From Acidithiobacillus sp. (GTDB taxonomy: Bacteria; Pseudomonadota; Gammaproteobacteria; Acidithiobacillales; Acidithiobacillaceae), in NCBI RefSeq assembly GCF_023255755.1, contig NZ_JAGDVS010000066.1:1-36800 (forward strand): 36,800 nucleotides of DNA. The letters are read 5' to 3'. Within the stretch, counting starts at the first letter, position 1. Each line of letters starts with the position of its first letter. The notes below the pieces were generated by a model. The model was given only the letters and a program-made list of their open reading frames with translations. It had not been told where the DNA came from and did not search any database. The translations under genes and the position numbers were made by a program. This document shows positions 1 to 36,800 of the stretch, one piece after another.

Positions 1-2561
1 AAGCCCACGAAAAAGGCTAAAAATACTGGAAATACGCAGATAAAGTAGGGATAATGCGTAAAAATCGCCTGAAAGTGGCGAGGAAAGGGGAATATTCCAT
101 TCTCAAGTCGTGAAATTTTTGTTATTCGAAATGCCCTGGAGAATACTCTGGCATTTTCGTCCCATTGCGACATCGGCGGCAGACCAAAAATCGCTTCCGT
201 AGTCTTCAAAATATTCACTTGCGAGTAGAGCTTAGTGTCCAGATACCCTTTCTTCACCCAGGGTCCCATAGCCAGCGCGAAGGTCCGGTGTGCATTGATA
301 TGGTCCGCGCCGGACTGGGCATCGTCCTCGGTCAGGAACACGACCATGTGTTTCCATTCCGGCGTAGTGGACAGATAGTGAATAAACCCGGCCGTCGCGT
401 AATCATTGTTGGCCACGTAGTAGTTTGGGGTGTAATAGCAGGGCGAACGACCTGCCGTATGATCATCCGGCAACCAGATGTAAATAAAATGCGGGAATTG
501 GGCACCCGGATGGGCTTTCAGCCAGTGTACCGCCGTTTTCTCCCGGTAGGTATCGAGCATCATCCGGTCCCAGCCGGGGAAACCGGTGGCCAGATGTTTT
601 TTCATCACCGTGGAGATATTGCCCGCCTGAGACCGCGAGACAAATTCGCCGAAGTCCTCAAAGGAGACCTTGTGATCGAGCAGGTCATTAAAGAGAAAAA
701 GTCGCTGCGGATAGCTGATCCACGGATTAGACCACTTGCCCAGTACCGAGAGATTTTCATAAATCGCATAAGGGTTATCCACACCGAGAGGCATACCACC
801 AGTCCCCGCTGCACCACCGGGTACCAAAGATTGCGTCCAGCCCGGATTGGGGACTAGCCCCCGCCCGGAGTAATACTCCGGCCACGTGCGCTGCACAAAG
901 TCTGAATCTGAAGCAGCCGTCGTCCATTGATGGCCCTGTGCAGTCACTTCGCCATCGGCCATAAAGTGCACAAACAAGGTGTTATGACGGGCGAGATGAT
1001 AGAGATTGGGCAAATCCTTGGGCCCATATAGGTCAAGATGCGGCTCCGCCCAGGCCCCGGCGCGTTTATATTCGCCCAGGTCTTCGTCGAAGGTCTTGTT
1101 TTCGCGCAAAATGAAGACCACGTAGTGGATGTGTTTGCGCAGAAAGGCGGTGGTTTTGACGTCTTCCAGATGACGGGCTTCGCGCTGGGCATCAGTAAAA
1201 CCATCATTGCGCAGGCTTTGCCGGGTCCAGGCCGGGAGATGGGTCGCAAGGTCATTCAGCTCAACTTTCTGAATGAGCCCGTCCATCATGTCGCCCACCC
1301 ACTGGTGTTCGACATTGGGGCCGGAGCCCAGGCCTTTGGCGGCCACCACGTAGAGGGCGTTGTCCGCATGGCTGATTGCCGTCGGATACCAGCCCGTCGG
1401 GATGAGGCCGAGGCCTTTGCCAGTCTGATCGTTATAGACAGCGACATCGTTGTTGCCCGCATTGGCCACAAAGAGTTTACCGCCAGCAATGGTCAGGCCG
1501 TCGGGATAGCTGCCTGGCGGGGCGTCGGGATAGGGGCTGTCATCGAGGAAGCCTTTGACGCAGAGACCGACGGTGTCCACTTCGGCGACACGGTCGACAT
1601 TGGCGAGGGCTACAAAAACATCCGGGGAATGCGGGACGGCGACCAATGCCGTGGGGTGGACACCGGCAGCGGTCTTGTCGGGACCGGTAGAAGGACCGAC
1701 GCGCACCGTACCCAATAACCGCATGGTCACGGGATCAACCACTGCTACGGCGTTACCGCCCCAGAGGCTGATTACCAGCTTCTGGCCGCCATCGGCAAAA
1801 ACGACCGCATAGGGGTAGGGTCCAACATTGAGGTAATCGGTCTGCCCACTCTGAATATCGACTCGCGCCAGGCTGTTGGACAACATACCCGCCACATAGA
1901 GATATTTACCGTGGGGACCTACCGCCACGGCGTCGGGGTAAAACAGCCTCGGCTGATTCACATAGTGCCCCTGATATACGTAGGGATACTGGTCCTTGGG
2001 GAAGGGCTGCCAAATCAGTGGGTAGCGGCGCAAGAGCGTGAGCTTGCCGCCTTTTAGGGTGAACGCAGCAATATCACCACTGTCTCCGCCCGCGGCGTAG
2101 AGGGTTTGGTCAGGTCCAATCGCCATACCCTGAAAAAAACTCTGATGACCGATGACATCACCATGCAGATCGGTGACATCGGTAGAGTTGGGGGCCGCTT
2201 TCCCGGCATCTTTTTTGTAGGCAGCAATCTCTGCCACGCGATCCAGGCTCTTCTGATCGTAGAGGGTGATGGTTTGCGCACGGGTCGCGCCATTCGCCAT
2301 AGCGGCGACATGATTCCCTACCGGCACCACGTCAGTCGCGAAGTTGGGGGCACCGTTGACTAGGCCAACCGGCCTAATGATACGCCCGGTAGGCAGGACG
2401 TGGGTCACCCAGCCTTTGTATTCTGGAGTGCTGTGCGTCGGGCCATTGCTGATGCGGGTAATGACCGGGGATGCGGCGTCAGACCACGCATAGCCAGAGA
2501 AAAACAGGTTCAACAGCAGCGTCACCACGCACACCGTCAGATTCCGACGCCTTTTTTCCAT
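1..2561 (-). CDS. Secreted beta-propeller plus phosphoesterase (PF04185-type) protein, 3' end outside window
   Basis: Not in the ORF track because it has no stop inside the window; I translated it by hand. The frame is open from ATG 2561 to base 3, about 853 codons. A GGAGGAG ribosome site lies about 9 nt upstream of the start. Residues 1-28 are a signal peptide (MEKRRRNLTVCVVTLLLNLF). Residues about 60-440 are propeller-like repeats (GKYLYVAGMLSNSLARVD, KLVISLWGGNAVAVVD). From about 480 comes a phosphoesterase domain of the acid phosphatase/phospholipase C superfamily, with RENKTFDED near 485, LPDDHT near 690 and EDDAQSGADHINAHRT near 740, which are the expected metal-site motifs. Family members hydrolyse phosphomonoesters or phosphodiesters outside the cytoplasm. 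It is last in a cluster with a TonB receptor and two secreted phosphorylase-fold proteins, so a nucleotidase role is attractive but is inference. The C-terminal tail is not visible. Confidence 0.85.
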   Translation of the reverse strand, partial: MEKRRRNLTVCVVTLLLNLFFSGYAWSDAASPVITRISNGPTHSTPEYKGWVTHVLPTGRIIRPVGLVNGAPNFATDVVPVGNHVAAMANGATRAQTITLYDQKSLDRVAEIAAYKKDAGKAAPNSTDVTDLHGDVIGHQSFFQGMAIGPDQTLYAAGGDSGDIAAFTLKGGKLTLLRRYPLIWQPFPKDQYPYVYQGHYVNQPRLFYPDAVAVGPHGKYLYVAGMLSNSLARVDIQSGQTDYLNVGPYPYAVVFADGGQKLVISLWGGNAVAVVDPVTMRLLGTVRVGPSTGPDKTAAGVHPTALVAVPHSPDVFVALANVDRVAEVDTVGLCVKGFLDDSPYPDAPPGSYPDGLTIAGGKLFVANAGNNDVAVYNDQTGKGLGLIPTGWYPTAISHADNALYVVAAKGLGSGPNVEHQWVGDMMDGLIQKVELNDLATHLPAWTRQSLRNDGFTDAQREARHLEDVKTTAFLRKHIHYVVFILRENKTFDEDLGEYKRAGAWAEPHLDLYGPKDLPNLYHLARHNTLFVHFMADGEVTAQGHQWTTAASDSDFVQRTWPEYYSGRGLVPNPGWTQSLVPGGAAGTGGMPLGVDNPYAIYENLSVLGKWSNPWISYPQRLFLFNDLLDHKVSFEDFGEFVSRSQAGNISTVMKKHLATGFPGWDRMMLDTYREKTAVHWLKAHPGAQFPHFIYIWLPDDHTAGRSPCYYTPNYYVANNDYATAGFIHYLSTTPEWKHMVVFLTEDDAQSGADHINAHRTFALAMGPWVKKGYLDTKLYSQVNILKTTEAIFGLPPMSQWDENARVFSRAFRITKISRLENGIFPFPRHFQAIFTHYPYFICVFPVFLAFFVG

Positions 2562-2622
2562 TACTTTTACTCCTCCGTACAACCGTACGACAATGCATGG
2601 TCAACACCACCAACAAACGGCG

Positions 2623-3681
2623 TTAGCCGCGTTTAACCCCATATTTTTTTGTGCATACCTGCACGAACGCAGGTGGGACCGCCGCTTTCACGAAGGTATC
2701 CGCCTGCCAGGGATCGCGGAACCCCCCGGAGAACGGAATGTAGCGATATGGTTCACCAGTAAGATAGTGAATCATCTGCAACGCAATTTTGTTGGATCGC
2801 AGTTGCGCAAATACCGAACACTGGTGAAAGTACGCGTTCATTTTCGTCGGCACGTTCATAGCGGCATCAGAAATAGTGTGGATCTCTACAAACGGTACCT
2901 TATTTAAGGTCGATATCAGCGCGATTGGATAATTACCAGCCTCGTCCGCCTCATGGAATATGCGGGTACTCTGGCGGATTTGTTGAACATTGCGCAACCA
3001 GGCCGCACCAGAACCCTGAGTACCGTAGGTCATAATCCACGGCTTACGCCCCATTGGGGCCGAAAGGATTTTTCCCGGAGTATCCGGGCACTCACTTGCG
3101 GCGCGCTCCGCCAGCTTGACCAGAACAGGATCGGCATAAATATATTCGGGATTGGGATTCCCTATGGTGTACCCCTCGTCATCTGCCACCAAAGCTCTAA
3201 ACTGACCTGGTACGATGGCGCCATTTTCCTTGGTCATGTAGTTACTAAAATTCACCACCCTTGCGCCGATCACGACATCGCCCATCGACAGTTGTGACAG
3301 ATGGGATCCCGCAGTGCCCGGATCAATCATAATACCAGGCCTAAAAATGCGCTCCAACAAATAGGTGTCGATTGCCGTCAGGCTGAAACTACCAATCGGC
3401 GGCGGTGAGGACAACACGATATGTACACCATCAATGTCTCCCGTCGTAAATTGAAACATGCCTTCGTGATACTGCTTCTTATGCGTCATGACAGACGTGT
3501 ATTGTCGATATGTATCGGGACTGGCTGGCAACATAATACCCACCGTCAGTCCTGTTGCGGCAGGTTCCGCCTGAGGAAGCGCGAGGTCTTTCCCTGCTCT
3601 ATCCGCGCCATGAGCAATAGAACCATACACGGTCAATATCGCGCTGAAGCATCCACATGCCAATATACTAAAAAACCGCAT
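2623..3681 (-). CDS. Secreted nucleoside phosphorylase/nucleosidase-superfamily protein (copy I)
   Basis: The listed ORF starts at 3750, but ATG 3681 follows a GGGGGG-type ribosome site and opens a clear signal peptide (MRFFSILACGCFSAILTVYG...AHGA), giving 352 aa. The mature part has PNP/UDP phosphorylase-MTA/SAH nucleosidase (PF01048) features: VGIMLP at the first strand, DPGTAGSHLSQLSMGDVVIG (the Gly-rich turn and GDVV strand), HEADEAGNY where the family has its ribose-binding Met-Glu region, and VPFVEIHTISD with the conserved Ser-Asp of the active site. The enzymes cleave the N-glycosidic bond of nucleosides; most known ones are cytoplasmic, and this one should be exported. It lies between a TonB receptor and a secreted phosphoesterase and is a paralogue of the 6279-7289 gene. 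Whether it is a hydrolase, a phosphorylase or only a binding protein cannot be read from the sequence. Confidence 0.8.
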   Translation of the reverse strand: MRFFSILACGCFSAILTVYGSIAHGADRAGKDLALPQAEPAATGLTVGIMLPASPDTYRQYTSVMTHKKQYHEGMFQFTTGDIDGVHIVLSSPPPIGSFSLTAIDTYLLERIFRPGIMIDPGTAGSHLSQLSMGDVVIGARVVNFSNYMTKENGAIVPGQFRALVADDEGYTIGNPNPEYIYADPVLVKLAERAASECPDTPGKILSAPMGRKPWIMTYGTQGSGAAWLRNVQQIRQSTRIFHEADEAGNYPIALISTLNKVPFVEIHTISDAAMNVPTKMNAYFHQCSVFAQLRSNKIALQMIHYLTGEPYRYIPFSGGFRDPWQADTFVKAAVPPAFVQVCTKKYGVKRG

Positions 3682-3739
3682 TATTTTACCCCCCAGTACC
3701 TGTGCGCAAAATGGTATTACACTTGACCAACAACAATAC

Positions 3740-3778
3740 GGGCACTGCATCGGCGTAAATGCCCCCTATGCAGTGCCC
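3740..3778. other. Intercistronic stem-loop (perfect 11-bp inverted repeat)
   Basis: GGGCACTGCAT at 3740-3750 pairs perfectly with ATGCAGTGCCC at 3768-3778 across a 17-nt loop. It lies in the 126-nt gap between the TonB receptor stop (3808) and the start of phosphorylase-fold copy I (3681). There is no T-run on either side, so it is not a canonical intrinsic terminator. An mRNA-stabilising or attenuating hairpin that lowers expression of the downstream gene is likelier. Confidence 0.7.
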
Positions 3779-3807
3779 CAGAAGGCAACCAGATAAACTA
3801 TGAGCGC

Positions 3808-6171
3808 TTACTGGAAGCGGAAGCTCACGTTGCTCCCAACAAACACCGGCGCGCCAACCTGTCCCCGGTAATAGGAGAACGGTTTCAGTACTTGCTCTGC
3901 ATAGACCAGATAGTTATTGTCAAGAATGTTGTCGGCGTAAAGACTGAACTTAACCGACTTCACGTAGGTCGATTTGATCGGCATCTCGTAGGACGTTGTA
4001 AAATCGAGCGTCTCATATGCCGGTAAAGTGCTACCTATCGTTTCGCCCTTGTTGGTCGCCATATATTGACGTCCGACAAAATGGCCGGTCAGCGCCGCAT
4101 ACAGGCCGCCGTGCTCGTAGCGGACACCTGTCGTTGCCGTGTACATCGGGATGTAAGGCCGGTATTCTCCGGGATAGGCCGTGCCGTTCACACCAGTAGA
4201 TAGGCTGCTGTATTTAGCGCTGGTGTAGTTGTATGACCCGAAAAATGACACATGGTATTTAATGGGTACATCCAAACCAAGAGTAACCCCCTGATACAGG
4301 GCATTGCCATTATTGTACTCATAAGTCATTCCGGTAGCAGGATCGTAGTACTCGCTGAAGATATTGCTGAAGTTACGCCTGAATACGGATAAATTACCCG
4401 ATACTACATCGCTCGTGTAACGCACGCCGGCATCGTAGCTGATGTCACTCTCCGGCTGAACGGTAATGGGCGCTGGCGTGGGGGATGTTCCTATAGCCGA
4501 GTAGAAGGCGCTAATGTTCGGCACCTTATTTGTCTTACCTACACTGAAATACAGATTCACATTATGAATCGGTGTATAGGAGAATCCCAGGGACGGCTCC
4601 CAGAAGTAGTAAGTATTATTGACATGGCCGCCATAGTTGTAATAATAACCAGTCACATCATCACAACTAGTTGAGACGATGTTATATTTTACACCGGGGT
4701 ATATATGGAGGGCACCGTTCAGCAGATTGATATTATCCTGAAGATAGATATAGTTATAATTACGCGCATCATGCTCATTCCAGGCATTATTGTATCCGTC
4801 GATATTCGGAACCGGGCTGCTGCCGTACCAATACTCGGCACTATGATCCTGACTGTAATCCACCATTGCACCCAACTCGATGGTGTTATGCGGCGCAAAG
4901 AACGTCATCGATGGCAAGAAACCTATACTTTGAATGTCATCGATATAATTGTGGAACTGCGTTCCGGCAGCTCCCGATCCAAACAACGCTACCGGATCAT
5001 AGCTATTGTTTGCGGAGGGATACGCTGTCCACGGTTCGAGATTAGTCCCCACCGGGTATCCCTCATAAGTCGCGTAGCCATAATAACTATGGTTGGAGTA
5101 CGCCACATTGGTGAATGACGTCCTATTCGCTGCCTGTTGCTGAATAAAGACTTTCGTCTTGGCAAGCATATAGTCGTTTAATATGCTTTTCCACGACAAG
5201 ATCACATTCAACGCATGGGTATTCGTGCTACTGGATGCCACATCCATCGGTGGCTGGTAGGAGCGCCCGTTCTGCGCAAGCAGGGCCAGGGGCACCAAAG
5301 ATGGCTGACGCGCCGACTCATTGTTATAAACCGCGATCAGCTTTAATTGAGATAACCCGTTATTATACGGCTGAAGTAACGCAAAATAATACGAATTTAT
5401 CTTGGCGAAGATGTCGTTCATGAAACTGGGGGCATGCGTATAGGAATATTTGAACAGCATCTCGGTGCCAGTTCCTGGCAACGCCCCGCTATTCACCGCA
5501 ATACCCGTTGTGTAGTTGCCACCGCGATACCCGTACTTTCCACCAGAGGCATCGACATCCAGATAATACTTTGATGTGGGTAATGCGGGCTCGTAAGAAA
5601 TCGTGCCGCCGAGCGAGTTTATACCATTTTGCGAGGGCTGATTTGCACCGCTATAGACCTTCACTGTCGAAATCTGACCCATCGTTAACGGCGTGTAGGC
5701 GTGATCATCACCTGTTCCACCGGCGCCACCGCGAAAGGTGTTGATAATGGGTACGCCATCAAAATTGGATGCCATCTGGCTGCTTGTAAATCCCTGGTAA
5801 GTAAATTCGTTATTTACCGAAGAAAGATTACCAGGGCCTTGGGAGACTACATTCATCCCGGGCACATGCTTCAGTACAGACTGAAAATTCTGGGCCGGCG
5901 ATGCATGGGTGACCGTCTTTTTGCTCACTGAGGTTACTGCCTTTTCTGGCGGTGCGACTTTTTTAACAGCACCAACGGAGGTGACCTTTCCAAGAACACT
6001 TGAACTCGTGGTAGAGGCAACGACACCCATATCGTCGGCATCAGCGAATGTACTAGCCGACAGGCTGACTGTAGCGAGTATAGCCGCATAGAGAACCGCC
6101 GGCGCCATGTGAGTTACCGCGGCCACTGCTTTTCTATCCGCAAAGATCTTTGTACTGTATTCAGTGTACAT
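3808..6171 (-). CDS. TonB-dependent outer-membrane receptor (paralogue 1)
   Basis: The ORF track starts at 6201, but ATG 6171 (MYTEYSTKIF) has a GGAGA ribosome site 9 nt upstream and is preferred, giving 787 aa. A signal sequence with a long n-region ends near SLSASTFA. The plug domain occupies about residues 60-190 (VLKHVPGMNVVS, NFDGVPIINTF, LGGTISYEP), and the rest is a Tyr/Asn/Ser-rich 22-strand barrel (PF00593 type). Such receptors import scarce ligands across the outer membrane using TonB energy. It shares blocks with the receptor at 9609-11945 (W.EHA, PG.KY..VST, DV.GYYY, PNI.AFY), so the two are paralogues. It is flanked by secreted phosphorylase-fold proteins, suggesting a nucleoside or nucleobase ligand (inference). 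It ends in Gln rather than the usual terminal Phe. Confidence 0.9.
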   Translation of the reverse strand: MYTEYSTKIFADRKAVAAVTHMAPAVLYAAILATVSLSASTFADADDMGVVASTTSSSVLGKVTSVGAVKKVAPPEKAVTSVSKKTVTHASPAQNFQSVLKHVPGMNVVSQGPGNLSSVNNEFTYQGFTSSQMASNFDGVPIINTFRGGAGGTGDDHAYTPLTMGQISTVKVYSGANQPSQNGINSLGGTISYEPALPTSKYYLDVDASGGKYGYRGGNYTTGIAVNSGALPGTGTEMLFKYSYTHAPSFMNDIFAKINSYYFALLQPYNNGLSQLKLIAVYNNESARQPSLVPLALLAQNGRSYQPPMDVASSSTNTHALNVILSWKSILNDYMLAKTKVFIQQQAANRTSFTNVAYSNHSYYGYATYEGYPVGTNLEPWTAYPSANNSYDPVALFGSGAAGTQFHNYIDDIQSIGFLPSMTFFAPHNTIELGAMVDYSQDHSAEYWYGSSPVPNIDGYNNAWNEHDARNYNYIYLQDNINLLNGALHIYPGVKYNIVSTSCDDVTGYYYNYGGHVNNTYYFWEPSLGFSYTPIHNVNLYFSVGKTNKVPNISAFYSAIGTSPTPAPITVQPESDISYDAGVRYTSDVVSGNLSVFRRNFSNIFSEYYDPATGMTYEYNNGNALYQGVTLGLDVPIKYHVSFFGSYNYTSAKYSSLSTGVNGTAYPGEYRPYIPMYTATTGVRYEHGGLYAALTGHFVGRQYMATNKGETIGSTLPAYETLDFTTSYEMPIKSTYVKSVKFSLYADNILDNNYLVYAEQVLKPFSYYRGQVGAPVFVGSNVSFRFQ

Positions 6172-6238
6172 CTTACATTCTCCATCTCTAATTAATGACA
6201 TAATAACTCGCTATTGACGGCGCCAAGCATAGCCACAG

Positions 6239-6254
6239 AATGTACGCATACATT
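6239..6254. other. Small intercistronic hairpin
   Basis: AATGTA and TACATT pair around a CGCA tetraloop in the 107-nt gap between phosphorylase-fold copy II and TonB receptor 1. It may modulate mRNA stability; no terminator T-run follows. Confidence 0.45.
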
Positions 6255-6278
6255 TGTCGCCAGAATGGACAATCGTTG

Positions 6279-7289
6279 CTATCTCTCACAACCATCCACC
6301 AAACCACGGGGATCCGTTGGGGTTTGGTAAAAATAGTTCGGATACGGATCGCCAGACGGATAACCATATTTCCCGTGAAGTAGATTATTGCCGTAAATTT
6401 TTATCACCATTAGCATTATCTTATCGCTGATGTTCTGTGTTATTTGCGACGCCGTCTTCCGATGCGCACCTTGGAAAGGAACGCCGTTTCCGCTAAATTC
6501 AAATACACTATCGGATATGGTGCTCACCTCGATGAAAGGAATGTTGGCCAATTTTGCAACTGTAGCGGAAAACCAATCCCCATCTTCATCTACCTCATGA
6601 AAAACGTCGTCTGTTTTCTTAATAAACGATTTATCGGCAAGCCACATTGAAGACGTCCCCTGTATTCCATAATAATAGATTTCTGGCTTTTGTACTTTGA
6701 ATTCACCGTTAATCCAAGACGGTAACTTTTCTCTGTCAGCAACATATTGCGCCGCACAAGCGGTATATTTTTCCAACTTTTTGTTTAGGTAAAAATATTG
6801 ATAATCCTGAAGACTGGATTTTCCAGAAAACTCATCTGGGACGAGGCCACCTGTTGGCGACATGTAAAAATTTGCAAAGTTTACTTGTTTTGTTCCTATA
6901 ACAATATCTCCTACATGCATCTGTCCTGGCGGAATATGAGCGCCAGATGTCCCAGGGTACAGCAGAGCTTTTATATTAAAGTGATCGACCATGACTTGCG
7001 CGGTAAGCGCGCGCGTATACTCTCCGCCAAACGGCTGGATGCAGATAACTACAGGAATCTTATAAATACTTCCAATTTGATAATCAAATTGACCTATGTG
7101 AACGGATTTAATCTTTTTAAACTTTTTAAGGATGACGGCATAATGGGCAGGACCGACGGGAATGAGCAGGCCTAAATACCCACTACCGCCCAGACCCGAA
7201 AGCTTTTGATCGGCCTGCGCACTGCCAACGGAAAGCCATAAAAAACAAAAAGCCGATAAAATACAGATAATACGTCGCACAAATTTCAT
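6279..7289 (-). CDS. Secreted nucleoside phosphorylase/nucleosidase-superfamily protein (copy II)
   Basis: 336 aa from ATG 7289, with AGGAGC about 10 nt upstream. Residues 1-26 are a signal peptide (MKFVRRIICILSAFCFLWLS...AQA). The same motifs as copy I occur in order: LGLLIPVG, PGTSGAHIPPGQMHVGDIVIG, YYGIQGTSSMWL, FHEVDEDGDWFSATVAKLA and IPFIEVSTISD. These fit the PF01048 fold with its Ser-Asp active-site strand. It is richer in Lys/Ile/Tyr and more AT-rich than the purine operon genes, which may mean a separate history. It heads the cluster phosphorylase II, TonB receptor 1, phosphorylase I, phosphoesterase; paired NtrC-like sites lie about 85-115 nt upstream. Function is inferred: glycosidic cleavage or binding of nucleosides in the periplasm or at the cell surface. 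Confidence 0.8.
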   Translation of the reverse strand: MKFVRRIICILSAFCFLWLSVGSAQADQKLSGLGGSGYLGLLIPVGPAHYAVILKKFKKIKSVHIGQFDYQIGSIYKIPVVICIQPFGGEYTRALTAQVMVDHFNIKALLYPGTSGAHIPPGQMHVGDIVIGTKQVNFANFYMSPTGGLVPDEFSGKSSLQDYQYFYLNKKLEKYTACAAQYVADREKLPSWINGEFKVQKPEIYYYGIQGTSSMWLADKSFIKKTDDVFHEVDEDGDWFSATVAKLANIPFIEVSTISDSVFEFSGNGVPFQGAHRKTASQITQNISDKIMLMVIKIYGNNLLHGKYGYPSGDPYPNYFYQTPTDPRGLVDGCER

Positions 7290-7373
7290 AAGTTCCTAGC
7301 TCCTATATATTTTAAAAAAATCGTGATTCAGCTTTGAAGTCCAAGTTAAACGGGGCCACCTTTTCTCTTCGCT

Positions 7374-7405
7374 GCACCCGAAGATGCCTGGCACAAGTCG
7401 GGTGC
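7374..7405 (-). promoter_or_regulatory. Paired NtrC-like sites upstream of phosphorylase-fold copy II
   Basis: GCACAAGTCGGGTGC (7391-7405; reads GCACCCGACTTGTGC on the minus strand) has the GCAC-N7-GTGC layout of NtrC enhancer sites and shares GCACC and TTGTGC ends with the site at 36164. A weaker half-matching copy, GCACCCGAAGATGCC, sits at 7374-7388, centre 17 bp away. I could not find a matching -24/-12 promoter between here and the gene, so this call is weaker than the other three. Confidence 0.4.
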
Positions 7406-7780
7406 GGTGGTGCCTTCGATCCCATACACCTCTGCGGTGTATCTCGAAAATTTAGCTTTCGACTATAATCGCGGTATGTTTCGTACTATTAAAGTGCTAT
7501 TTTTTTGTGATCATGCATCAAAAAACGCAACACAGAAGGGCCGTTCGCGACCCGCATGATCAGGCGTACCATGACCCAAGGAGAAGGCGCTCGCCGCTCT
7601 GGGAGATATCGCCAACGGACGACCACCATCAACGGTCGGCCCGATGTATCAGGGTGATCAAGTCTTGCAGATTGTTTTCATCAGTGGATTCAGCAGGGTG
7701 ATTCAGATATCTTTAAAGCCCGCCGCATATAGGACGAAAAGGAAGCGTGACGCTCCGCTTGCGCTGGGCGATGGCGGCAC
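7406..7780. other. Gene-poor spacer with a possible truncated duplication of the LysR upstream region
   Basis: There is no convincing gene. The short plus-strand ORFs (7507-7701, 7644-7880) have no recognisable motif and no good ribosome site. Bases 7488-7510 match 12158-12180, just upstream of the LysR gene, in the same orientation at 20 of 23 positions, and looser similarity continues to about 7545 (AACGCAACAC against AACTCAACGC, then TTCGC in both). This looks like a remnant of a duplicated regulator promoter whose coding part is lost or unrecognisable. Confidence 0.4.
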
Positions 7781-8215
7781 TCACTTGCCAGGCCTTTGCA
7801 AGTCTGCTGGCCCGAAGCTATTGGGCAACAACTCGCTAAACGTCATTCGTTGCGGACTGCCCGCCAGCATCGACGTGTAGACCCACATCGATGGCCCGGC
7901 AAATTCATTGAGCCGCTGACGACAAGTCCCACACGGCCACGCCGGAGAGTGCCCTTTGCAGGCGATGTAGGCTGCCCGAATAGGTGTCCTGCCAAGAGTG
8001 GCGACCATCTGGCCGATCGCCACCGCCTCGGCACAGAGGCCGGAAGGATACGCTGCATTTTCAATGTTACAGCCCTGAAAAATACGCCCAGACTCGGTGA
8101 GCAGTGCCGCGCCCACCGGAAAATGGGAGTAAGGTGCGTAAGCGTGTTCCAGAATCGCTTCTGCAGCCTGGCGTAACTGGGCGAGCGTCGCCACCGAAAT
8201 GTCCGAGAAGATCAA
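7781..8215 (-). CDS. cdd: Cytidine deaminase (homotetrameric CDA type), TTG start
   Basis: The ORF track extends to 8413 inside the permease gene, but homology starts only near 8215. There TTG overlaps the permease stop (TTGA), with AGGA about 9 nt upstream. This gives 144 aa, the usual size. The zinc site is complete: Cys61 and catalytic Glu63 in SGLCAE, Cys95 and Cys98 in PCGTC. YSHFPVGAAL and GCNIENAAYPSG are family substrate-site segments. It hydrolyses cytidine or deoxycytidine to uridine plus ammonia in the cytoplasm. It is last in the unit TonB receptor 2, NCS1 permease, deaminase, so it probably acts on imported pyrimidine nucleoside. The non-ATG overlapping start suggests translation coupled to the permease. 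Confidence 0.9.
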   Translation of the reverse strand: MIFSDISVATLAQLRQAAEAILEHAYAPYSHFPVGAALLTESGRIFQGCNIENAAYPSGLCAEAVAIGQMVATLGRTPIRAAYIACKGHSPAWPCGTCRQRLNEFAGPSMWVYTSMLAGSPQRMTFSELLPNSFGPADLQRPGK

Positions 8216-9609
8216 CGAACGAGTCCTGCTATTTTTCGCGGTTGCCCGCGCTGCTCCATGAAACGTATTCCCATATAATAAATTCCTCCGGTGATCGCCG
8301 CAGAACAGATCTGCCAGGGTATGAGATGAATTATCTCCGGCCCCATCAGGAAACCCAACTGAGCCAGCACCACCCCAAAAATCAGCATGCTGATAGCCCA
8401 GGGTGCAGGCCATAGGAAATAGTCCGTCCAGATATGAACGCGCAGATAGAACAGAGAAACAGCATCGCTATAGTACTTACCGTGGTACCAATCGATCACC
8501 AAAATGAAGCTGAACGGAAAGAGCAACGATCCCAGAATGGAAAGAAAGCCCTCGATAAACTCCAAAATTCCGGCCACAGCCAGCAAGGTGGAGAATACAC
8601 CGAGCAGAACGACGATAGCGGGTTGCATAAATCGATGTGGTTTACCGGTAACATTGATGACCGCGAGCAGCTTGGTCACCGCTGGATACAGATTCATGGC
8701 GTTGGTATGAGCGATAGCCAGGATCACGCCGATGGCAGAGATTTCTCCCCAGAATGGTAGGTTTTTACCCAGCAAGGCGATATTCCAGTCCCCGGTCATT
8801 TGTAGTGCTACCAGACCCAAGAGACCCATAAAAAGCACCGCAGACATCACGCCGATCGCGGGGGCAAGCAGATAAAGCACCCGATCTGATGCCTTCTCCT
8901 GAGCCGTAGGAGGCACACAAAAACGGGTGACCGTCGGAAAATCATACGACCAGGCCAACAGACTAAAACTCAGCACCAGATCAATATCCTTGCCCCAATC
9001 TACTGTTCGTGTCGTTACCGGAAGCACGAAGGCATGCTGGGTAAAGAGGTAATAGGCGAGCACCGCGTAGCAAAGCAGAAAGAGCAGAGCCGTGTATTTA
9101 TAAAATTTTTCCAGCACCTCCATACCGAAAAATACCAATGTGATTTGCAGCACGCCCAAAACGATATACCAGAGCATACCGAGGTCTGGAAACAACGTGT
9201 CGAGAATTTTCCCACCCACATCGGTATTCAGACCAAACCATCCCGCGCCAACGATGGTGTATAAAATGGCCAGAAAAGTAGCGCCCCCCATACCGAAAGT
9301 ACGTCGCGCCATCACCATGGAAATGATGGGAACCTGGCGGCCCATATGCGATAGCAACATAGCGGGAACCAGACCGATCAGCGTGGCGAACAGAACGATC
9401 AGGGCGAAATTCCACAAGCCAATCCCGTGGAGAAGCAATCCGATCACCGGCGTCGTCGCCGAGGCGGAGGCCAGCGCCCAGATCAGGAAGAGCATACCGG
9501 GTCGCATGCAACGGTCCCGGTCGGGGACTGGGGCTACTCCCAAGGTTTCCACATGGTGGATATCCAACGCCGGGGTGCTACTCACAGGGTCAGTCCGCAC
9601 TGTGGTCAT
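8212..9609 (-). CDS. NCS1-family nucleobase permease (CodB-like)
   Basis: The ORF track uses TTG 9612, but ATG 9609 overlaps the receptor stop as TGATG and is the natural start, giving 465 aa. About 12 membrane segments follow an N-terminal cytoplasmic tail. The TM1 region MLFLIWALASASATTPVIG and the SYDFPTVTRF loop fit the NCS1 (purine/cytosine/allantoin, PF02133) family. It should co-transport a nucleobase or nucleoside with a cation across the inner membrane. It sits between an outer-membrane receptor and cytidine deaminase, so a cytosine, cytidine or uracil-type substrate is likely, but specificity cannot be read off. Confidence 0.87.
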   Translation of the reverse strand: MTTVRTDPVSSTPALDIHHVETLGVAPVPDRDRCMRPGMLFLIWALASASATTPVIGLLLHGIGLWNFALIVLFATLIGLVPAMLLSHMGRQVPIISMVMARRTFGMGGATFLAILYTIVGAGWFGLNTDVGGKILDTLFPDLGMLWYIVLGVLQITLVFFGMEVLEKFYKYTALLFLLCYAVLAYYLFTQHAFVLPVTTRTVDWGKDIDLVLSFSLLAWSYDFPTVTRFCVPPTAQEKASDRVLYLLAPAIGVMSAVLFMGLLGLVALQMTGDWNIALLGKNLPFWGEISAIGVILAIAHTNAMNLYPAVTKLLAVINVTGKPHRFMQPAIVVLLGVFSTLLAVAGILEFIEGFLSILGSLLFPFSFILVIDWYHGKYYSDAVSLFYLRVHIWTDYFLWPAPWAISMLIFGVVLAQLGFLMGPEIIHLIPWQICSAAITGGIYYMGIRFMEQRGQPRKIAGLVR

Positions 9610-11945
9610 CAAAATACCATTTTCACTGTACCAAAGAACGAGCGTGGCATCATCGGCTCTGCGACGAGGTAATTGCCGGGCTGATTATTAATATAGGGGA
9701 ACTGCTTTTCCAGAACCGACGCTTCGGAGTTCAGGAGATTCACCCCGCTCAAGCTGAGCGTCACACTTTTTAACCCGTACTGATGTATCTGAAAGGTATG
9801 CGCGAGATTGAAGTTCATGGTTGCGTAGGCAGGCATACTAATAGAAGTTGGCGCACCGGTGCTTGCCTCAATATATTGCGGCCCAACCAGATTGCCGTAT
9901 AGTCTCGCCCGCGTGTTCATGTAGTGCCCTAATATCCCGATACCCGCCAGATAGGTGGGCGTATTTGCCCGCGGCTCTCCAATGCTGGTGGCAACGCCAT
10001 AGGCGCTTGACGAGTTTGAGGTGTAATGCGCATCCTGAAGCGAATAGTTGCCATAAACAGACAGATAATTATCCAACGCGTAAGCCGTCGCAATATTGAT
10101 GCCCTGATACGACGACGAGCCAATATTGTATTCATAAGTCAGCCCTGTTGTTGTATCATAGTAGGAGCTGAACGTGTGCATAAAGTCCGATCGATAGAAC
10201 GAAATACTCGCATCAATACCAGCATGGCTGTATGCCGCTCCAAATTGATACGTATTGACTTGCTCTGGTTTTATCGTCACCGGCGTCGCTGGTGACGTCG
10301 ATGTGGCATTACTATCCGCTGCATAAAATGCAGTGATATTCGGATACTTGTACCCGACCGCATAGTTGGCATAAAGAGTTACCGATCTTATCGGCTTATA
10401 CTGAATGCCAACGTATGGGCTCACCTCGCTGTAAGAGCGGCCACTGCTCGCACCTACGGTGTAGTAGTATCCCGGTACATCATTGATATGCGTGCTTACC
10501 GCCTCATATTTCAGACCAGGGGTAATCGCCAAAGAACGTGTCGGCTTGATTTTGGCCTGCGCATAGAGTTTACCGTACAGACGCCATGCATGCTCGTCCC
10601 AGAGATCATTGTAACCAGCCAGTTCAGGGACATTTGGGCTACCGTAGACATAGTCCCGTGAATGATACTGAGAGACCGCGCCCAGTCCTCCCGCTTTCAA
10701 GTCCACATAATGATTGAGCCATTCGACAGAGGGATTAAAACCGAAGGTATTTGTCGTGTAGCTATAACTATGGTAATTATCCCCGTTAATAGTTTGCGCC
10801 TGACACGCCGCAGAAGAGTTACCCGAAAAATCGTTACCAGAATACTGGCAGACAGTTTGGGCCGGGTTAAGATAAAAGGTGACAAAGCTGTTATACGGCG
10901 TATTGACACTGGGATTCACATATTCCAAACGATTGGAATTGGTGTAGGCATAAAACCCCTTAAATCCAAAAACGGCGTGAGAAGATATGAGCGTTTTATT
11001 CTGCACAATAGTCATCATGTGTTCCGCCGTGCTATTCGCATAAGTGAAGGACAGCGGCCATTGGTAATTGGGTCCATATTGCTGCAACAGCGCGACCGGC
11101 ATTCGCGCTGCGGTGGCGCCCTTATTTTTGTTCAACAAAAATATGACTGACCACTTGGAGGTCGGCGAAATTTGTGGCAAATCATAGGCCGCATAGTAGG
11201 AATATTCGCGATCAGGACTGTGGTCCAGGTAGCCTGCAGTCTGGCGCGAAGAAAATCTCAGCAGGAGGTTACCATAGCCAGGGTTTGCACCGGTGTTGAT
11301 CTCGGCGCCATAGCTGCGCGTGTCAAAAGAACCATAGCCAGCAAATACCGACTCGTAACGTTTTGCCGAAGGAATCTTCGGCAGATAATCAATATTCCCG
11401 CCAATAGCCCCGACGGCGTTGATATCTGGTGATGGAGTGCCATAGGTCACCCGGATGCCCGAAGTTTCACCCAGCGTGACCGGGATGAGATTCGTCAAAT
11501 CTGCATAATTGTTATTGCCTCCGGATAAGCCGCCATTGAACAAATCAGCAATGGGCAGATTATCAAAGGTGTAGCCCACTTGTGTCTGAGAGAAGCCACG
11601 TACGGAAATATGGGTCTTGACGCCGATGGGGTTCGTACTGGTGGCATTGACCCCAGGTACGAAACTCAGAATGGTCGAGGCATTTTGCGTCGATTCCTGA
11701 CCTTCCAGGAATTTTTTGGGAATCAGCGCCGTTTCTGCACCGAACACCGGCTTTATATGGGTGAGTGCCGCCTTCTCTACGGTTCGCAGTAAGTTCTTGG
11801 AGACGGATTTGATCTTATATATTTTTTTGGCCGGGGGCGGCGTGGCGGTGGTCACTTCTGCATAGACCGGCATAAGTGAGGCACCCAGTAACCCTGTTGC
11901 CACCAACAAGCTCTGTCTCAAAATATATTTATTGGCTTTGTTCAT
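9609..11945 (-). CDS. TonB-dependent outer-membrane receptor (paralogue 2)
   Basis: 778 aa from ATG 11945, with GGAG about 9 nt upstream. A signal peptide ends near MPVYA. A periplasmic Pro/Lys linker (TPPPAKKIYKIKS) is followed by a plug at about residues 75-185 (STILSFVPGVNATS, ISVRGFSQTQVGYTFDNLP, VGAIGGNIDYLP). The long barrel ends in the canonical terminal Phe (GTVKMVF). It shares conserved blocks with receptor 1. It is first in an operon with an NCS1 permease and cytidine deaminase and has a sigma-54 promoter, arguing for import of a nitrogen-rich nucleoside or nucleobase rather than iron chelates (inference). Energy would come from ExbB-ExbD-TonB, such as the set encoded at 28472-30472. 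Confidence 0.92.
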   Translation of the reverse strand: MNKANKYILRQSLLVATGLLGASLMPVYAEVTTATPPPAKKIYKIKSVSKNLLRTVEKAALTHIKPVFGAETALIPKKFLEGQESTQNASTILSFVPGVNATSTNPIGVKTHISVRGFSQTQVGYTFDNLPIADLFNGGLSGGNNNYADLTNLIPVTLGETSGIRVTYGTPSPDINAVGAIGGNIDYLPKIPSAKRYESVFAGYGSFDTRSYGAEINTGANPGYGNLLLRFSSRQTAGYLDHSPDREYSYYAAYDLPQISPTSKWSVIFLLNKNKGATAARMPVALLQQYGPNYQWPLSFTYANSTAEHMMTIVQNKTLISSHAVFGFKGFYAYTNSNRLEYVNPSVNTPYNSFVTFYLNPAQTVCQYSGNDFSGNSSAACQAQTINGDNYHSYSYTTNTFGFNPSVEWLNHYVDLKAGGLGAVSQYHSRDYVYGSPNVPELAGYNDLWDEHAWRLYGKLYAQAKIKPTRSLAITPGLKYEAVSTHINDVPGYYYTVGASSGRSYSEVSPYVGIQYKPIRSVTLYANYAVGYKYPNITAFYAADSNATSTSPATPVTIKPEQVNTYQFGAAYSHAGIDASISFYRSDFMHTFSSYYDTTTGLTYEYNIGSSSYQGINIATAYALDNYLSVYGNYSLQDAHYTSNSSSAYGVATSIGEPRANTPTYLAGIGILGHYMNTRARLYGNLVGPQYIEASTGAPTSISMPAYATMNFNLAHTFQIHQYGLKSVTLSLSGVNLLNSEASVLEKQFPYINNQPGNYLVAEPMMPRSFFGTVKMVF

Positions 11946-11979
11946 TATAGACTCCAGTAGTTATACCGCCTTATCGGGA

Positions 11980-11995
11980 AGCAGCATACATGCCA
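11980..11995 (-). promoter_or_regulatory. Sigma-54 promoter for the receptor 2 operon
   Basis: The minus strand reads TGGCATGTATGCTGCT: GG and GC are exactly 10 nt apart, with TGGCATG at -24 and CTGCT at -12. The start codon is 35 nt downstream, leaving a leader of about 25 nt. The paired palindromes at 12046-12090 lie 50-110 nt upstream, where a bacterial enhancer-binding protein would bind. Confidence 0.65.
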
Positions 11996-12045
11996 TGCCT
12001 ATCCACCAGTATATTGATCCGAGATGCAAAGTGTTTTCTTTGTTC

Positions 12046-12090
12046 GCCCCATAATGGGGCGCAACCATATTTTTTGCCCCAAAATGAGGC
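12046..12090. promoter_or_regulatory. Two tandem NtrC-like palindromes between receptor 2 and LysR
   Basis: GCCCCATAATGGGGC (12046-12060, perfect 7-bp arms, 8 bp counting the flanking C/G) and an imperfect copy GCCCCAAAATGAGGC (12076-12090) are centred 30 bp apart, about three helical turns. They have the spacing of the GCACCATAACGGTGC site before exbB, but with a symmetrical A-to-C/T-to-G change. They could be NtrC variants, or sites of another regulator such as the divergent LysR protein. Confidence 0.6.
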
Positions 12091-12110
12091 ATCGGCTATC
12101 CTCTTATTGA

Positions 12111-12139
12111 TTGGCTGCTCTTGCCTGACCGAATATACT
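12111..12139 (+). promoter_or_regulatory. Sigma-70-type promoter candidate for the LysR gene
   Basis: TTGGCT (12111-12116), a 17-nt spacer and TATACT (12134-12139) lie about 80 nt upstream of the LysR start. The -10 match is good and the -35 moderate. The palindromes just upstream could let the same protein affect both divergent units. Confidence 0.45.
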
Positions 12140-12157
12140 GGCCATATACAACTTTCG

Positions 12158-12180
12158 ATTAAAGTGTTATTTTCTTGCGA
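12158..12180 (+). repeat. Sequence shared with 7488-7510
   Basis: ATTAAAGTG, then TATTTT and TTG, differing from the 7488 copy only at three T/C positions out of 23. It lies in the LysR 5' leader. See the spacer entry at 7406. Confidence 0.45.
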
Positions 12181-12217
12181 ATGCGTTACATAAAACTCAA
12201 CGCTTTGAGGGTTCGCC

Positions 12218-13138
12218 ATGAAACACCTGCGCCTGTTTAATTACATTGATACGATTGTCAGGGAAGGCTCAGTCCGTCGCGCGGCCGAAAAGCTGCATAT
12301 CACGGCATCGGCACTGGACCGCCGCGTTCAGGATCTGGAAGAAGAATTGGGCACCGGCATTTTCGAGCGGCATCCGCGCGGAATGCGCCTCTCGGCCGCA
12401 GGAGAGGTTTTCTTGGGTTATGTGCGCCGCCACCTTTCCGACATGCAGCGCTTACGCTCAGAAATAGATAGCCTCAACGGTCTTCGCCGCGGCCATGTTG
12501 CCCTCGCGGTCAGCCCCGCATTGGCGGCCGATTTCATCCCGAGAATTATTAATACATTCAGGGAGCAGTATCCGGGGGTTTCCTTCTCGGTGACTGTAGC
12601 GAAACACAGCGATGCGATTCGTGCGCTGCTCGCATTTGAAGCCGATCTGGTGGTCATCGTGGCGCCGCCCCGACACCCAGACGTTATCGACCTCGCCATA
12701 TCCGAGCAGCCTTTGGTGGCGGTTATGGACTGCACGCACCCTCTTGCCAGCCAGGGTACGCTTCGCTTGAGCGATTGCATCCAGTATCCCTTGGTATTGC
12801 CGACCCCGGGGCTTACCTCGCGCGAAATGCTGGAGTCTGTGCTCCATAGTCGACGATCAGAAACCCATGTCGCCGCCGAGACCAACTCCTATGAGGTGAT
12901 GCGTGGCCTACTGTACGGCACGCAAAACGTTGGCTTCGTCATTTCAACGGGGATACCCAAAAATCGCGTCAACGAAAATATCGTGTATCGGCCGATTTCT
13001 GCCGTGGACATCCGCCCCGTGCCATTAGTATGTGCACAACTCAAAAGCCGAGGGATTTCAGTCTCTGCCGCCCGTTTTTCCAACTACATAGCAGAGGAGC
13101 TAAATAATATGAGCCTGGCCGAACAGCATACGGGTTAG
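12218..13138 (+). CDS. LysR-family transcriptional regulator
   Basis: 306 aa from ATG 12218, with GAGG about 8 nt upstream. Residues 1-60 form the winged helix-turn-helix (LRLFNYIDTIVREGSVRRAAEKLHITASALDRRVQDLEEELG). Residues about 90-295 form the LysR substrate-binding domain (HVALAVSPALAADFIP onward). It is the only convincing plus-strand gene, divergent from the receptor 2 operon and convergent with the end of the 18-gene purine operon (31-nt gap). LysR proteins usually control a divergent neighbour in response to a pathway metabolite, so a purine or pyrimidine intermediate is a reasonable effector guess. The HTH has ASALDRRVQDLE where many family members have QPALSRQIRxLE, so the recognition helix is somewhat unusual. 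Confidence 0.93.
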   Translation: MKHLRLFNYIDTIVREGSVRRAAEKLHITASALDRRVQDLEEELGTGIFERHPRGMRLSAAGEVFLGYVRRHLSDMQRLRSEIDSLNGLRRGHVALAVSPALAADFIPRIINTFREQYPGVSFSVTVAKHSDAIRALLAFEADLVVIVAPPRHPDVIDLAISEQPLVAVMDCTHPLASQGTLRLSDCIQYPLVLPTPGLTSREMLESVLHSRRSETHVAAETNSYEVMRGLLYGTQNVGFVISTGIPKNRVNENIVYRPISAVDIRPVPLVCAQLKSRGISVSAARFSNYIAEELNNMSLAEQHTG

Positions 13139-13169
13139 ACATCAAAAGTGTGCATTTGAAAAGGTTATC

Positions 13170-14789
13170 TCACGGCACCGCCACGCCGCCATCACTGCGA
13201 GGATCAGCAGCACCGGCAAATCCGCCCTGCGGGTCACGCGCTACCATACCCGCGTGACCCATAAAATCACTGTAATCGGGCACCCACGATAGCTGATGTC
13301 CCCAGCGGCGCAAATCCTCGAAAACGGCGCGGGGATATCGCCGCTCCAGACGCAAACCCGCCGAAGCTTCCCCCCAGGTACGCCCGTATAGCCAGCGCGG
13401 ACTGGCTACCGACTCGGCGAGGGAAAGCTCATATTGCTTGACGCGCATGAGCAGCGCTGCCTGGGTTTGGGGTTGGCCATCCCCCCCCATGCTGCCGTAG
13501 GCGAGTTGCACTCGCCCCTGCTCGGCATAGAGCGCTGGATTAAGGGTATGGAAGGGGCGTTTCCGAGGCTCCAGTACATTGACGTGTCCCGGTTCCAGAG
13601 AAAAGGCACAGCCGCGATTATTCCACAGCACCCCGGTATTGCCCGCCACCACGCCAGTGCCAAACTCGTGGTAGAGGCTCTGAATCACGCTCACCATCCG
13701 CCCTTGCCCATCCACCACCCCAAACCAGACCGTGTCACCTTTGGCGAGTCCAATGGGCGGCAGAGGCATCGCGATAAGGGGATGTATCTCTCTGGCGCAG
13801 TCATCCAGAAAATCCGGATTCAGCAATGATGCAATATCCACATCGCAAAAGTCAGGATCCGCTACTAGCTGGTCCCGGTACTTAAAGGCCAGTTTGGTGA
13901 TTTCTACCGTGTGATGAATCAGTTCCGCGCCCAGATGGTCCCCGCTGTTGAGTCCAACGCGATTGAGCAGGGCGAGGATCATGAGTGAGGCTACCCCTTG
14001 GGTGGGCGGCGGCATATTGATAGCCTCGCCGATACCGAAGGCGGTGCGCAACGGTTCCACCCAGCGGGGCTTGAAGGCCCGCAAATCGGCTTCTGTCAGC
14101 AGACTGCCGGCGGCTTTGAGACCCTTCGCCATTTGCCAGGCGAGCGGACCGTGATAAAAAGCCTCTGCACCATTCTCCGCCAGAGTCCCGAGAGTTTGTG
14201 CCAGCGCCCGTTGACTCCACAGTCGCCCGGTTGGCATTATCTCCCCCCCCGGCATGTATTGCGCTGCAAAACCCGGCTGCTGACGGAGCGCGTCGCCAAA
14301 TCTGGTGAGGGTATGGCTCTGGTTAGGGCTGAGCGGAAAACCGGTGGCGGCGTGGCAATAGGCGCTCTCCAGCAAATCGGACCAGGATTTACGGCCCCGC
14401 CAGCGATCCCTGGAGAACCCAAACGCCGCCCCCCAGCCGCCCACCGCACCCGGCACCGTCAAAGCGGACAAGCCACCACGGAACGGAATCTCGCGCAGCC
14501 CCCGGTCACGAAACAGCGCCGCCGAATAGTGTCGCCCGGCCGGACCAGCGGCGGCCAGTCCGCGCACCGTGTGCGCATCGCCGTCCGATATCAGCCAGAA
14601 CCCATCACCCCCCAGTCCGTTCATGTGGGGATAGACCACAGAGAGGGTCGATGCCACCGCGATACCCGCCTCTATGGCGTTACCACCGCTGCGCAAAATA
14701 GCGGCCCCGGCCTCGGCCGCCAGCGCGTGCGGAGCACTCACGGCACCACCCTCCGAGCTCGCCGATAAGGAGATTTGAATGGATTTCAC
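13170..14789 (-). CDS. hpxW: Oxamate amidohydrolase HpxW-like (gamma-glutamyltransferase family)
   Basis: The ORF track starts at 15074 inside the upstream gene. GTG 14789 overlaps the upstream stop as GTGA, has GAGG about 9 nt upstream and begins where homology starts, giving 539 aa. It is an N-terminal-nucleophile hydrolase of the GGT family: the propeptide is about residues 1-352, and self-cleavage is expected before Thr353 in KGDTVWFGVVDGQG. GLGGDGFW and SMGGDGQPQTQ are family substrate-loop motifs. No signal peptide is apparent, unlike true periplasmic GGT. In Klebsiella the HpxW member hydrolyses oxamate to oxalate and ammonia. The neighbouring hpxX, hpxY and hpxZ homologues are the main reason for choosing this over glutathione hydrolase. 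Confidence 0.8.
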   Translation of the reverse strand: MKSIQISLSASSEGGAVSAPHALAAEAGAAILRSGGNAIEAGIAVASTLSVVYPHMNGLGGDGFWLISDGDAHTVRGLAAAGPAGRHYSAALFRDRGLREIPFRGGLSALTVPGAVGGWGAAFGFSRDRWRGRKSWSDLLESAYCHAATGFPLSPNQSHTLTRFGDALRQQPGFAAQYMPGGEIMPTGRLWSQRALAQTLGTLAENGAEAFYHGPLAWQMAKGLKAAGSLLTEADLRAFKPRWVEPLRTAFGIGEAINMPPPTQGVASLMILALLNRVGLNSGDHLGAELIHHTVEITKLAFKYRDQLVADPDFCDVDIASLLNPDFLDDCAREIHPLIAMPLPPIGLAKGDTVWFGVVDGQGRMVSVIQSLYHEFGTGVVAGNTGVLWNNRGCAFSLEPGHVNVLEPRKRPFHTLNPALYAEQGRVQLAYGSMGGDGQPQTQAALLMRVKQYELSLAESVASPRWLYGRTWGEASAGLRLERRYPRAVFEDLRRWGHQLSWVPDYSDFMGHAGMVARDPQGGFAGAADPRSDGGVAVP

Positions 14790-15394
14790 AGAATGGACCT
14801 CAGTTTGTGACGCGCTGAACACCATTCCCGGCGGGTGTTTAGCCGGGAATAACGTAAAAAGTGGTTCCACGGCAAGCGAATATGCTCTGCCGCCGACAAA
14901 TAACCCAGTTGCCGATCTAACCTTGCATCGGCTGCATTCACAGGCACTGCGCAGAGTGACTGTGACCAACACTGCGACACCATCAGCGGATGCCCGCCGC
15001 CACCCCAGCGATCTATCGGACTTGCTGCCGCAATATTCGGAGCATGCGCGATGCGCCGCAGTTGCCTGAGCCACGGCGCGGGTGGCAAAATCGTGTCTAC
15101 CGGCACCACTAGTGCGGGGCCAGATGGATTATGCAGCCCCACTTGGAGCGTCGAGAAAGGCCCATGCCTTGCCCGAAAGTTATGCCGTCTCATGGCACGG
15201 CGATGCAGACAAGCCAAAACCCGCCGTGGCCGGTACCCCGTCACCAGATACACCGGGGCAAACCCCGCCTGCCGCAGGATATCCACCTGCCGGTCAATCC
15301 AGCTCCGGCCATCGCCGGGCAGACCTCTGCACGCTTTGTGCTGTCGTCCGGAGCGCCGGGACTGGCCGCCCGCCAGAATGATGGCTGCATCCAT
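14786..15394 (-). CDS. MobA/MocA-like nucleotidyltransferase
   Basis: 202 aa from ATG 15394, 8 nt after the hpxZ stop. The N-terminal MDAAIILAGGQSRRSGRQHKACRG is the nucleotide-binding LAGGxSxR(M/S)G...K signature of the MobA-like NTP transferase domain (PF12804). A WGGGGHPLMVS segment follows later. Family members such as MocA and MobA attach CMP or GMP to molybdopterin. In an operon with xanthine dehydrogenase and xdhC, maturation of the molybdenum cofactor is the natural role. The second half is Arg-rich and poorly conserved by eye, so the exact nucleotide and acceptor are open. It interrupts the hpxXYZ-hpxW gene set. Confidence 0.75.
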   Translation of the reverse strand: MDAAIILAGGQSRRSGRQHKACRGLPGDGRSWIDRQVDILRQAGFAPVYLVTGYRPRRVLACLHRRAMRRHNFRARHGPFSTLQVGLHNPSGPALVVPVDTILPPAPWLRQLRRIAHAPNIAAASPIDRWGGGGHPLMVSQCWSQSLCAVPVNAADARLDRQLGYLSAAEHIRLPWNHFLRYSRLNTRREWCSARHKLRSIL

Positions 15395-15402
15395 GCTGCG
15401 GC

Positions 15403-15789
15403 TTAAGTTGCCTTCGGCATCAAGCTCACATGCGCCGCGACGACACGCCAACCCTCTGGCGTGCGTATCCAGGTCTGACTTTGTCGGCCATGCACCTGTT
15501 CGCGCCGGAACTCCGTGTTGGCAGTCGCAAAGCCTTGTCCATAGGTGGTGATCGTCGTATTGACCAACTCCCGATGCAGCGCCGGGGCTGGACGGGATGC
15601 CCGAAACTCGGCAATGGCCGCATAGCCGTAGAGATTTTCTGCCACTCCATAGCGCAAGGTGTGTACGCTATTCCAAAATAACTCGTCCAATACATGAACG
15701 TCGTTTTCAACCAATGCTTTTTCATAACGGAAAAAAGCGGCCTGCACTTCTTGTAAGACTTCGGGCGCATTGATTTCGGCGTGAACCAT
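15403..15789 (-). CDS. hpxZ: HpxZ/AtzH-like protein (DUF3225, SnoaL-like fold)
   Basis: 128 aa from ATG 15789, with AGAGGA about 9 nt upstream and a 13-nt gap after hpxY. The ORF track start at 15957 is too long. [52 protein letters not shown] and [24 protein letters not shown] match the small cystatin/SnoaL-like proteins encoded beside AtzE-type amidases (AtzH in s-triazine operons, HpxZ in Klebsiella hypoxanthine operons). HpxZ is assigned to oxalurate catabolism with HpxX and HpxY; AtzH has been described as acting on a carboxybiuret-type intermediate. Its biochemical role here is inferred from context. Confidence 0.85.
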
Positions 15790-15802
15790 GGGATTTTTCC
15801 TC

Positions 15803-17200
15803 TTAGCGGGTGGGGATTGGACTGGTAAATCCGTGCAACTCAAGCTGTCTTGCGACTTTGAATATTCGCGCCTCCTGCCAGGGTGCGGCGATAATCTGGA
15901 CCCCGATAGGCATCGCCCCCGCACTGGCCACGGGCACCACCACCACCGGGAGACCAATGAAGGAGAGGGGTTGGGTGTACAAGCCCAGATGCGGTCGCAC
16001 CATCATTTGCTCCCCATCCAGTTCCATATAGCGCTGCCCGATGGCGGGCGCCGACATGGGCGTGGCCGGTGCCAGCAGCAGGTCATAGCGCGCGAAAACC
16101 TTGAGTACCTCAGCCCGATACCAGCGCCGGAAACGTTGGGCCTGAATATTCCAGGACGCGGGCAATAGCGTACCGGCCAGCATGCGGTCCCGCACGTCCG
16201 GATCATAATCGGCAGCGTGATGACGCAAACGGTCCAGATGCAGGTTGCTGCTTTCGGCATTGGTGATGAGATAGGCGGCGGCACGTGCCTGCGCGGTTCC
16301 GGGAAATTCGACGAGGTCAGTCACATTCAATGCCGCCGCGACCCGCGCCAGTGCCTGCTCCGCTGCTGGCGTCGCCTGTTGGGTGAAATAGCCGGCGGCA
16401 ATGGCGATTTTCAGGCCGGCGACACCGTCTGCCAGACTTCCACTGACCGCCTCACTCGCCCTATCCGCGCAAACGGGGTCCGCGGCATCGGTCCCTTGCA
16501 TGGCATCATAGGCCAGAGCGAGATCCGTCACGCTACGCGCCAGCGGGCCGACATGATCGAGACTAGGACAAAAAGGGAAGGCCCCGGCCCGGGACAGGCG
16601 GCCATAGGTCGGCTTCAGCCCAAAAATACCGCAAAGGGAAGACGGCACCCGAATAGAACCATTGGTGTCAGAACCCAGGGCGATGGGCACCATGCCTGCC
16701 GCTACAGCGGCACCGCTGCCACCACTGGACCCGCCGGTCATTCGCAAGCGGTCATGGGGATTGCGGGAAGGCCCATAGTGAATATTTTCACCCGTAAAAT
16801 CGTAGGCATACTCACCCATATTAAGGGCGCCCACCACGATGGCGCCCGCTGCCGTGAGCCGCCTTACGGCGGTGGCGTCCGTTACGGCGGGGGCATCTGT
16901 TTGATTGATCTTGGACCCAGCGAGGGTAATCTCGCCCTGCAAATCAAAAAGATTTTTGACCGCAAAGGGCACCCCCGCCAGAGGCCCGGGGTCTTCGCCC
17001 CGCGCCACCTTCTGGTCCACTGCCTCTGCTTCCCGTAGGGCACGCGCTTCCGTGATGCAGGTGAAGGCATTGATCTCGCCGTTATGGGCGTGGATATGCC
17101 GGAGCGTCTCCTGCACCACCTCCGCGGCACGCCACTCGCCGCTACGGACCCGTTGCGCAATTTCCTGCGCCTGCGGAAATGCGTCGTTCTCTGGCTTCAT
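15803..17200 (-). CDS. hpxY: AtzE/HpxY-family amidase
   Basis: 465 aa from ATG 17200, which overlaps the hpxX stop as ATGA; the ORF track start at 17308 is not needed. It is an amidase-signature enzyme with a full Ser-cisSer-Lys triad: Lys82 in VPFAVKNLF, cis-Ser158 in [12 protein letters not shown] and nucleophile Ser182 in [13 protein letters not shown]. It resembles AtzE (1-carboxybiuret hydrolase) and HpxY (oxalurate catabolism) and is paired with the small DUF4089 subunit, as AtzE is with AtzG and GatA with GatC. The likely substrate is a linear ureide such as oxalurate, or the product of the AtzD-like enzyme in the same operon. Confidence 0.87.
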
Positions 17201-17397
17201 GGACGAAATACCGGGGCCAAATCTTCCGTCATATCCACCGGATGCGCTTCCAGCACCTTGGCCATCCGCGCACTCAGCATGAAATAATGTTTTACCTCTG
17301 CACGCCATTCTTCGCGCACACTGAGCCCCATAGAATCGAAGAGATAGTTCATATACGTATCCACGGGCGTATCAGCATCTGTTCCGGGCGGATTCAT
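17197..17397 (-). CDS. hpxX: HpxX/AtzG-like small amidase subunit (DUF4089)
   Basis: 66 aa from ATG 17397; the ORF track start at 17592 lies inside xdhC. The protein is one helical hairpin (VDTYMNYLFDSMGLSVREEWRAEVKHYFMLSARMAKVLEAHPV), the GatC-like layout of AtzG and HpxX. In the triazine pathway AtzG is needed for a soluble, active AtzE amidase. The gene ends in an ATGA overlap with hpxY, consistent with fixed subunit stoichiometry. It sits 16 nt after xdhC. Confidence 0.85.
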   Translation of the reverse strand: MNPPGTDADTPVDTYMNYLFDSMGLSVREEWRAEVKHYFMLSARMAKVLEAHPVDMTEDLAPVFRP

Positions 17398-17413
17398 CCT
17401 GCTTTTCCTTTTG

Positions 17414-18355
17414 TTAAAAATCAGCTTTTTTTTGCCGTAATTGCAGCAACTCTGCCAATACACTGATCGCGATCTCCGGGGGCTTTTTACCGAGTCCTGG
17501 CAAACCCATGGGCATGTGCAAACAGTCCGGAATATCCTGTCCGGCGCGGGACAGGGCGTGACTAAAACGCGCCGCTTTGGACCGACTGGCAATGACCCCG
17601 AGATAAGCCAAGGGTTTCCCGATAAAATGCTCCAGCAACGCGTAATCCATGGCGTGGCTGTAGGTCATGATGAGCACCATGGCATCGGTTGCCGGAGCCT
17701 GCAGATCTGCCCAGGTCCAAGTGTCCACCAGGGTAACTTCTGGCGGAAAGGCGGCAGGATCGGCCCATTCCGGGCGCTGATCGAATACGAATGACGCTAA
17801 ATCCAGTTTGCTGGCCATGCTGGCGATCGCCCGTCCTACATGCCCCGCACCGAAAATCCATAGCGGCTGATGGTGGGCAGCGGGCAGCGCGAAGTGCCGC
17901 TCCTCTACATCCATACCGGGAACGTCAGCATGCAAAAGCACGGTCATGGCATCAAATGGACCGATTTGCCGTCCCAGACGGGTAATCCCGGCCAGGAGCT
18001 GCAACCGGCCTGCTGAATCCCGTTGATAGAGACGGGAGGCGCCAGACTGGTACAGCTCGGAAAAAAACCGGGGTACATCCAGCACACAGATTTCTACTTG
18101 CCCACCACAGCACTGATCATCCGCCGTGCCCAAAGTAAAATTCAGCAATGCCGGGGATGCTTCAGAACGGGGCGTGCGCAACACCTGACAGATCTGATAT
18201 TCCATGCGACCACCACCTACCGTGCCCAGCAGGGAGCCATCTTCCAACAGACGCATACTGGCCCCGACCGCCGTGGGCGCAGATCCCCGCACCCGGGTCA
18301 CAACCGCTTCCCGGACCGGAAGCAAGGGCCGCTGACGACTGGCGAGGGCATTCAT
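17414..18355 (-). CDS. xdhC: XdhC-family molybdenum cofactor insertion/sulfuration factor
   Basis: 313 aa from ATG 18355 (ATGA overlap with the AtzD-like gene); the ORF track extension to 18514 is spurious. The N-terminal XdhC/CoxI domain shows EAVVTRVRGSAPTAVGASMRLLEDGSLLGTVGGGRMEY. The C-terminal Rossmann domain has WIFGAGHVGRAIASMA, and LGVIASRSKAARF follows. XdhC binds Moco, promotes its sulfuration and passes it to xanthine dehydrogenase. Its presence in the operon supports a purine-hydroxylating rather than CO-dehydrogenase role for the Mo enzyme. Confidence 0.9.
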   Translation of the reverse strand: MNALASRQRPLLPVREAVVTRVRGSAPTAVGASMRLLEDGSLLGTVGGGRMEYQICQVLRTPRSEASPALLNFTLGTADDQCCGGQVEICVLDVPRFFSELYQSGASRLYQRDSAGRLQLLAGITRLGRQIGPFDAMTVLLHADVPGMDVEERHFALPAAHHQPLWIFGAGHVGRAIASMASKLDLASFVFDQRPEWADPAAFPPEVTLVDTWTWADLQAPATDAMVLIMTYSHAMDYALLEHFIGKPLAYLGVIASRSKAARFSHALSRAGQDIPDCLHMPMGLPGLGKKPPEIAISVLAELLQLRQKKADF

Positions 18356-19443
18356 GAGGCGTACCCGATCACGGCCACCGGCCCGCCCCCCTGGGGACCC
18401 TGATGCTCCGCGCGCGTCGAGACATAGACGCCGGTTTCCCCCGTGACCCCGGCCAACAAGGCGGAGACTACACAGCGGGAATAGCGCATATCGGAGATAT
18501 CCGCGTCTGTCCACATGGTATGACGACGATGGCGGATATGGCCTCGCGGGTCGGCATCGGATTTGGCGAAGACCGCCAGCACCTTCTCCGCATCGACAGT
18601 CGCTAACTGCCCGTTGACGGGCTGCAGTCCCAACTGATTCAGCACAGCATGGATCGCCGGTACATCGATGATGTCCTGCATCACCCCGTGGGCGATGACC
18701 AGATCACCGTCCCACCAGCACGAATTGGCGAAGAGCACTATTTCGGAGCGCTGCAATAAGGGTTTGGCGGAAACGCTGGCCCGACTGGAGTACAAGGACC
18801 AGTCCCGGTTGATGGCGTCATCCGACAGTTCGGATTCGGTCACCTCACCCAAAGCGAGGGCCACCCCCAGGGCAGAAGCGCCGCGTGACCAGGCCATGTC
18901 ACAGCGCAGGTGCTCGGCACGGACGTTTCCGGTCGTTGTCGAGTCCAGCGCTGGTATCGCCCCTTTGATCTGCACCAGATGCACATCCGCAGGCTCAACC
19001 TGCAAGGCATGCATGAGCCAGGTGACCGCGCGGGCGGTTTCCCGCACCATCGCCATCCGCCCCACTTCCTGCGCGCTAAAAGGGCGGGTATGGGCGGATG
19101 CAAGCGCCAGACGTTTTATCGGATACGCTTGCTTAGCCGCCCGACCTGATACCGAAAACACCAGAATATGCGGCGCCGCAACCCCTTCACTACCGCCCGA
19201 AAAGGACAACACCACACGTTCTTCCACCAACTCTGGACGGCAATCCAAATGCGTTGCCAGCAGCTGGCTCAAAGCCATCATCGCCAAAGCCCGGGTAAAG
19301 TCGTTTATGCCGCCATTACCCTCGGTTTTGCCTATAATCGCGACGATGCTCTGGGGATCTATCGTCCCCTCGGCAATCGCCCGGGCCAGTCCGGAAACGT
19401 CGGCAGGGTCTGTCGTAAAAAACCGGTAGACGGAGGTACGCAT
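18352..19443 (-). CDS. AtzD/barbiturase-family ring-opening amidohydrolase
   Basis: 363 aa from ATG 19443, 18 nt after the AllA-like gene. It is a three-repeat protein of the cyanuric acid hydrolase/barbiturase family, which opens cyclic imides with Lys-Ser pairs. All three pairs are visible: Lys39 (IIGKTEGNGGINDF) with Ser82 (FSGGSEG), Lys160 (VQIKGAIPAL) with the SSRASVSA serines near 220-224, and Lys294 (FAKSDAD) with Ser342 (VSTRAEHQGPQGGGPVAVI). Known substrates are cyanuric acid and barbiturate. The neighbours (xanthine dehydrogenase, AllA-like, HpxXYZ) make cyanuric acid unlikely. Barbiturate from uracil, or an unknown cyclic product of purine breakdown, fits better. The true substrate cannot be deduced. 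Confidence 0.87.
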   Translation of the reverse strand: MRTSVYRFFTTDPADVSGLARAIAEGTIDPQSIVAIIGKTEGNGGINDFTRALAMMALSQLLATHLDCRPELVEERVVLSFSGGSEGVAAPHILVFSVSGRAAKQAYPIKRLALASAHTRPFSAQEVGRMAMVRETARAVTWLMHALQVEPADVHLVQIKGAIPALDSTTTGNVRAEHLRCDMAWSRGASALGVALALGEVTESELSDDAINRDWSLYSSRASVSAKPLLQRSEIVLFANSCWWDGDLVIAHGVMQDIIDVPAIHAVLNQLGLQPVNGQLATVDAEKVLAVFAKSDADPRGHIRHRRHTMWTDADISDMRYSRCVVSALLAGVTGETGVYVSTRAEHQGPQGGGPVAVIGYAS

Positions 19444-19461
19444 GGTCTTCGCCTTCTGCGA

Positions 19462-20046
19462 TTAAAAGGGAACCCGGAGTACCCGCCCGGTGCGACGTTG
19501 GATGTCGATCTTGAACACGTCACCGTCATCCATCTCATCTGCTGCCTGAGCGTTCGCCAAGGCAGTGACCACCTCATCAGAATTCATGGTCATCACCGTC
19601 ACCGGATCGCCAATAGACATTGGGAAATCGTGCCAGGTACCCGCATGAATCATCACCCCCTGCCCCGCTGGAATGCGAAAAGCGCGGACGTCTTCCAGGC
19701 GGGGGGCATTTTCCCCGCTGCCCTGATTGGGTTTACCCAGCACCATGGCAAAGGGAATGCTGCCCAACCCGACAAAAATCTGCGTCATGTTGAGGTGCCG
19801 TTCCAGCCAGGTAATCTCGGGACTGCGGCGCGATATCCGCGCCGTGCGGACCACCGCGCGACCGGTATATTCAAAATCGAGATTTTGCCCCTCTTCCACA
19901 CTCCCCTTATAAAAGGGGATGGAAAGTCCGGGCCGGTGTACCGCCTCACCAATCATCACCCCGTATTCCGCGAGGTTCTCCGGCGTAGCATCCAGCAATG
20001 GGACATCTACATAAACCGCTTCTGTCTGTTTTGCATAGGCACCCAT
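19462..20046 (-). CDS. Ureidoglycolate lyase-like (AllA family) protein
   Basis: 194 aa from ATG 20046, 3 nt after the FAD subunit stop, with GGAG about 10 nt upstream. The cupin-like C-terminal half has FRIPAGQGVMIHAGTWHDFPMSIG, the hallmark of ureidoglycolate lyase/hydrolase (PF04115), and LDFEYTGRAVVRTARI earlier. AllA splits ureidoglycolate to glyoxylate plus urea in allantoin degradation. It is longer than E. coli AllA (about 160 aa) because of an N-terminal extension and a C-terminal tail. No allantoinase or allantoicase lies nearby, so it may act on a different ureide here, for example the product of the AtzD-like enzyme. Confidence 0.75.
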   Translation of the reverse strand: MGAYAKQTEAVYVDVPLLDATPENLAEYGVMIGEAVHRPGLSIPFYKGSVEEGQNLDFEYTGRAVVRTARISRRSPEITWLERHLNMTQIFVGLGSIPFAMVLGKPNQGSGENAPRLEDVRAFRIPAGQGVMIHAGTWHDFPMSIGDPVTVMTMNSDEVVTALANAQAADEMDDGDVFKIDIQRRTGRVLRVPF

Positions 20047-20049
20047 ATT

Positions 20050-20916
20050 TTAATTCTCCTTTTTTGATTCACTGCGTTTATGTATGGCCTCCAGCACCAG
20101 CCGGGAAGCTATCTCCAAACGATATGCCGTCGTCGAGCGGATATCCTGAATGGGTGCAATATCCTGCTTTACCTTCTGACGCACCTGCATGTCAGCAATA
20201 TCACACAACGCACGCCCCAGCAGATATTGGCTCACGGATGGCAAGGCACAGGGAGTCGCCGCCACACTCGCCATGCCGAAATGCGCGCTCTGAATAATTC
20301 CATCACTATTTACTTCGATAAGCGCCGCGATACTCACCTTGGCAATAGCTTGCGCTGCCCGTGTTCCGACCTTCCGAAAATAGCCGCGACTGTGTTTAGG
20401 GGGGTAAGGAATCCAGAGCGCGCTGAGTAACTCTCCGGGTTGCAAGGCCGTCTTGCGATACCCCAGATGGAAATCTCCATAAGGCAACCAGCGCGAGCCG
20501 TGATGATGGACGATCTCCAGACGTGCGCCATAAGCCAGCAACGTCGGCGCATTGTCCGCCGCGGGGGAGGCATTGCAAACATTGCCACCCAGCGTGGCGC
20601 GGTTTTGAATGGGCGGCGCCCCGGTCACCGCCGCCGAGGCGGCCAGCATCGGCCAGTGGGCGACTACTTCCGCATGCCGACGAATCGCTTCCAGGGAAGT
20701 AGCGGCGCCAATCCGGATGCCCTCTTCGGTAATTTGCAGCCCCTGCAACTCCCGCAGTCCGCTGATGTCCAGCCAGGACTCCGGGCGCCGTTCCGGGGCG
20801 AGATGACACTCCACCATAAGATCGGTCCCGCCCGAAATCACCCGATATGGGCCGGGGGCTGTCGCCAATATCTCCAGGGCTTCCGGCAAATGTCGCGGCC
20901 TTATCCAATCAGACAT
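20050..20916 (-). CDS. Xanthine dehydrogenase FAD-binding subunit
   Basis: 288 aa from ATG 20916, which overlaps the 2Fe-2S gene by 8 nt and has GGAGGG upstream; the ORF track start at 20964 is too early. The FAD-binding fold of the CO-dehydrogenase flavoprotein family is clear: YRVISGGTDLMVE near residue 25, RIGAATSLEAI, and TLGGNVCNASPAADNAPTLLAYGA near 105-130, followed by the C-terminal CODH_FAD_C domain. It passes electrons from the iron-sulfur subunit to NAD+ or another acceptor. It forms a heterotrimer with the two upstream gene products. Confidence 0.92.
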   Translation of the reverse strand: MSDWIRPRHLPEALEILATAPGPYRVISGGTDLMVECHLAPERRPESWLDISGLRELQGLQITEEGIRIGAATSLEAIRRHAEVVAHWPMLAASAAVTGAPPIQNRATLGGNVCNASPAADNAPTLLAYGARLEIVHHHGSRWLPYGDFHLGYRKTALQPGELLSALWIPYPPKHSRGYFRKVGTRAAQAIAKVSIAALIEVNSDGIIQSAHFGMASVAATPCALPSVSQYLLGRALCDIADMQVRQKVKQDIAPIQDIRSTTAYRLEIASRLVLEAIHKRSESKKEN

Positions 20917-21367
20917 CAGCAAACCCTCCGGCGACCTGGGCGATGGCCGCATAAATGCGCCCATACCCGGTACAGCGACAGAGATTGCCGCTCAGGCCCC
21001 AGCGAATCTCCTCCAGGGTCGGATTCGCATACTCCGCCAACAGAGCGGTCGCCGCGAGCATCATACCCGGTGTACAAATTCCGCACTGGGTAGCACCGCA
21101 CTGAACAAAAGCTTGTGCCAGAGCACTATCTTCGGGAAGGCCCTCTACCGTGGTAATCTCCGCCCGTTCCATCTGCCCAAGAGGAACCAGGCAACTATTC
21201 ACCAGCCTGCCATTCACCAGCACCGCGCAGGCGCCACATTCTCCTTCGCCGCAACCTTCTTTGGTCCCCTTGAGGTCGCATTCATTACGCAATACATCCA
21301 GTAAACGGGCATTCGGCGCTGAGCTGCTCTGAAATGCTTTACCATTGATGCGCATCGTCGTCGACAT
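20909..21367 (-). CDS. Xanthine dehydrogenase 2Fe-2S subunit
   Basis: 152 aa from ATG 21367, 2 nt after the molybdenum subunit stop, with GAGGG 8 nt upstream. Two [2Fe-2S] sites are intact: the ferredoxin-type site in KEGCGEGECGACAVLVNG plus a later NSCLV Cys, and the four-helix-bundle site in QCGICTPGM and LCRCTGYG. It relays electrons between the Mo centre and FAD. Normal length for the family. Confidence 0.93.
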   Translation of the reverse strand: MSTTMRINGKAFQSSSAPNARLLDVLRNECDLKGTKEGCGEGECGACAVLVNGRLVNSCLVPLGQMERAEITTVEGLPEDSALAQAFVQCGATQCGICTPGMMLAATALLAEYANPTLEEIRWGLSGNLCRCTGYGRIYAAIAQVAGGFADV

Positions 21368-21369
21368 GA

Positions 21370-23628
21370 TCAATTCCCTCTGCTCATCGTCAGCTCCAGC
21401 AGCATTTCGGGCTTGACCGGAATCTGGCAAATATCGATATCCAAGGCCTGCTGAATCGCATTGACGATAGCGGGTGCTGGACCATCCATGGGTAATTCAC
21501 CGACGCCTTTCGCCCCTTTAGGACCAGCTCCCAAGCCGCCTTCCAGCAACACCACATGCATAAATCCCAAATCCGCGCTGGTGGGTATGATGTAATTGGT
21601 CAGACGGTCATTGGCCATGACCCCGCGCTCATTCCAGAGCACATCCTCATAGAGGGCATAACCAATACCCTGGGCAACACCCCCCTCAATCTGGCCCTGC
21701 ACAATCACCGGATGCACCGCATCGCCGATTTCCTGTACCGCGGTAAAATCAAGCACCCGCGTTTCGAGCGTCAACACATCCACTTCCACTTCGGCAATAT
21801 AAGCCGCCCAGGCATAACTGGCGTAAGCCCGCCCCAAAAAGGCCTGCTCATCCCAACGCATGTCCGTCGGCGGCTGGTACTGTGCGGTCACCAGCGTATC
21901 CCCGGCGACTGCGCACAGCCGGGCACACGCTGCGGCAAAACTTTGTGCGTCATGAGGCGCCGCCAACTCCGCCGTTTCCCGTAGCCGTTGCAATAATTGT
22001 CCCGCCGCCTTCTGGATGAGCTCCCCGACCACCATACAGGTGCGGGAGGCGACCGTCGGTCCGGAATTTGGCACCCTGGAGGTATCCGCCTGCGCCAGAT
22101 GCACGCGATCCATGGGCAGGCCCAGCGCGTCAGCCGCAATCTGGACCAGCGTGGTCGCCGCACCCTGCCCCATTTCGGTGTTGGAACAGAGAATTTCGAC
22201 GTGCCCATTGGCCAGGGCTTGCAGAGAGACCCGGGACGCCAGATGCAATTCACCGTTGCCGGTAAAACCGGCACCATGGGCAAAAGTCGCCAGACCAATG
22301 CCTTTGCGGGTCTGATGTCCGGCCGCATTCCAGGCCCTGTACTCCGCCAGCCGCTGGTAATAATGCGTATGTTCCAATGCCACATCGAGGGTGGCATGGG
22401 CAAAACAGTCAGCACCCACCACATCACCCGTGGGATTCACATCGCCGGTGCGCAACAAATTTATCCGGCGCAATTCGGCAGGGTCCATAGCCAGTTTTCT
22501 CGCCAGCCGGTCCATGGCCACTTCCATGGCAAAAATGCTTTGCGGCGCACCAAATCCGCGAAATGCACCAAAGGGCGGATGGTTGGTCGCGACGGCGCGC
22601 CCCCTGACCCGAATGTGGGGGCACTTATATGGTCCCGGTGCATGGATAACACCACGGGAGAGCACTACCGGACTGAGGGTACGATAAGCCCCGCCATCAA
22701 TGGCGAAATCCATATCGATAAACTGCAATTCTCCGGCCTTGTTGGCCCCCAGACTAATCAGGGTACGGGAAGGATGACGCTTGGGCGTCACCCGCAAATC
22801 CTCGCCCCGCTCATAAACAAGTTTTACCGAACGGCCCCCCGCTTTGAGCGCCAGCAACGCCGCATGGCAAGCAATCACCGAGGGGTAATCTTCCTTGCCG
22901 CCAAAGGCCCCACCAGTGGTACTTTGCACCACCCGCAGATGATCCTTATCCATCCCCATACACTGAACCAACGCGTCCAGCACATAGTAGGGACACTGCA
23001 TGGAACCTTCTACCAGAATGCTGCCGTCTTTCTGCAAATGCGCCAGCATCCCTTGCGGCTCAATATAGAGCTGCTCCTGGGACGGGGTGAGAAAGCGCTC
23101 TTCGATGACGACATCGGCAAGATGCTCCCCCTCCGCAACATCACCCCGATCCAGAAGATAATCTGTATAAATATTGCCGGGTATGATTTCTTGTTGCGCA
23201 GCGAGTGCCGCATCAATATCAAAAATCGGCGCGGTATTGGGCAACTCCACCAAAGAAACACCCTTCAGCGCCATTCCGAGTTTCTCCGGATCCGCGTGGG
23301 CCAGCAATACCACTGCCTCCCCAGCGTGCCGAAATGCGCGATCAACGAGCACTACCTGATCGTTCTCCAGGAGCTTTACGGCGTTCATACCCGGAATATC
23401 TCGCGCCGTGACCACCACAAATTCCGACCAGTCTATGGCAGGATCGAAAACCACCTCCTGCAGCGTTCCACCCGCCGCAGTAGTGCGCACCGTCGCGCCA
23501 TGGAGCACGTCTGCGCAGGGCAGGTCATCGACATAGAGCGCCGTCCCCCTGATTTTGGCAACGCCATCGACACGGCGGGGGCTCGCCGTCTGCTGGTCAG
23601 TTCGCTGCTTCACCAAGGTCAAAGACAC
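21370..23628 (-). CDS. Xanthine dehydrogenase molybdopterin-binding subunit
   Basis: 752 aa from GTG 23628, with AGGAG 8 nt upstream. The a/b hammerhead domain begins RVDGVAKIRGTALYVDDLP. Moco-binding motifs follow: QEQLYIEPQG, TGGAFGGKE, FRGFGAPQ (the Arg equivalent to the purine-binding Arg of XDH), TEMGQGAATTLVQIAADALG and GAKGVGELPMDGPAPA (the catalytic Glu near the C-terminus). It hydroxylates hypoxanthine and xanthine, or possibly another N-heterocycle such as uracil. It comes first among the three xdh genes, in the order Mo, FeS, FAD. Upstream guanine and adenine deaminases would supply xanthine and hypoxanthine. Confidence 0.92.
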   Translation of the reverse strand: MSLTLVKQRTDQQTASPRRVDGVAKIRGTALYVDDLPCADVLHGATVRTTAAGGTLQEVVFDPAIDWSEFVVVTARDIPGMNAVKLLENDQVVLVDRAFRHAGEAVVLLAHADPEKLGMALKGVSLVELPNTAPIFDIDAALAAQQEIIPGNIYTDYLLDRGDVAEGEHLADVVIEERFLTPSQEQLYIEPQGMLAHLQKDGSILVEGSMQCPYYVLDALVQCMGMDKDHLRVVQSTTGGAFGGKEDYPSVIACHAALLALKAGGRSVKLVYERGEDLRVTPKRHPSRTLISLGANKAGELQFIDMDFAIDGGAYRTLSPVVLSRGVIHAPGPYKCPHIRVRGRAVATNHPPFGAFRGFGAPQSIFAMEVAMDRLARKLAMDPAELRRINLLRTGDVNPTGDVVGADCFAHATLDVALEHTHYYQRLAEYRAWNAAGHQTRKGIGLATFAHGAGFTGNGELHLASRVSLQALANGHVEILCSNTEMGQGAATTLVQIAADALGLPMDRVHLAQADTSRVPNSGPTVASRTCMVVGELIQKAAGQLLQRLRETAELAAPHDAQSFAAACARLCAVAGDTLVTAQYQPPTDMRWDEQAFLGRAYASYAWAAYIAEVEVDVLTLETRVLDFTAVQEIGDAVHPVIVQGQIEGGVAQGIGYALYEDVLWNERGVMANDRLTNYIIPTSADLGFMHVVLLEGGLGAGPKGAKGVGELPMDGPAPAIVNAIQQALDIDICQIPVKPEMLLELTMSRGN

Positions 23629-23689
23629 GGTGACACTCCTTGCTCCCGGGCCAGAAACTCACCAGCGGATACTTTGATGACCCGTATGC

Positions 23690-24718
23690 TCATGCAGCGC
23701 CCTTTAACAGGTGCGCGATAACGGCCTTGGTGACGATCACCGCATTACGCTCGGCGAGGGCACTGGCATATAAATCGCCTGTTTTCCAGATTTCTTCTTC
23801 GGTTTTACCGGGGGGCGGAACATCCACGTCAGAGATCCCCCGTATGGACAGATAATGATCCGCCAAACCGAAACGCGAGAGCACGGCCACGTCCCCGAGA
23901 TCCTCCATGGCGGTATTGGTATATTTCACCTCGCCATGGGTATAGCGACGCACAATCTGTTCGGCAATAGCCTGATTCGCTTTACCGATCCAAAAATCAT
24001 TGCCGGTGATAGTGGCGCCCACCATCACCTTCGGCGCCGCAGAAATAGCAAACATTTTATCCAGTTTCTTCGCTTCTGCCGAGTTTTCAAGCGCGACATG
24101 GGCCGAGGCATTTACCGCCATATTCAGCAGGGCCGGATTGATTTTATACGCCAAATTTTCCATGATATTCTGGGTGTAATTTCCGCAGTGACCCGGCGTG
24201 GCATAATCCGCGCAGCCCGGAGGGGACCATGCCAACTGCTTTTGATCACTCAGGTAATGATGTCCAAAAGCCCAGGAGATTACCCAGCTATTGATATACA
24301 CACTGCCCAATGCAGAGTCTTCTTTGTCCACACCGCCCGCAATGCCGCTGCGAATAAAAATAGTCTTCTTCAGATCCAGAGTCGCGTCTTTCACCAGACT
24401 GGTGACGGTGACTGCGGCATTGATTTCCCCTTCCCCGGTCTCCGTAACACAGACGCCTTTGCTGTCGCAGATCAGGGGCTTAATGAGTCCTGGCACATGC
24501 AAGGCTTGATGCTGGAAAGATTTTTGCACTGTCCATGCTTGCCACTCGGGCGGGAATGCCGTCAGCACGATCACTTTCGGGCGCATTTTCGCCGCCGCCG
24601 GTATAGCCTGGGCGTAGGCCAGTGGCGCTATCCATGAGAGGCTGACTGCACCACATAACATCATATGCTTCCAAACCGTATTTTTCTTCACGAACATTCT
24701 CCCTGGTGAGTTTTTCAT
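23690..24718 (-). CDS. Secreted NUP-family protein (purine nucleoside permease family, PF06516)
   Basis: 342 aa from ATG 24718, which overlaps the adenine deaminase stop as ATGA; the ORF track start at 24790 is not needed. A signal peptide is visible (hydrophobic MMLCGAVSLSWIAPLAYAQA). Family blocks are PKVIVLTAFPPEWQAW, the ETGEGEINAA turn, KTIFIRSGIAGGVD, YTNTAMEDLGDVAVL and ISDVDVPPPGKT. The annotation 'permease' is historical: there is no membrane segment after the signal, and the fold is that of nucleoside phosphorylases, so it is probably periplasmic. It is the third secreted phosphorylase-fold protein in the window and is embedded among cytoplasmic purine enzymes. Confidence 0.85.
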   Translation of the reverse strand: MKNSPGRMFVKKNTVWKHMMLCGAVSLSWIAPLAYAQAIPAAAKMRPKVIVLTAFPPEWQAWTVQKSFQHQALHVPGLIKPLICDSKGVCVTETGEGEINAAVTVTSLVKDATLDLKKTIFIRSGIAGGVDKEDSALGSVYINSWVISWAFGHHYLSDQKQLAWSPPGCADYATPGHCGNYTQNIMENLAYKINPALLNMAVNASAHVALENSAEAKKLDKMFAISAAPKVMVGATITGNDFWIGKANQAIAEQIVRRYTHGEVKYTNTAMEDLGDVAVLSRFGLADHYLSIRGISDVDVPPPGKTEEEIWKTGDLYASALAERNAVIVTKAVIAHLLKGAA

Positions 24719-25758
24719 AATAGGTTCCGCTGGGATGCACCGTACTGATCCAGATCCCTGCGTAGGGATTGCTTTCGTTGGTCCGTACAAAAAGCCGCTT
24801 CAACAGCATTACGCTCAAGAAGTAATGCGTCCTCCGCTGTTAAATCCAGACTGGAAAGTGTCCCAATAATGTTTTCACTCAGGTATCCACCGAAATACGC
24901 CGGGTCATCCGAATGAATCGTCGCCAACAAACCTGCTTTCAACAATCGGCCCAGATTATGTTCAGATAACCGGCTAAACACTTTGAGCGCGACGTTGGAG
25001 AATGGGCAGACCGTCAGCGGGATCCGGTCATCCACCAGGCGACGCACCAGTGCCGGATCCTCCAAACAGCGCACCCCGTGATCTATGCGCTCGACATCAA
25101 GCACATCCAGTGCCTGCCAGATATAGGCGGGCGGCCCCTCCTCTCCGGCATGGGCAACACGATGCAGGCCCATGGACTTGGCCACCTTAAACACCTTCTG
25201 AAACTTTTCTGGGGGATTGCCCATTTCAGCGGAGTCGAGACCAATGCCGGCGATACCCCCCAAAGCACAAGCATGCTCCAACAGCGCCACCGCGGGTTGC
25301 GGGTCGCGATCCCGCTCAAAGCAAAGAATCAGTGCGCTGGATATATGCCAGTCACGCTCGGCGTCCCGCAAGGCGGCGTTGATGCCGCCCATCACCGCCG
25401 CCAATGCCACACCATTGGCAAGATGCGTCTGCGGATCAAAAAACAGTTCCGTATGACGAATCTGCTGGGCTTTACAGCGGGACATATAGGCCAGGGTCAG
25501 TTCATAAAAGTCCCGCTCTTCCCGCAATACGGACGCCCCCAGATAATAGACATTCAGAAAACTTTGCAGATCCTCAAATTGATACGCCGCCCGTGCCGCC
25601 TCTATCGTCTTATAGGGAATATCCACGCCGTTACGCTGGGCCAGCGCGATGAGTAATTCAGGCTCCAGAGTACCCTCAATATGCAAATGCAGCTCTACCT
25701 TGGGCAGATCCTCCACAAAATCTGCCAGTATTCCTTTACTGTTCATCGTACTTTCCAT
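24715..25758 (-). CDS. Adenine deaminase, adenosine-deaminase superfamily (PA0148-like)
   Basis: 347 aa from ATG 25758 (GGAG 11 nt upstream; ATG 25746 is an alternative). The metal-binding LPKVELHLHIEGTLEPELL begins near residue 19. RVAHAGEEGPPAYIWQALD carries the Zn-ligand His and catalytic Glu, ERIDHGVRC follows, and IHSDDPAYFGGY holds the Asp pair. CKAQQIRHTELFFDPQTH and the overall layout resemble the Pseudomonas proteins shown to be adenine rather than adenosine deaminases. The reaction gives hypoxanthine plus ammonia, feeding xanthine dehydrogenase. Adenosine as substrate cannot be excluded by eye. Confidence 0.87.
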   Translation of the reverse strand: MESTMNSKGILADFVEDLPKVELHLHIEGTLEPELLIALAQRNGVDIPYKTIEAARAAYQFEDLQSFLNVYYLGASVLREERDFYELTLAYMSRCKAQQIRHTELFFDPQTHLANGVALAAVMGGINAALRDAERDWHISSALILCFERDRDPQPAVALLEHACALGGIAGIGLDSAEMGNPPEKFQKVFKVAKSMGLHRVAHAGEEGPPAYIWQALDVLDVERIDHGVRCLEDPALVRRLVDDRIPLTVCPFSNVALKVFSRLSEHNLGRLLKAGLLATIHSDDPAYFGGYLSENIIGTLSSLDLTAEDALLLERNAVEAAFCTDQRKQSLRRDLDQYGASQRNLL

Positions 25759-25805
25759 AAAAGGTGTTGCTCCGTATGTTTTATAAGGCTATGCATATAC
25801 ATCGC

Positions 25806-27035
25806 TTAGGCCACCCGTGCACCGCTGAGCCAGGTCCCCAGCGGACGCTGTTCCAGATCGGCCGACTTACCACTTAAGCATTCCTCAAACCAGTGCTCTA
25901 CAGAATCCACTGCAGGCTTCTGCGGCAAGAGCACAAAATCGGCACGTTTTCCCGCCGTCAAATCACCGCCGACGGATCCTCTGCCCATACATTCAGCCCC
26001 CGCCTTGGTAGAACGATACAAGGCCTCCTGCGGCGCAACAGGAACACCCGCTTCCCGATGTGTTCCCAGAAATCGCTGCATGACATGCAGCATGCTATGA
26101 CTGGGACCACCGCCTATGTCACTCGCCAGCGCAAAGGGAATGTTGTAAGCACGTACTTGCTCTAAGGGCATGCGTCGGTTGCCCAGCGCCTCATTACTGG
26201 TAGGACAATGCGCCACCCAGGAGCCGCGTGCCCGAAGACAGCGCCATTCCTCGTCACGCATTTCAATACAGTGGCCTAATATCGTCCGGGGCGTCAGAAG
26301 ACCCGCGCGGTCATACACCTCAGTATAGTGCGCAGCGTCGGGGAACAGCTCTTTAACCCATTGCAGCTCCGCGACCGATTCGGCGAGATGCGTCTGGATT
26401 AAACATGGACTCTCGGCGGCAATCTGCCCCAATGCCTTTAGCGATGCTGCCGTCAGATTCGGTGCAAAACGGGGTGTCAGTGCATAGTGTGTAATATCCG
26501 TTTGGCGCATAAATGCACGCAACGCGTCAGGATCATGCAAGCTGTAATCAGTCAATGCATGGGGCGCATGAATCGCCATCAGGACATTACCAATGACCCA
26601 ATCGCCACGCATCGACGTCAGCGCAATCTGCGTGGCCTCGGCATGCGGGCTGGAATAGCTCATGCCCATCACGGTCCCCGCACGCAATACATCGGCATAG
26701 AATTGCGCCGCCGCAGCCCTGGCGAAATCGGTATCCACATAGCGCGCCTCTTCCGGCCAGATATACTCTCGCAGCCAAGTCAAGAGTTCGCCAGAGAAAC
26801 GTCCCCTAACACGATGTTGCACCCAATGCAAATGGACATCGACAAAGCCTGGAACGATAACACCATACAAATCCTCTACTTCCATATCGGCGTCGATCTG
26901 ATTCAGCATCGTAGTGAAATCACCCATACGCACAATACGGCCCTGATCGACACCTAAAGCACCATCCTGATAAAATATCCAGGTATTCGCATCTATCGGG
27001 TTGAGTATCGACGCCCTAAATATTTTTTCCATCAT
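25806..27035 (-). CDS. guaD: Guanine deaminase
   Basis: 409 aa from ATG 27035 (MMEKIFRAS; ATG 27032 is equally possible); the ORF track start at 27287 lies in the permease gene, which this gene overlaps by 20 nt. It is an amidohydrolase-superfamily enzyme: PGFVDVHLHWVQHR (HxH) near residue 75, QTHLAES, LGHCIEM, AHCPTSNEALGNRRM and ASDIGGGPSHSML with the catalytic Asp. The spacing and the ALTPRFAP motif match guanine deaminase, which converts guanine to xanthine and ammonia. It departs from the usual GTDVGGGTS at the active-site Asp loop (ASDIGGGPS), so related aminopurines are possible substrates. Confidence 0.87.
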   Translation of the reverse strand: MMEKIFRASILNPIDANTWIFYQDGALGVDQGRIVRMGDFTTMLNQIDADMEVEDLYGVIVPGFVDVHLHWVQHRVRGRFSGELLTWLREYIWPEEARYVDTDFARAAAAQFYADVLRAGTVMGMSYSSPHAEATQIALTSMRGDWVIGNVLMAIHAPHALTDYSLHDPDALRAFMRQTDITHYALTPRFAPNLTAASLKALGQIAAESPCLIQTHLAESVAELQWVKELFPDAAHYTEVYDRAGLLTPRTILGHCIEMRDEEWRCLRARGSWVAHCPTSNEALGNRRMPLEQVRAYNIPFALASDIGGGPSHSMLHVMQRFLGTHREAGVPVAPQEALYRSTKAGAECMGRGSVGGDLTAGKRADFVLLPQKPAVDSVEHWFEECLSGKSADLEQRPLGTWLSGARVA

Positions 27036-28446
27036 CTGTACCCATCTGTATAATCTTACTGACAACCAGTTTGGATAACGCGCTCGCCTGCCCCTGCTCG
27101 TCAGTGGCCGTATGGTGACAAAACAAAACTCGGTAGAGTATTGATGCCACAATCGTCGTCGCAACACCCACCAATGGTGATATGTCTGTACCATGCAATA
27201 GATGCGCTCCATATCCCTCCCAAAGTGGATTATTTGAGAAAAATACGGTAACCGCGACCCCGATAACGAAAACCCAGACATTAGCACGCCTATGTAACAG
27301 CCTGCTCAACCCTCCGCGCGCTTCCGGGAGCACATCCCACAACACGTAGGTGATCATCACACCGGTCCACGGCGCCGCGACAATAATCAGCAAATCCAGA
27401 AAAGTCTGAAAAGAATCCCAGAATGACGGCGCCACAAAAAGCATGTAGATACCGACCAGCGTTGCCAGCACCGCATCCAAAGCTGTAAACTTCTTACGGT
27501 TCAGATCCTTGCCCACTACCACCGCGAGGCTGAAAGCAGAGCTGTAGGAGTTCAGGAAATTGGATGCCAACAACCCTAATATCGCAAAAGTGCAAAAACC
27601 CAAATACAGTGCCGAAGTGCCCAGTCCGGTCGCCGTTATGCTTATTCCAGCGGGTCCTACCTGGATACCACCATGCACATACAGCGTAATGGCTAACGCG
27701 AGAATGAGGCCACCACCTGCAAATCCGCCGAGGCTGGGCCATAACGCCATTCCGGCCAGGCTCGTGTCACGCCGCACATACCGCGAATAATCCGAAGCAA
27801 ACATCGTCCATGAGAACGCACCGCCCATGAGCGCTAATGAAGTTCCACCCAGGGTTTGGATTCCGTCAAAATGGCCTACGGCGGGCGTCATCGAAAGAGC
27901 CTGCCCACCATGCAGATATACCAGTATGGCTATCGCAAACAGCGCGAGAAATAGCGCCCCCGCCGTCTGCGCCGTAACGATGGCTTTATATCCGATAATG
28001 GGCACCACAAAATTAGCCAACACAGCCAATACCAGCGCATAATAAATACTGGTATTTATCGGTAACAAACCGTAACTGTCGAAAACACTGCGGAGGATAT
28101 ACACCACGAGTACTAACACCACGGCCTGCCAACCCAATTGGGACATCCAGTTACTCAAAGAAATCAGTTTATTGACCGGCTTGCCAAAAACGCGCCCAGA
28201 AACCGCCATAGTCGGAATACCGTAGATAAATCCCGGTATACTGATGATACCCACGGCGACAAACAGTGCAGAAGCCAGCAGCACGACCCACAGAAATGGC
28301 GCCAAAGGAAACAACTGGGCGATCAAGACCCCGACCGGCAAGCTAGAGGCAGTCATGGTCGCCGCCAGCCAGATCAAAGCGACCCGCGGCGCTGAACTCG
28401 TGCGCTCTGCCTCTGTCGTGGCACTAATCGAATGCCTGTCACCCAT
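27016..28446 (-). CDS. NCS1-family purine/cytosine permease
   Basis: 476 aa from ATG 28446 (GGGAG 11 nt upstream; GTG 28449 is possible), 25 nt after tonB. The ORF track start at 28497 would overlap tonB. About 12 transmembrane helices. LMGGAFSWTMFASDYSRYVRR is the typical NCS1 purine-cytosine permease motif after TM6. It should bring hypoxanthine, xanthine, guanine, adenine or cytosine across the inner membrane with a cation. Placed between the TonB machinery and guanine deaminase, it is the obvious inner-membrane partner for material delivered to the periplasm. Confidence 0.9.
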   Translation of the reverse strand: MGDRHSISATTEAERTSSAPRVALIWLAATMTASSLPVGVLIAQLFPLAPFLWVVLLASALFVAVGIISIPGFIYGIPTMAVSGRVFGKPVNKLISLSNWMSQLGWQAVVLVLVVYILRSVFDSYGLLPINTSIYYALVLAVLANFVVPIIGYKAIVTAQTAGALFLALFAIAILVYLHGGQALSMTPAVGHFDGIQTLGGTSLALMGGAFSWTMFASDYSRYVRRDTSLAGMALWPSLGGFAGGGLILALAITLYVHGGIQVGPAGISITATGLGTSALYLGFCTFAILGLLASNFLNSYSSAFSLAVVVGKDLNRKKFTALDAVLATLVGIYMLFVAPSFWDSFQTFLDLLIIVAAPWTGVMITYVLWDVLPEARGGLSRLLHRRANVWVFVIGVAVTVFFSNNPLWEGYGAHLLHGTDISPLVGVATTIVASILYRVLFCHHTATDEQGQASALSKLVVSKIIQMGTDDGKNI

Positions 28447-28471
28447 CACTTTTTTCTCCCACGCATAAACG

Positions 28472-29230
28472 CTAACTTGATCCGGCACCCACTTCAACGT
28501 CGATTTGAAAAACCGTATTCTGCTTAGGCATCTTTTTCAGAAATGGTGGGAAGCCACCCTCCTTTACTGCTGCAAGTGCCGCACGATTTACCGCACTCAG
28601 GGGACTAGGTTTGATAATTTTTGCCCAGAGCAACTGACCCGCAGGTGAGATCTCGAACTCAACGGTCGCCTTGCCGCTCAGCCCCATTGCTCTTAACTCT
28701 GCAGGCACATGCAGATTCTGCTGAATCATTGGCCGCAACAGCCCGACATAACGCCCCATCAACGAGGCCGTCTGTTGGGTCGACATGGGCGGCGGGGCAG
28801 GAGGTGGCGTCACTAGCGGCTTAGGCGCGGGCGTCACTACCGATTTAGGAGTCGGCGTTGGTGGCGTGGCGGTCTTAACCGGCGGCACCGGCGGCGTCGG
28901 TGCCGGTTTCGGCGGAATCACCACCTTCGGGTGCGGACGGGGCGGCGGCGGCGTCACATGATGCACTACCGGTTTGGGAGGAACCGGTTTCGTTAGAGGC
29001 TTGGGTACGACCTTCGGCGGTGGTTGCGGCAAGGTCACCATTTGTACCGCAATGACGTGATCCTTGGGCTTAACGGCATTTACCGGAGGCCTGTTGTGTC
29101 CGTACCAGACCAAGCCGAGCACGAGCAGGACTTCAACCGCCACGGCACCGCCCACGGCATACTTAAAATGGCGTTCCTTCGGCTCCGGCATGAGTGAATA
29201 ATCTGTGGCCCTAGGCATCGTGGTAGTCAT
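28472..29230 (-). CDS. tonB: TonB energy transducer
   Basis: 252 aa from ATG 29230. A short cytoplasmic tail is followed by one membrane anchor (YAVGGAVAVEVLLVLGLVWYG, residues about 24-44). A Pro/Lys/Val-rich periplasmic spacer covers about 60-150. The C-terminal TonB domain follows (LHVPAELRAMGLSGKATVEFEISPAGQLLWAKII). It transmits proton-motive force from ExbB-ExbD to outer-membrane receptors. It is third in an exbB-exbD-tonB block at the head of the purine operon, which is unusual since such blocks normally sit with iron genes. The ribosome site is weak. Confidence 0.93.
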   Translation of the reverse strand: MTTTMPRATDYSLMPEPKERHFKYAVGGAVAVEVLLVLGLVWYGHNRPPVNAVKPKDHVIAVQMVTLPQPPPKVVPKPLTKPVPPKPVVHHVTPPPPRPHPKVVIPPKPAPTPPVPPVKTATPPTPTPKSVVTPAPKPLVTPPPAPPPMSTQQTASLMGRYVGLLRPMIQQNLHVPAELRAMGLSGKATVEFEISPAGQLLWAKIIKPSPLSAVNRAALAAVKEGGFPPFLKKMPKQNTVFQIDVEVGAGSS

Positions 29231-29320
29231 ATAAATTTATTCCCATTTTCGAGCACTGTCGCGCTCGCCAACTGTACGTTTGGCATTCGCTCACTTTTCC
29301 CCAAGTAAAGACGCAACTAC

Positions 29321-29719
29321 TCACGCGGGCTTCGCCGCAATACCAATACTGGTTACACCCGCTTTTTGACAAGCATCCATCACATGCACAAAATCTTTAA
29401 ACGGCACCATTTTATCGGCCGCTATCGTCACCTGCGTGTGTTTAGCATCGCCATCGCCCGCGAGGAAACCCTGCAGTTGAGGCAGGCTCATTTTTTGGCC
29501 CTTCACCACAACACCGCCATCCTTCACGATATTGAGCACGAAATGCGGATGCGGCAGTTCTCTCGTCTCACTGGATGTGGGTAAGTCCAGCTTTAATCCC
29601 TTATCCGTAATCATCTGCAAAGTAATCATGATGAAAAAAACCAGCAGGAACAGCATAACGTCAATCATCGGGATGATTTCGACACGCCCTTTTTTGCGGG
29701 GCCGGCGTTGGGGTAACAT
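29321..29719 (-). CDS. exbD: ExbD biopolymer transport protein
   Basis: 132 aa from ATG 29719, with AAGGAG 7 nt upstream. A basic N-tail (RRPRKKGRVEI) precedes one TM helix with the proton-path Asp20 (IIPMIDVMLFLLVFFIMI), then a periplasmic domain ending GVTSIGIAAKPA. It partners ExbB and TonB in the inner membrane. It lies 48 nt after exbB; the 90-nt gap to tonB holds a short GCCAA/TTGGC inverted repeat. Confidence 0.95.
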   Translation of the reverse strand: MLPQRRPRKKGRVEIIPMIDVMLFLLVFFIMITLQMITDKGLKLDLPTSSETRELPHPHFVLNIVKDGGVVVKGQKMSLPQLQGFLAGDGDAKHTQVTIAADKMVPFKDFVHVMDACQKAGVTSIGIAAKPA

Positions 29720-29767
29720 GTTTTACTCCTTACTTTGCCTGGCAAAATGAAAAAATCTTCCGAAACA

Positions 29768-30472
29768 TCATGCGGTCATTTCAGACGCCGTAGCCGATGA
29801 CGGGGCGTTGACCGCCGTCTCCTCTAACACCACGGGCGCGCCATCCAAGCGGTTCATGAGCACCACTTTCAACGACTCAAGCTGGAAAATGGTTTTCTCG
29901 ATAGCGTTGTTGAATGCGTTAAAACTCAGTAAGCCGATCATGGCGATAAAAAGTCCAGACGCGGTGGCAATCAGCGCATCCGCGACACCGCCAGTAACGG
30001 AAGTAGGATTATGACCAGGCACTGCAAGGATGGAGAACGCGTGGAACATGCCGAGAATAGTTCCGAACAGACCCAGAAGGGGCGCCAGGGTGACAATGGT
30101 GTCCAATATCCAAAGGCGCTTATCCAGGCTTGGCGTCGTCAGGAAAATAGCTTCATCCAAACGGTTCGCGAAGGCTTCACCACGAGCGCTGCCGTAGTGA
30201 TGAATCAAATTGAAATGCCGGAGCGCTACACCCAGCAGAGCTTCTTCGGGAAGCCCCTTAGACAAAACCACCAGATCTTCCAGATCAGGGCGCCGCAACT
30301 TGCCGCGGGCGGATATTCCCCAAAGGATTTTCTTACCTTTGCTGATGGCGTTACGAAGATACCAGCCCCGATCGAAAATCACAGCAAGCTCAACCACGAA
30401 AAGGAGCATCAAGATGTACAGAACACCATCTGAATAGTTGGCAAGATGTACGAGATAACTGAACGAGATCAT
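29768..30472 (-). CDS. exbB: ExbB (MotA/TolQ/ExbB proton channel family)
   Basis: 234 aa from ATG 30472, with GGAG 8 nt upstream. Three TM segments: residues about 14-35 (VLYILMLLFVVELAVIF), about 125-150 (ILDTIVTLAPLLGLFGTILGMFHAF) and about 165-190 (ADALIATASGLFIAMIGLL). TLAPLLGLFGTILGM is the family signature. It is the first gene of the 18-gene operon, directly behind a sigma-54 promoter about 50 nt upstream. Confidence 0.95.
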   Translation of the reverse strand: MISFSYLVHLANYSDGVLYILMLLFVVELAVIFDRGWYLRNAISKGKKILWGISARGKLRRPDLEDLVVLSKGLPEEALLGVALRHFNLIHHYGSARGEAFANRLDEAIFLTTPSLDKRLWILDTIVTLAPLLGLFGTILGMFHAFSILAVPGHNPTSVTGGVADALIATASGLFIAMIGLLSFNAFNNAIEKTIFQLESLKVVLMNRLDGAPVVLEETAVNAPSSATASEMTA

Positions 30473-30519
30473 ATAAACTCCAGCACAAGGTGATTAACAA
30501 AATTATCCAGCGTAGACTG

Positions 30520-30535
30520 AGCAGAAAATATGCCA
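30520..30535 (-). promoter_or_regulatory. Sigma-54 promoter of the exbB-to-hpxW operon
   Basis: The minus strand reads TGGCATATTTTCTGCT: TGGCATA at -24 and CTGCT at -12, with GG and GC exactly 10 nt apart. The start codon of exbB is 48 nt downstream. An NtrC-type site is centred about 110 nt upstream at 30638, the normal enhancer distance. Confidence 0.7.
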
Positions 30536-30629
30536 TTGGTACTTGCTAGACGTGCCCATCAATAAAATCATAAAGTTATTAAAAGCCAACAGGCCGGCAA
30601 CCTGTCTTTTAGTGCAGACAATGCAGTTT

Positions 30630-30646
30630 TGCACCATAACGGTGCG
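30630..30646. promoter_or_regulatory. NtrC-type enhancer site
   Basis: TGCACCATAACGGTGCG closely matches the NtrC consensus TGCACC-N5-GGTGCA (GCACC and GGTGC arms). A weaker candidate (TGCA pairs) lies just before it near 30613-30625. Confidence 0.65.
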
Positions 30647-30678
30647 ACCGCTTGAATCCACCCGAAAATTTCTTCCAC

Positions 30679-30700
30679 CCAATGATGGGCATATCATTGG
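30679..30700. promoter_or_regulatory. Perfect inverted repeat upstream of exbB
   Basis: CCAATGAT and ATCATTGG (8-bp arms) flank a 6-nt centre. It may be a second regulator site, for instance for the LysR protein (it contains a T-N11-A core), or a short RNA hairpin. Function unknown. Confidence 0.4.
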
Positions 30701-30750
30701 ATTCGATAAAGTTCTTTTTTTGTGTGGTATAGGTTCCAAAAACGCAACGG

Positions 30751-30765
30751 TCCGAAACGTTCGGA
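30751..30765. promoter_or_regulatory. Short palindrome
   Basis: TCCGAA and TTCGGA flank ACG. Perfect 6-bp arms, about 280 nt upstream of exbB. Possible protein-binding site; no further support. Confidence 0.25.
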
Positions 30766-30796
30766 GGCACGTTGCGGAAATATACAGATGGTCGCG

Positions 30797-30866
30797 GTAG
30801 AGACAGCAGTTACCTACTGCCCCCCGCACAGCTCCGTACGAGCGGATTTAGCGCATGCGGCTCCTA
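30797..30866 (-). mobile_element. Group II intron 3'-end (domain V-like) remnant
   Basis: The minus strand at 30863-30830 is a 34-nt segment beginning GAGCCGCATGCG, with a TAAA apex and CTCGTACGG on the return side. This is close to the GAGCCGTATGC...GAAA...CGTACGG layout of group II intron domain V. It is followed by GTGCGGGGGG and a small hairpin ending TCTCTACCGCGAC, as in domain VI plus the 3' splice site. The terminal pairing is imperfect and no reverse-transcriptase ORF is nearby, so it is likely a decayed or ORF-less copy. Confidence 0.45.
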
Positions 30867-31353
30867 CCCCGGCTCATGACGCGAACCTTTGCGATGGGTA
30901 GGGATGTGCCGACGCTACGGGAGGAAAGTATTTGAATCACGATCCGTCAGAAACACCGCCAAGACATACGCGAGCGCTGGCTACGACACTTCAGCGCGTG
31001 CAGCGATGCGGAGAAAAAAGTTTGAATCATGACTAAGAAGGTAAATGTAATTTGCAACGCTGCATGACTTACCCCAAATCGAGCGAGCAATGGCCTTGTG
31101 AAAAGTGCCCAGACATATTGGGGACTGGCTATAGCCATCATACAGGCTATCGAAAATAAAAGCTGGGATCACCTGTTTGACAAGATGTTAACCGAGACGA
31201 TTTTGTATTTTTTGGGATTACTGAAGGCATTATGATGTGACATAACTAATCCCTAATGTAACTGACTTACAACGCAAAATAAGCGAATGTCAACCACCGG
31301 ACCACACACTCAACATACCGTCGCTCTACATACTAAATCACGCGATATAGGAA
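30867..31353. other. Spacer with no recognisable gene
   Basis: Only short ORFs without known motifs (for example 30947-31141 and 30981-31172, minus) are present. It may be the body of an ORF-less or decayed intron between the domain V-like element and the hairpins at 31354-31438. I see no rRNA, tRNA or CRISPR. Confidence 0.4.
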
Positions 31354-31438
31354 ACCGGGTTACAATCTCTATCCCAGACCCGGTGGCCTCTTAAACCGCT
31401 CTCAGTTCCGCTGAAGCGCAGAGTTCACCCTCGGTTTA
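31354..31438. other. Cluster of strong hairpins downstream of the porin gene
   Basis: ACCGGGT (31354-31360) pairs with ACCCGGT (31378-31384). TAAACCG (31392-31398) pairs with CGGTTTA (31432-31438), enclosing CTCT/AGAG and CGC-TGAA-GCG. The nested arrangement suggests a structured RNA: porin 3'-UTR, small RNA or intron domain. No T-run marks a standard terminator. Confidence 0.45.
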
Positions 31439-31481
31439 GGTCAAGTTGTAGTGCAGACTCCCCACGACTCTACGTGTACGG

Positions 31482-32837
31482 TTAAAACAGGTAAGTCAGC
31501 ATCACTCTATTATAAACAAAAGTCTTGTTACCTGGGTTAAGTGGAGCATCATGCACCAATCCTCCGTTCGCAACTTCCATTCGATCCCGAATAGAAAAAC
31601 CTTTAAACATACCACCAGGGAAATAGGTAAGGTCCACGTACACATCATTGCTGTTACCACTGTAGTACGTATGATAACGCGCAAAATCCGCTATCCACAG
31701 AAATTGCTTGTGGAGAATATTTTGTATCCACTTCACTTTCCAACCATCACCAGGCCCCATTTCTACTAGTCCACGAATCATCGAAGTGGTATACAAAGGA
31801 TCCGTCGCATATCCGATGGTATAGGGTGAGACGACGGCACCTCCACCAATAGCACCGACATGGGGAACGATCTCATTGTATGACCAGGTTAATTGGCCTT
31901 TCCCCAATATAGTGGGCACAATGTCAAAGTTGGCACCGACCTGAACACCCCAGGCACTACCATTCACTGTATTGCCCATGATATTATCCACAGGCTGCGC
32001 ACCCGTTCTGCTATTCAGCAAACTATTATTTTCCCACTCGCGAACAAATTGCGCCCCCACAAAAGGATCAATTCCCGTGGCCGTCTTGAGCGTGTATGAT
32101 GCTGAACCATAAAACATTTTCGCAAAATGGTAGAAGTCGTAATACCACACCTGAGCCTTGGCACCCACCATGGCGGTACTGGCACCAAAAGCCACCGTGC
32201 CCTGCGCCTGGGGAGCAGAACTTGGCAGCTTTTGGACCCCCCCATAAATGGGGTCTCCACTATATCCCGTACCATAATATAGATTGTCTTTGTAATAATT
32301 TTGAGAGGTACGACTTTTCCAGCGGAATTCTCTCAGCGCCTCCAGTTTCACTCCCGGGAGGGGACTATATTGCGCGAATAAAGCCTGATAGGTGGCTGGC
32401 AAAATACGTGCATCAGAATTATTCATCCACGGAGTGTTAATGATTTGATCCCCCGCACGCACAAGCAGATTTTCTGGCTTAGCATACTGAATATACGCTT
32501 GACCAAGCGCATTCAACGATGGTGTTAATCCCATCATGGTGGTATCCACCGTCGACGGAGAATATCCGTGTGTTCCAAGATCATTGGCGGTATAAAAACT
32601 GACACCCACACCAAAACCGCCAAGAAATGGTGCGGTTTTGATATTCAGCAGGCCGCCGATAGCAAAAGAATCCTGATTGGGGACGCTCGCTGCCCCATAA
32701 AGACGACTGAAATAATATGATCGTACCTGACCAGATATTTTGCTTTTTTGGAAGAATTGAGTTAGCGTGTCCGCCGCGACTATCACAGGATATGATGTCG
32801 ACACAAACAAGACGGCTGAAAATAGTATTTTGTTCAT
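31482..32837 (-). CDS. OprD-family outer-membrane porin
   Basis: 451 aa from ATG 32837 (MNKILFSAV, with AGGA about 9 nt upstream); the ORF track start at 32891 is less likely. Residues 1-22 are a signal peptide (ending VIVAAD). The barrel shows OprD-family features: ISGQVRSYYFSRLYGA, AIGGLLNIKTAPFLGGFGVGVSFYTANDLG, MMGLTPSLNALGQAYIQY and RAGDQIINTPWMNNSDARILPATYQA. The protein ends in Phe (VMLTYLF). OprD porins admit specific small solutes. It is the last gene of the ABC transporter operon (56 nt after the ATPase), so it probably admits the same nitrogenous solute. Confidence 0.87.
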   Translation of the reverse strand: MNKILFSAVLFVSTSYPVIVAADTLTQFFQKSKISGQVRSYYFSRLYGAASVPNQDSFAIGGLLNIKTAPFLGGFGVGVSFYTANDLGTHGYSPSTVDTTMMGLTPSLNALGQAYIQYAKPENLLVRAGDQIINTPWMNNSDARILPATYQALFAQYSPLPGVKLEALREFRWKSRTSQNYYKDNLYYGTGYSGDPIYGGVQKLPSSAPQAQGTVAFGASTAMVGAKAQVWYYDFYHFAKMFYGSASYTLKTATGIDPFVGAQFVREWENNSLLNSRTGAQPVDNIMGNTVNGSAWGVQVGANFDIVPTILGKGQLTWSYNEIVPHVGAIGGGAVVSPYTIGYATDPLYTTSMIRGLVEMGPGDGWKVKWIQNILHKQFLWIADFARYHTYYSGNSNDVYVDLTYFPGGMFKGFSIRDRMEVANGGLVHDAPLNPGNKTFVYNRVMLTYLF

Positions 32838-32893
32838 TCCATTGATCCTTTTAGTATCGCGCAAATATCTCATCCAGACTACCTTCGGCATCT

Positions 32894-33658
32894 CTAAGCA
32901 GGGAGCATTTCAAGACAGCGCTTTTTAAGCTCTTGCGTCCGCCTACTCTGCATGTACTGCTCTATGGGCTCATCATGATCCCTATTGGTTTCAATAATCG
33001 CGGAAATAGAGCCAGATCGCCGCGATATAATAACGACCCGTTGACTGAGACGAATTGCTTCATTGACATCATGGGTAACAAATACAATCGTGACATGAGT
33101 GTTCTCCCATATAGACGATAAACTATCCTGCAATGATGCTCTCATTTGCGCATCTAACGCGCCAAACGGTTCATCCATCAATAATACGGCAGGCTTATTG
33201 GCAAGAGCACGTGCTATCTCGGCACGATGCTGCATTCCGCCCGAAAGCATTTTTGGATAATAACTTTCGTAGCCTGAGAGCCCAACGAGATCGATATACT
33301 CATCCGCAAGCTTGTCTGCTGCAGCCCTCCCTGCACCCCGTCGCATAGGTCCAAATCGCACATTCTCCTTAACGGTTTTCCACGGAAAAAGCGTGTGCTG
33401 TTGAAAAACTATGCCAAGATCGGCACCCGGAGTTGTTATCTCAACTCCATCAAGAATGATACTGCCTGATAATGGTTTGTAATGCCCTCCGATTGCATTT
33501 AATAGTGTACTTTTCCCACAACCGGACGCCCCAATAAAAGACGTGAATGATCCAGCGTCAAGCGTTAATGATAGATCTTGTATTACCGTCTTGGTATCCA
33601 AGCCAGATTTATATCCCAAACACACACGTTGAATTTCAATATGCCCAATATCTTTCAT
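32894..33658 (-). CDS. ABC transporter ATPase (NitT/TauT type)
   Basis: 254 aa from ATG 33658 (GAGG about 8 nt upstream); the ORF track extension to 33790 overlaps the permease. Walker A GASGCGKST, Q-loop VFQQHTLFPW, signature LSGGMQHRAEIARAL, Walker B VLLMDEPFGALDAQ and switch His in VTHDVNEA are all intact. It resembles TauB/SsuB/NrtD proteins, which energise uptake of taurine, sulfonates, nitrate, cyanate or pyrimidine precursors. The signature has His in place of the usual second Gln (MQHR for MQQR). Confidence 0.92.
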   Translation of the reverse strand: MKDIGHIEIQRVCLGYKSGLDTKTVIQDLSLTLDAGSFTSFIGASGCGKSTLLNAIGGHYKPLSGSIILDGVEITTPGADLGIVFQQHTLFPWKTVKENVRFGPMRRGAGRAAADKLADEYIDLVGLSGYESYYPKMLSGGMQHRAEIARALANKPAVLLMDEPFGALDAQMRASLQDSLSSIWENTHVTIVFVTHDVNEAIRLSQRVVIISRRSGSISAIIETNRDHDEPIEQYMQSRRTQELKKRCLEMLPA

Positions 33659-33686
33659 GATGATAACCTCATTACGCGCCTGTAGC

Positions 33687-34571
33687 TTATTCAGACCAAG
33701 GGACAATCTTACGCTTAAGAAGATATATCGCCCCGGATGTAATGGAACTAAGAATACCAATGGTAAGCATCCCGACAATAATATTTCCATATTGAATCAA
33801 TTGATATGATTCCCATGTGAAATATCCTATCCCATATCTTCCACTGATCATTTCCCCAGCCAGAAGCGCAAACCACGCCGCCCCCATCCCCAATGCCATT
33901 CCAACAGTTATGTTGGGAATCGCGTAGGGAACCACCACGTGAAATAAAACGCTTATCCGATTTGCACCCAGCGACCTTGCTGCCTTGACCAATTCAACGG
34001 GTACTCGTTTTACCCCATCCCAGGTATTCAGAACAATTGGAAATACCGCACCAAGAAAGGTTATAAATACAATACTTTGCTCTGTTGTTGGCCACAGAAG
34101 AATCGCCATGGGAACCCATGCAATTGCTGGAATTGGTCGCATGATCTCAATATACGGGGCAACTATAAGTCGAAGCACTGTGCTATAACCCAATGCAACA
34201 CCGATGGAAACACCAACAATGGATCCTATAGTGAACGCCAAAGCTATTCGATAAAGGCTCCAGTAGATGTCTTTCCAGTAGGCCTTGGTAACAACAACAT
34301 TTAGAAAAGACTTGTAGACATGCAATGGCGATGGAATATTTGAAAAGTCGAGAATCACATCCGCATGAGTCTGAGTTAGCCATTGCCATACCAAAAGACC
34401 CAACACAATTGACAGCAACGGAATAATAAAAGCGCGCACTGAACGCCTTCCGATAAATAGGAATCTGATCATGTAATCCAATCCATATTTATTGGCCAGC
34501 GATGATTTTTTCTTCGCATACTTATCACGCTCCCGAGTTTTCCGATCTTGTTTCCTATCTGACGCAATCAT
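33687..34571 (-). CDS. ABC transporter permease (NitT/TauT type)
   Basis: About 294 aa from ATG 34571, which has GAGGG at a good distance; ATG 34574, ATG 34592 and TTG 34595 are in frame too. A long Lys/Arg-rich cytoplasmic N-terminus (DRKQDRKTRERDKYAKKKSS) precedes six TM helices. The coupling-helix EAA region is VELVKAARSLGANRISVLFHVVVPYAIPNI, and MRPIPAIAWVPMAILLWP is the family motif. It forms the inner-membrane channel with the adjacent ATPase. The basic N-terminal extension is longer than in typical TauC or SsuC. Confidence 0.9.
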   Translation of the reverse strand: MIASDRKQDRKTRERDKYAKKKSSLANKYGLDYMIRFLFIGRRSVRAFIIPLLSIVLGLLVWQWLTQTHADVILDFSNIPSPLHVYKSFLNVVVTKAYWKDIYWSLYRIALAFTIGSIVGVSIGVALGYSTVLRLIVAPYIEIMRPIPAIAWVPMAILLWPTTEQSIVFITFLGAVFPIVLNTWDGVKRVPVELVKAARSLGANRISVLFHVVVPYAIPNITVGMALGMGAAWFALLAGEMISGRYGIGYFTWESYQLIQYGNIIVGMLTIGILSSITSGAIYLLKRKIVPWSE

Positions 34572-34602
34572 CATAGCCCTCACATGCCCCATCAACGGTT
34601 AG

Positions 34603-34645
34603 GGCGACAACCATCAACAAGCTCGATAGTCAGAATATTGTCGCC
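34603..34645. other. Intercistronic stem-loop between binding protein and permease
   Basis: GGCGACAA (34603-34610) pairs with TTGTCGCC (34638-34645). Hairpins at this place in ABC operons often stabilise the binding-protein mRNA and reduce permease expression. No T-run. Confidence 0.55.
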
Positions 34646-34674
34646 ATATTACTGCGGCCTTATGTTTGAGATGA

Positions 34675-36021
34675 TTATGTCGCAGAAATAATCTGCTTGT
34701 AGCTATAGACAGGCGTGCCATGTGCGTTACTTTTTGCACTCGCCACCGTCATATAGGCCGTATAATTATTACCGATTTTTACATAGTATGCATAGTTGCC
34801 AAACAGCTTAAGTCCAGTCGTATGATCATATACATAAGTAGCATCAATCTTCTTATGCGCCTTGATATCCGCTTTTGCAGCCATCAGCATAGATCCCACT
34901 GAGCTATATTTCTGTATTCCACTGCCCTGAACCCAAATCTCAGGAGGGAGGTCGACATTCTCCTTAGGATTATAAACCACTTTATTCGCTGCACCGTATT
35001 TCAATCCTAGTTGTTTGTAAGCGGTTTCCTGATATTTTGGATTCACCCACTCGTTAAAATTCAGGGGCGGTATACTTGCATTTTTAGCCAAAATCTGGTG
35101 ATCATACTGTAGCGTTTTTATCCATTTTTGCGTAATTTCCGGGTCCAGAGTAAGATACCCTCCGTGACTAAAATATAAGTAGAGGACCTCTTTTGGCATC
35201 ATCGTCCACTTCGCGATCATTTTGCTTGCTTGGTATGGATTATTCGATATCCATTGATCTGCATCGATTACTGCCTTATCGTATGCAACGACAATAGCAG
35301 GATATTTATCCGCAAACGATGCGGTTACTACTGCACCATGAAGGTATGGAACATTCGTAGCCATGCCGTTGTATATCATTCGGCCAACTTTCTTATATTC
35401 CACATACTCGGAAATCGGGCAGAAATCTGCATGCGCGGCTATTTTCCCCGCGGTAATAGCCGCAATACCGGCCATCGGACTTTGATTCACGACATGAAAA
35501 GATGAGAACGGTATATGGTTATCAGCCGCCATTTCGTAGAGCATTCCCCACGATGAACTCCCGATCGGAGTCGAAATTGTTTGGCCTTCCAATTGCTTAA
35601 CGTCGGTTATATTGGACTTGGTCGGCACGACTATACCATTCCCCGCACCATCCAGATTGTAGCCCGTCATGGTAATCAAATAAGATTTTTTTGTTGATGT
35701 TTGTTGAAATTTTGAGCCGTTTACCACCAACGGGTAATCGCCCATTGTTCCGAAATCAAGCTTACCGGCCATCATCATGTTTGTTATAGGCGCGCCCGAA
35801 CTGTAGTCCCGCCAGATTATACGATATTTAACGCCTGCATATTTTCCCGTATGCGGTAGATATTTTTGCAGCAATCCCAGACCCTTTAATACTGTTCCGG
35901 CTGGATATGTATCTGTACACATGGACTGATAACCAATGCTTATTGTTATCGTTTTAGAGAAGGCGGGCGCTGCCGCAATCACTGAAATTGCTGTAATCGC
36001 ACAGAGAGATAAGCGTAACAT
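34675..36021 (-). CDS. ABC transporter substrate-binding protein (NitT/TauT type) with C-terminal extension
   Basis: 448 aa from ATG 36021 (GGAGG 8 nt upstream); the ORF track start at 36039 lacks a site. Signal peptide MLRLSLCAITAISVIAAAPAFS. It is an NMT1/SsuA-like periplasmic binding domain: ISIGYQSMCTD, MMAGKLDFGTMGDYPLVVNG, ITDVKQLEGQTISTPIGSSSWGMLYE. After about residue 380 a tail (TYVYDHTTGLKLFGNYAYYV...TPVYSYKQI) looks faintly like a NosL/YHS-type metal-handling domain and is absent from ordinary family members. It captures a small anion or ureide-like compound for the adjacent permease. Expression is predicted from a sigma-54 promoter, pointing to a nitrogen source. Confidence 0.88.
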   Translation of the reverse strand: MLRLSLCAITAISVIAAAPAFSKTITISIGYQSMCTDTYPAGTVLKGLGLLQKYLPHTGKYAGVKYRIIWRDYSSGAPITNMMMAGKLDFGTMGDYPLVVNGSKFQQTSTKKSYLITMTGYNLDGAGNGIVVPTKSNITDVKQLEGQTISTPIGSSSWGMLYEMAADNHIPFSSFHVVNQSPMAGIAAITAGKIAAHADFCPISEYVEYKKVGRMIYNGMATNVPYLHGAVVTASFADKYPAIVVAYDKAVIDADQWISNNPYQASKMIAKWTMMPKEVLYLYFSHGGYLTLDPEITQKWIKTLQYDHQILAKNASIPPLNFNEWVNPKYQETAYKQLGLKYGAANKVVYNPKENVDLPPEIWVQGSGIQKYSSVGSMLMAAKADIKAHKKIDATYVYDHTTGLKLFGNYAYYVKIGNNYTAYMTVASAKSNAHGTPVYSYKQIISAT

Positions 36022-36063
36022 GGGGTGAACCTCCAGCATATGGGAACCTGTACCTATATGCTA

Positions 36064-36079
36064 TGCAATCAGTATGCCA
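36064..36079 (-). promoter_or_regulatory. Sigma-54 promoter of the ABC transporter operon
   Basis: The minus strand reads TGGCATACTGATTGCA, a near-consensus TGGCAYR-N4-TTGCW, with GG and GC 10 nt apart. Predicted transcription starts about 30 nt before ATG 36021. Confidence 0.75.
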
Positions 36080-36163
36080 GCCTTACCAATTCTTAGATTT
36101 CCATAAAACATTGATAGAACAGGAGGATGTAATCATTAGAATTGCTTCACAGACCGTGCAGAC

Positions 36164-36212
36164 GCACCATGATTGTGCGTGGCGCTTCAAGGCGGTGCAT
36201 CGGCATGGTGCA
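36164..36212. promoter_or_regulatory. Two NtrC-type enhancer sites
   Basis: GCACCATGATTGTGC (36164-36178) and TGCATCGGCATGGTGCA (36196-36212) are centred 33 bp apart, about 100-130 bp upstream of the sigma-54 promoter. The second carries a perfect TGGTGCA half-site. A long-range CTTCAAGGC/GCCTTGAAG repeat (36185 and 36283) overlaps the region. Confidence 0.65.
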
Positions 36213-36415
36213 ATTTAAACTTCGATGATGTTCTCGATAAAAGACGCGGCGACCCGTGTCAGTTATGACGTAAATTCCACGAGCCTTGAAGTTGCCGTGC
36301 CAACAAGATGAGGAGTTATGCTGCGCCTTAAAATCCGGGCAGCTTTTCCTCTGAGAAGGTCCGATCCGGATAGCTTAGATAATACAGCACATATTTGAAG
36401 TACTTTTAATTACCG
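36213..36415. other. Spacer, nothing further recognised
   Basis: There is no ORF, RNA gene or terminator I can support. It separates the zinc-ribbon gene from the ABC operon control region. Confidence 0.4.
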
Positions 36416-36727
36416 TCAAGCAGATCTCCATCTCTTCAATGTGCTCAGACGCGCGATCAAATACAGCTTAACAAGGCTGTTTACTTTTCTTTTCGATAGT
36501 ACTTTTCTTATCTTACGTTTCATATCTTGCAAGGTAATATCTTGCTCAACAAAAGATGTGCCGTCATGACAATATGAACAATATATACTGGAAGTTAATT
36601 TATTTTTGTCGAATCTCATGGGCATTCCGCAACTTTGACAGCGATTTCTCTCGTCATGCATATGGGTCGCAATATATTTAGCGAACGTCGATAATGCCTT
36701 CATCTTTTCGTTGATACCTCTTGTCAT
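36416..36727 (-). CDS. Small zinc-ribbon protein
   Basis: 103 aa from ATG 36727 (ATG 36703, MKALSTFAKY, is possible; neither has a strong ribosome site). A four-Cys ribbon CQSCGMPMRFDKNKLTSS...YCSYCHDGTSF matches the putative zinc-ribbon family (PF12674), whose members begin with CQSCGMPL. The C-terminal half is basic and helical (MKRKIRKVLSKRKVNSLVKLY). Its function is unknown. It is the same orientation as, but 376 nt before, the ABC operon. Confidence 0.75.
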   Translation of the reverse strand: MTRGINEKMKALSTFAKYIATHMHDERNRCQSCGMPMRFDKNKLTSSIYCSYCHDGTSFVEQDITLQDMKRKIRKVLSKRKVNSLVKLYLIARLSTLKRWRSA

Positions 36728-36800
36728 CCGTTATGGCGCCACCAGATCCAGCCACTGACTGGAGATCCTTTCCAGCAAGCGATTCTGACTCTGCCGGGCG
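36728..36800. other. Right-edge sequence
   Basis: 73 nt upstream of the zinc-ribbon gene; too short to interpret. Confidence 0.3.

Follow-up and report, generated by a model that had tools for sequence, protein, structure and literature searches.

Gene content of the window

The window is a whole contig of 36,800 bp that opens with four consecutive minus-strand genes encoding a PF04185/propeller phosphoesterase, PNP2, TBDR1 and PNP1 (Table 1). Because the window is the whole contig, the phosphoesterase gene runs off its end and lacks the part for the C-terminus. The original prediction for this DNA had named these four genes, and they were recovered at the same positions with Pfam matches above gathering. 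Its gene placement stood, with corrections to the boundaries: the likely start of PNP2 is near 3681 (MRFFSILACG...) instead of 3750, that of the phosphoesterase is likely near 2561, and the region had been ended too early. Beyond it come genes for cytidine deaminase and an NCS1 permease, then a second TonB receptor gene and a purine-catabolic cluster.

Table 1. Features of the window discussed in the text
Feature	Position	Strand	Evidence
Exported YVTN-type propeller + PF04185 phosphoesterase (bifunctional YncE/alkaline-phosphatase-like)	3..2582	-	PF04185 39 bits, TIGR02276 propeller repeats
PNP2, exported PF01048-fold protein, just 3' of TBDR1	2623..3681	-	PF01048 45.2 bits
TBDR1, TonB-dependent outer-membrane receptor	3808..6201	-	PF00593 105.7 bits, PF07715 38.5 bits
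PNP1, exported PF01048-fold protein, 77 bp 5' of TBDR1	6279..7289	-	PF01048 41.7 bits
Cytidine deaminase	7781..8413	-	TIGR01354 137 bits, cut-off 113.65 exceeded
NCS1-family permease NCS1a, overlaps TBDR2 end	8212..9612	-	PF02133 72 bits
TBDR2, second TonB-dependent receptor	9609..11945	-	PF00593 93 bits, PF07715 34 bits
LysR-type regulator, divergent from TBDR2	12218..13138	+	PF03466, PF00126
NUP, third exported phosphorylase-fold protein	23690..24790	-	PF06516 167.8 bits; signal peptide by composition
Adenosine deaminase	24715..25758	-	NF006850 481 bits, cut-off 419 exceeded
Guanine-deaminase-like amidohydrolase	25806..27287	-	NF006679 323 bits, below cut-off 351
Second NCS1-family permease	27016..28497	-	PF02133 59.6 bits
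TonB (28472-29230) and ExbB (29768-30472)	28472..30472	-	PF03544, PF01618

Signal peptides had been assigned to all four proteins and N-terminal composition agreed with this. Judged by charge, hydropathy and cleavage site, every N-terminus combined basic residues with a hydrophobic core (12-residue Kyte-Doolittle means peaking at 2.2-2.65) and a credible site for signal peptidase, and the pair proteins are predicted to be exported. TBDR1 and TBDR2 both had plug and barrel domains above Pfam gathering. The true start of the cytidine deaminase probably lies inside its ORF, and the N-terminal part of the guanine-deaminase-like amidohydrolase ORF is probably non-coding. Plus-strand ORFs at 165-857, 1038-1718, 4705-5118 and 6798-7175 overlapped the genes and were set aside as presumed artefacts. 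The TBDR1/PF01048 region is joined in the window to the purine-catabolic cluster, which carries its own TonB and ExbB as probable dedicated energisers, and AtzD/AtzE-type ring-opening enzymes are also encoded in the window. The phosphoesterase contains ENKTFD, DDHTAG and DDAQSGADHINAHR, which we take to be the PF04185 metal-site motifs. Its gene was found near the pair in several genomes and was absent nearby in others, suggesting that it is accessory.

Pairing of PF01048 proteins with TonB receptors

A neighbourhood search had been proposed with the original prediction, and using alignments of the window and retrieved related loci we found that exported PF01048 proteins recur beside TonB receptors in relatives. 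Wherever the flank was readable these proteins adjoined a same-strand TonB receptor, in Acidithiobacillus relatives, on a plasmid and in one other family. All 12 measured pairs were on the same strand with gaps of 25-417 bp, PNP1 lying 5' and PNP2 3' of the receptor. TBDR1 orthologs beside PF01048 genes were 74-92% identical. PNP2 orthologs were located 3' of TBDR1 orthologs at five loci (L057, L059, L060, L061 and L086) and 3' of a related receptor at L077. The A. caldus SM-1 megaplasmid carried the order exbB-exbD-receptor-PNP2-PNP1 with the remaining cluster absent, and receptors with a PF01048 neighbour fell into more than one clade of the receptor tree. With 6 TonB receptors in the window genome a random gene would adjoin one with p ~0.004, yet the pairing recurs across relatives, indicating that it is beyond chance. 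The PF01048 proteins were under purifying selection with dN/dS of about 0.05-0.18 (about 0.08-0.17 for PNP1). Two loci departed from this pattern. The distant L082 member has a PF01048 protein without an adjoining receptor, and L062 has a TBDR1 ortholog without an adjoining PNP; both count against the import unit favoured below. A 359-aa ORF beside the L062 receptor had no Pfam match and therefore no PNP substitute could be shown there. Together these data support a conserved unit of exported PF01048 proteins and a TonB receptor that is set among nucleoside genes. This make-up had been put forward as matching no described uptake system and none was found in the open-access literature searched, which held nothing on target for a TonB/nucleoside system or a periplasmic MtaN.

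In relatives the pair ends a pyrimidine-nucleoside operon encoding permeases, cytidine deaminase, a cytoplasmic uridine phosphorylase, DeoC and the dihydropyrimidine pathway. At L070 the operon runs from CN-hydrolase, PreT, PreA, dihydropyrimidinase and two NCS1 permeases through cytidine deaminase, DeoC, uridine phosphorylase and a phosphosugar mutase to PNP1, and L058, L060 and L061 have comparable gene orders that include TBDR1 and PNP1 or PNP2. NCS1a and cytidine deaminase were co-linear in module-carrying relatives. At L056 and L086 the pair was present without pyrimidine genes, counting against the favoured import unit. That relatives encode a cytidine deaminase and a canonical cytoplasmic uridine phosphorylase in the operon of the pair implies that whole nucleosides enter the cytoplasm. 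The conserved pairing, the nucleoside operons and the window purine cluster with TonB/ExbB therefore make TBDR1 a well-supported nucleoside-linked receptor, and its probable role is nucleoside import, not the iron uptake for which such proteins are usually annotated.

Published annotations point the other way. Eleven A. ferrooxidans TonB receptors were annotated for siderophore-bound iron, Acidithiobacillus receptors being labelled in this way despite the iron-rich acid habitat (PMC2621215), and the A. caldus megaplasmid receptor was assigned to iron homeostasis (PMC3826726). TBDR1 also has a weak NCBIfam resemblance to IreA. However, it scored far below every curated siderophore-receptor cut-off (27.7 bits where the siderophore family requires 1197), a Fur box search of the whole window with up to 3 mismatches gave 0 matches (divergent boxes would escape), no siderophore genes were recognised among the window proteins, and an iron receptor would make it a coincidence that PF01048 proteins pair with it time and again in nucleoside operons. 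The siderophore score and the Fur box result led us to reject iron uptake as the main reading, and we consider an iron-siderophore receptor with coincidental neighbours very improbable.

Active-site residues of PNP1 and PNP2

PNP1 and PNP2 both exceeded the PF01048 gathering score of 25.1 and were 28% identical to each other. The AF2 model of PNP1 (pLDDT 62) matched MTAN and PNP structures with E to 2e-10, while the predicted model of PNP2 (pLDDT 39) was too poor for use. The closest solved relatives were MTA/SAH nucleosidases, which have the same fold; 5b7g/5b7n gave the best sequence match among solved structures (profile E 1.5e-44). Residues were compared with E. coli MTAN and uridine phosphorylase (UP) references identical to PDB entries. 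The phosphate-binding R30, R48 and R91 of UP were absent in PNP1, PNP2 and relatives, the lone exception being a single Arg at UP position 48 in the plasmid PNP1. The MTAN Glu12 position was His in PNP1, Thr in PNP2 and His, Thr, Ser or Asn across members, with Glu found only in the distant L082. Phosphorylase chemistry has most likely been lost from PNP1 and PNP2, judging from these residues. The original prediction that the PF01048 proteins make bases outside the cytoplasm was not supported, as the phosphate arginines and Glu12 are gone, the ribose-binding Glu aligns with Gly (register uncertain) and the operon of relatives encodes a canonical cytoplasmic uridine phosphorylase.

The ribose-binding Glu174 of MTAN aligned with Gly in 17/17 members using HMMER, hhalign and MAFFT, with an ambiguous register near E235. 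NUP proteins have (M/Q)-E-D just as far from the Asp as E235 is, and if the alignment slipped by two residues as it does in NUP, E235 would fall at Glu174. It may therefore be E235 that serves as the ribose Glu. The catalytic Asp197 of MTAN was kept in 17/17 (Asp260 in PNP1), and H231, E232, D234 and E235 were invariant; together with D260 these could form a new hydrolase site. The exported or second-copy MTA/SAH nucleosidases (5b7g/5b7n and L083-L085) keep E174 and R193 and have an Asn at 197, where PNP1/PNP2 have Gly, Ser/His and Asp. The MTAN-like proteins of L083-L085, used as a comparison set only, also carry signal peptides; a TonB receptor lies some 1 kb from the L083 protein and none was seen at L084 or L085.

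The PF01048 proteins may instead be phosphate-independent hydrolases, which would fit a cascade in which the phosphoesterase yields nucleosides from nucleotides, PNP1/PNP2 hydrolyse them outside the cytoplasm, and TBDR1 and NCS1 import base or ribose. The retained Asp197 and further invariant polar residues, the MTA/SAH nucleosidases as nearest solved structures and the intact phosphoesterase motifs favour it. The cytoplasmic uridine phosphorylase and PreA of relatives were not found in the window genome, and therefore cleavage might fall to the exported proteins there. Against this, neither Glu12 nor the phosphate-site arginines are retained, E174 aligns with Gly (register uncertain), the cytidine deaminase, and in relatives the uridine phosphorylase, are cytoplasmic and co-operonic, and the phosphoesterase linkage is inconsistent. 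We regard the cascade as rather unlikely.

NUP (PF06516, 'purine nucleoside permease') is, like the PNPs, an exported phosphorylase-superfamily protein, and was found inside purine catabolic clusters in several genomes. Candida NUP supports adenosine uptake in yeast (PMC9431476). Unlike PNP1/PNP2, NUP keeps the (M/Q)ED and RxxS(D/N) motifs with the Glu and Arg site residues. PF06516 searches with PNP1 and PNP2 gave no match and the hhalign probability to NUP was 2%, and NUP was rejected as their close kin on this negligible profile similarity. No TonB receptor was seen beside NUP in 12 other proteobacterial loci.

A candidate nucleoside-import unit

The explanation we favour, tentatively and at a little short of an even chance, is an outer-membrane nucleoside-import unit with a TBDR1 gate, PF01048 capture partners, NCS1 uptake and cytoplasmic breakdown. 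TBDR1 would be the outer-membrane gate of nucleoside scavenging, with pyrimidine (deoxy)nucleosides as the likeliest cargo. The most likely task of PNP1 and PNP2 would be to capture nucleosides, either in the periplasm or at the receptor, and to pass them on, and the NCS1 permease would move them into the cytoplasm. Breakdown there by cytidine deaminase, joined in relatives by a true uridine phosphorylase, DeoC and the dihydropyrimidine pathway, would release nitrogen or carbon. As an optional part, the propeller phosphoesterase could yield nucleosides from nucleotides. The ligand, capture role, direction of transport and localisation proposed here are what we infer. A bolder and more doubtful form of this proposal is that phosphorylase folds lost their chemistry and now act as TonB-receptor capture partners in the energised nucleoside import of autotrophic acidophiles, the pair having moved between loci, plasmid and receptors.

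TBDR1 may instead take another compound with a purine or pyrimidine ring, such as bases, allantoin-like ureides or thio-nucleosides (MTA, for example), and the PF01048 proteins would then bind this compound or act on it. Bases and hydantoins are common cargo of NCS1 permeases, MTA/SAH nucleosidases are the nearest solved structures and the window encodes AtzD/AtzE-type enzymes, all of which would fit such a ligand. However, the cytidine deaminase, uridine phosphorylase and DeoC of relatives act on nucleosides or deoxyribose phosphate and not on bases or MTA, and we consider this alternative unlikely.

The favoured import unit has partial counterparts. The Rus/SusC-SusD loci of Bacteroides scavenge nucleosides and ribose with nucleoside hydrolases of another fold, and likewise encode a TonB-dependent receptor with exported nucleoside-related proteins. 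The system described here differs in having a proteobacterial receptor without a recognised SusD and PF01048 partners without the usual catalytic residues; neither a SusD-like lipoprotein nor a nucleoside hydrolase had a Pfam match among the window proteins searched. Tsx is a passive, TonB-independent outer-membrane nucleoside channel without an exported phosphorylase-fold partner. As with Tsx, nucleosides would cross the outer membrane, in this case through a TonB-dependent receptor with phosphorylase-fold partners.

If the import unit is correct, one receptor clade would be assigned to nucleosides and part of the Acidithiobacillus siderophore-receptor set would be re-labelled. An enzyme fold would have been reused as a transport partner, and a chemolithoautotroph would scavenge the nucleic-acid products of dead cells by active outer-membrane transport.

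The exported PF01048 unit and its gene cluster

The window spans the whole of a 36,800-bp contig, and the draft genome to which it belongs totals 2.73 Mb. The original prediction of a phosphoesterase, PNP2, TBDR1 and PNP1 encoded consecutively, all with signal peptides, was borne out: the genes share one direction, the Pfam matches all exceeded gathering scores and the four N-termini were signal-peptide-like as judged by composition. PNP1 and PNP2 shared 28% identity, and profile searches matched them to MTA/SAH nucleosidases (MTAN). The AlphaFold model of PNP1 (pLDDT 62) was similar to MTAN and PNP structures, and that of PNP2 was too low in quality for use. PNP1 relatives were found in Acidithiobacillus ferrivorans DSM 22755 (87% identity) and A. 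ferrianus MG (78%), which marks the source as an acidophile of the Acidithiobacillus type. Three PNP2 orthologs carry FSSC at the signal-peptide end, resembling an imperfect lipobox, and may be lipid anchored.

Features of the window and of compared loci
Feature	Location	Strand	Remarks
Phosphoesterase	window	-	PF04185 and propeller repeats; cut off by contig end
PNP2	window 2623-3681	-	PF01048
TBDR1	window 3808-6201	-	TonB receptor barrel and plug
PNP1	window 6279-7289	-	PF01048
NCS1a permease	window 8212-9612	-	
TBDR2	window 9609-11945	-	second TonB receptor
Ring-opening gene cluster	window 13170-23628		
NUP	window 23690-24790		PF06516
Porin and ABC transporter	window 31482-36039		
PNP2 orthologs	L059 7589-8653; L060 7943-9007; L061 7279-8391		FSSC
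PNP2 pseudogene	L055 7101-7950		A. ferrivorans
TBDR1 paralog locus	L063 2674-10283 (G000:C163)		window's genome
Plasmid locus	L086 12275-20885		A. caldus SM-1 megaplasmid

Upstream of PNP1 in the same direction are a cytidine deaminase, an NCS1 permease and the second TonB receptor, with a LysR regulator divergent. These are followed by gamma-glutamyltransferase, MobA-like, AtzH, AtzE, XdhC, AtzD-type ring-opening hydrolase and ureidoglycolate-lyase-like genes, and then by genes for three subunits resembling xanthine dehydrogenase, NUP, adenosine deaminase, a protein similar to guanine deaminase, another NCS1 permease, TonB and ExbB. By its predicted gene functions the cluster is one for nucleoside and purine import and catabolism with its own energisers (TonB and ExbB). 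The AtzD-type amidohydrolase scored 398 bits, exceeding the 360 required for cyanuric acid hydrolase. Together with the clustered AtzE, AtzH, gamma-glutamyltransferase and three-subunit xanthine-dehydrogenase-like enzyme, it might form an oxidative ring-opening route for a purine or pyrimidine. NUP is a third exported phosphorylase-superfamily protein and keeps canonical-looking site residues. An OprD-like porin adjoins an ABC transporter of the NMT1 type, comprising ATPase, permease and binding protein; this may be a further uptake system for nitrogen compounds.

Receptor-PF01048 pairing across genomes

PNP1/PNP2-type proteins were detected in 10 of the 29 family genomes compared, and the neighbourhood of exported PF01048 proteins and TonB receptors held wherever the flank was present, except in G022, where TBDR1 is present and the PF01048 genes are located elsewhere. 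The 12 measured pairs were on the same strand with PNP1 5' and PNP2 3' of the receptor and gaps of 25 to 417 bp; chance adjacency was about 0.4% per placement given six receptors in the window genome. On NC_015851.1, the megaplasmid of A. caldus SM-1, the order is exbB, exbD, the TBDR1 gene, PNP2 and then PNP1, so that here both lie 3' of the receptor, and the remaining cluster is absent. An ISL3 transposase splits this receptor and more transposases flank PNP2 and PNP1.

In a genome of a different family (G291, L077) a 45% identical receptor is followed by a PNP2 relative, and in L069 the partner of PNP1 is a receptor from another clade. In a quick receptor tree, in which L077 is unsurely placed because of long branches, adjacency to PF01048 occurred in more than one clade and required 4 changes compared to 9.6 in shuffles. 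A PNP1 relative from another class (L082) had no receptor seen nearby. Purifying selection acts on PNP1, PNP2 and TBDR1, with dN/dS of about 0.05-0.18 in comparisons unsaturated at synonymous sites. In A. ferrivorans PNP1 is intact and PNP2 has decayed to a frameshifted, partly deleted pseudogene.

The window's genome also encodes a TBDR1 paralog (48%) beside two PF04185 phosphoesterases, TonB and ExbB, an arrangement similar to that of L064, L067 and L068. A phosphorylated ligand is suggested for this receptor clade.

Binding or cleavage by PNP1 and PNP2

The original prediction also had these proteins as possible cleavers of nucleosides outside the cytoplasm. Site residues were surveyed in 17 PNP1/PNP2-type members. 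The phosphate-site arginines of uridine phosphorylase (UP) were absent, apart from one Arg at 48 in the plasmid PNP1. The MTAN Glu12 position held His, Thr, Ser or Asn, with Glu in the distant L082, and Arg193 was Ser, His or Asn, while Asp197 was kept and Ser76 was Thr, as in UP. Three alignment methods placed a Gly at the ribose-binding Glu174. The (M/Q)-E-D of NUP and D-E-D of PNP1 are, however, equally spaced from the Asp, so a slip by two residues would put Glu there. Because of these changes, and with caution over the Glu174 register, phosphorolysis is very unlikely and hydrolysis doubtful, and binding is the simplest reading.

Operons of relatives also point to binding rather than cleavage, as they include a cytoplasmic cleaving enzyme. 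In L070, whose contig stops about 600 bp beyond PNP1, PNP1 is the last gene after a CN-hydrolase (beta-ureidopropionase type), PreT, PreA, a dihydropyrimidinase-like protein, two NCS1 permeases, cytidine deaminase, DeoC, a cytoplasmic PF01048 enzyme resembling uridine phosphorylase, and a phosphosugar mutase. The cytoplasmic enzyme retains R30, R48, R91 and the ribose Glu. Partly similar layouts followed by TBDR1 with PNP1 or PNP2 were found in L058, L060 and L061, with orthologs of this enzyme and PreA confirmed; neither was found in the window genome.

Proposed import route and known systems

From the gene-level facts we infer the ligand, localisation and energy coupling of a possible route. 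Nucleosides, a part of which the phosphoesterase may produce from nucleotides, would cross the outer membrane via TonB-energised TBDR1, assisted by PNP1 and PNP2 binding at or behind the receptor. NCS1a would carry them across the inner membrane, with deamination and cleavage in the cytoplasm.

Rus-type loci of Bacteroides encode a TonB-dependent receptor with nucleoside hydrolases. They are the closest in kind, but their hydrolases differ in fold from PNP1 and PNP2. In 12 other proteobacterial loci, NUP had no TonB receptor as a neighbour. Candida NUP provides precedent for an exported phosphorylase fold supporting purine nucleoside uptake (PMC9431476), and Acidithiobacillus TonB receptors have been attributed to siderophores (PMC2621215; PMC3826726). 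On these comparisons, the PNP1/PNP2-TBDR1 unit would be a form of nutrient scavenging through a TonB-dependent receptor in which the partner fold is new.

Follow-up and report, generated by a model that had tools for sequence, protein, structure and literature searches.

We identified an operon in an Acidithiobacillus genome that would scavenge nitrogen from purines by a pathway bypassing the allantoin route, in which the products of two adjacent genes, an AtzD/barbiturase-family amidohydrolase and an AllA-like protein, would open oxidised urate and release urea. We put the probability of this reading at roughly 0.45, its substrates and the order of its steps being those that we infer from the genes present. 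Gene content, adjacency of the pair, co-occurrence across genomes, absence of the classical urate-degradation genes and a distinct active-site signature point in this direction at the sequence level. The operon lies in a stretch of 36,800 nucleotides (the window) belonging to an assembly of 203 contigs that is 96 % complete, and close relatives were compared. Searches of the open-access literature yielded no account of such a set of genes.

Gene organisation of the purine operon

Transcription on the minus strand runs from TonB/ExbD/ExbB through an NCS1 permease, guanine deaminase, adenosine deaminase and a NUP-type nucleoside phosphorylase to the three subunits of xanthine dehydrogenase (XDH), the AllA-like and AtzD-like genes, XdhC, AtzG/HpxY, AtzE/HpxX, AtzH/HpxZ, a small MocA-like gene and the GGT-family HpxW, beyond which lie a divergent LysR gene and then a TonB-dependent receptor. 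Most of the operon genes overlap their neighbours or lie a short distance from them, so that their co-transcription is likely; the AtzD-like and AllA-like genes are 18 bp apart and the AllA-like gene starts 3 bp past that for the XDH FAD subunit. The sequence-only reading had placed the two genes inside a purine operon, between XDH and the hpx genes. Pfam matches and gene order confirm this placement, with the FAD subunit upstream and XdhC and HpxY, X, Z and W downstream on the same strand. The features of the window are as follows.

28472-30472, minus strand: TonB, ExbD and ExbB energising set (domain matches)
27016-28497, minus strand: NCS1 nucleobase permease (PF02133)
25806-27287, minus strand: guanine deaminase-like amidohydrolase (PRK09228/TIGR02967, just under cut-off)
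24715-25758, minus strand: adenosine deaminase (NF006850, 481.5 bits)
23690-24790, minus strand: NUP-type nucleoside phosphorylase-like protein (PF06516) with a signal-peptide-like N-terminus
21370-23628, minus strand: XDH molybdenum subunit (domain match; R. capsulatus XDH residues kept)
20909-21430, minus strand: XDH [2Fe-2S] subunit (domain match)
20050-20964, minus strand: XDH FAD subunit (domain match)
19462-20046, minus strand: AllA-like protein of the ureidoglycolate-lyase superfamily (cupin), 194 aa, predicted urea-releasing lyase (Pfam Ureidogly_lyase PF04115, 47.7 bits, cut-off 23; ERH, Q, WH motif)
18352-19443, minus strand: AtzD/barbiturase-family ring-opening amidohydrolase of a distinct clade, 363 aa (Pfam Amido_AtzD_TrzD, E 1.6e-130; NCBIfam; active-site alignment; tree; AF2)
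17414-18514, minus strand: XdhC, XDH maturation factor (PF13478; TIGR02964 just under cut-off)
17197-17592, minus strand: HpxY/AtzG-like small subunit, domain in the 3' end of the ORF (PF13318)
15803-17308, minus strand: HpxX/AtzE-like N-acylurea amidohydrolase (TIGR02715, 685.9 bits, cut-off 425.75; nearest solved structure AtzE 6c62)
15403-15957, minus strand: HpxZ/AtzH-like protein (NF033625 HpxZ, 195.9 bits, cut-off 135)
14786-15394, minus strand: MocA/MobA-like nucleotidyltransferase, tentative (motif; weak collinear E. coli MocA match; tracks XDH)
13170-15074, minus strand: GGT-family amidohydrolase, HpxW-like, true start about 14760 (PF01019; both 5hft chains among the best PDB matches)
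12218-13138, plus strand: divergent LysR regulator (domain match)
9609-11945, minus strand: TonB-dependent receptor, conserved with the operon (domain match)
7781-9612, minus strand: second NCS1 permease (8212-9612) and cytidine deaminase (7781-8413) (domain matches)

The MocA-like gene, a previously unlisted minus-strand ORF (MDAAIILAGGQSRRSG..., about 200 aa) that is conserved, was seen at those XDH-bearing loci that were checked and is missing from G022, a relative described below. Three nucleoside-phosphorylase-like proteins with signal-peptide-like N-termini are encoded in the window (2623-3750, 6279-7289 and 23690-24790), which suggests periplasmic cleavage of nucleosides coupled to the two TonB receptors and two NCS1 permeases. 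An Rfam search for a xanthine riboswitch gave no match in the window, where only a sub-threshold osmY hit was seen, nor in seven related loci.

Linkage of the pair to purine oxidation

At each orthologous locus examined the AllA-like gene lies next to the AtzD-like gene, the pair forming one unit, and the two also occur as an isolated pair in G043, a distant gammaproteobacterium of another family whose genome has XDH and HpxX as well. Of 29 genomes of the family, each has the AtzD, HpxX and XDH orthologs either all together or not at all, the sole exception being G022, which is without XDH only. In this genome (2 contigs, 99 % complete) no XDH homolog was detectable; XDH, XdhC and the MocA-like gene have been lost and GuaD, ADA, NUP, AllA, AtzD, AtzE, HpxZ and HpxW kept. 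Adjoining its XDH-less operon is a flavodoxin/NAD reductase (CysJ-like) flanked by two VanA-type Rieske oxygenases (G022:C1:2125223-2129771, locus L095), a Rieske pair restricted to G022 among the 30 genomes searched. The Klebsiella hpxDE genes serve to oxidise hypoxanthine to xanthine and then urate (PMC7373994), and by analogy one purine hydroxylase appears to have been swapped for another in G022, the Rieske proteins presumably acting on purines. Replacement of XDH in this way would place the AllA, AtzD and Hpx set downstream of purine oxidation.

The molybdenum subunit encoded in the window keeps the residues aligned with Q197, E232, R310, F344 and F459 of R. capsulatus XDH, in line with the earlier expectation that XDH yields urate; the score of the window enzyme lies under the NCBIfam XDH equivalog cut-offs. 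The hpx genes had been read as consuming oxalurate and oxamate. Homologs of HpxX, Y, Z and W do occur together in one operon, as in the oxalurate/oxamate branch of the Klebsiella hpx system (HpxWXYZ). The locus differs from Klebsiella hpx in that HpxO and allantoinase were not recognised here and the AtzD-like and AllA-like genes are added.

The ring-opening enzyme and its AllA-like partner

The AtzD-like enzyme shares with the cyanuric acid hydrolases (CAHs) AtzD and TrzD (PDB 4bvq, 5t13, 4nq3, 6bum; 42-46 % identity) the Toblerone fold, three Ser-Lys dyads and three arginines. In the alignment the dyads are K39/S82, K160/S225 and K294/S342 and the active-site arginines R51, R187 and R323, and since all of these are kept a cyclic imide hydrolase is expected. 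The enzyme departs from the CAHs at Glu230, a residue reported to be absolutely conserved in the AtzD/barbiturase family (PMC4051656), where it has Leu229; the clade as a whole carries AKP-x-L instead of (A/S)G-(I/V)-E-L. Further changes of the clade are Gly228 to Lys, Gly334-Gly335 to Thr-Arg, KCPLLT to KGAIP and AKAE to AKSD, and the SGG loop after the third serine, the first glycine of which positions the substrate (PMC6557486), is STR in all members. The altered Glu230, Gly228 and Gly334-Gly335 are residues common to cyanurate hydrolases and barbiturase, and in the Moorella enzyme these positions hold a reaction-site arginine and place the substrate (PMC6557486). Loss of an acid together with gain of a lysine and an arginine suggests a larger or more anionic substrate.

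In the tree the enzymes form a monophyletic clade (100/100), the stem of which measures 1.11 changes per column, a length comparable to the 1.35 of barbiturase. An AF2 model (pLDDT 88) matches the structures of cyanurate hydrolase, barbiturase and 5hy0, labelled orotic acid hydrolase in the PDB, which has the same fold (TM about 0.88) and 31-33 % identity. These comparisons point to a predicted new specificity class of ring-opening enzyme, 5hy0 having been compared by fold and identity alone.

The AllA-like protein resembles AllA in its cupin family (PF04115) and in the ERH, Q and WH motif common to both; unlike AllA it falls under all AllA equivalog cut-offs, and by a wide margin (best 38.9 vs 260 bits, NCBIfam), and a source of ureidoglycolate was not recognised. 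AllA releases urea (PMC3793230) and the AllA-like protein is likewise predicted to be a urea-releasing lyase. Its AF2 model was poor (pLDDT 47) and was left out of the analysis.

Classical urate-degradation genes and a candidate route around them

Profile searches identified cofactor-free uricase (PF01014) in none of 17 genomes of the genus (0/17), and HIU hydrolase (PF00576), OHCU decarboxylase (PF09349) and PuuD (PF06181) in none of 15 carriers (0/15 each), while named control genomes were matched; these absences hold in complete single-contig relatives too. No allantoinase was recognised in the window genome, where both cyclic-amidohydrolase homologs found with a dihydropyrimidinase query score as dihydroorotases. 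By inspection, no HpxO was seen among the FAD_binding_3 proteins of this genome that were scanned, the candidates being of UbiH/UbiF-, FixC-, geranylgeranyl-reductase- or halogenase-like types. The search of the window genome for uricase and allantoinase, neither of which was found, thus upholds the pathway hole that had been proposed from the sequence. FAD_binding_3 proteins near the operon in G011 and G014 were likewise rejected as HpxO, being members of a halogenase-like/polyketide-type cluster. The halogenase-like FAD protein of this KS/FabG-type cluster lies just downstream of the purine operon in these two genomes and elsewhere in other relatives (L087-L093).

In the route that we favour, nucleobases would be deaminated to (hypo)xanthine and oxidised by XDH to urate, and the AtzD-like and AllA-like pair would replace HIU hydrolase, OHCU decarboxylase, allantoinase and allantoicase. 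Urate would undergo a two-electron oxidation to 5-hydroxyisourate by an agent for which no gene was found. The AtzD-like enzyme would then hydrolyse the cyclic imide bond (N1-C6) of oxidised urate, either 5-hydroxyisourate or a derived alloxan-type ring, and the AllA-like lyase, working as AllA does on ureidoglycolate, would expel urea from the carbinol-ureide carbon; ring opening and urea expulsion could come in either order. The pair would leave an N-acylurea with a neighbouring keto-acid, of the ureidomesoxalate/alloxanate or oxalurate type, which HpxY-X-Z would turn into a primary amide, CO2 and NH3 by removal of the terminal ureido nitrogen, and HpxW would hydrolyse the remaining amide to a dicarboxylate. 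In Pseudomonas ADP, AtzG-E-H act on the AtzD product (PMC6219798). With a single oxidation the balance would close, urate giving mesoxalate, urea, CO2 and two NH3; all substrates, the enzyme order and the two-electron oxidation of urate are those that we infer.

The chief weakness of this route is the absent urate oxidase: as none was found among the kinds tested, one proposed step is without a gene. Urease is restricted among the carriers to the window genome, G006 and G043, and since most carriers are without it the released urea would often be wasted, which also counts against the route. The urease alpha subunit of the window genome lies at G000:C114:11998-12351.

That the genes amount to a complete alternative to the allantoin pathway is possible, at somewhat less than an even chance: an AtzD-type enzyme with a new specificity, together with an AllA-type lyase, would open the skeleton of urate, free urea and feed an N-acylurea to HpxXYZ. 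The new route put forward by the sequence-only reading is supported by the order and co-occurrence of the genes, by the lack of the classical ones and by the active-site signature, the chemistry given above being a proposal. If the route is correct, the AtzD fold gains a role in nature beyond cyanurate, barbiturate and orotate. A paper on the cyanurate hydrolase structures points out that cyanuric acid is not a known natural product (PMC4051656), leaving the natural role of the AtzD family open, and a clade fixed in a purine operon would supply one such role. Autotrophs that live in acidic, metal-rich waters and depend on fixed nitrogen would then be dismantling purine rings without passing through allantoin intermediates, and to annotate the two genes as cyanuric acid hydrolase and ureidoglycolate lyase would be misleading.

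Alternative roles for the operon

Oxidative breakdown of pyrimidines, the other role raised from the sequence, would have the molybdenum enzyme convert uracil to barbiturate, the AtzD-like enzyme open this to ureidomalonate, HpxXYZ yield malonamate and HpxW malonate. All four chemistries would fit with a single oxidation, and a cytidine deaminase and an NCS1 permease are encoded nearby. The AtzD-like enzyme is of the same family as barbiturase (PDB 5hwe) and has the glycine of the barbiturase motif KTEGNGG, and at a few barbiturase loci of actinobacteria Mo-hydroxylase subunits are encoded 8-10 kb away. We nevertheless consider this role unlikely. The barbiturases of 5hwe and the Blastococcus loci have Asn for the domain-B Arg188, where the AtzD-like enzyme has R187, and keep Glu230; the two groups form separate 100/100 clades with different gene partners, 19 barbiturase loci being without AllA, HpxX, HpxZ or HpxW homologs, and a pyrimidine pathway leaves the AllA-like protein without a role. 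Purines are indicated by the XDH residues and by the Rieske replacement, and relatives encode a reductive uracil pathway at the same locus: in G019 and G022 the genes adjoining the purine operon encode PreA and dihydropyrimidinase, which both score above cut-off, along with a PreT-like protein, an amidase and an omega-aminotransferase (L094, L095). Oxidation of uracil to barbiturate by XDH is thus disfavoured by the XDH residues, the G022 oxygenases, the reductive genes and the position of the clade.

Dihydropyrimidinase orthologs (81-82 %) lie on the contig of the AtzD gene in G002, G006 and G008 and occur also in G010, and G007 has such an ortholog and no AtzD, the purine and reductive pyrimidine modules being gained and lost separately. 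A dihydropyrimidinase ortholog was not found in the window genome, which leaves some room for a pyrimidine role there, but the ancestry that the operon shares with these relatives makes such a role less likely. A protein of 278-281 aa without a Pfam match adjoins the cytidine deaminase in L094 and L095.

Direct hydrolysis, in which the AtzD-like enzyme would open the imide of unoxidised xanthine or urate and the AllA-like protein remove urea from the ureidoimidazole formed, would account for the lack of a uricase of the tested kinds, and the N1 imide of both purines could be open to attack by this fold. With C5 unoxidised, however, HpxX and HpxW, which need a C5-oxidised substrate, would be left without a suitable N-acylurea or alpha-keto amide, and the genes for oxidising xanthine or urate are retained or replaced and never merely dropped, making a purely hydrolytic opening improbable.

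An atzDGEHF-like cyanuric acid operon joined to a purine operon would explain several features. The AtzD-like enzyme passes the NCBIfam CAH equivalog cut-off (NF052395, 398.4 vs 360 bits), a profile score compatible with the conventional cyanurate-hydrolase annotation; its gene is followed by AtzG, AtzE and AtzH homologs in the order of Pseudomonas ADP, and the Azorhizobium CAH is the nearest branch in a midpoint-rooted tree. Against this, Glu230, Gly334 and Gly335 are altered, and unlike CAH loci, which carry BiuH or AtzF, both absent from the window, the AtzD-like gene is strictly linked to XDH, AllA and HpxW. G005, which has an AllA-paired AtzD ortholog, encodes a second, CAH-like homolog of 38 % identity (G005:C46:42516-43598, L047) that keeps the CAH signature at the altered loops and lies near a transporter operon with no AllA beside it. 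We regard a role in cyanurate degradation as very doubtful.

That the pair serves ureides or cyclic ureides scavenged from outside through the TonB receptor, the purine genes being only nitrogen-scavenging neighbours, is highly improbable given its co-occurrence with XDH or the Rieske replacement and its position within the XDH/XdhC block, although the receptor is kept even in the minimal module of the A. caldus megaplasmid (TonB receptor, XDH, AllA, AtzD, XdhC, AtzG, AtzE, HpxZ, GGT and LysR only) and in G043, whose family differs but whose class is the same, the chromosome carries the pair on its own, away from the other purine genes found. The G043 genome also holds an XDH above the xanthine-dehydrogenase equivalog cut-offs and an HpxX homolog (48 %). 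The AllA-like family of Novosphingobium plasmids was set aside as a source of context, its neighbourhoods being unrelated. The XDH-AllA-AtzD-Hpx cassette of the A. caldus megaplasmid is flanked by IS elements (L062, NC_015851.1 11899-36978), which suggests mobility.
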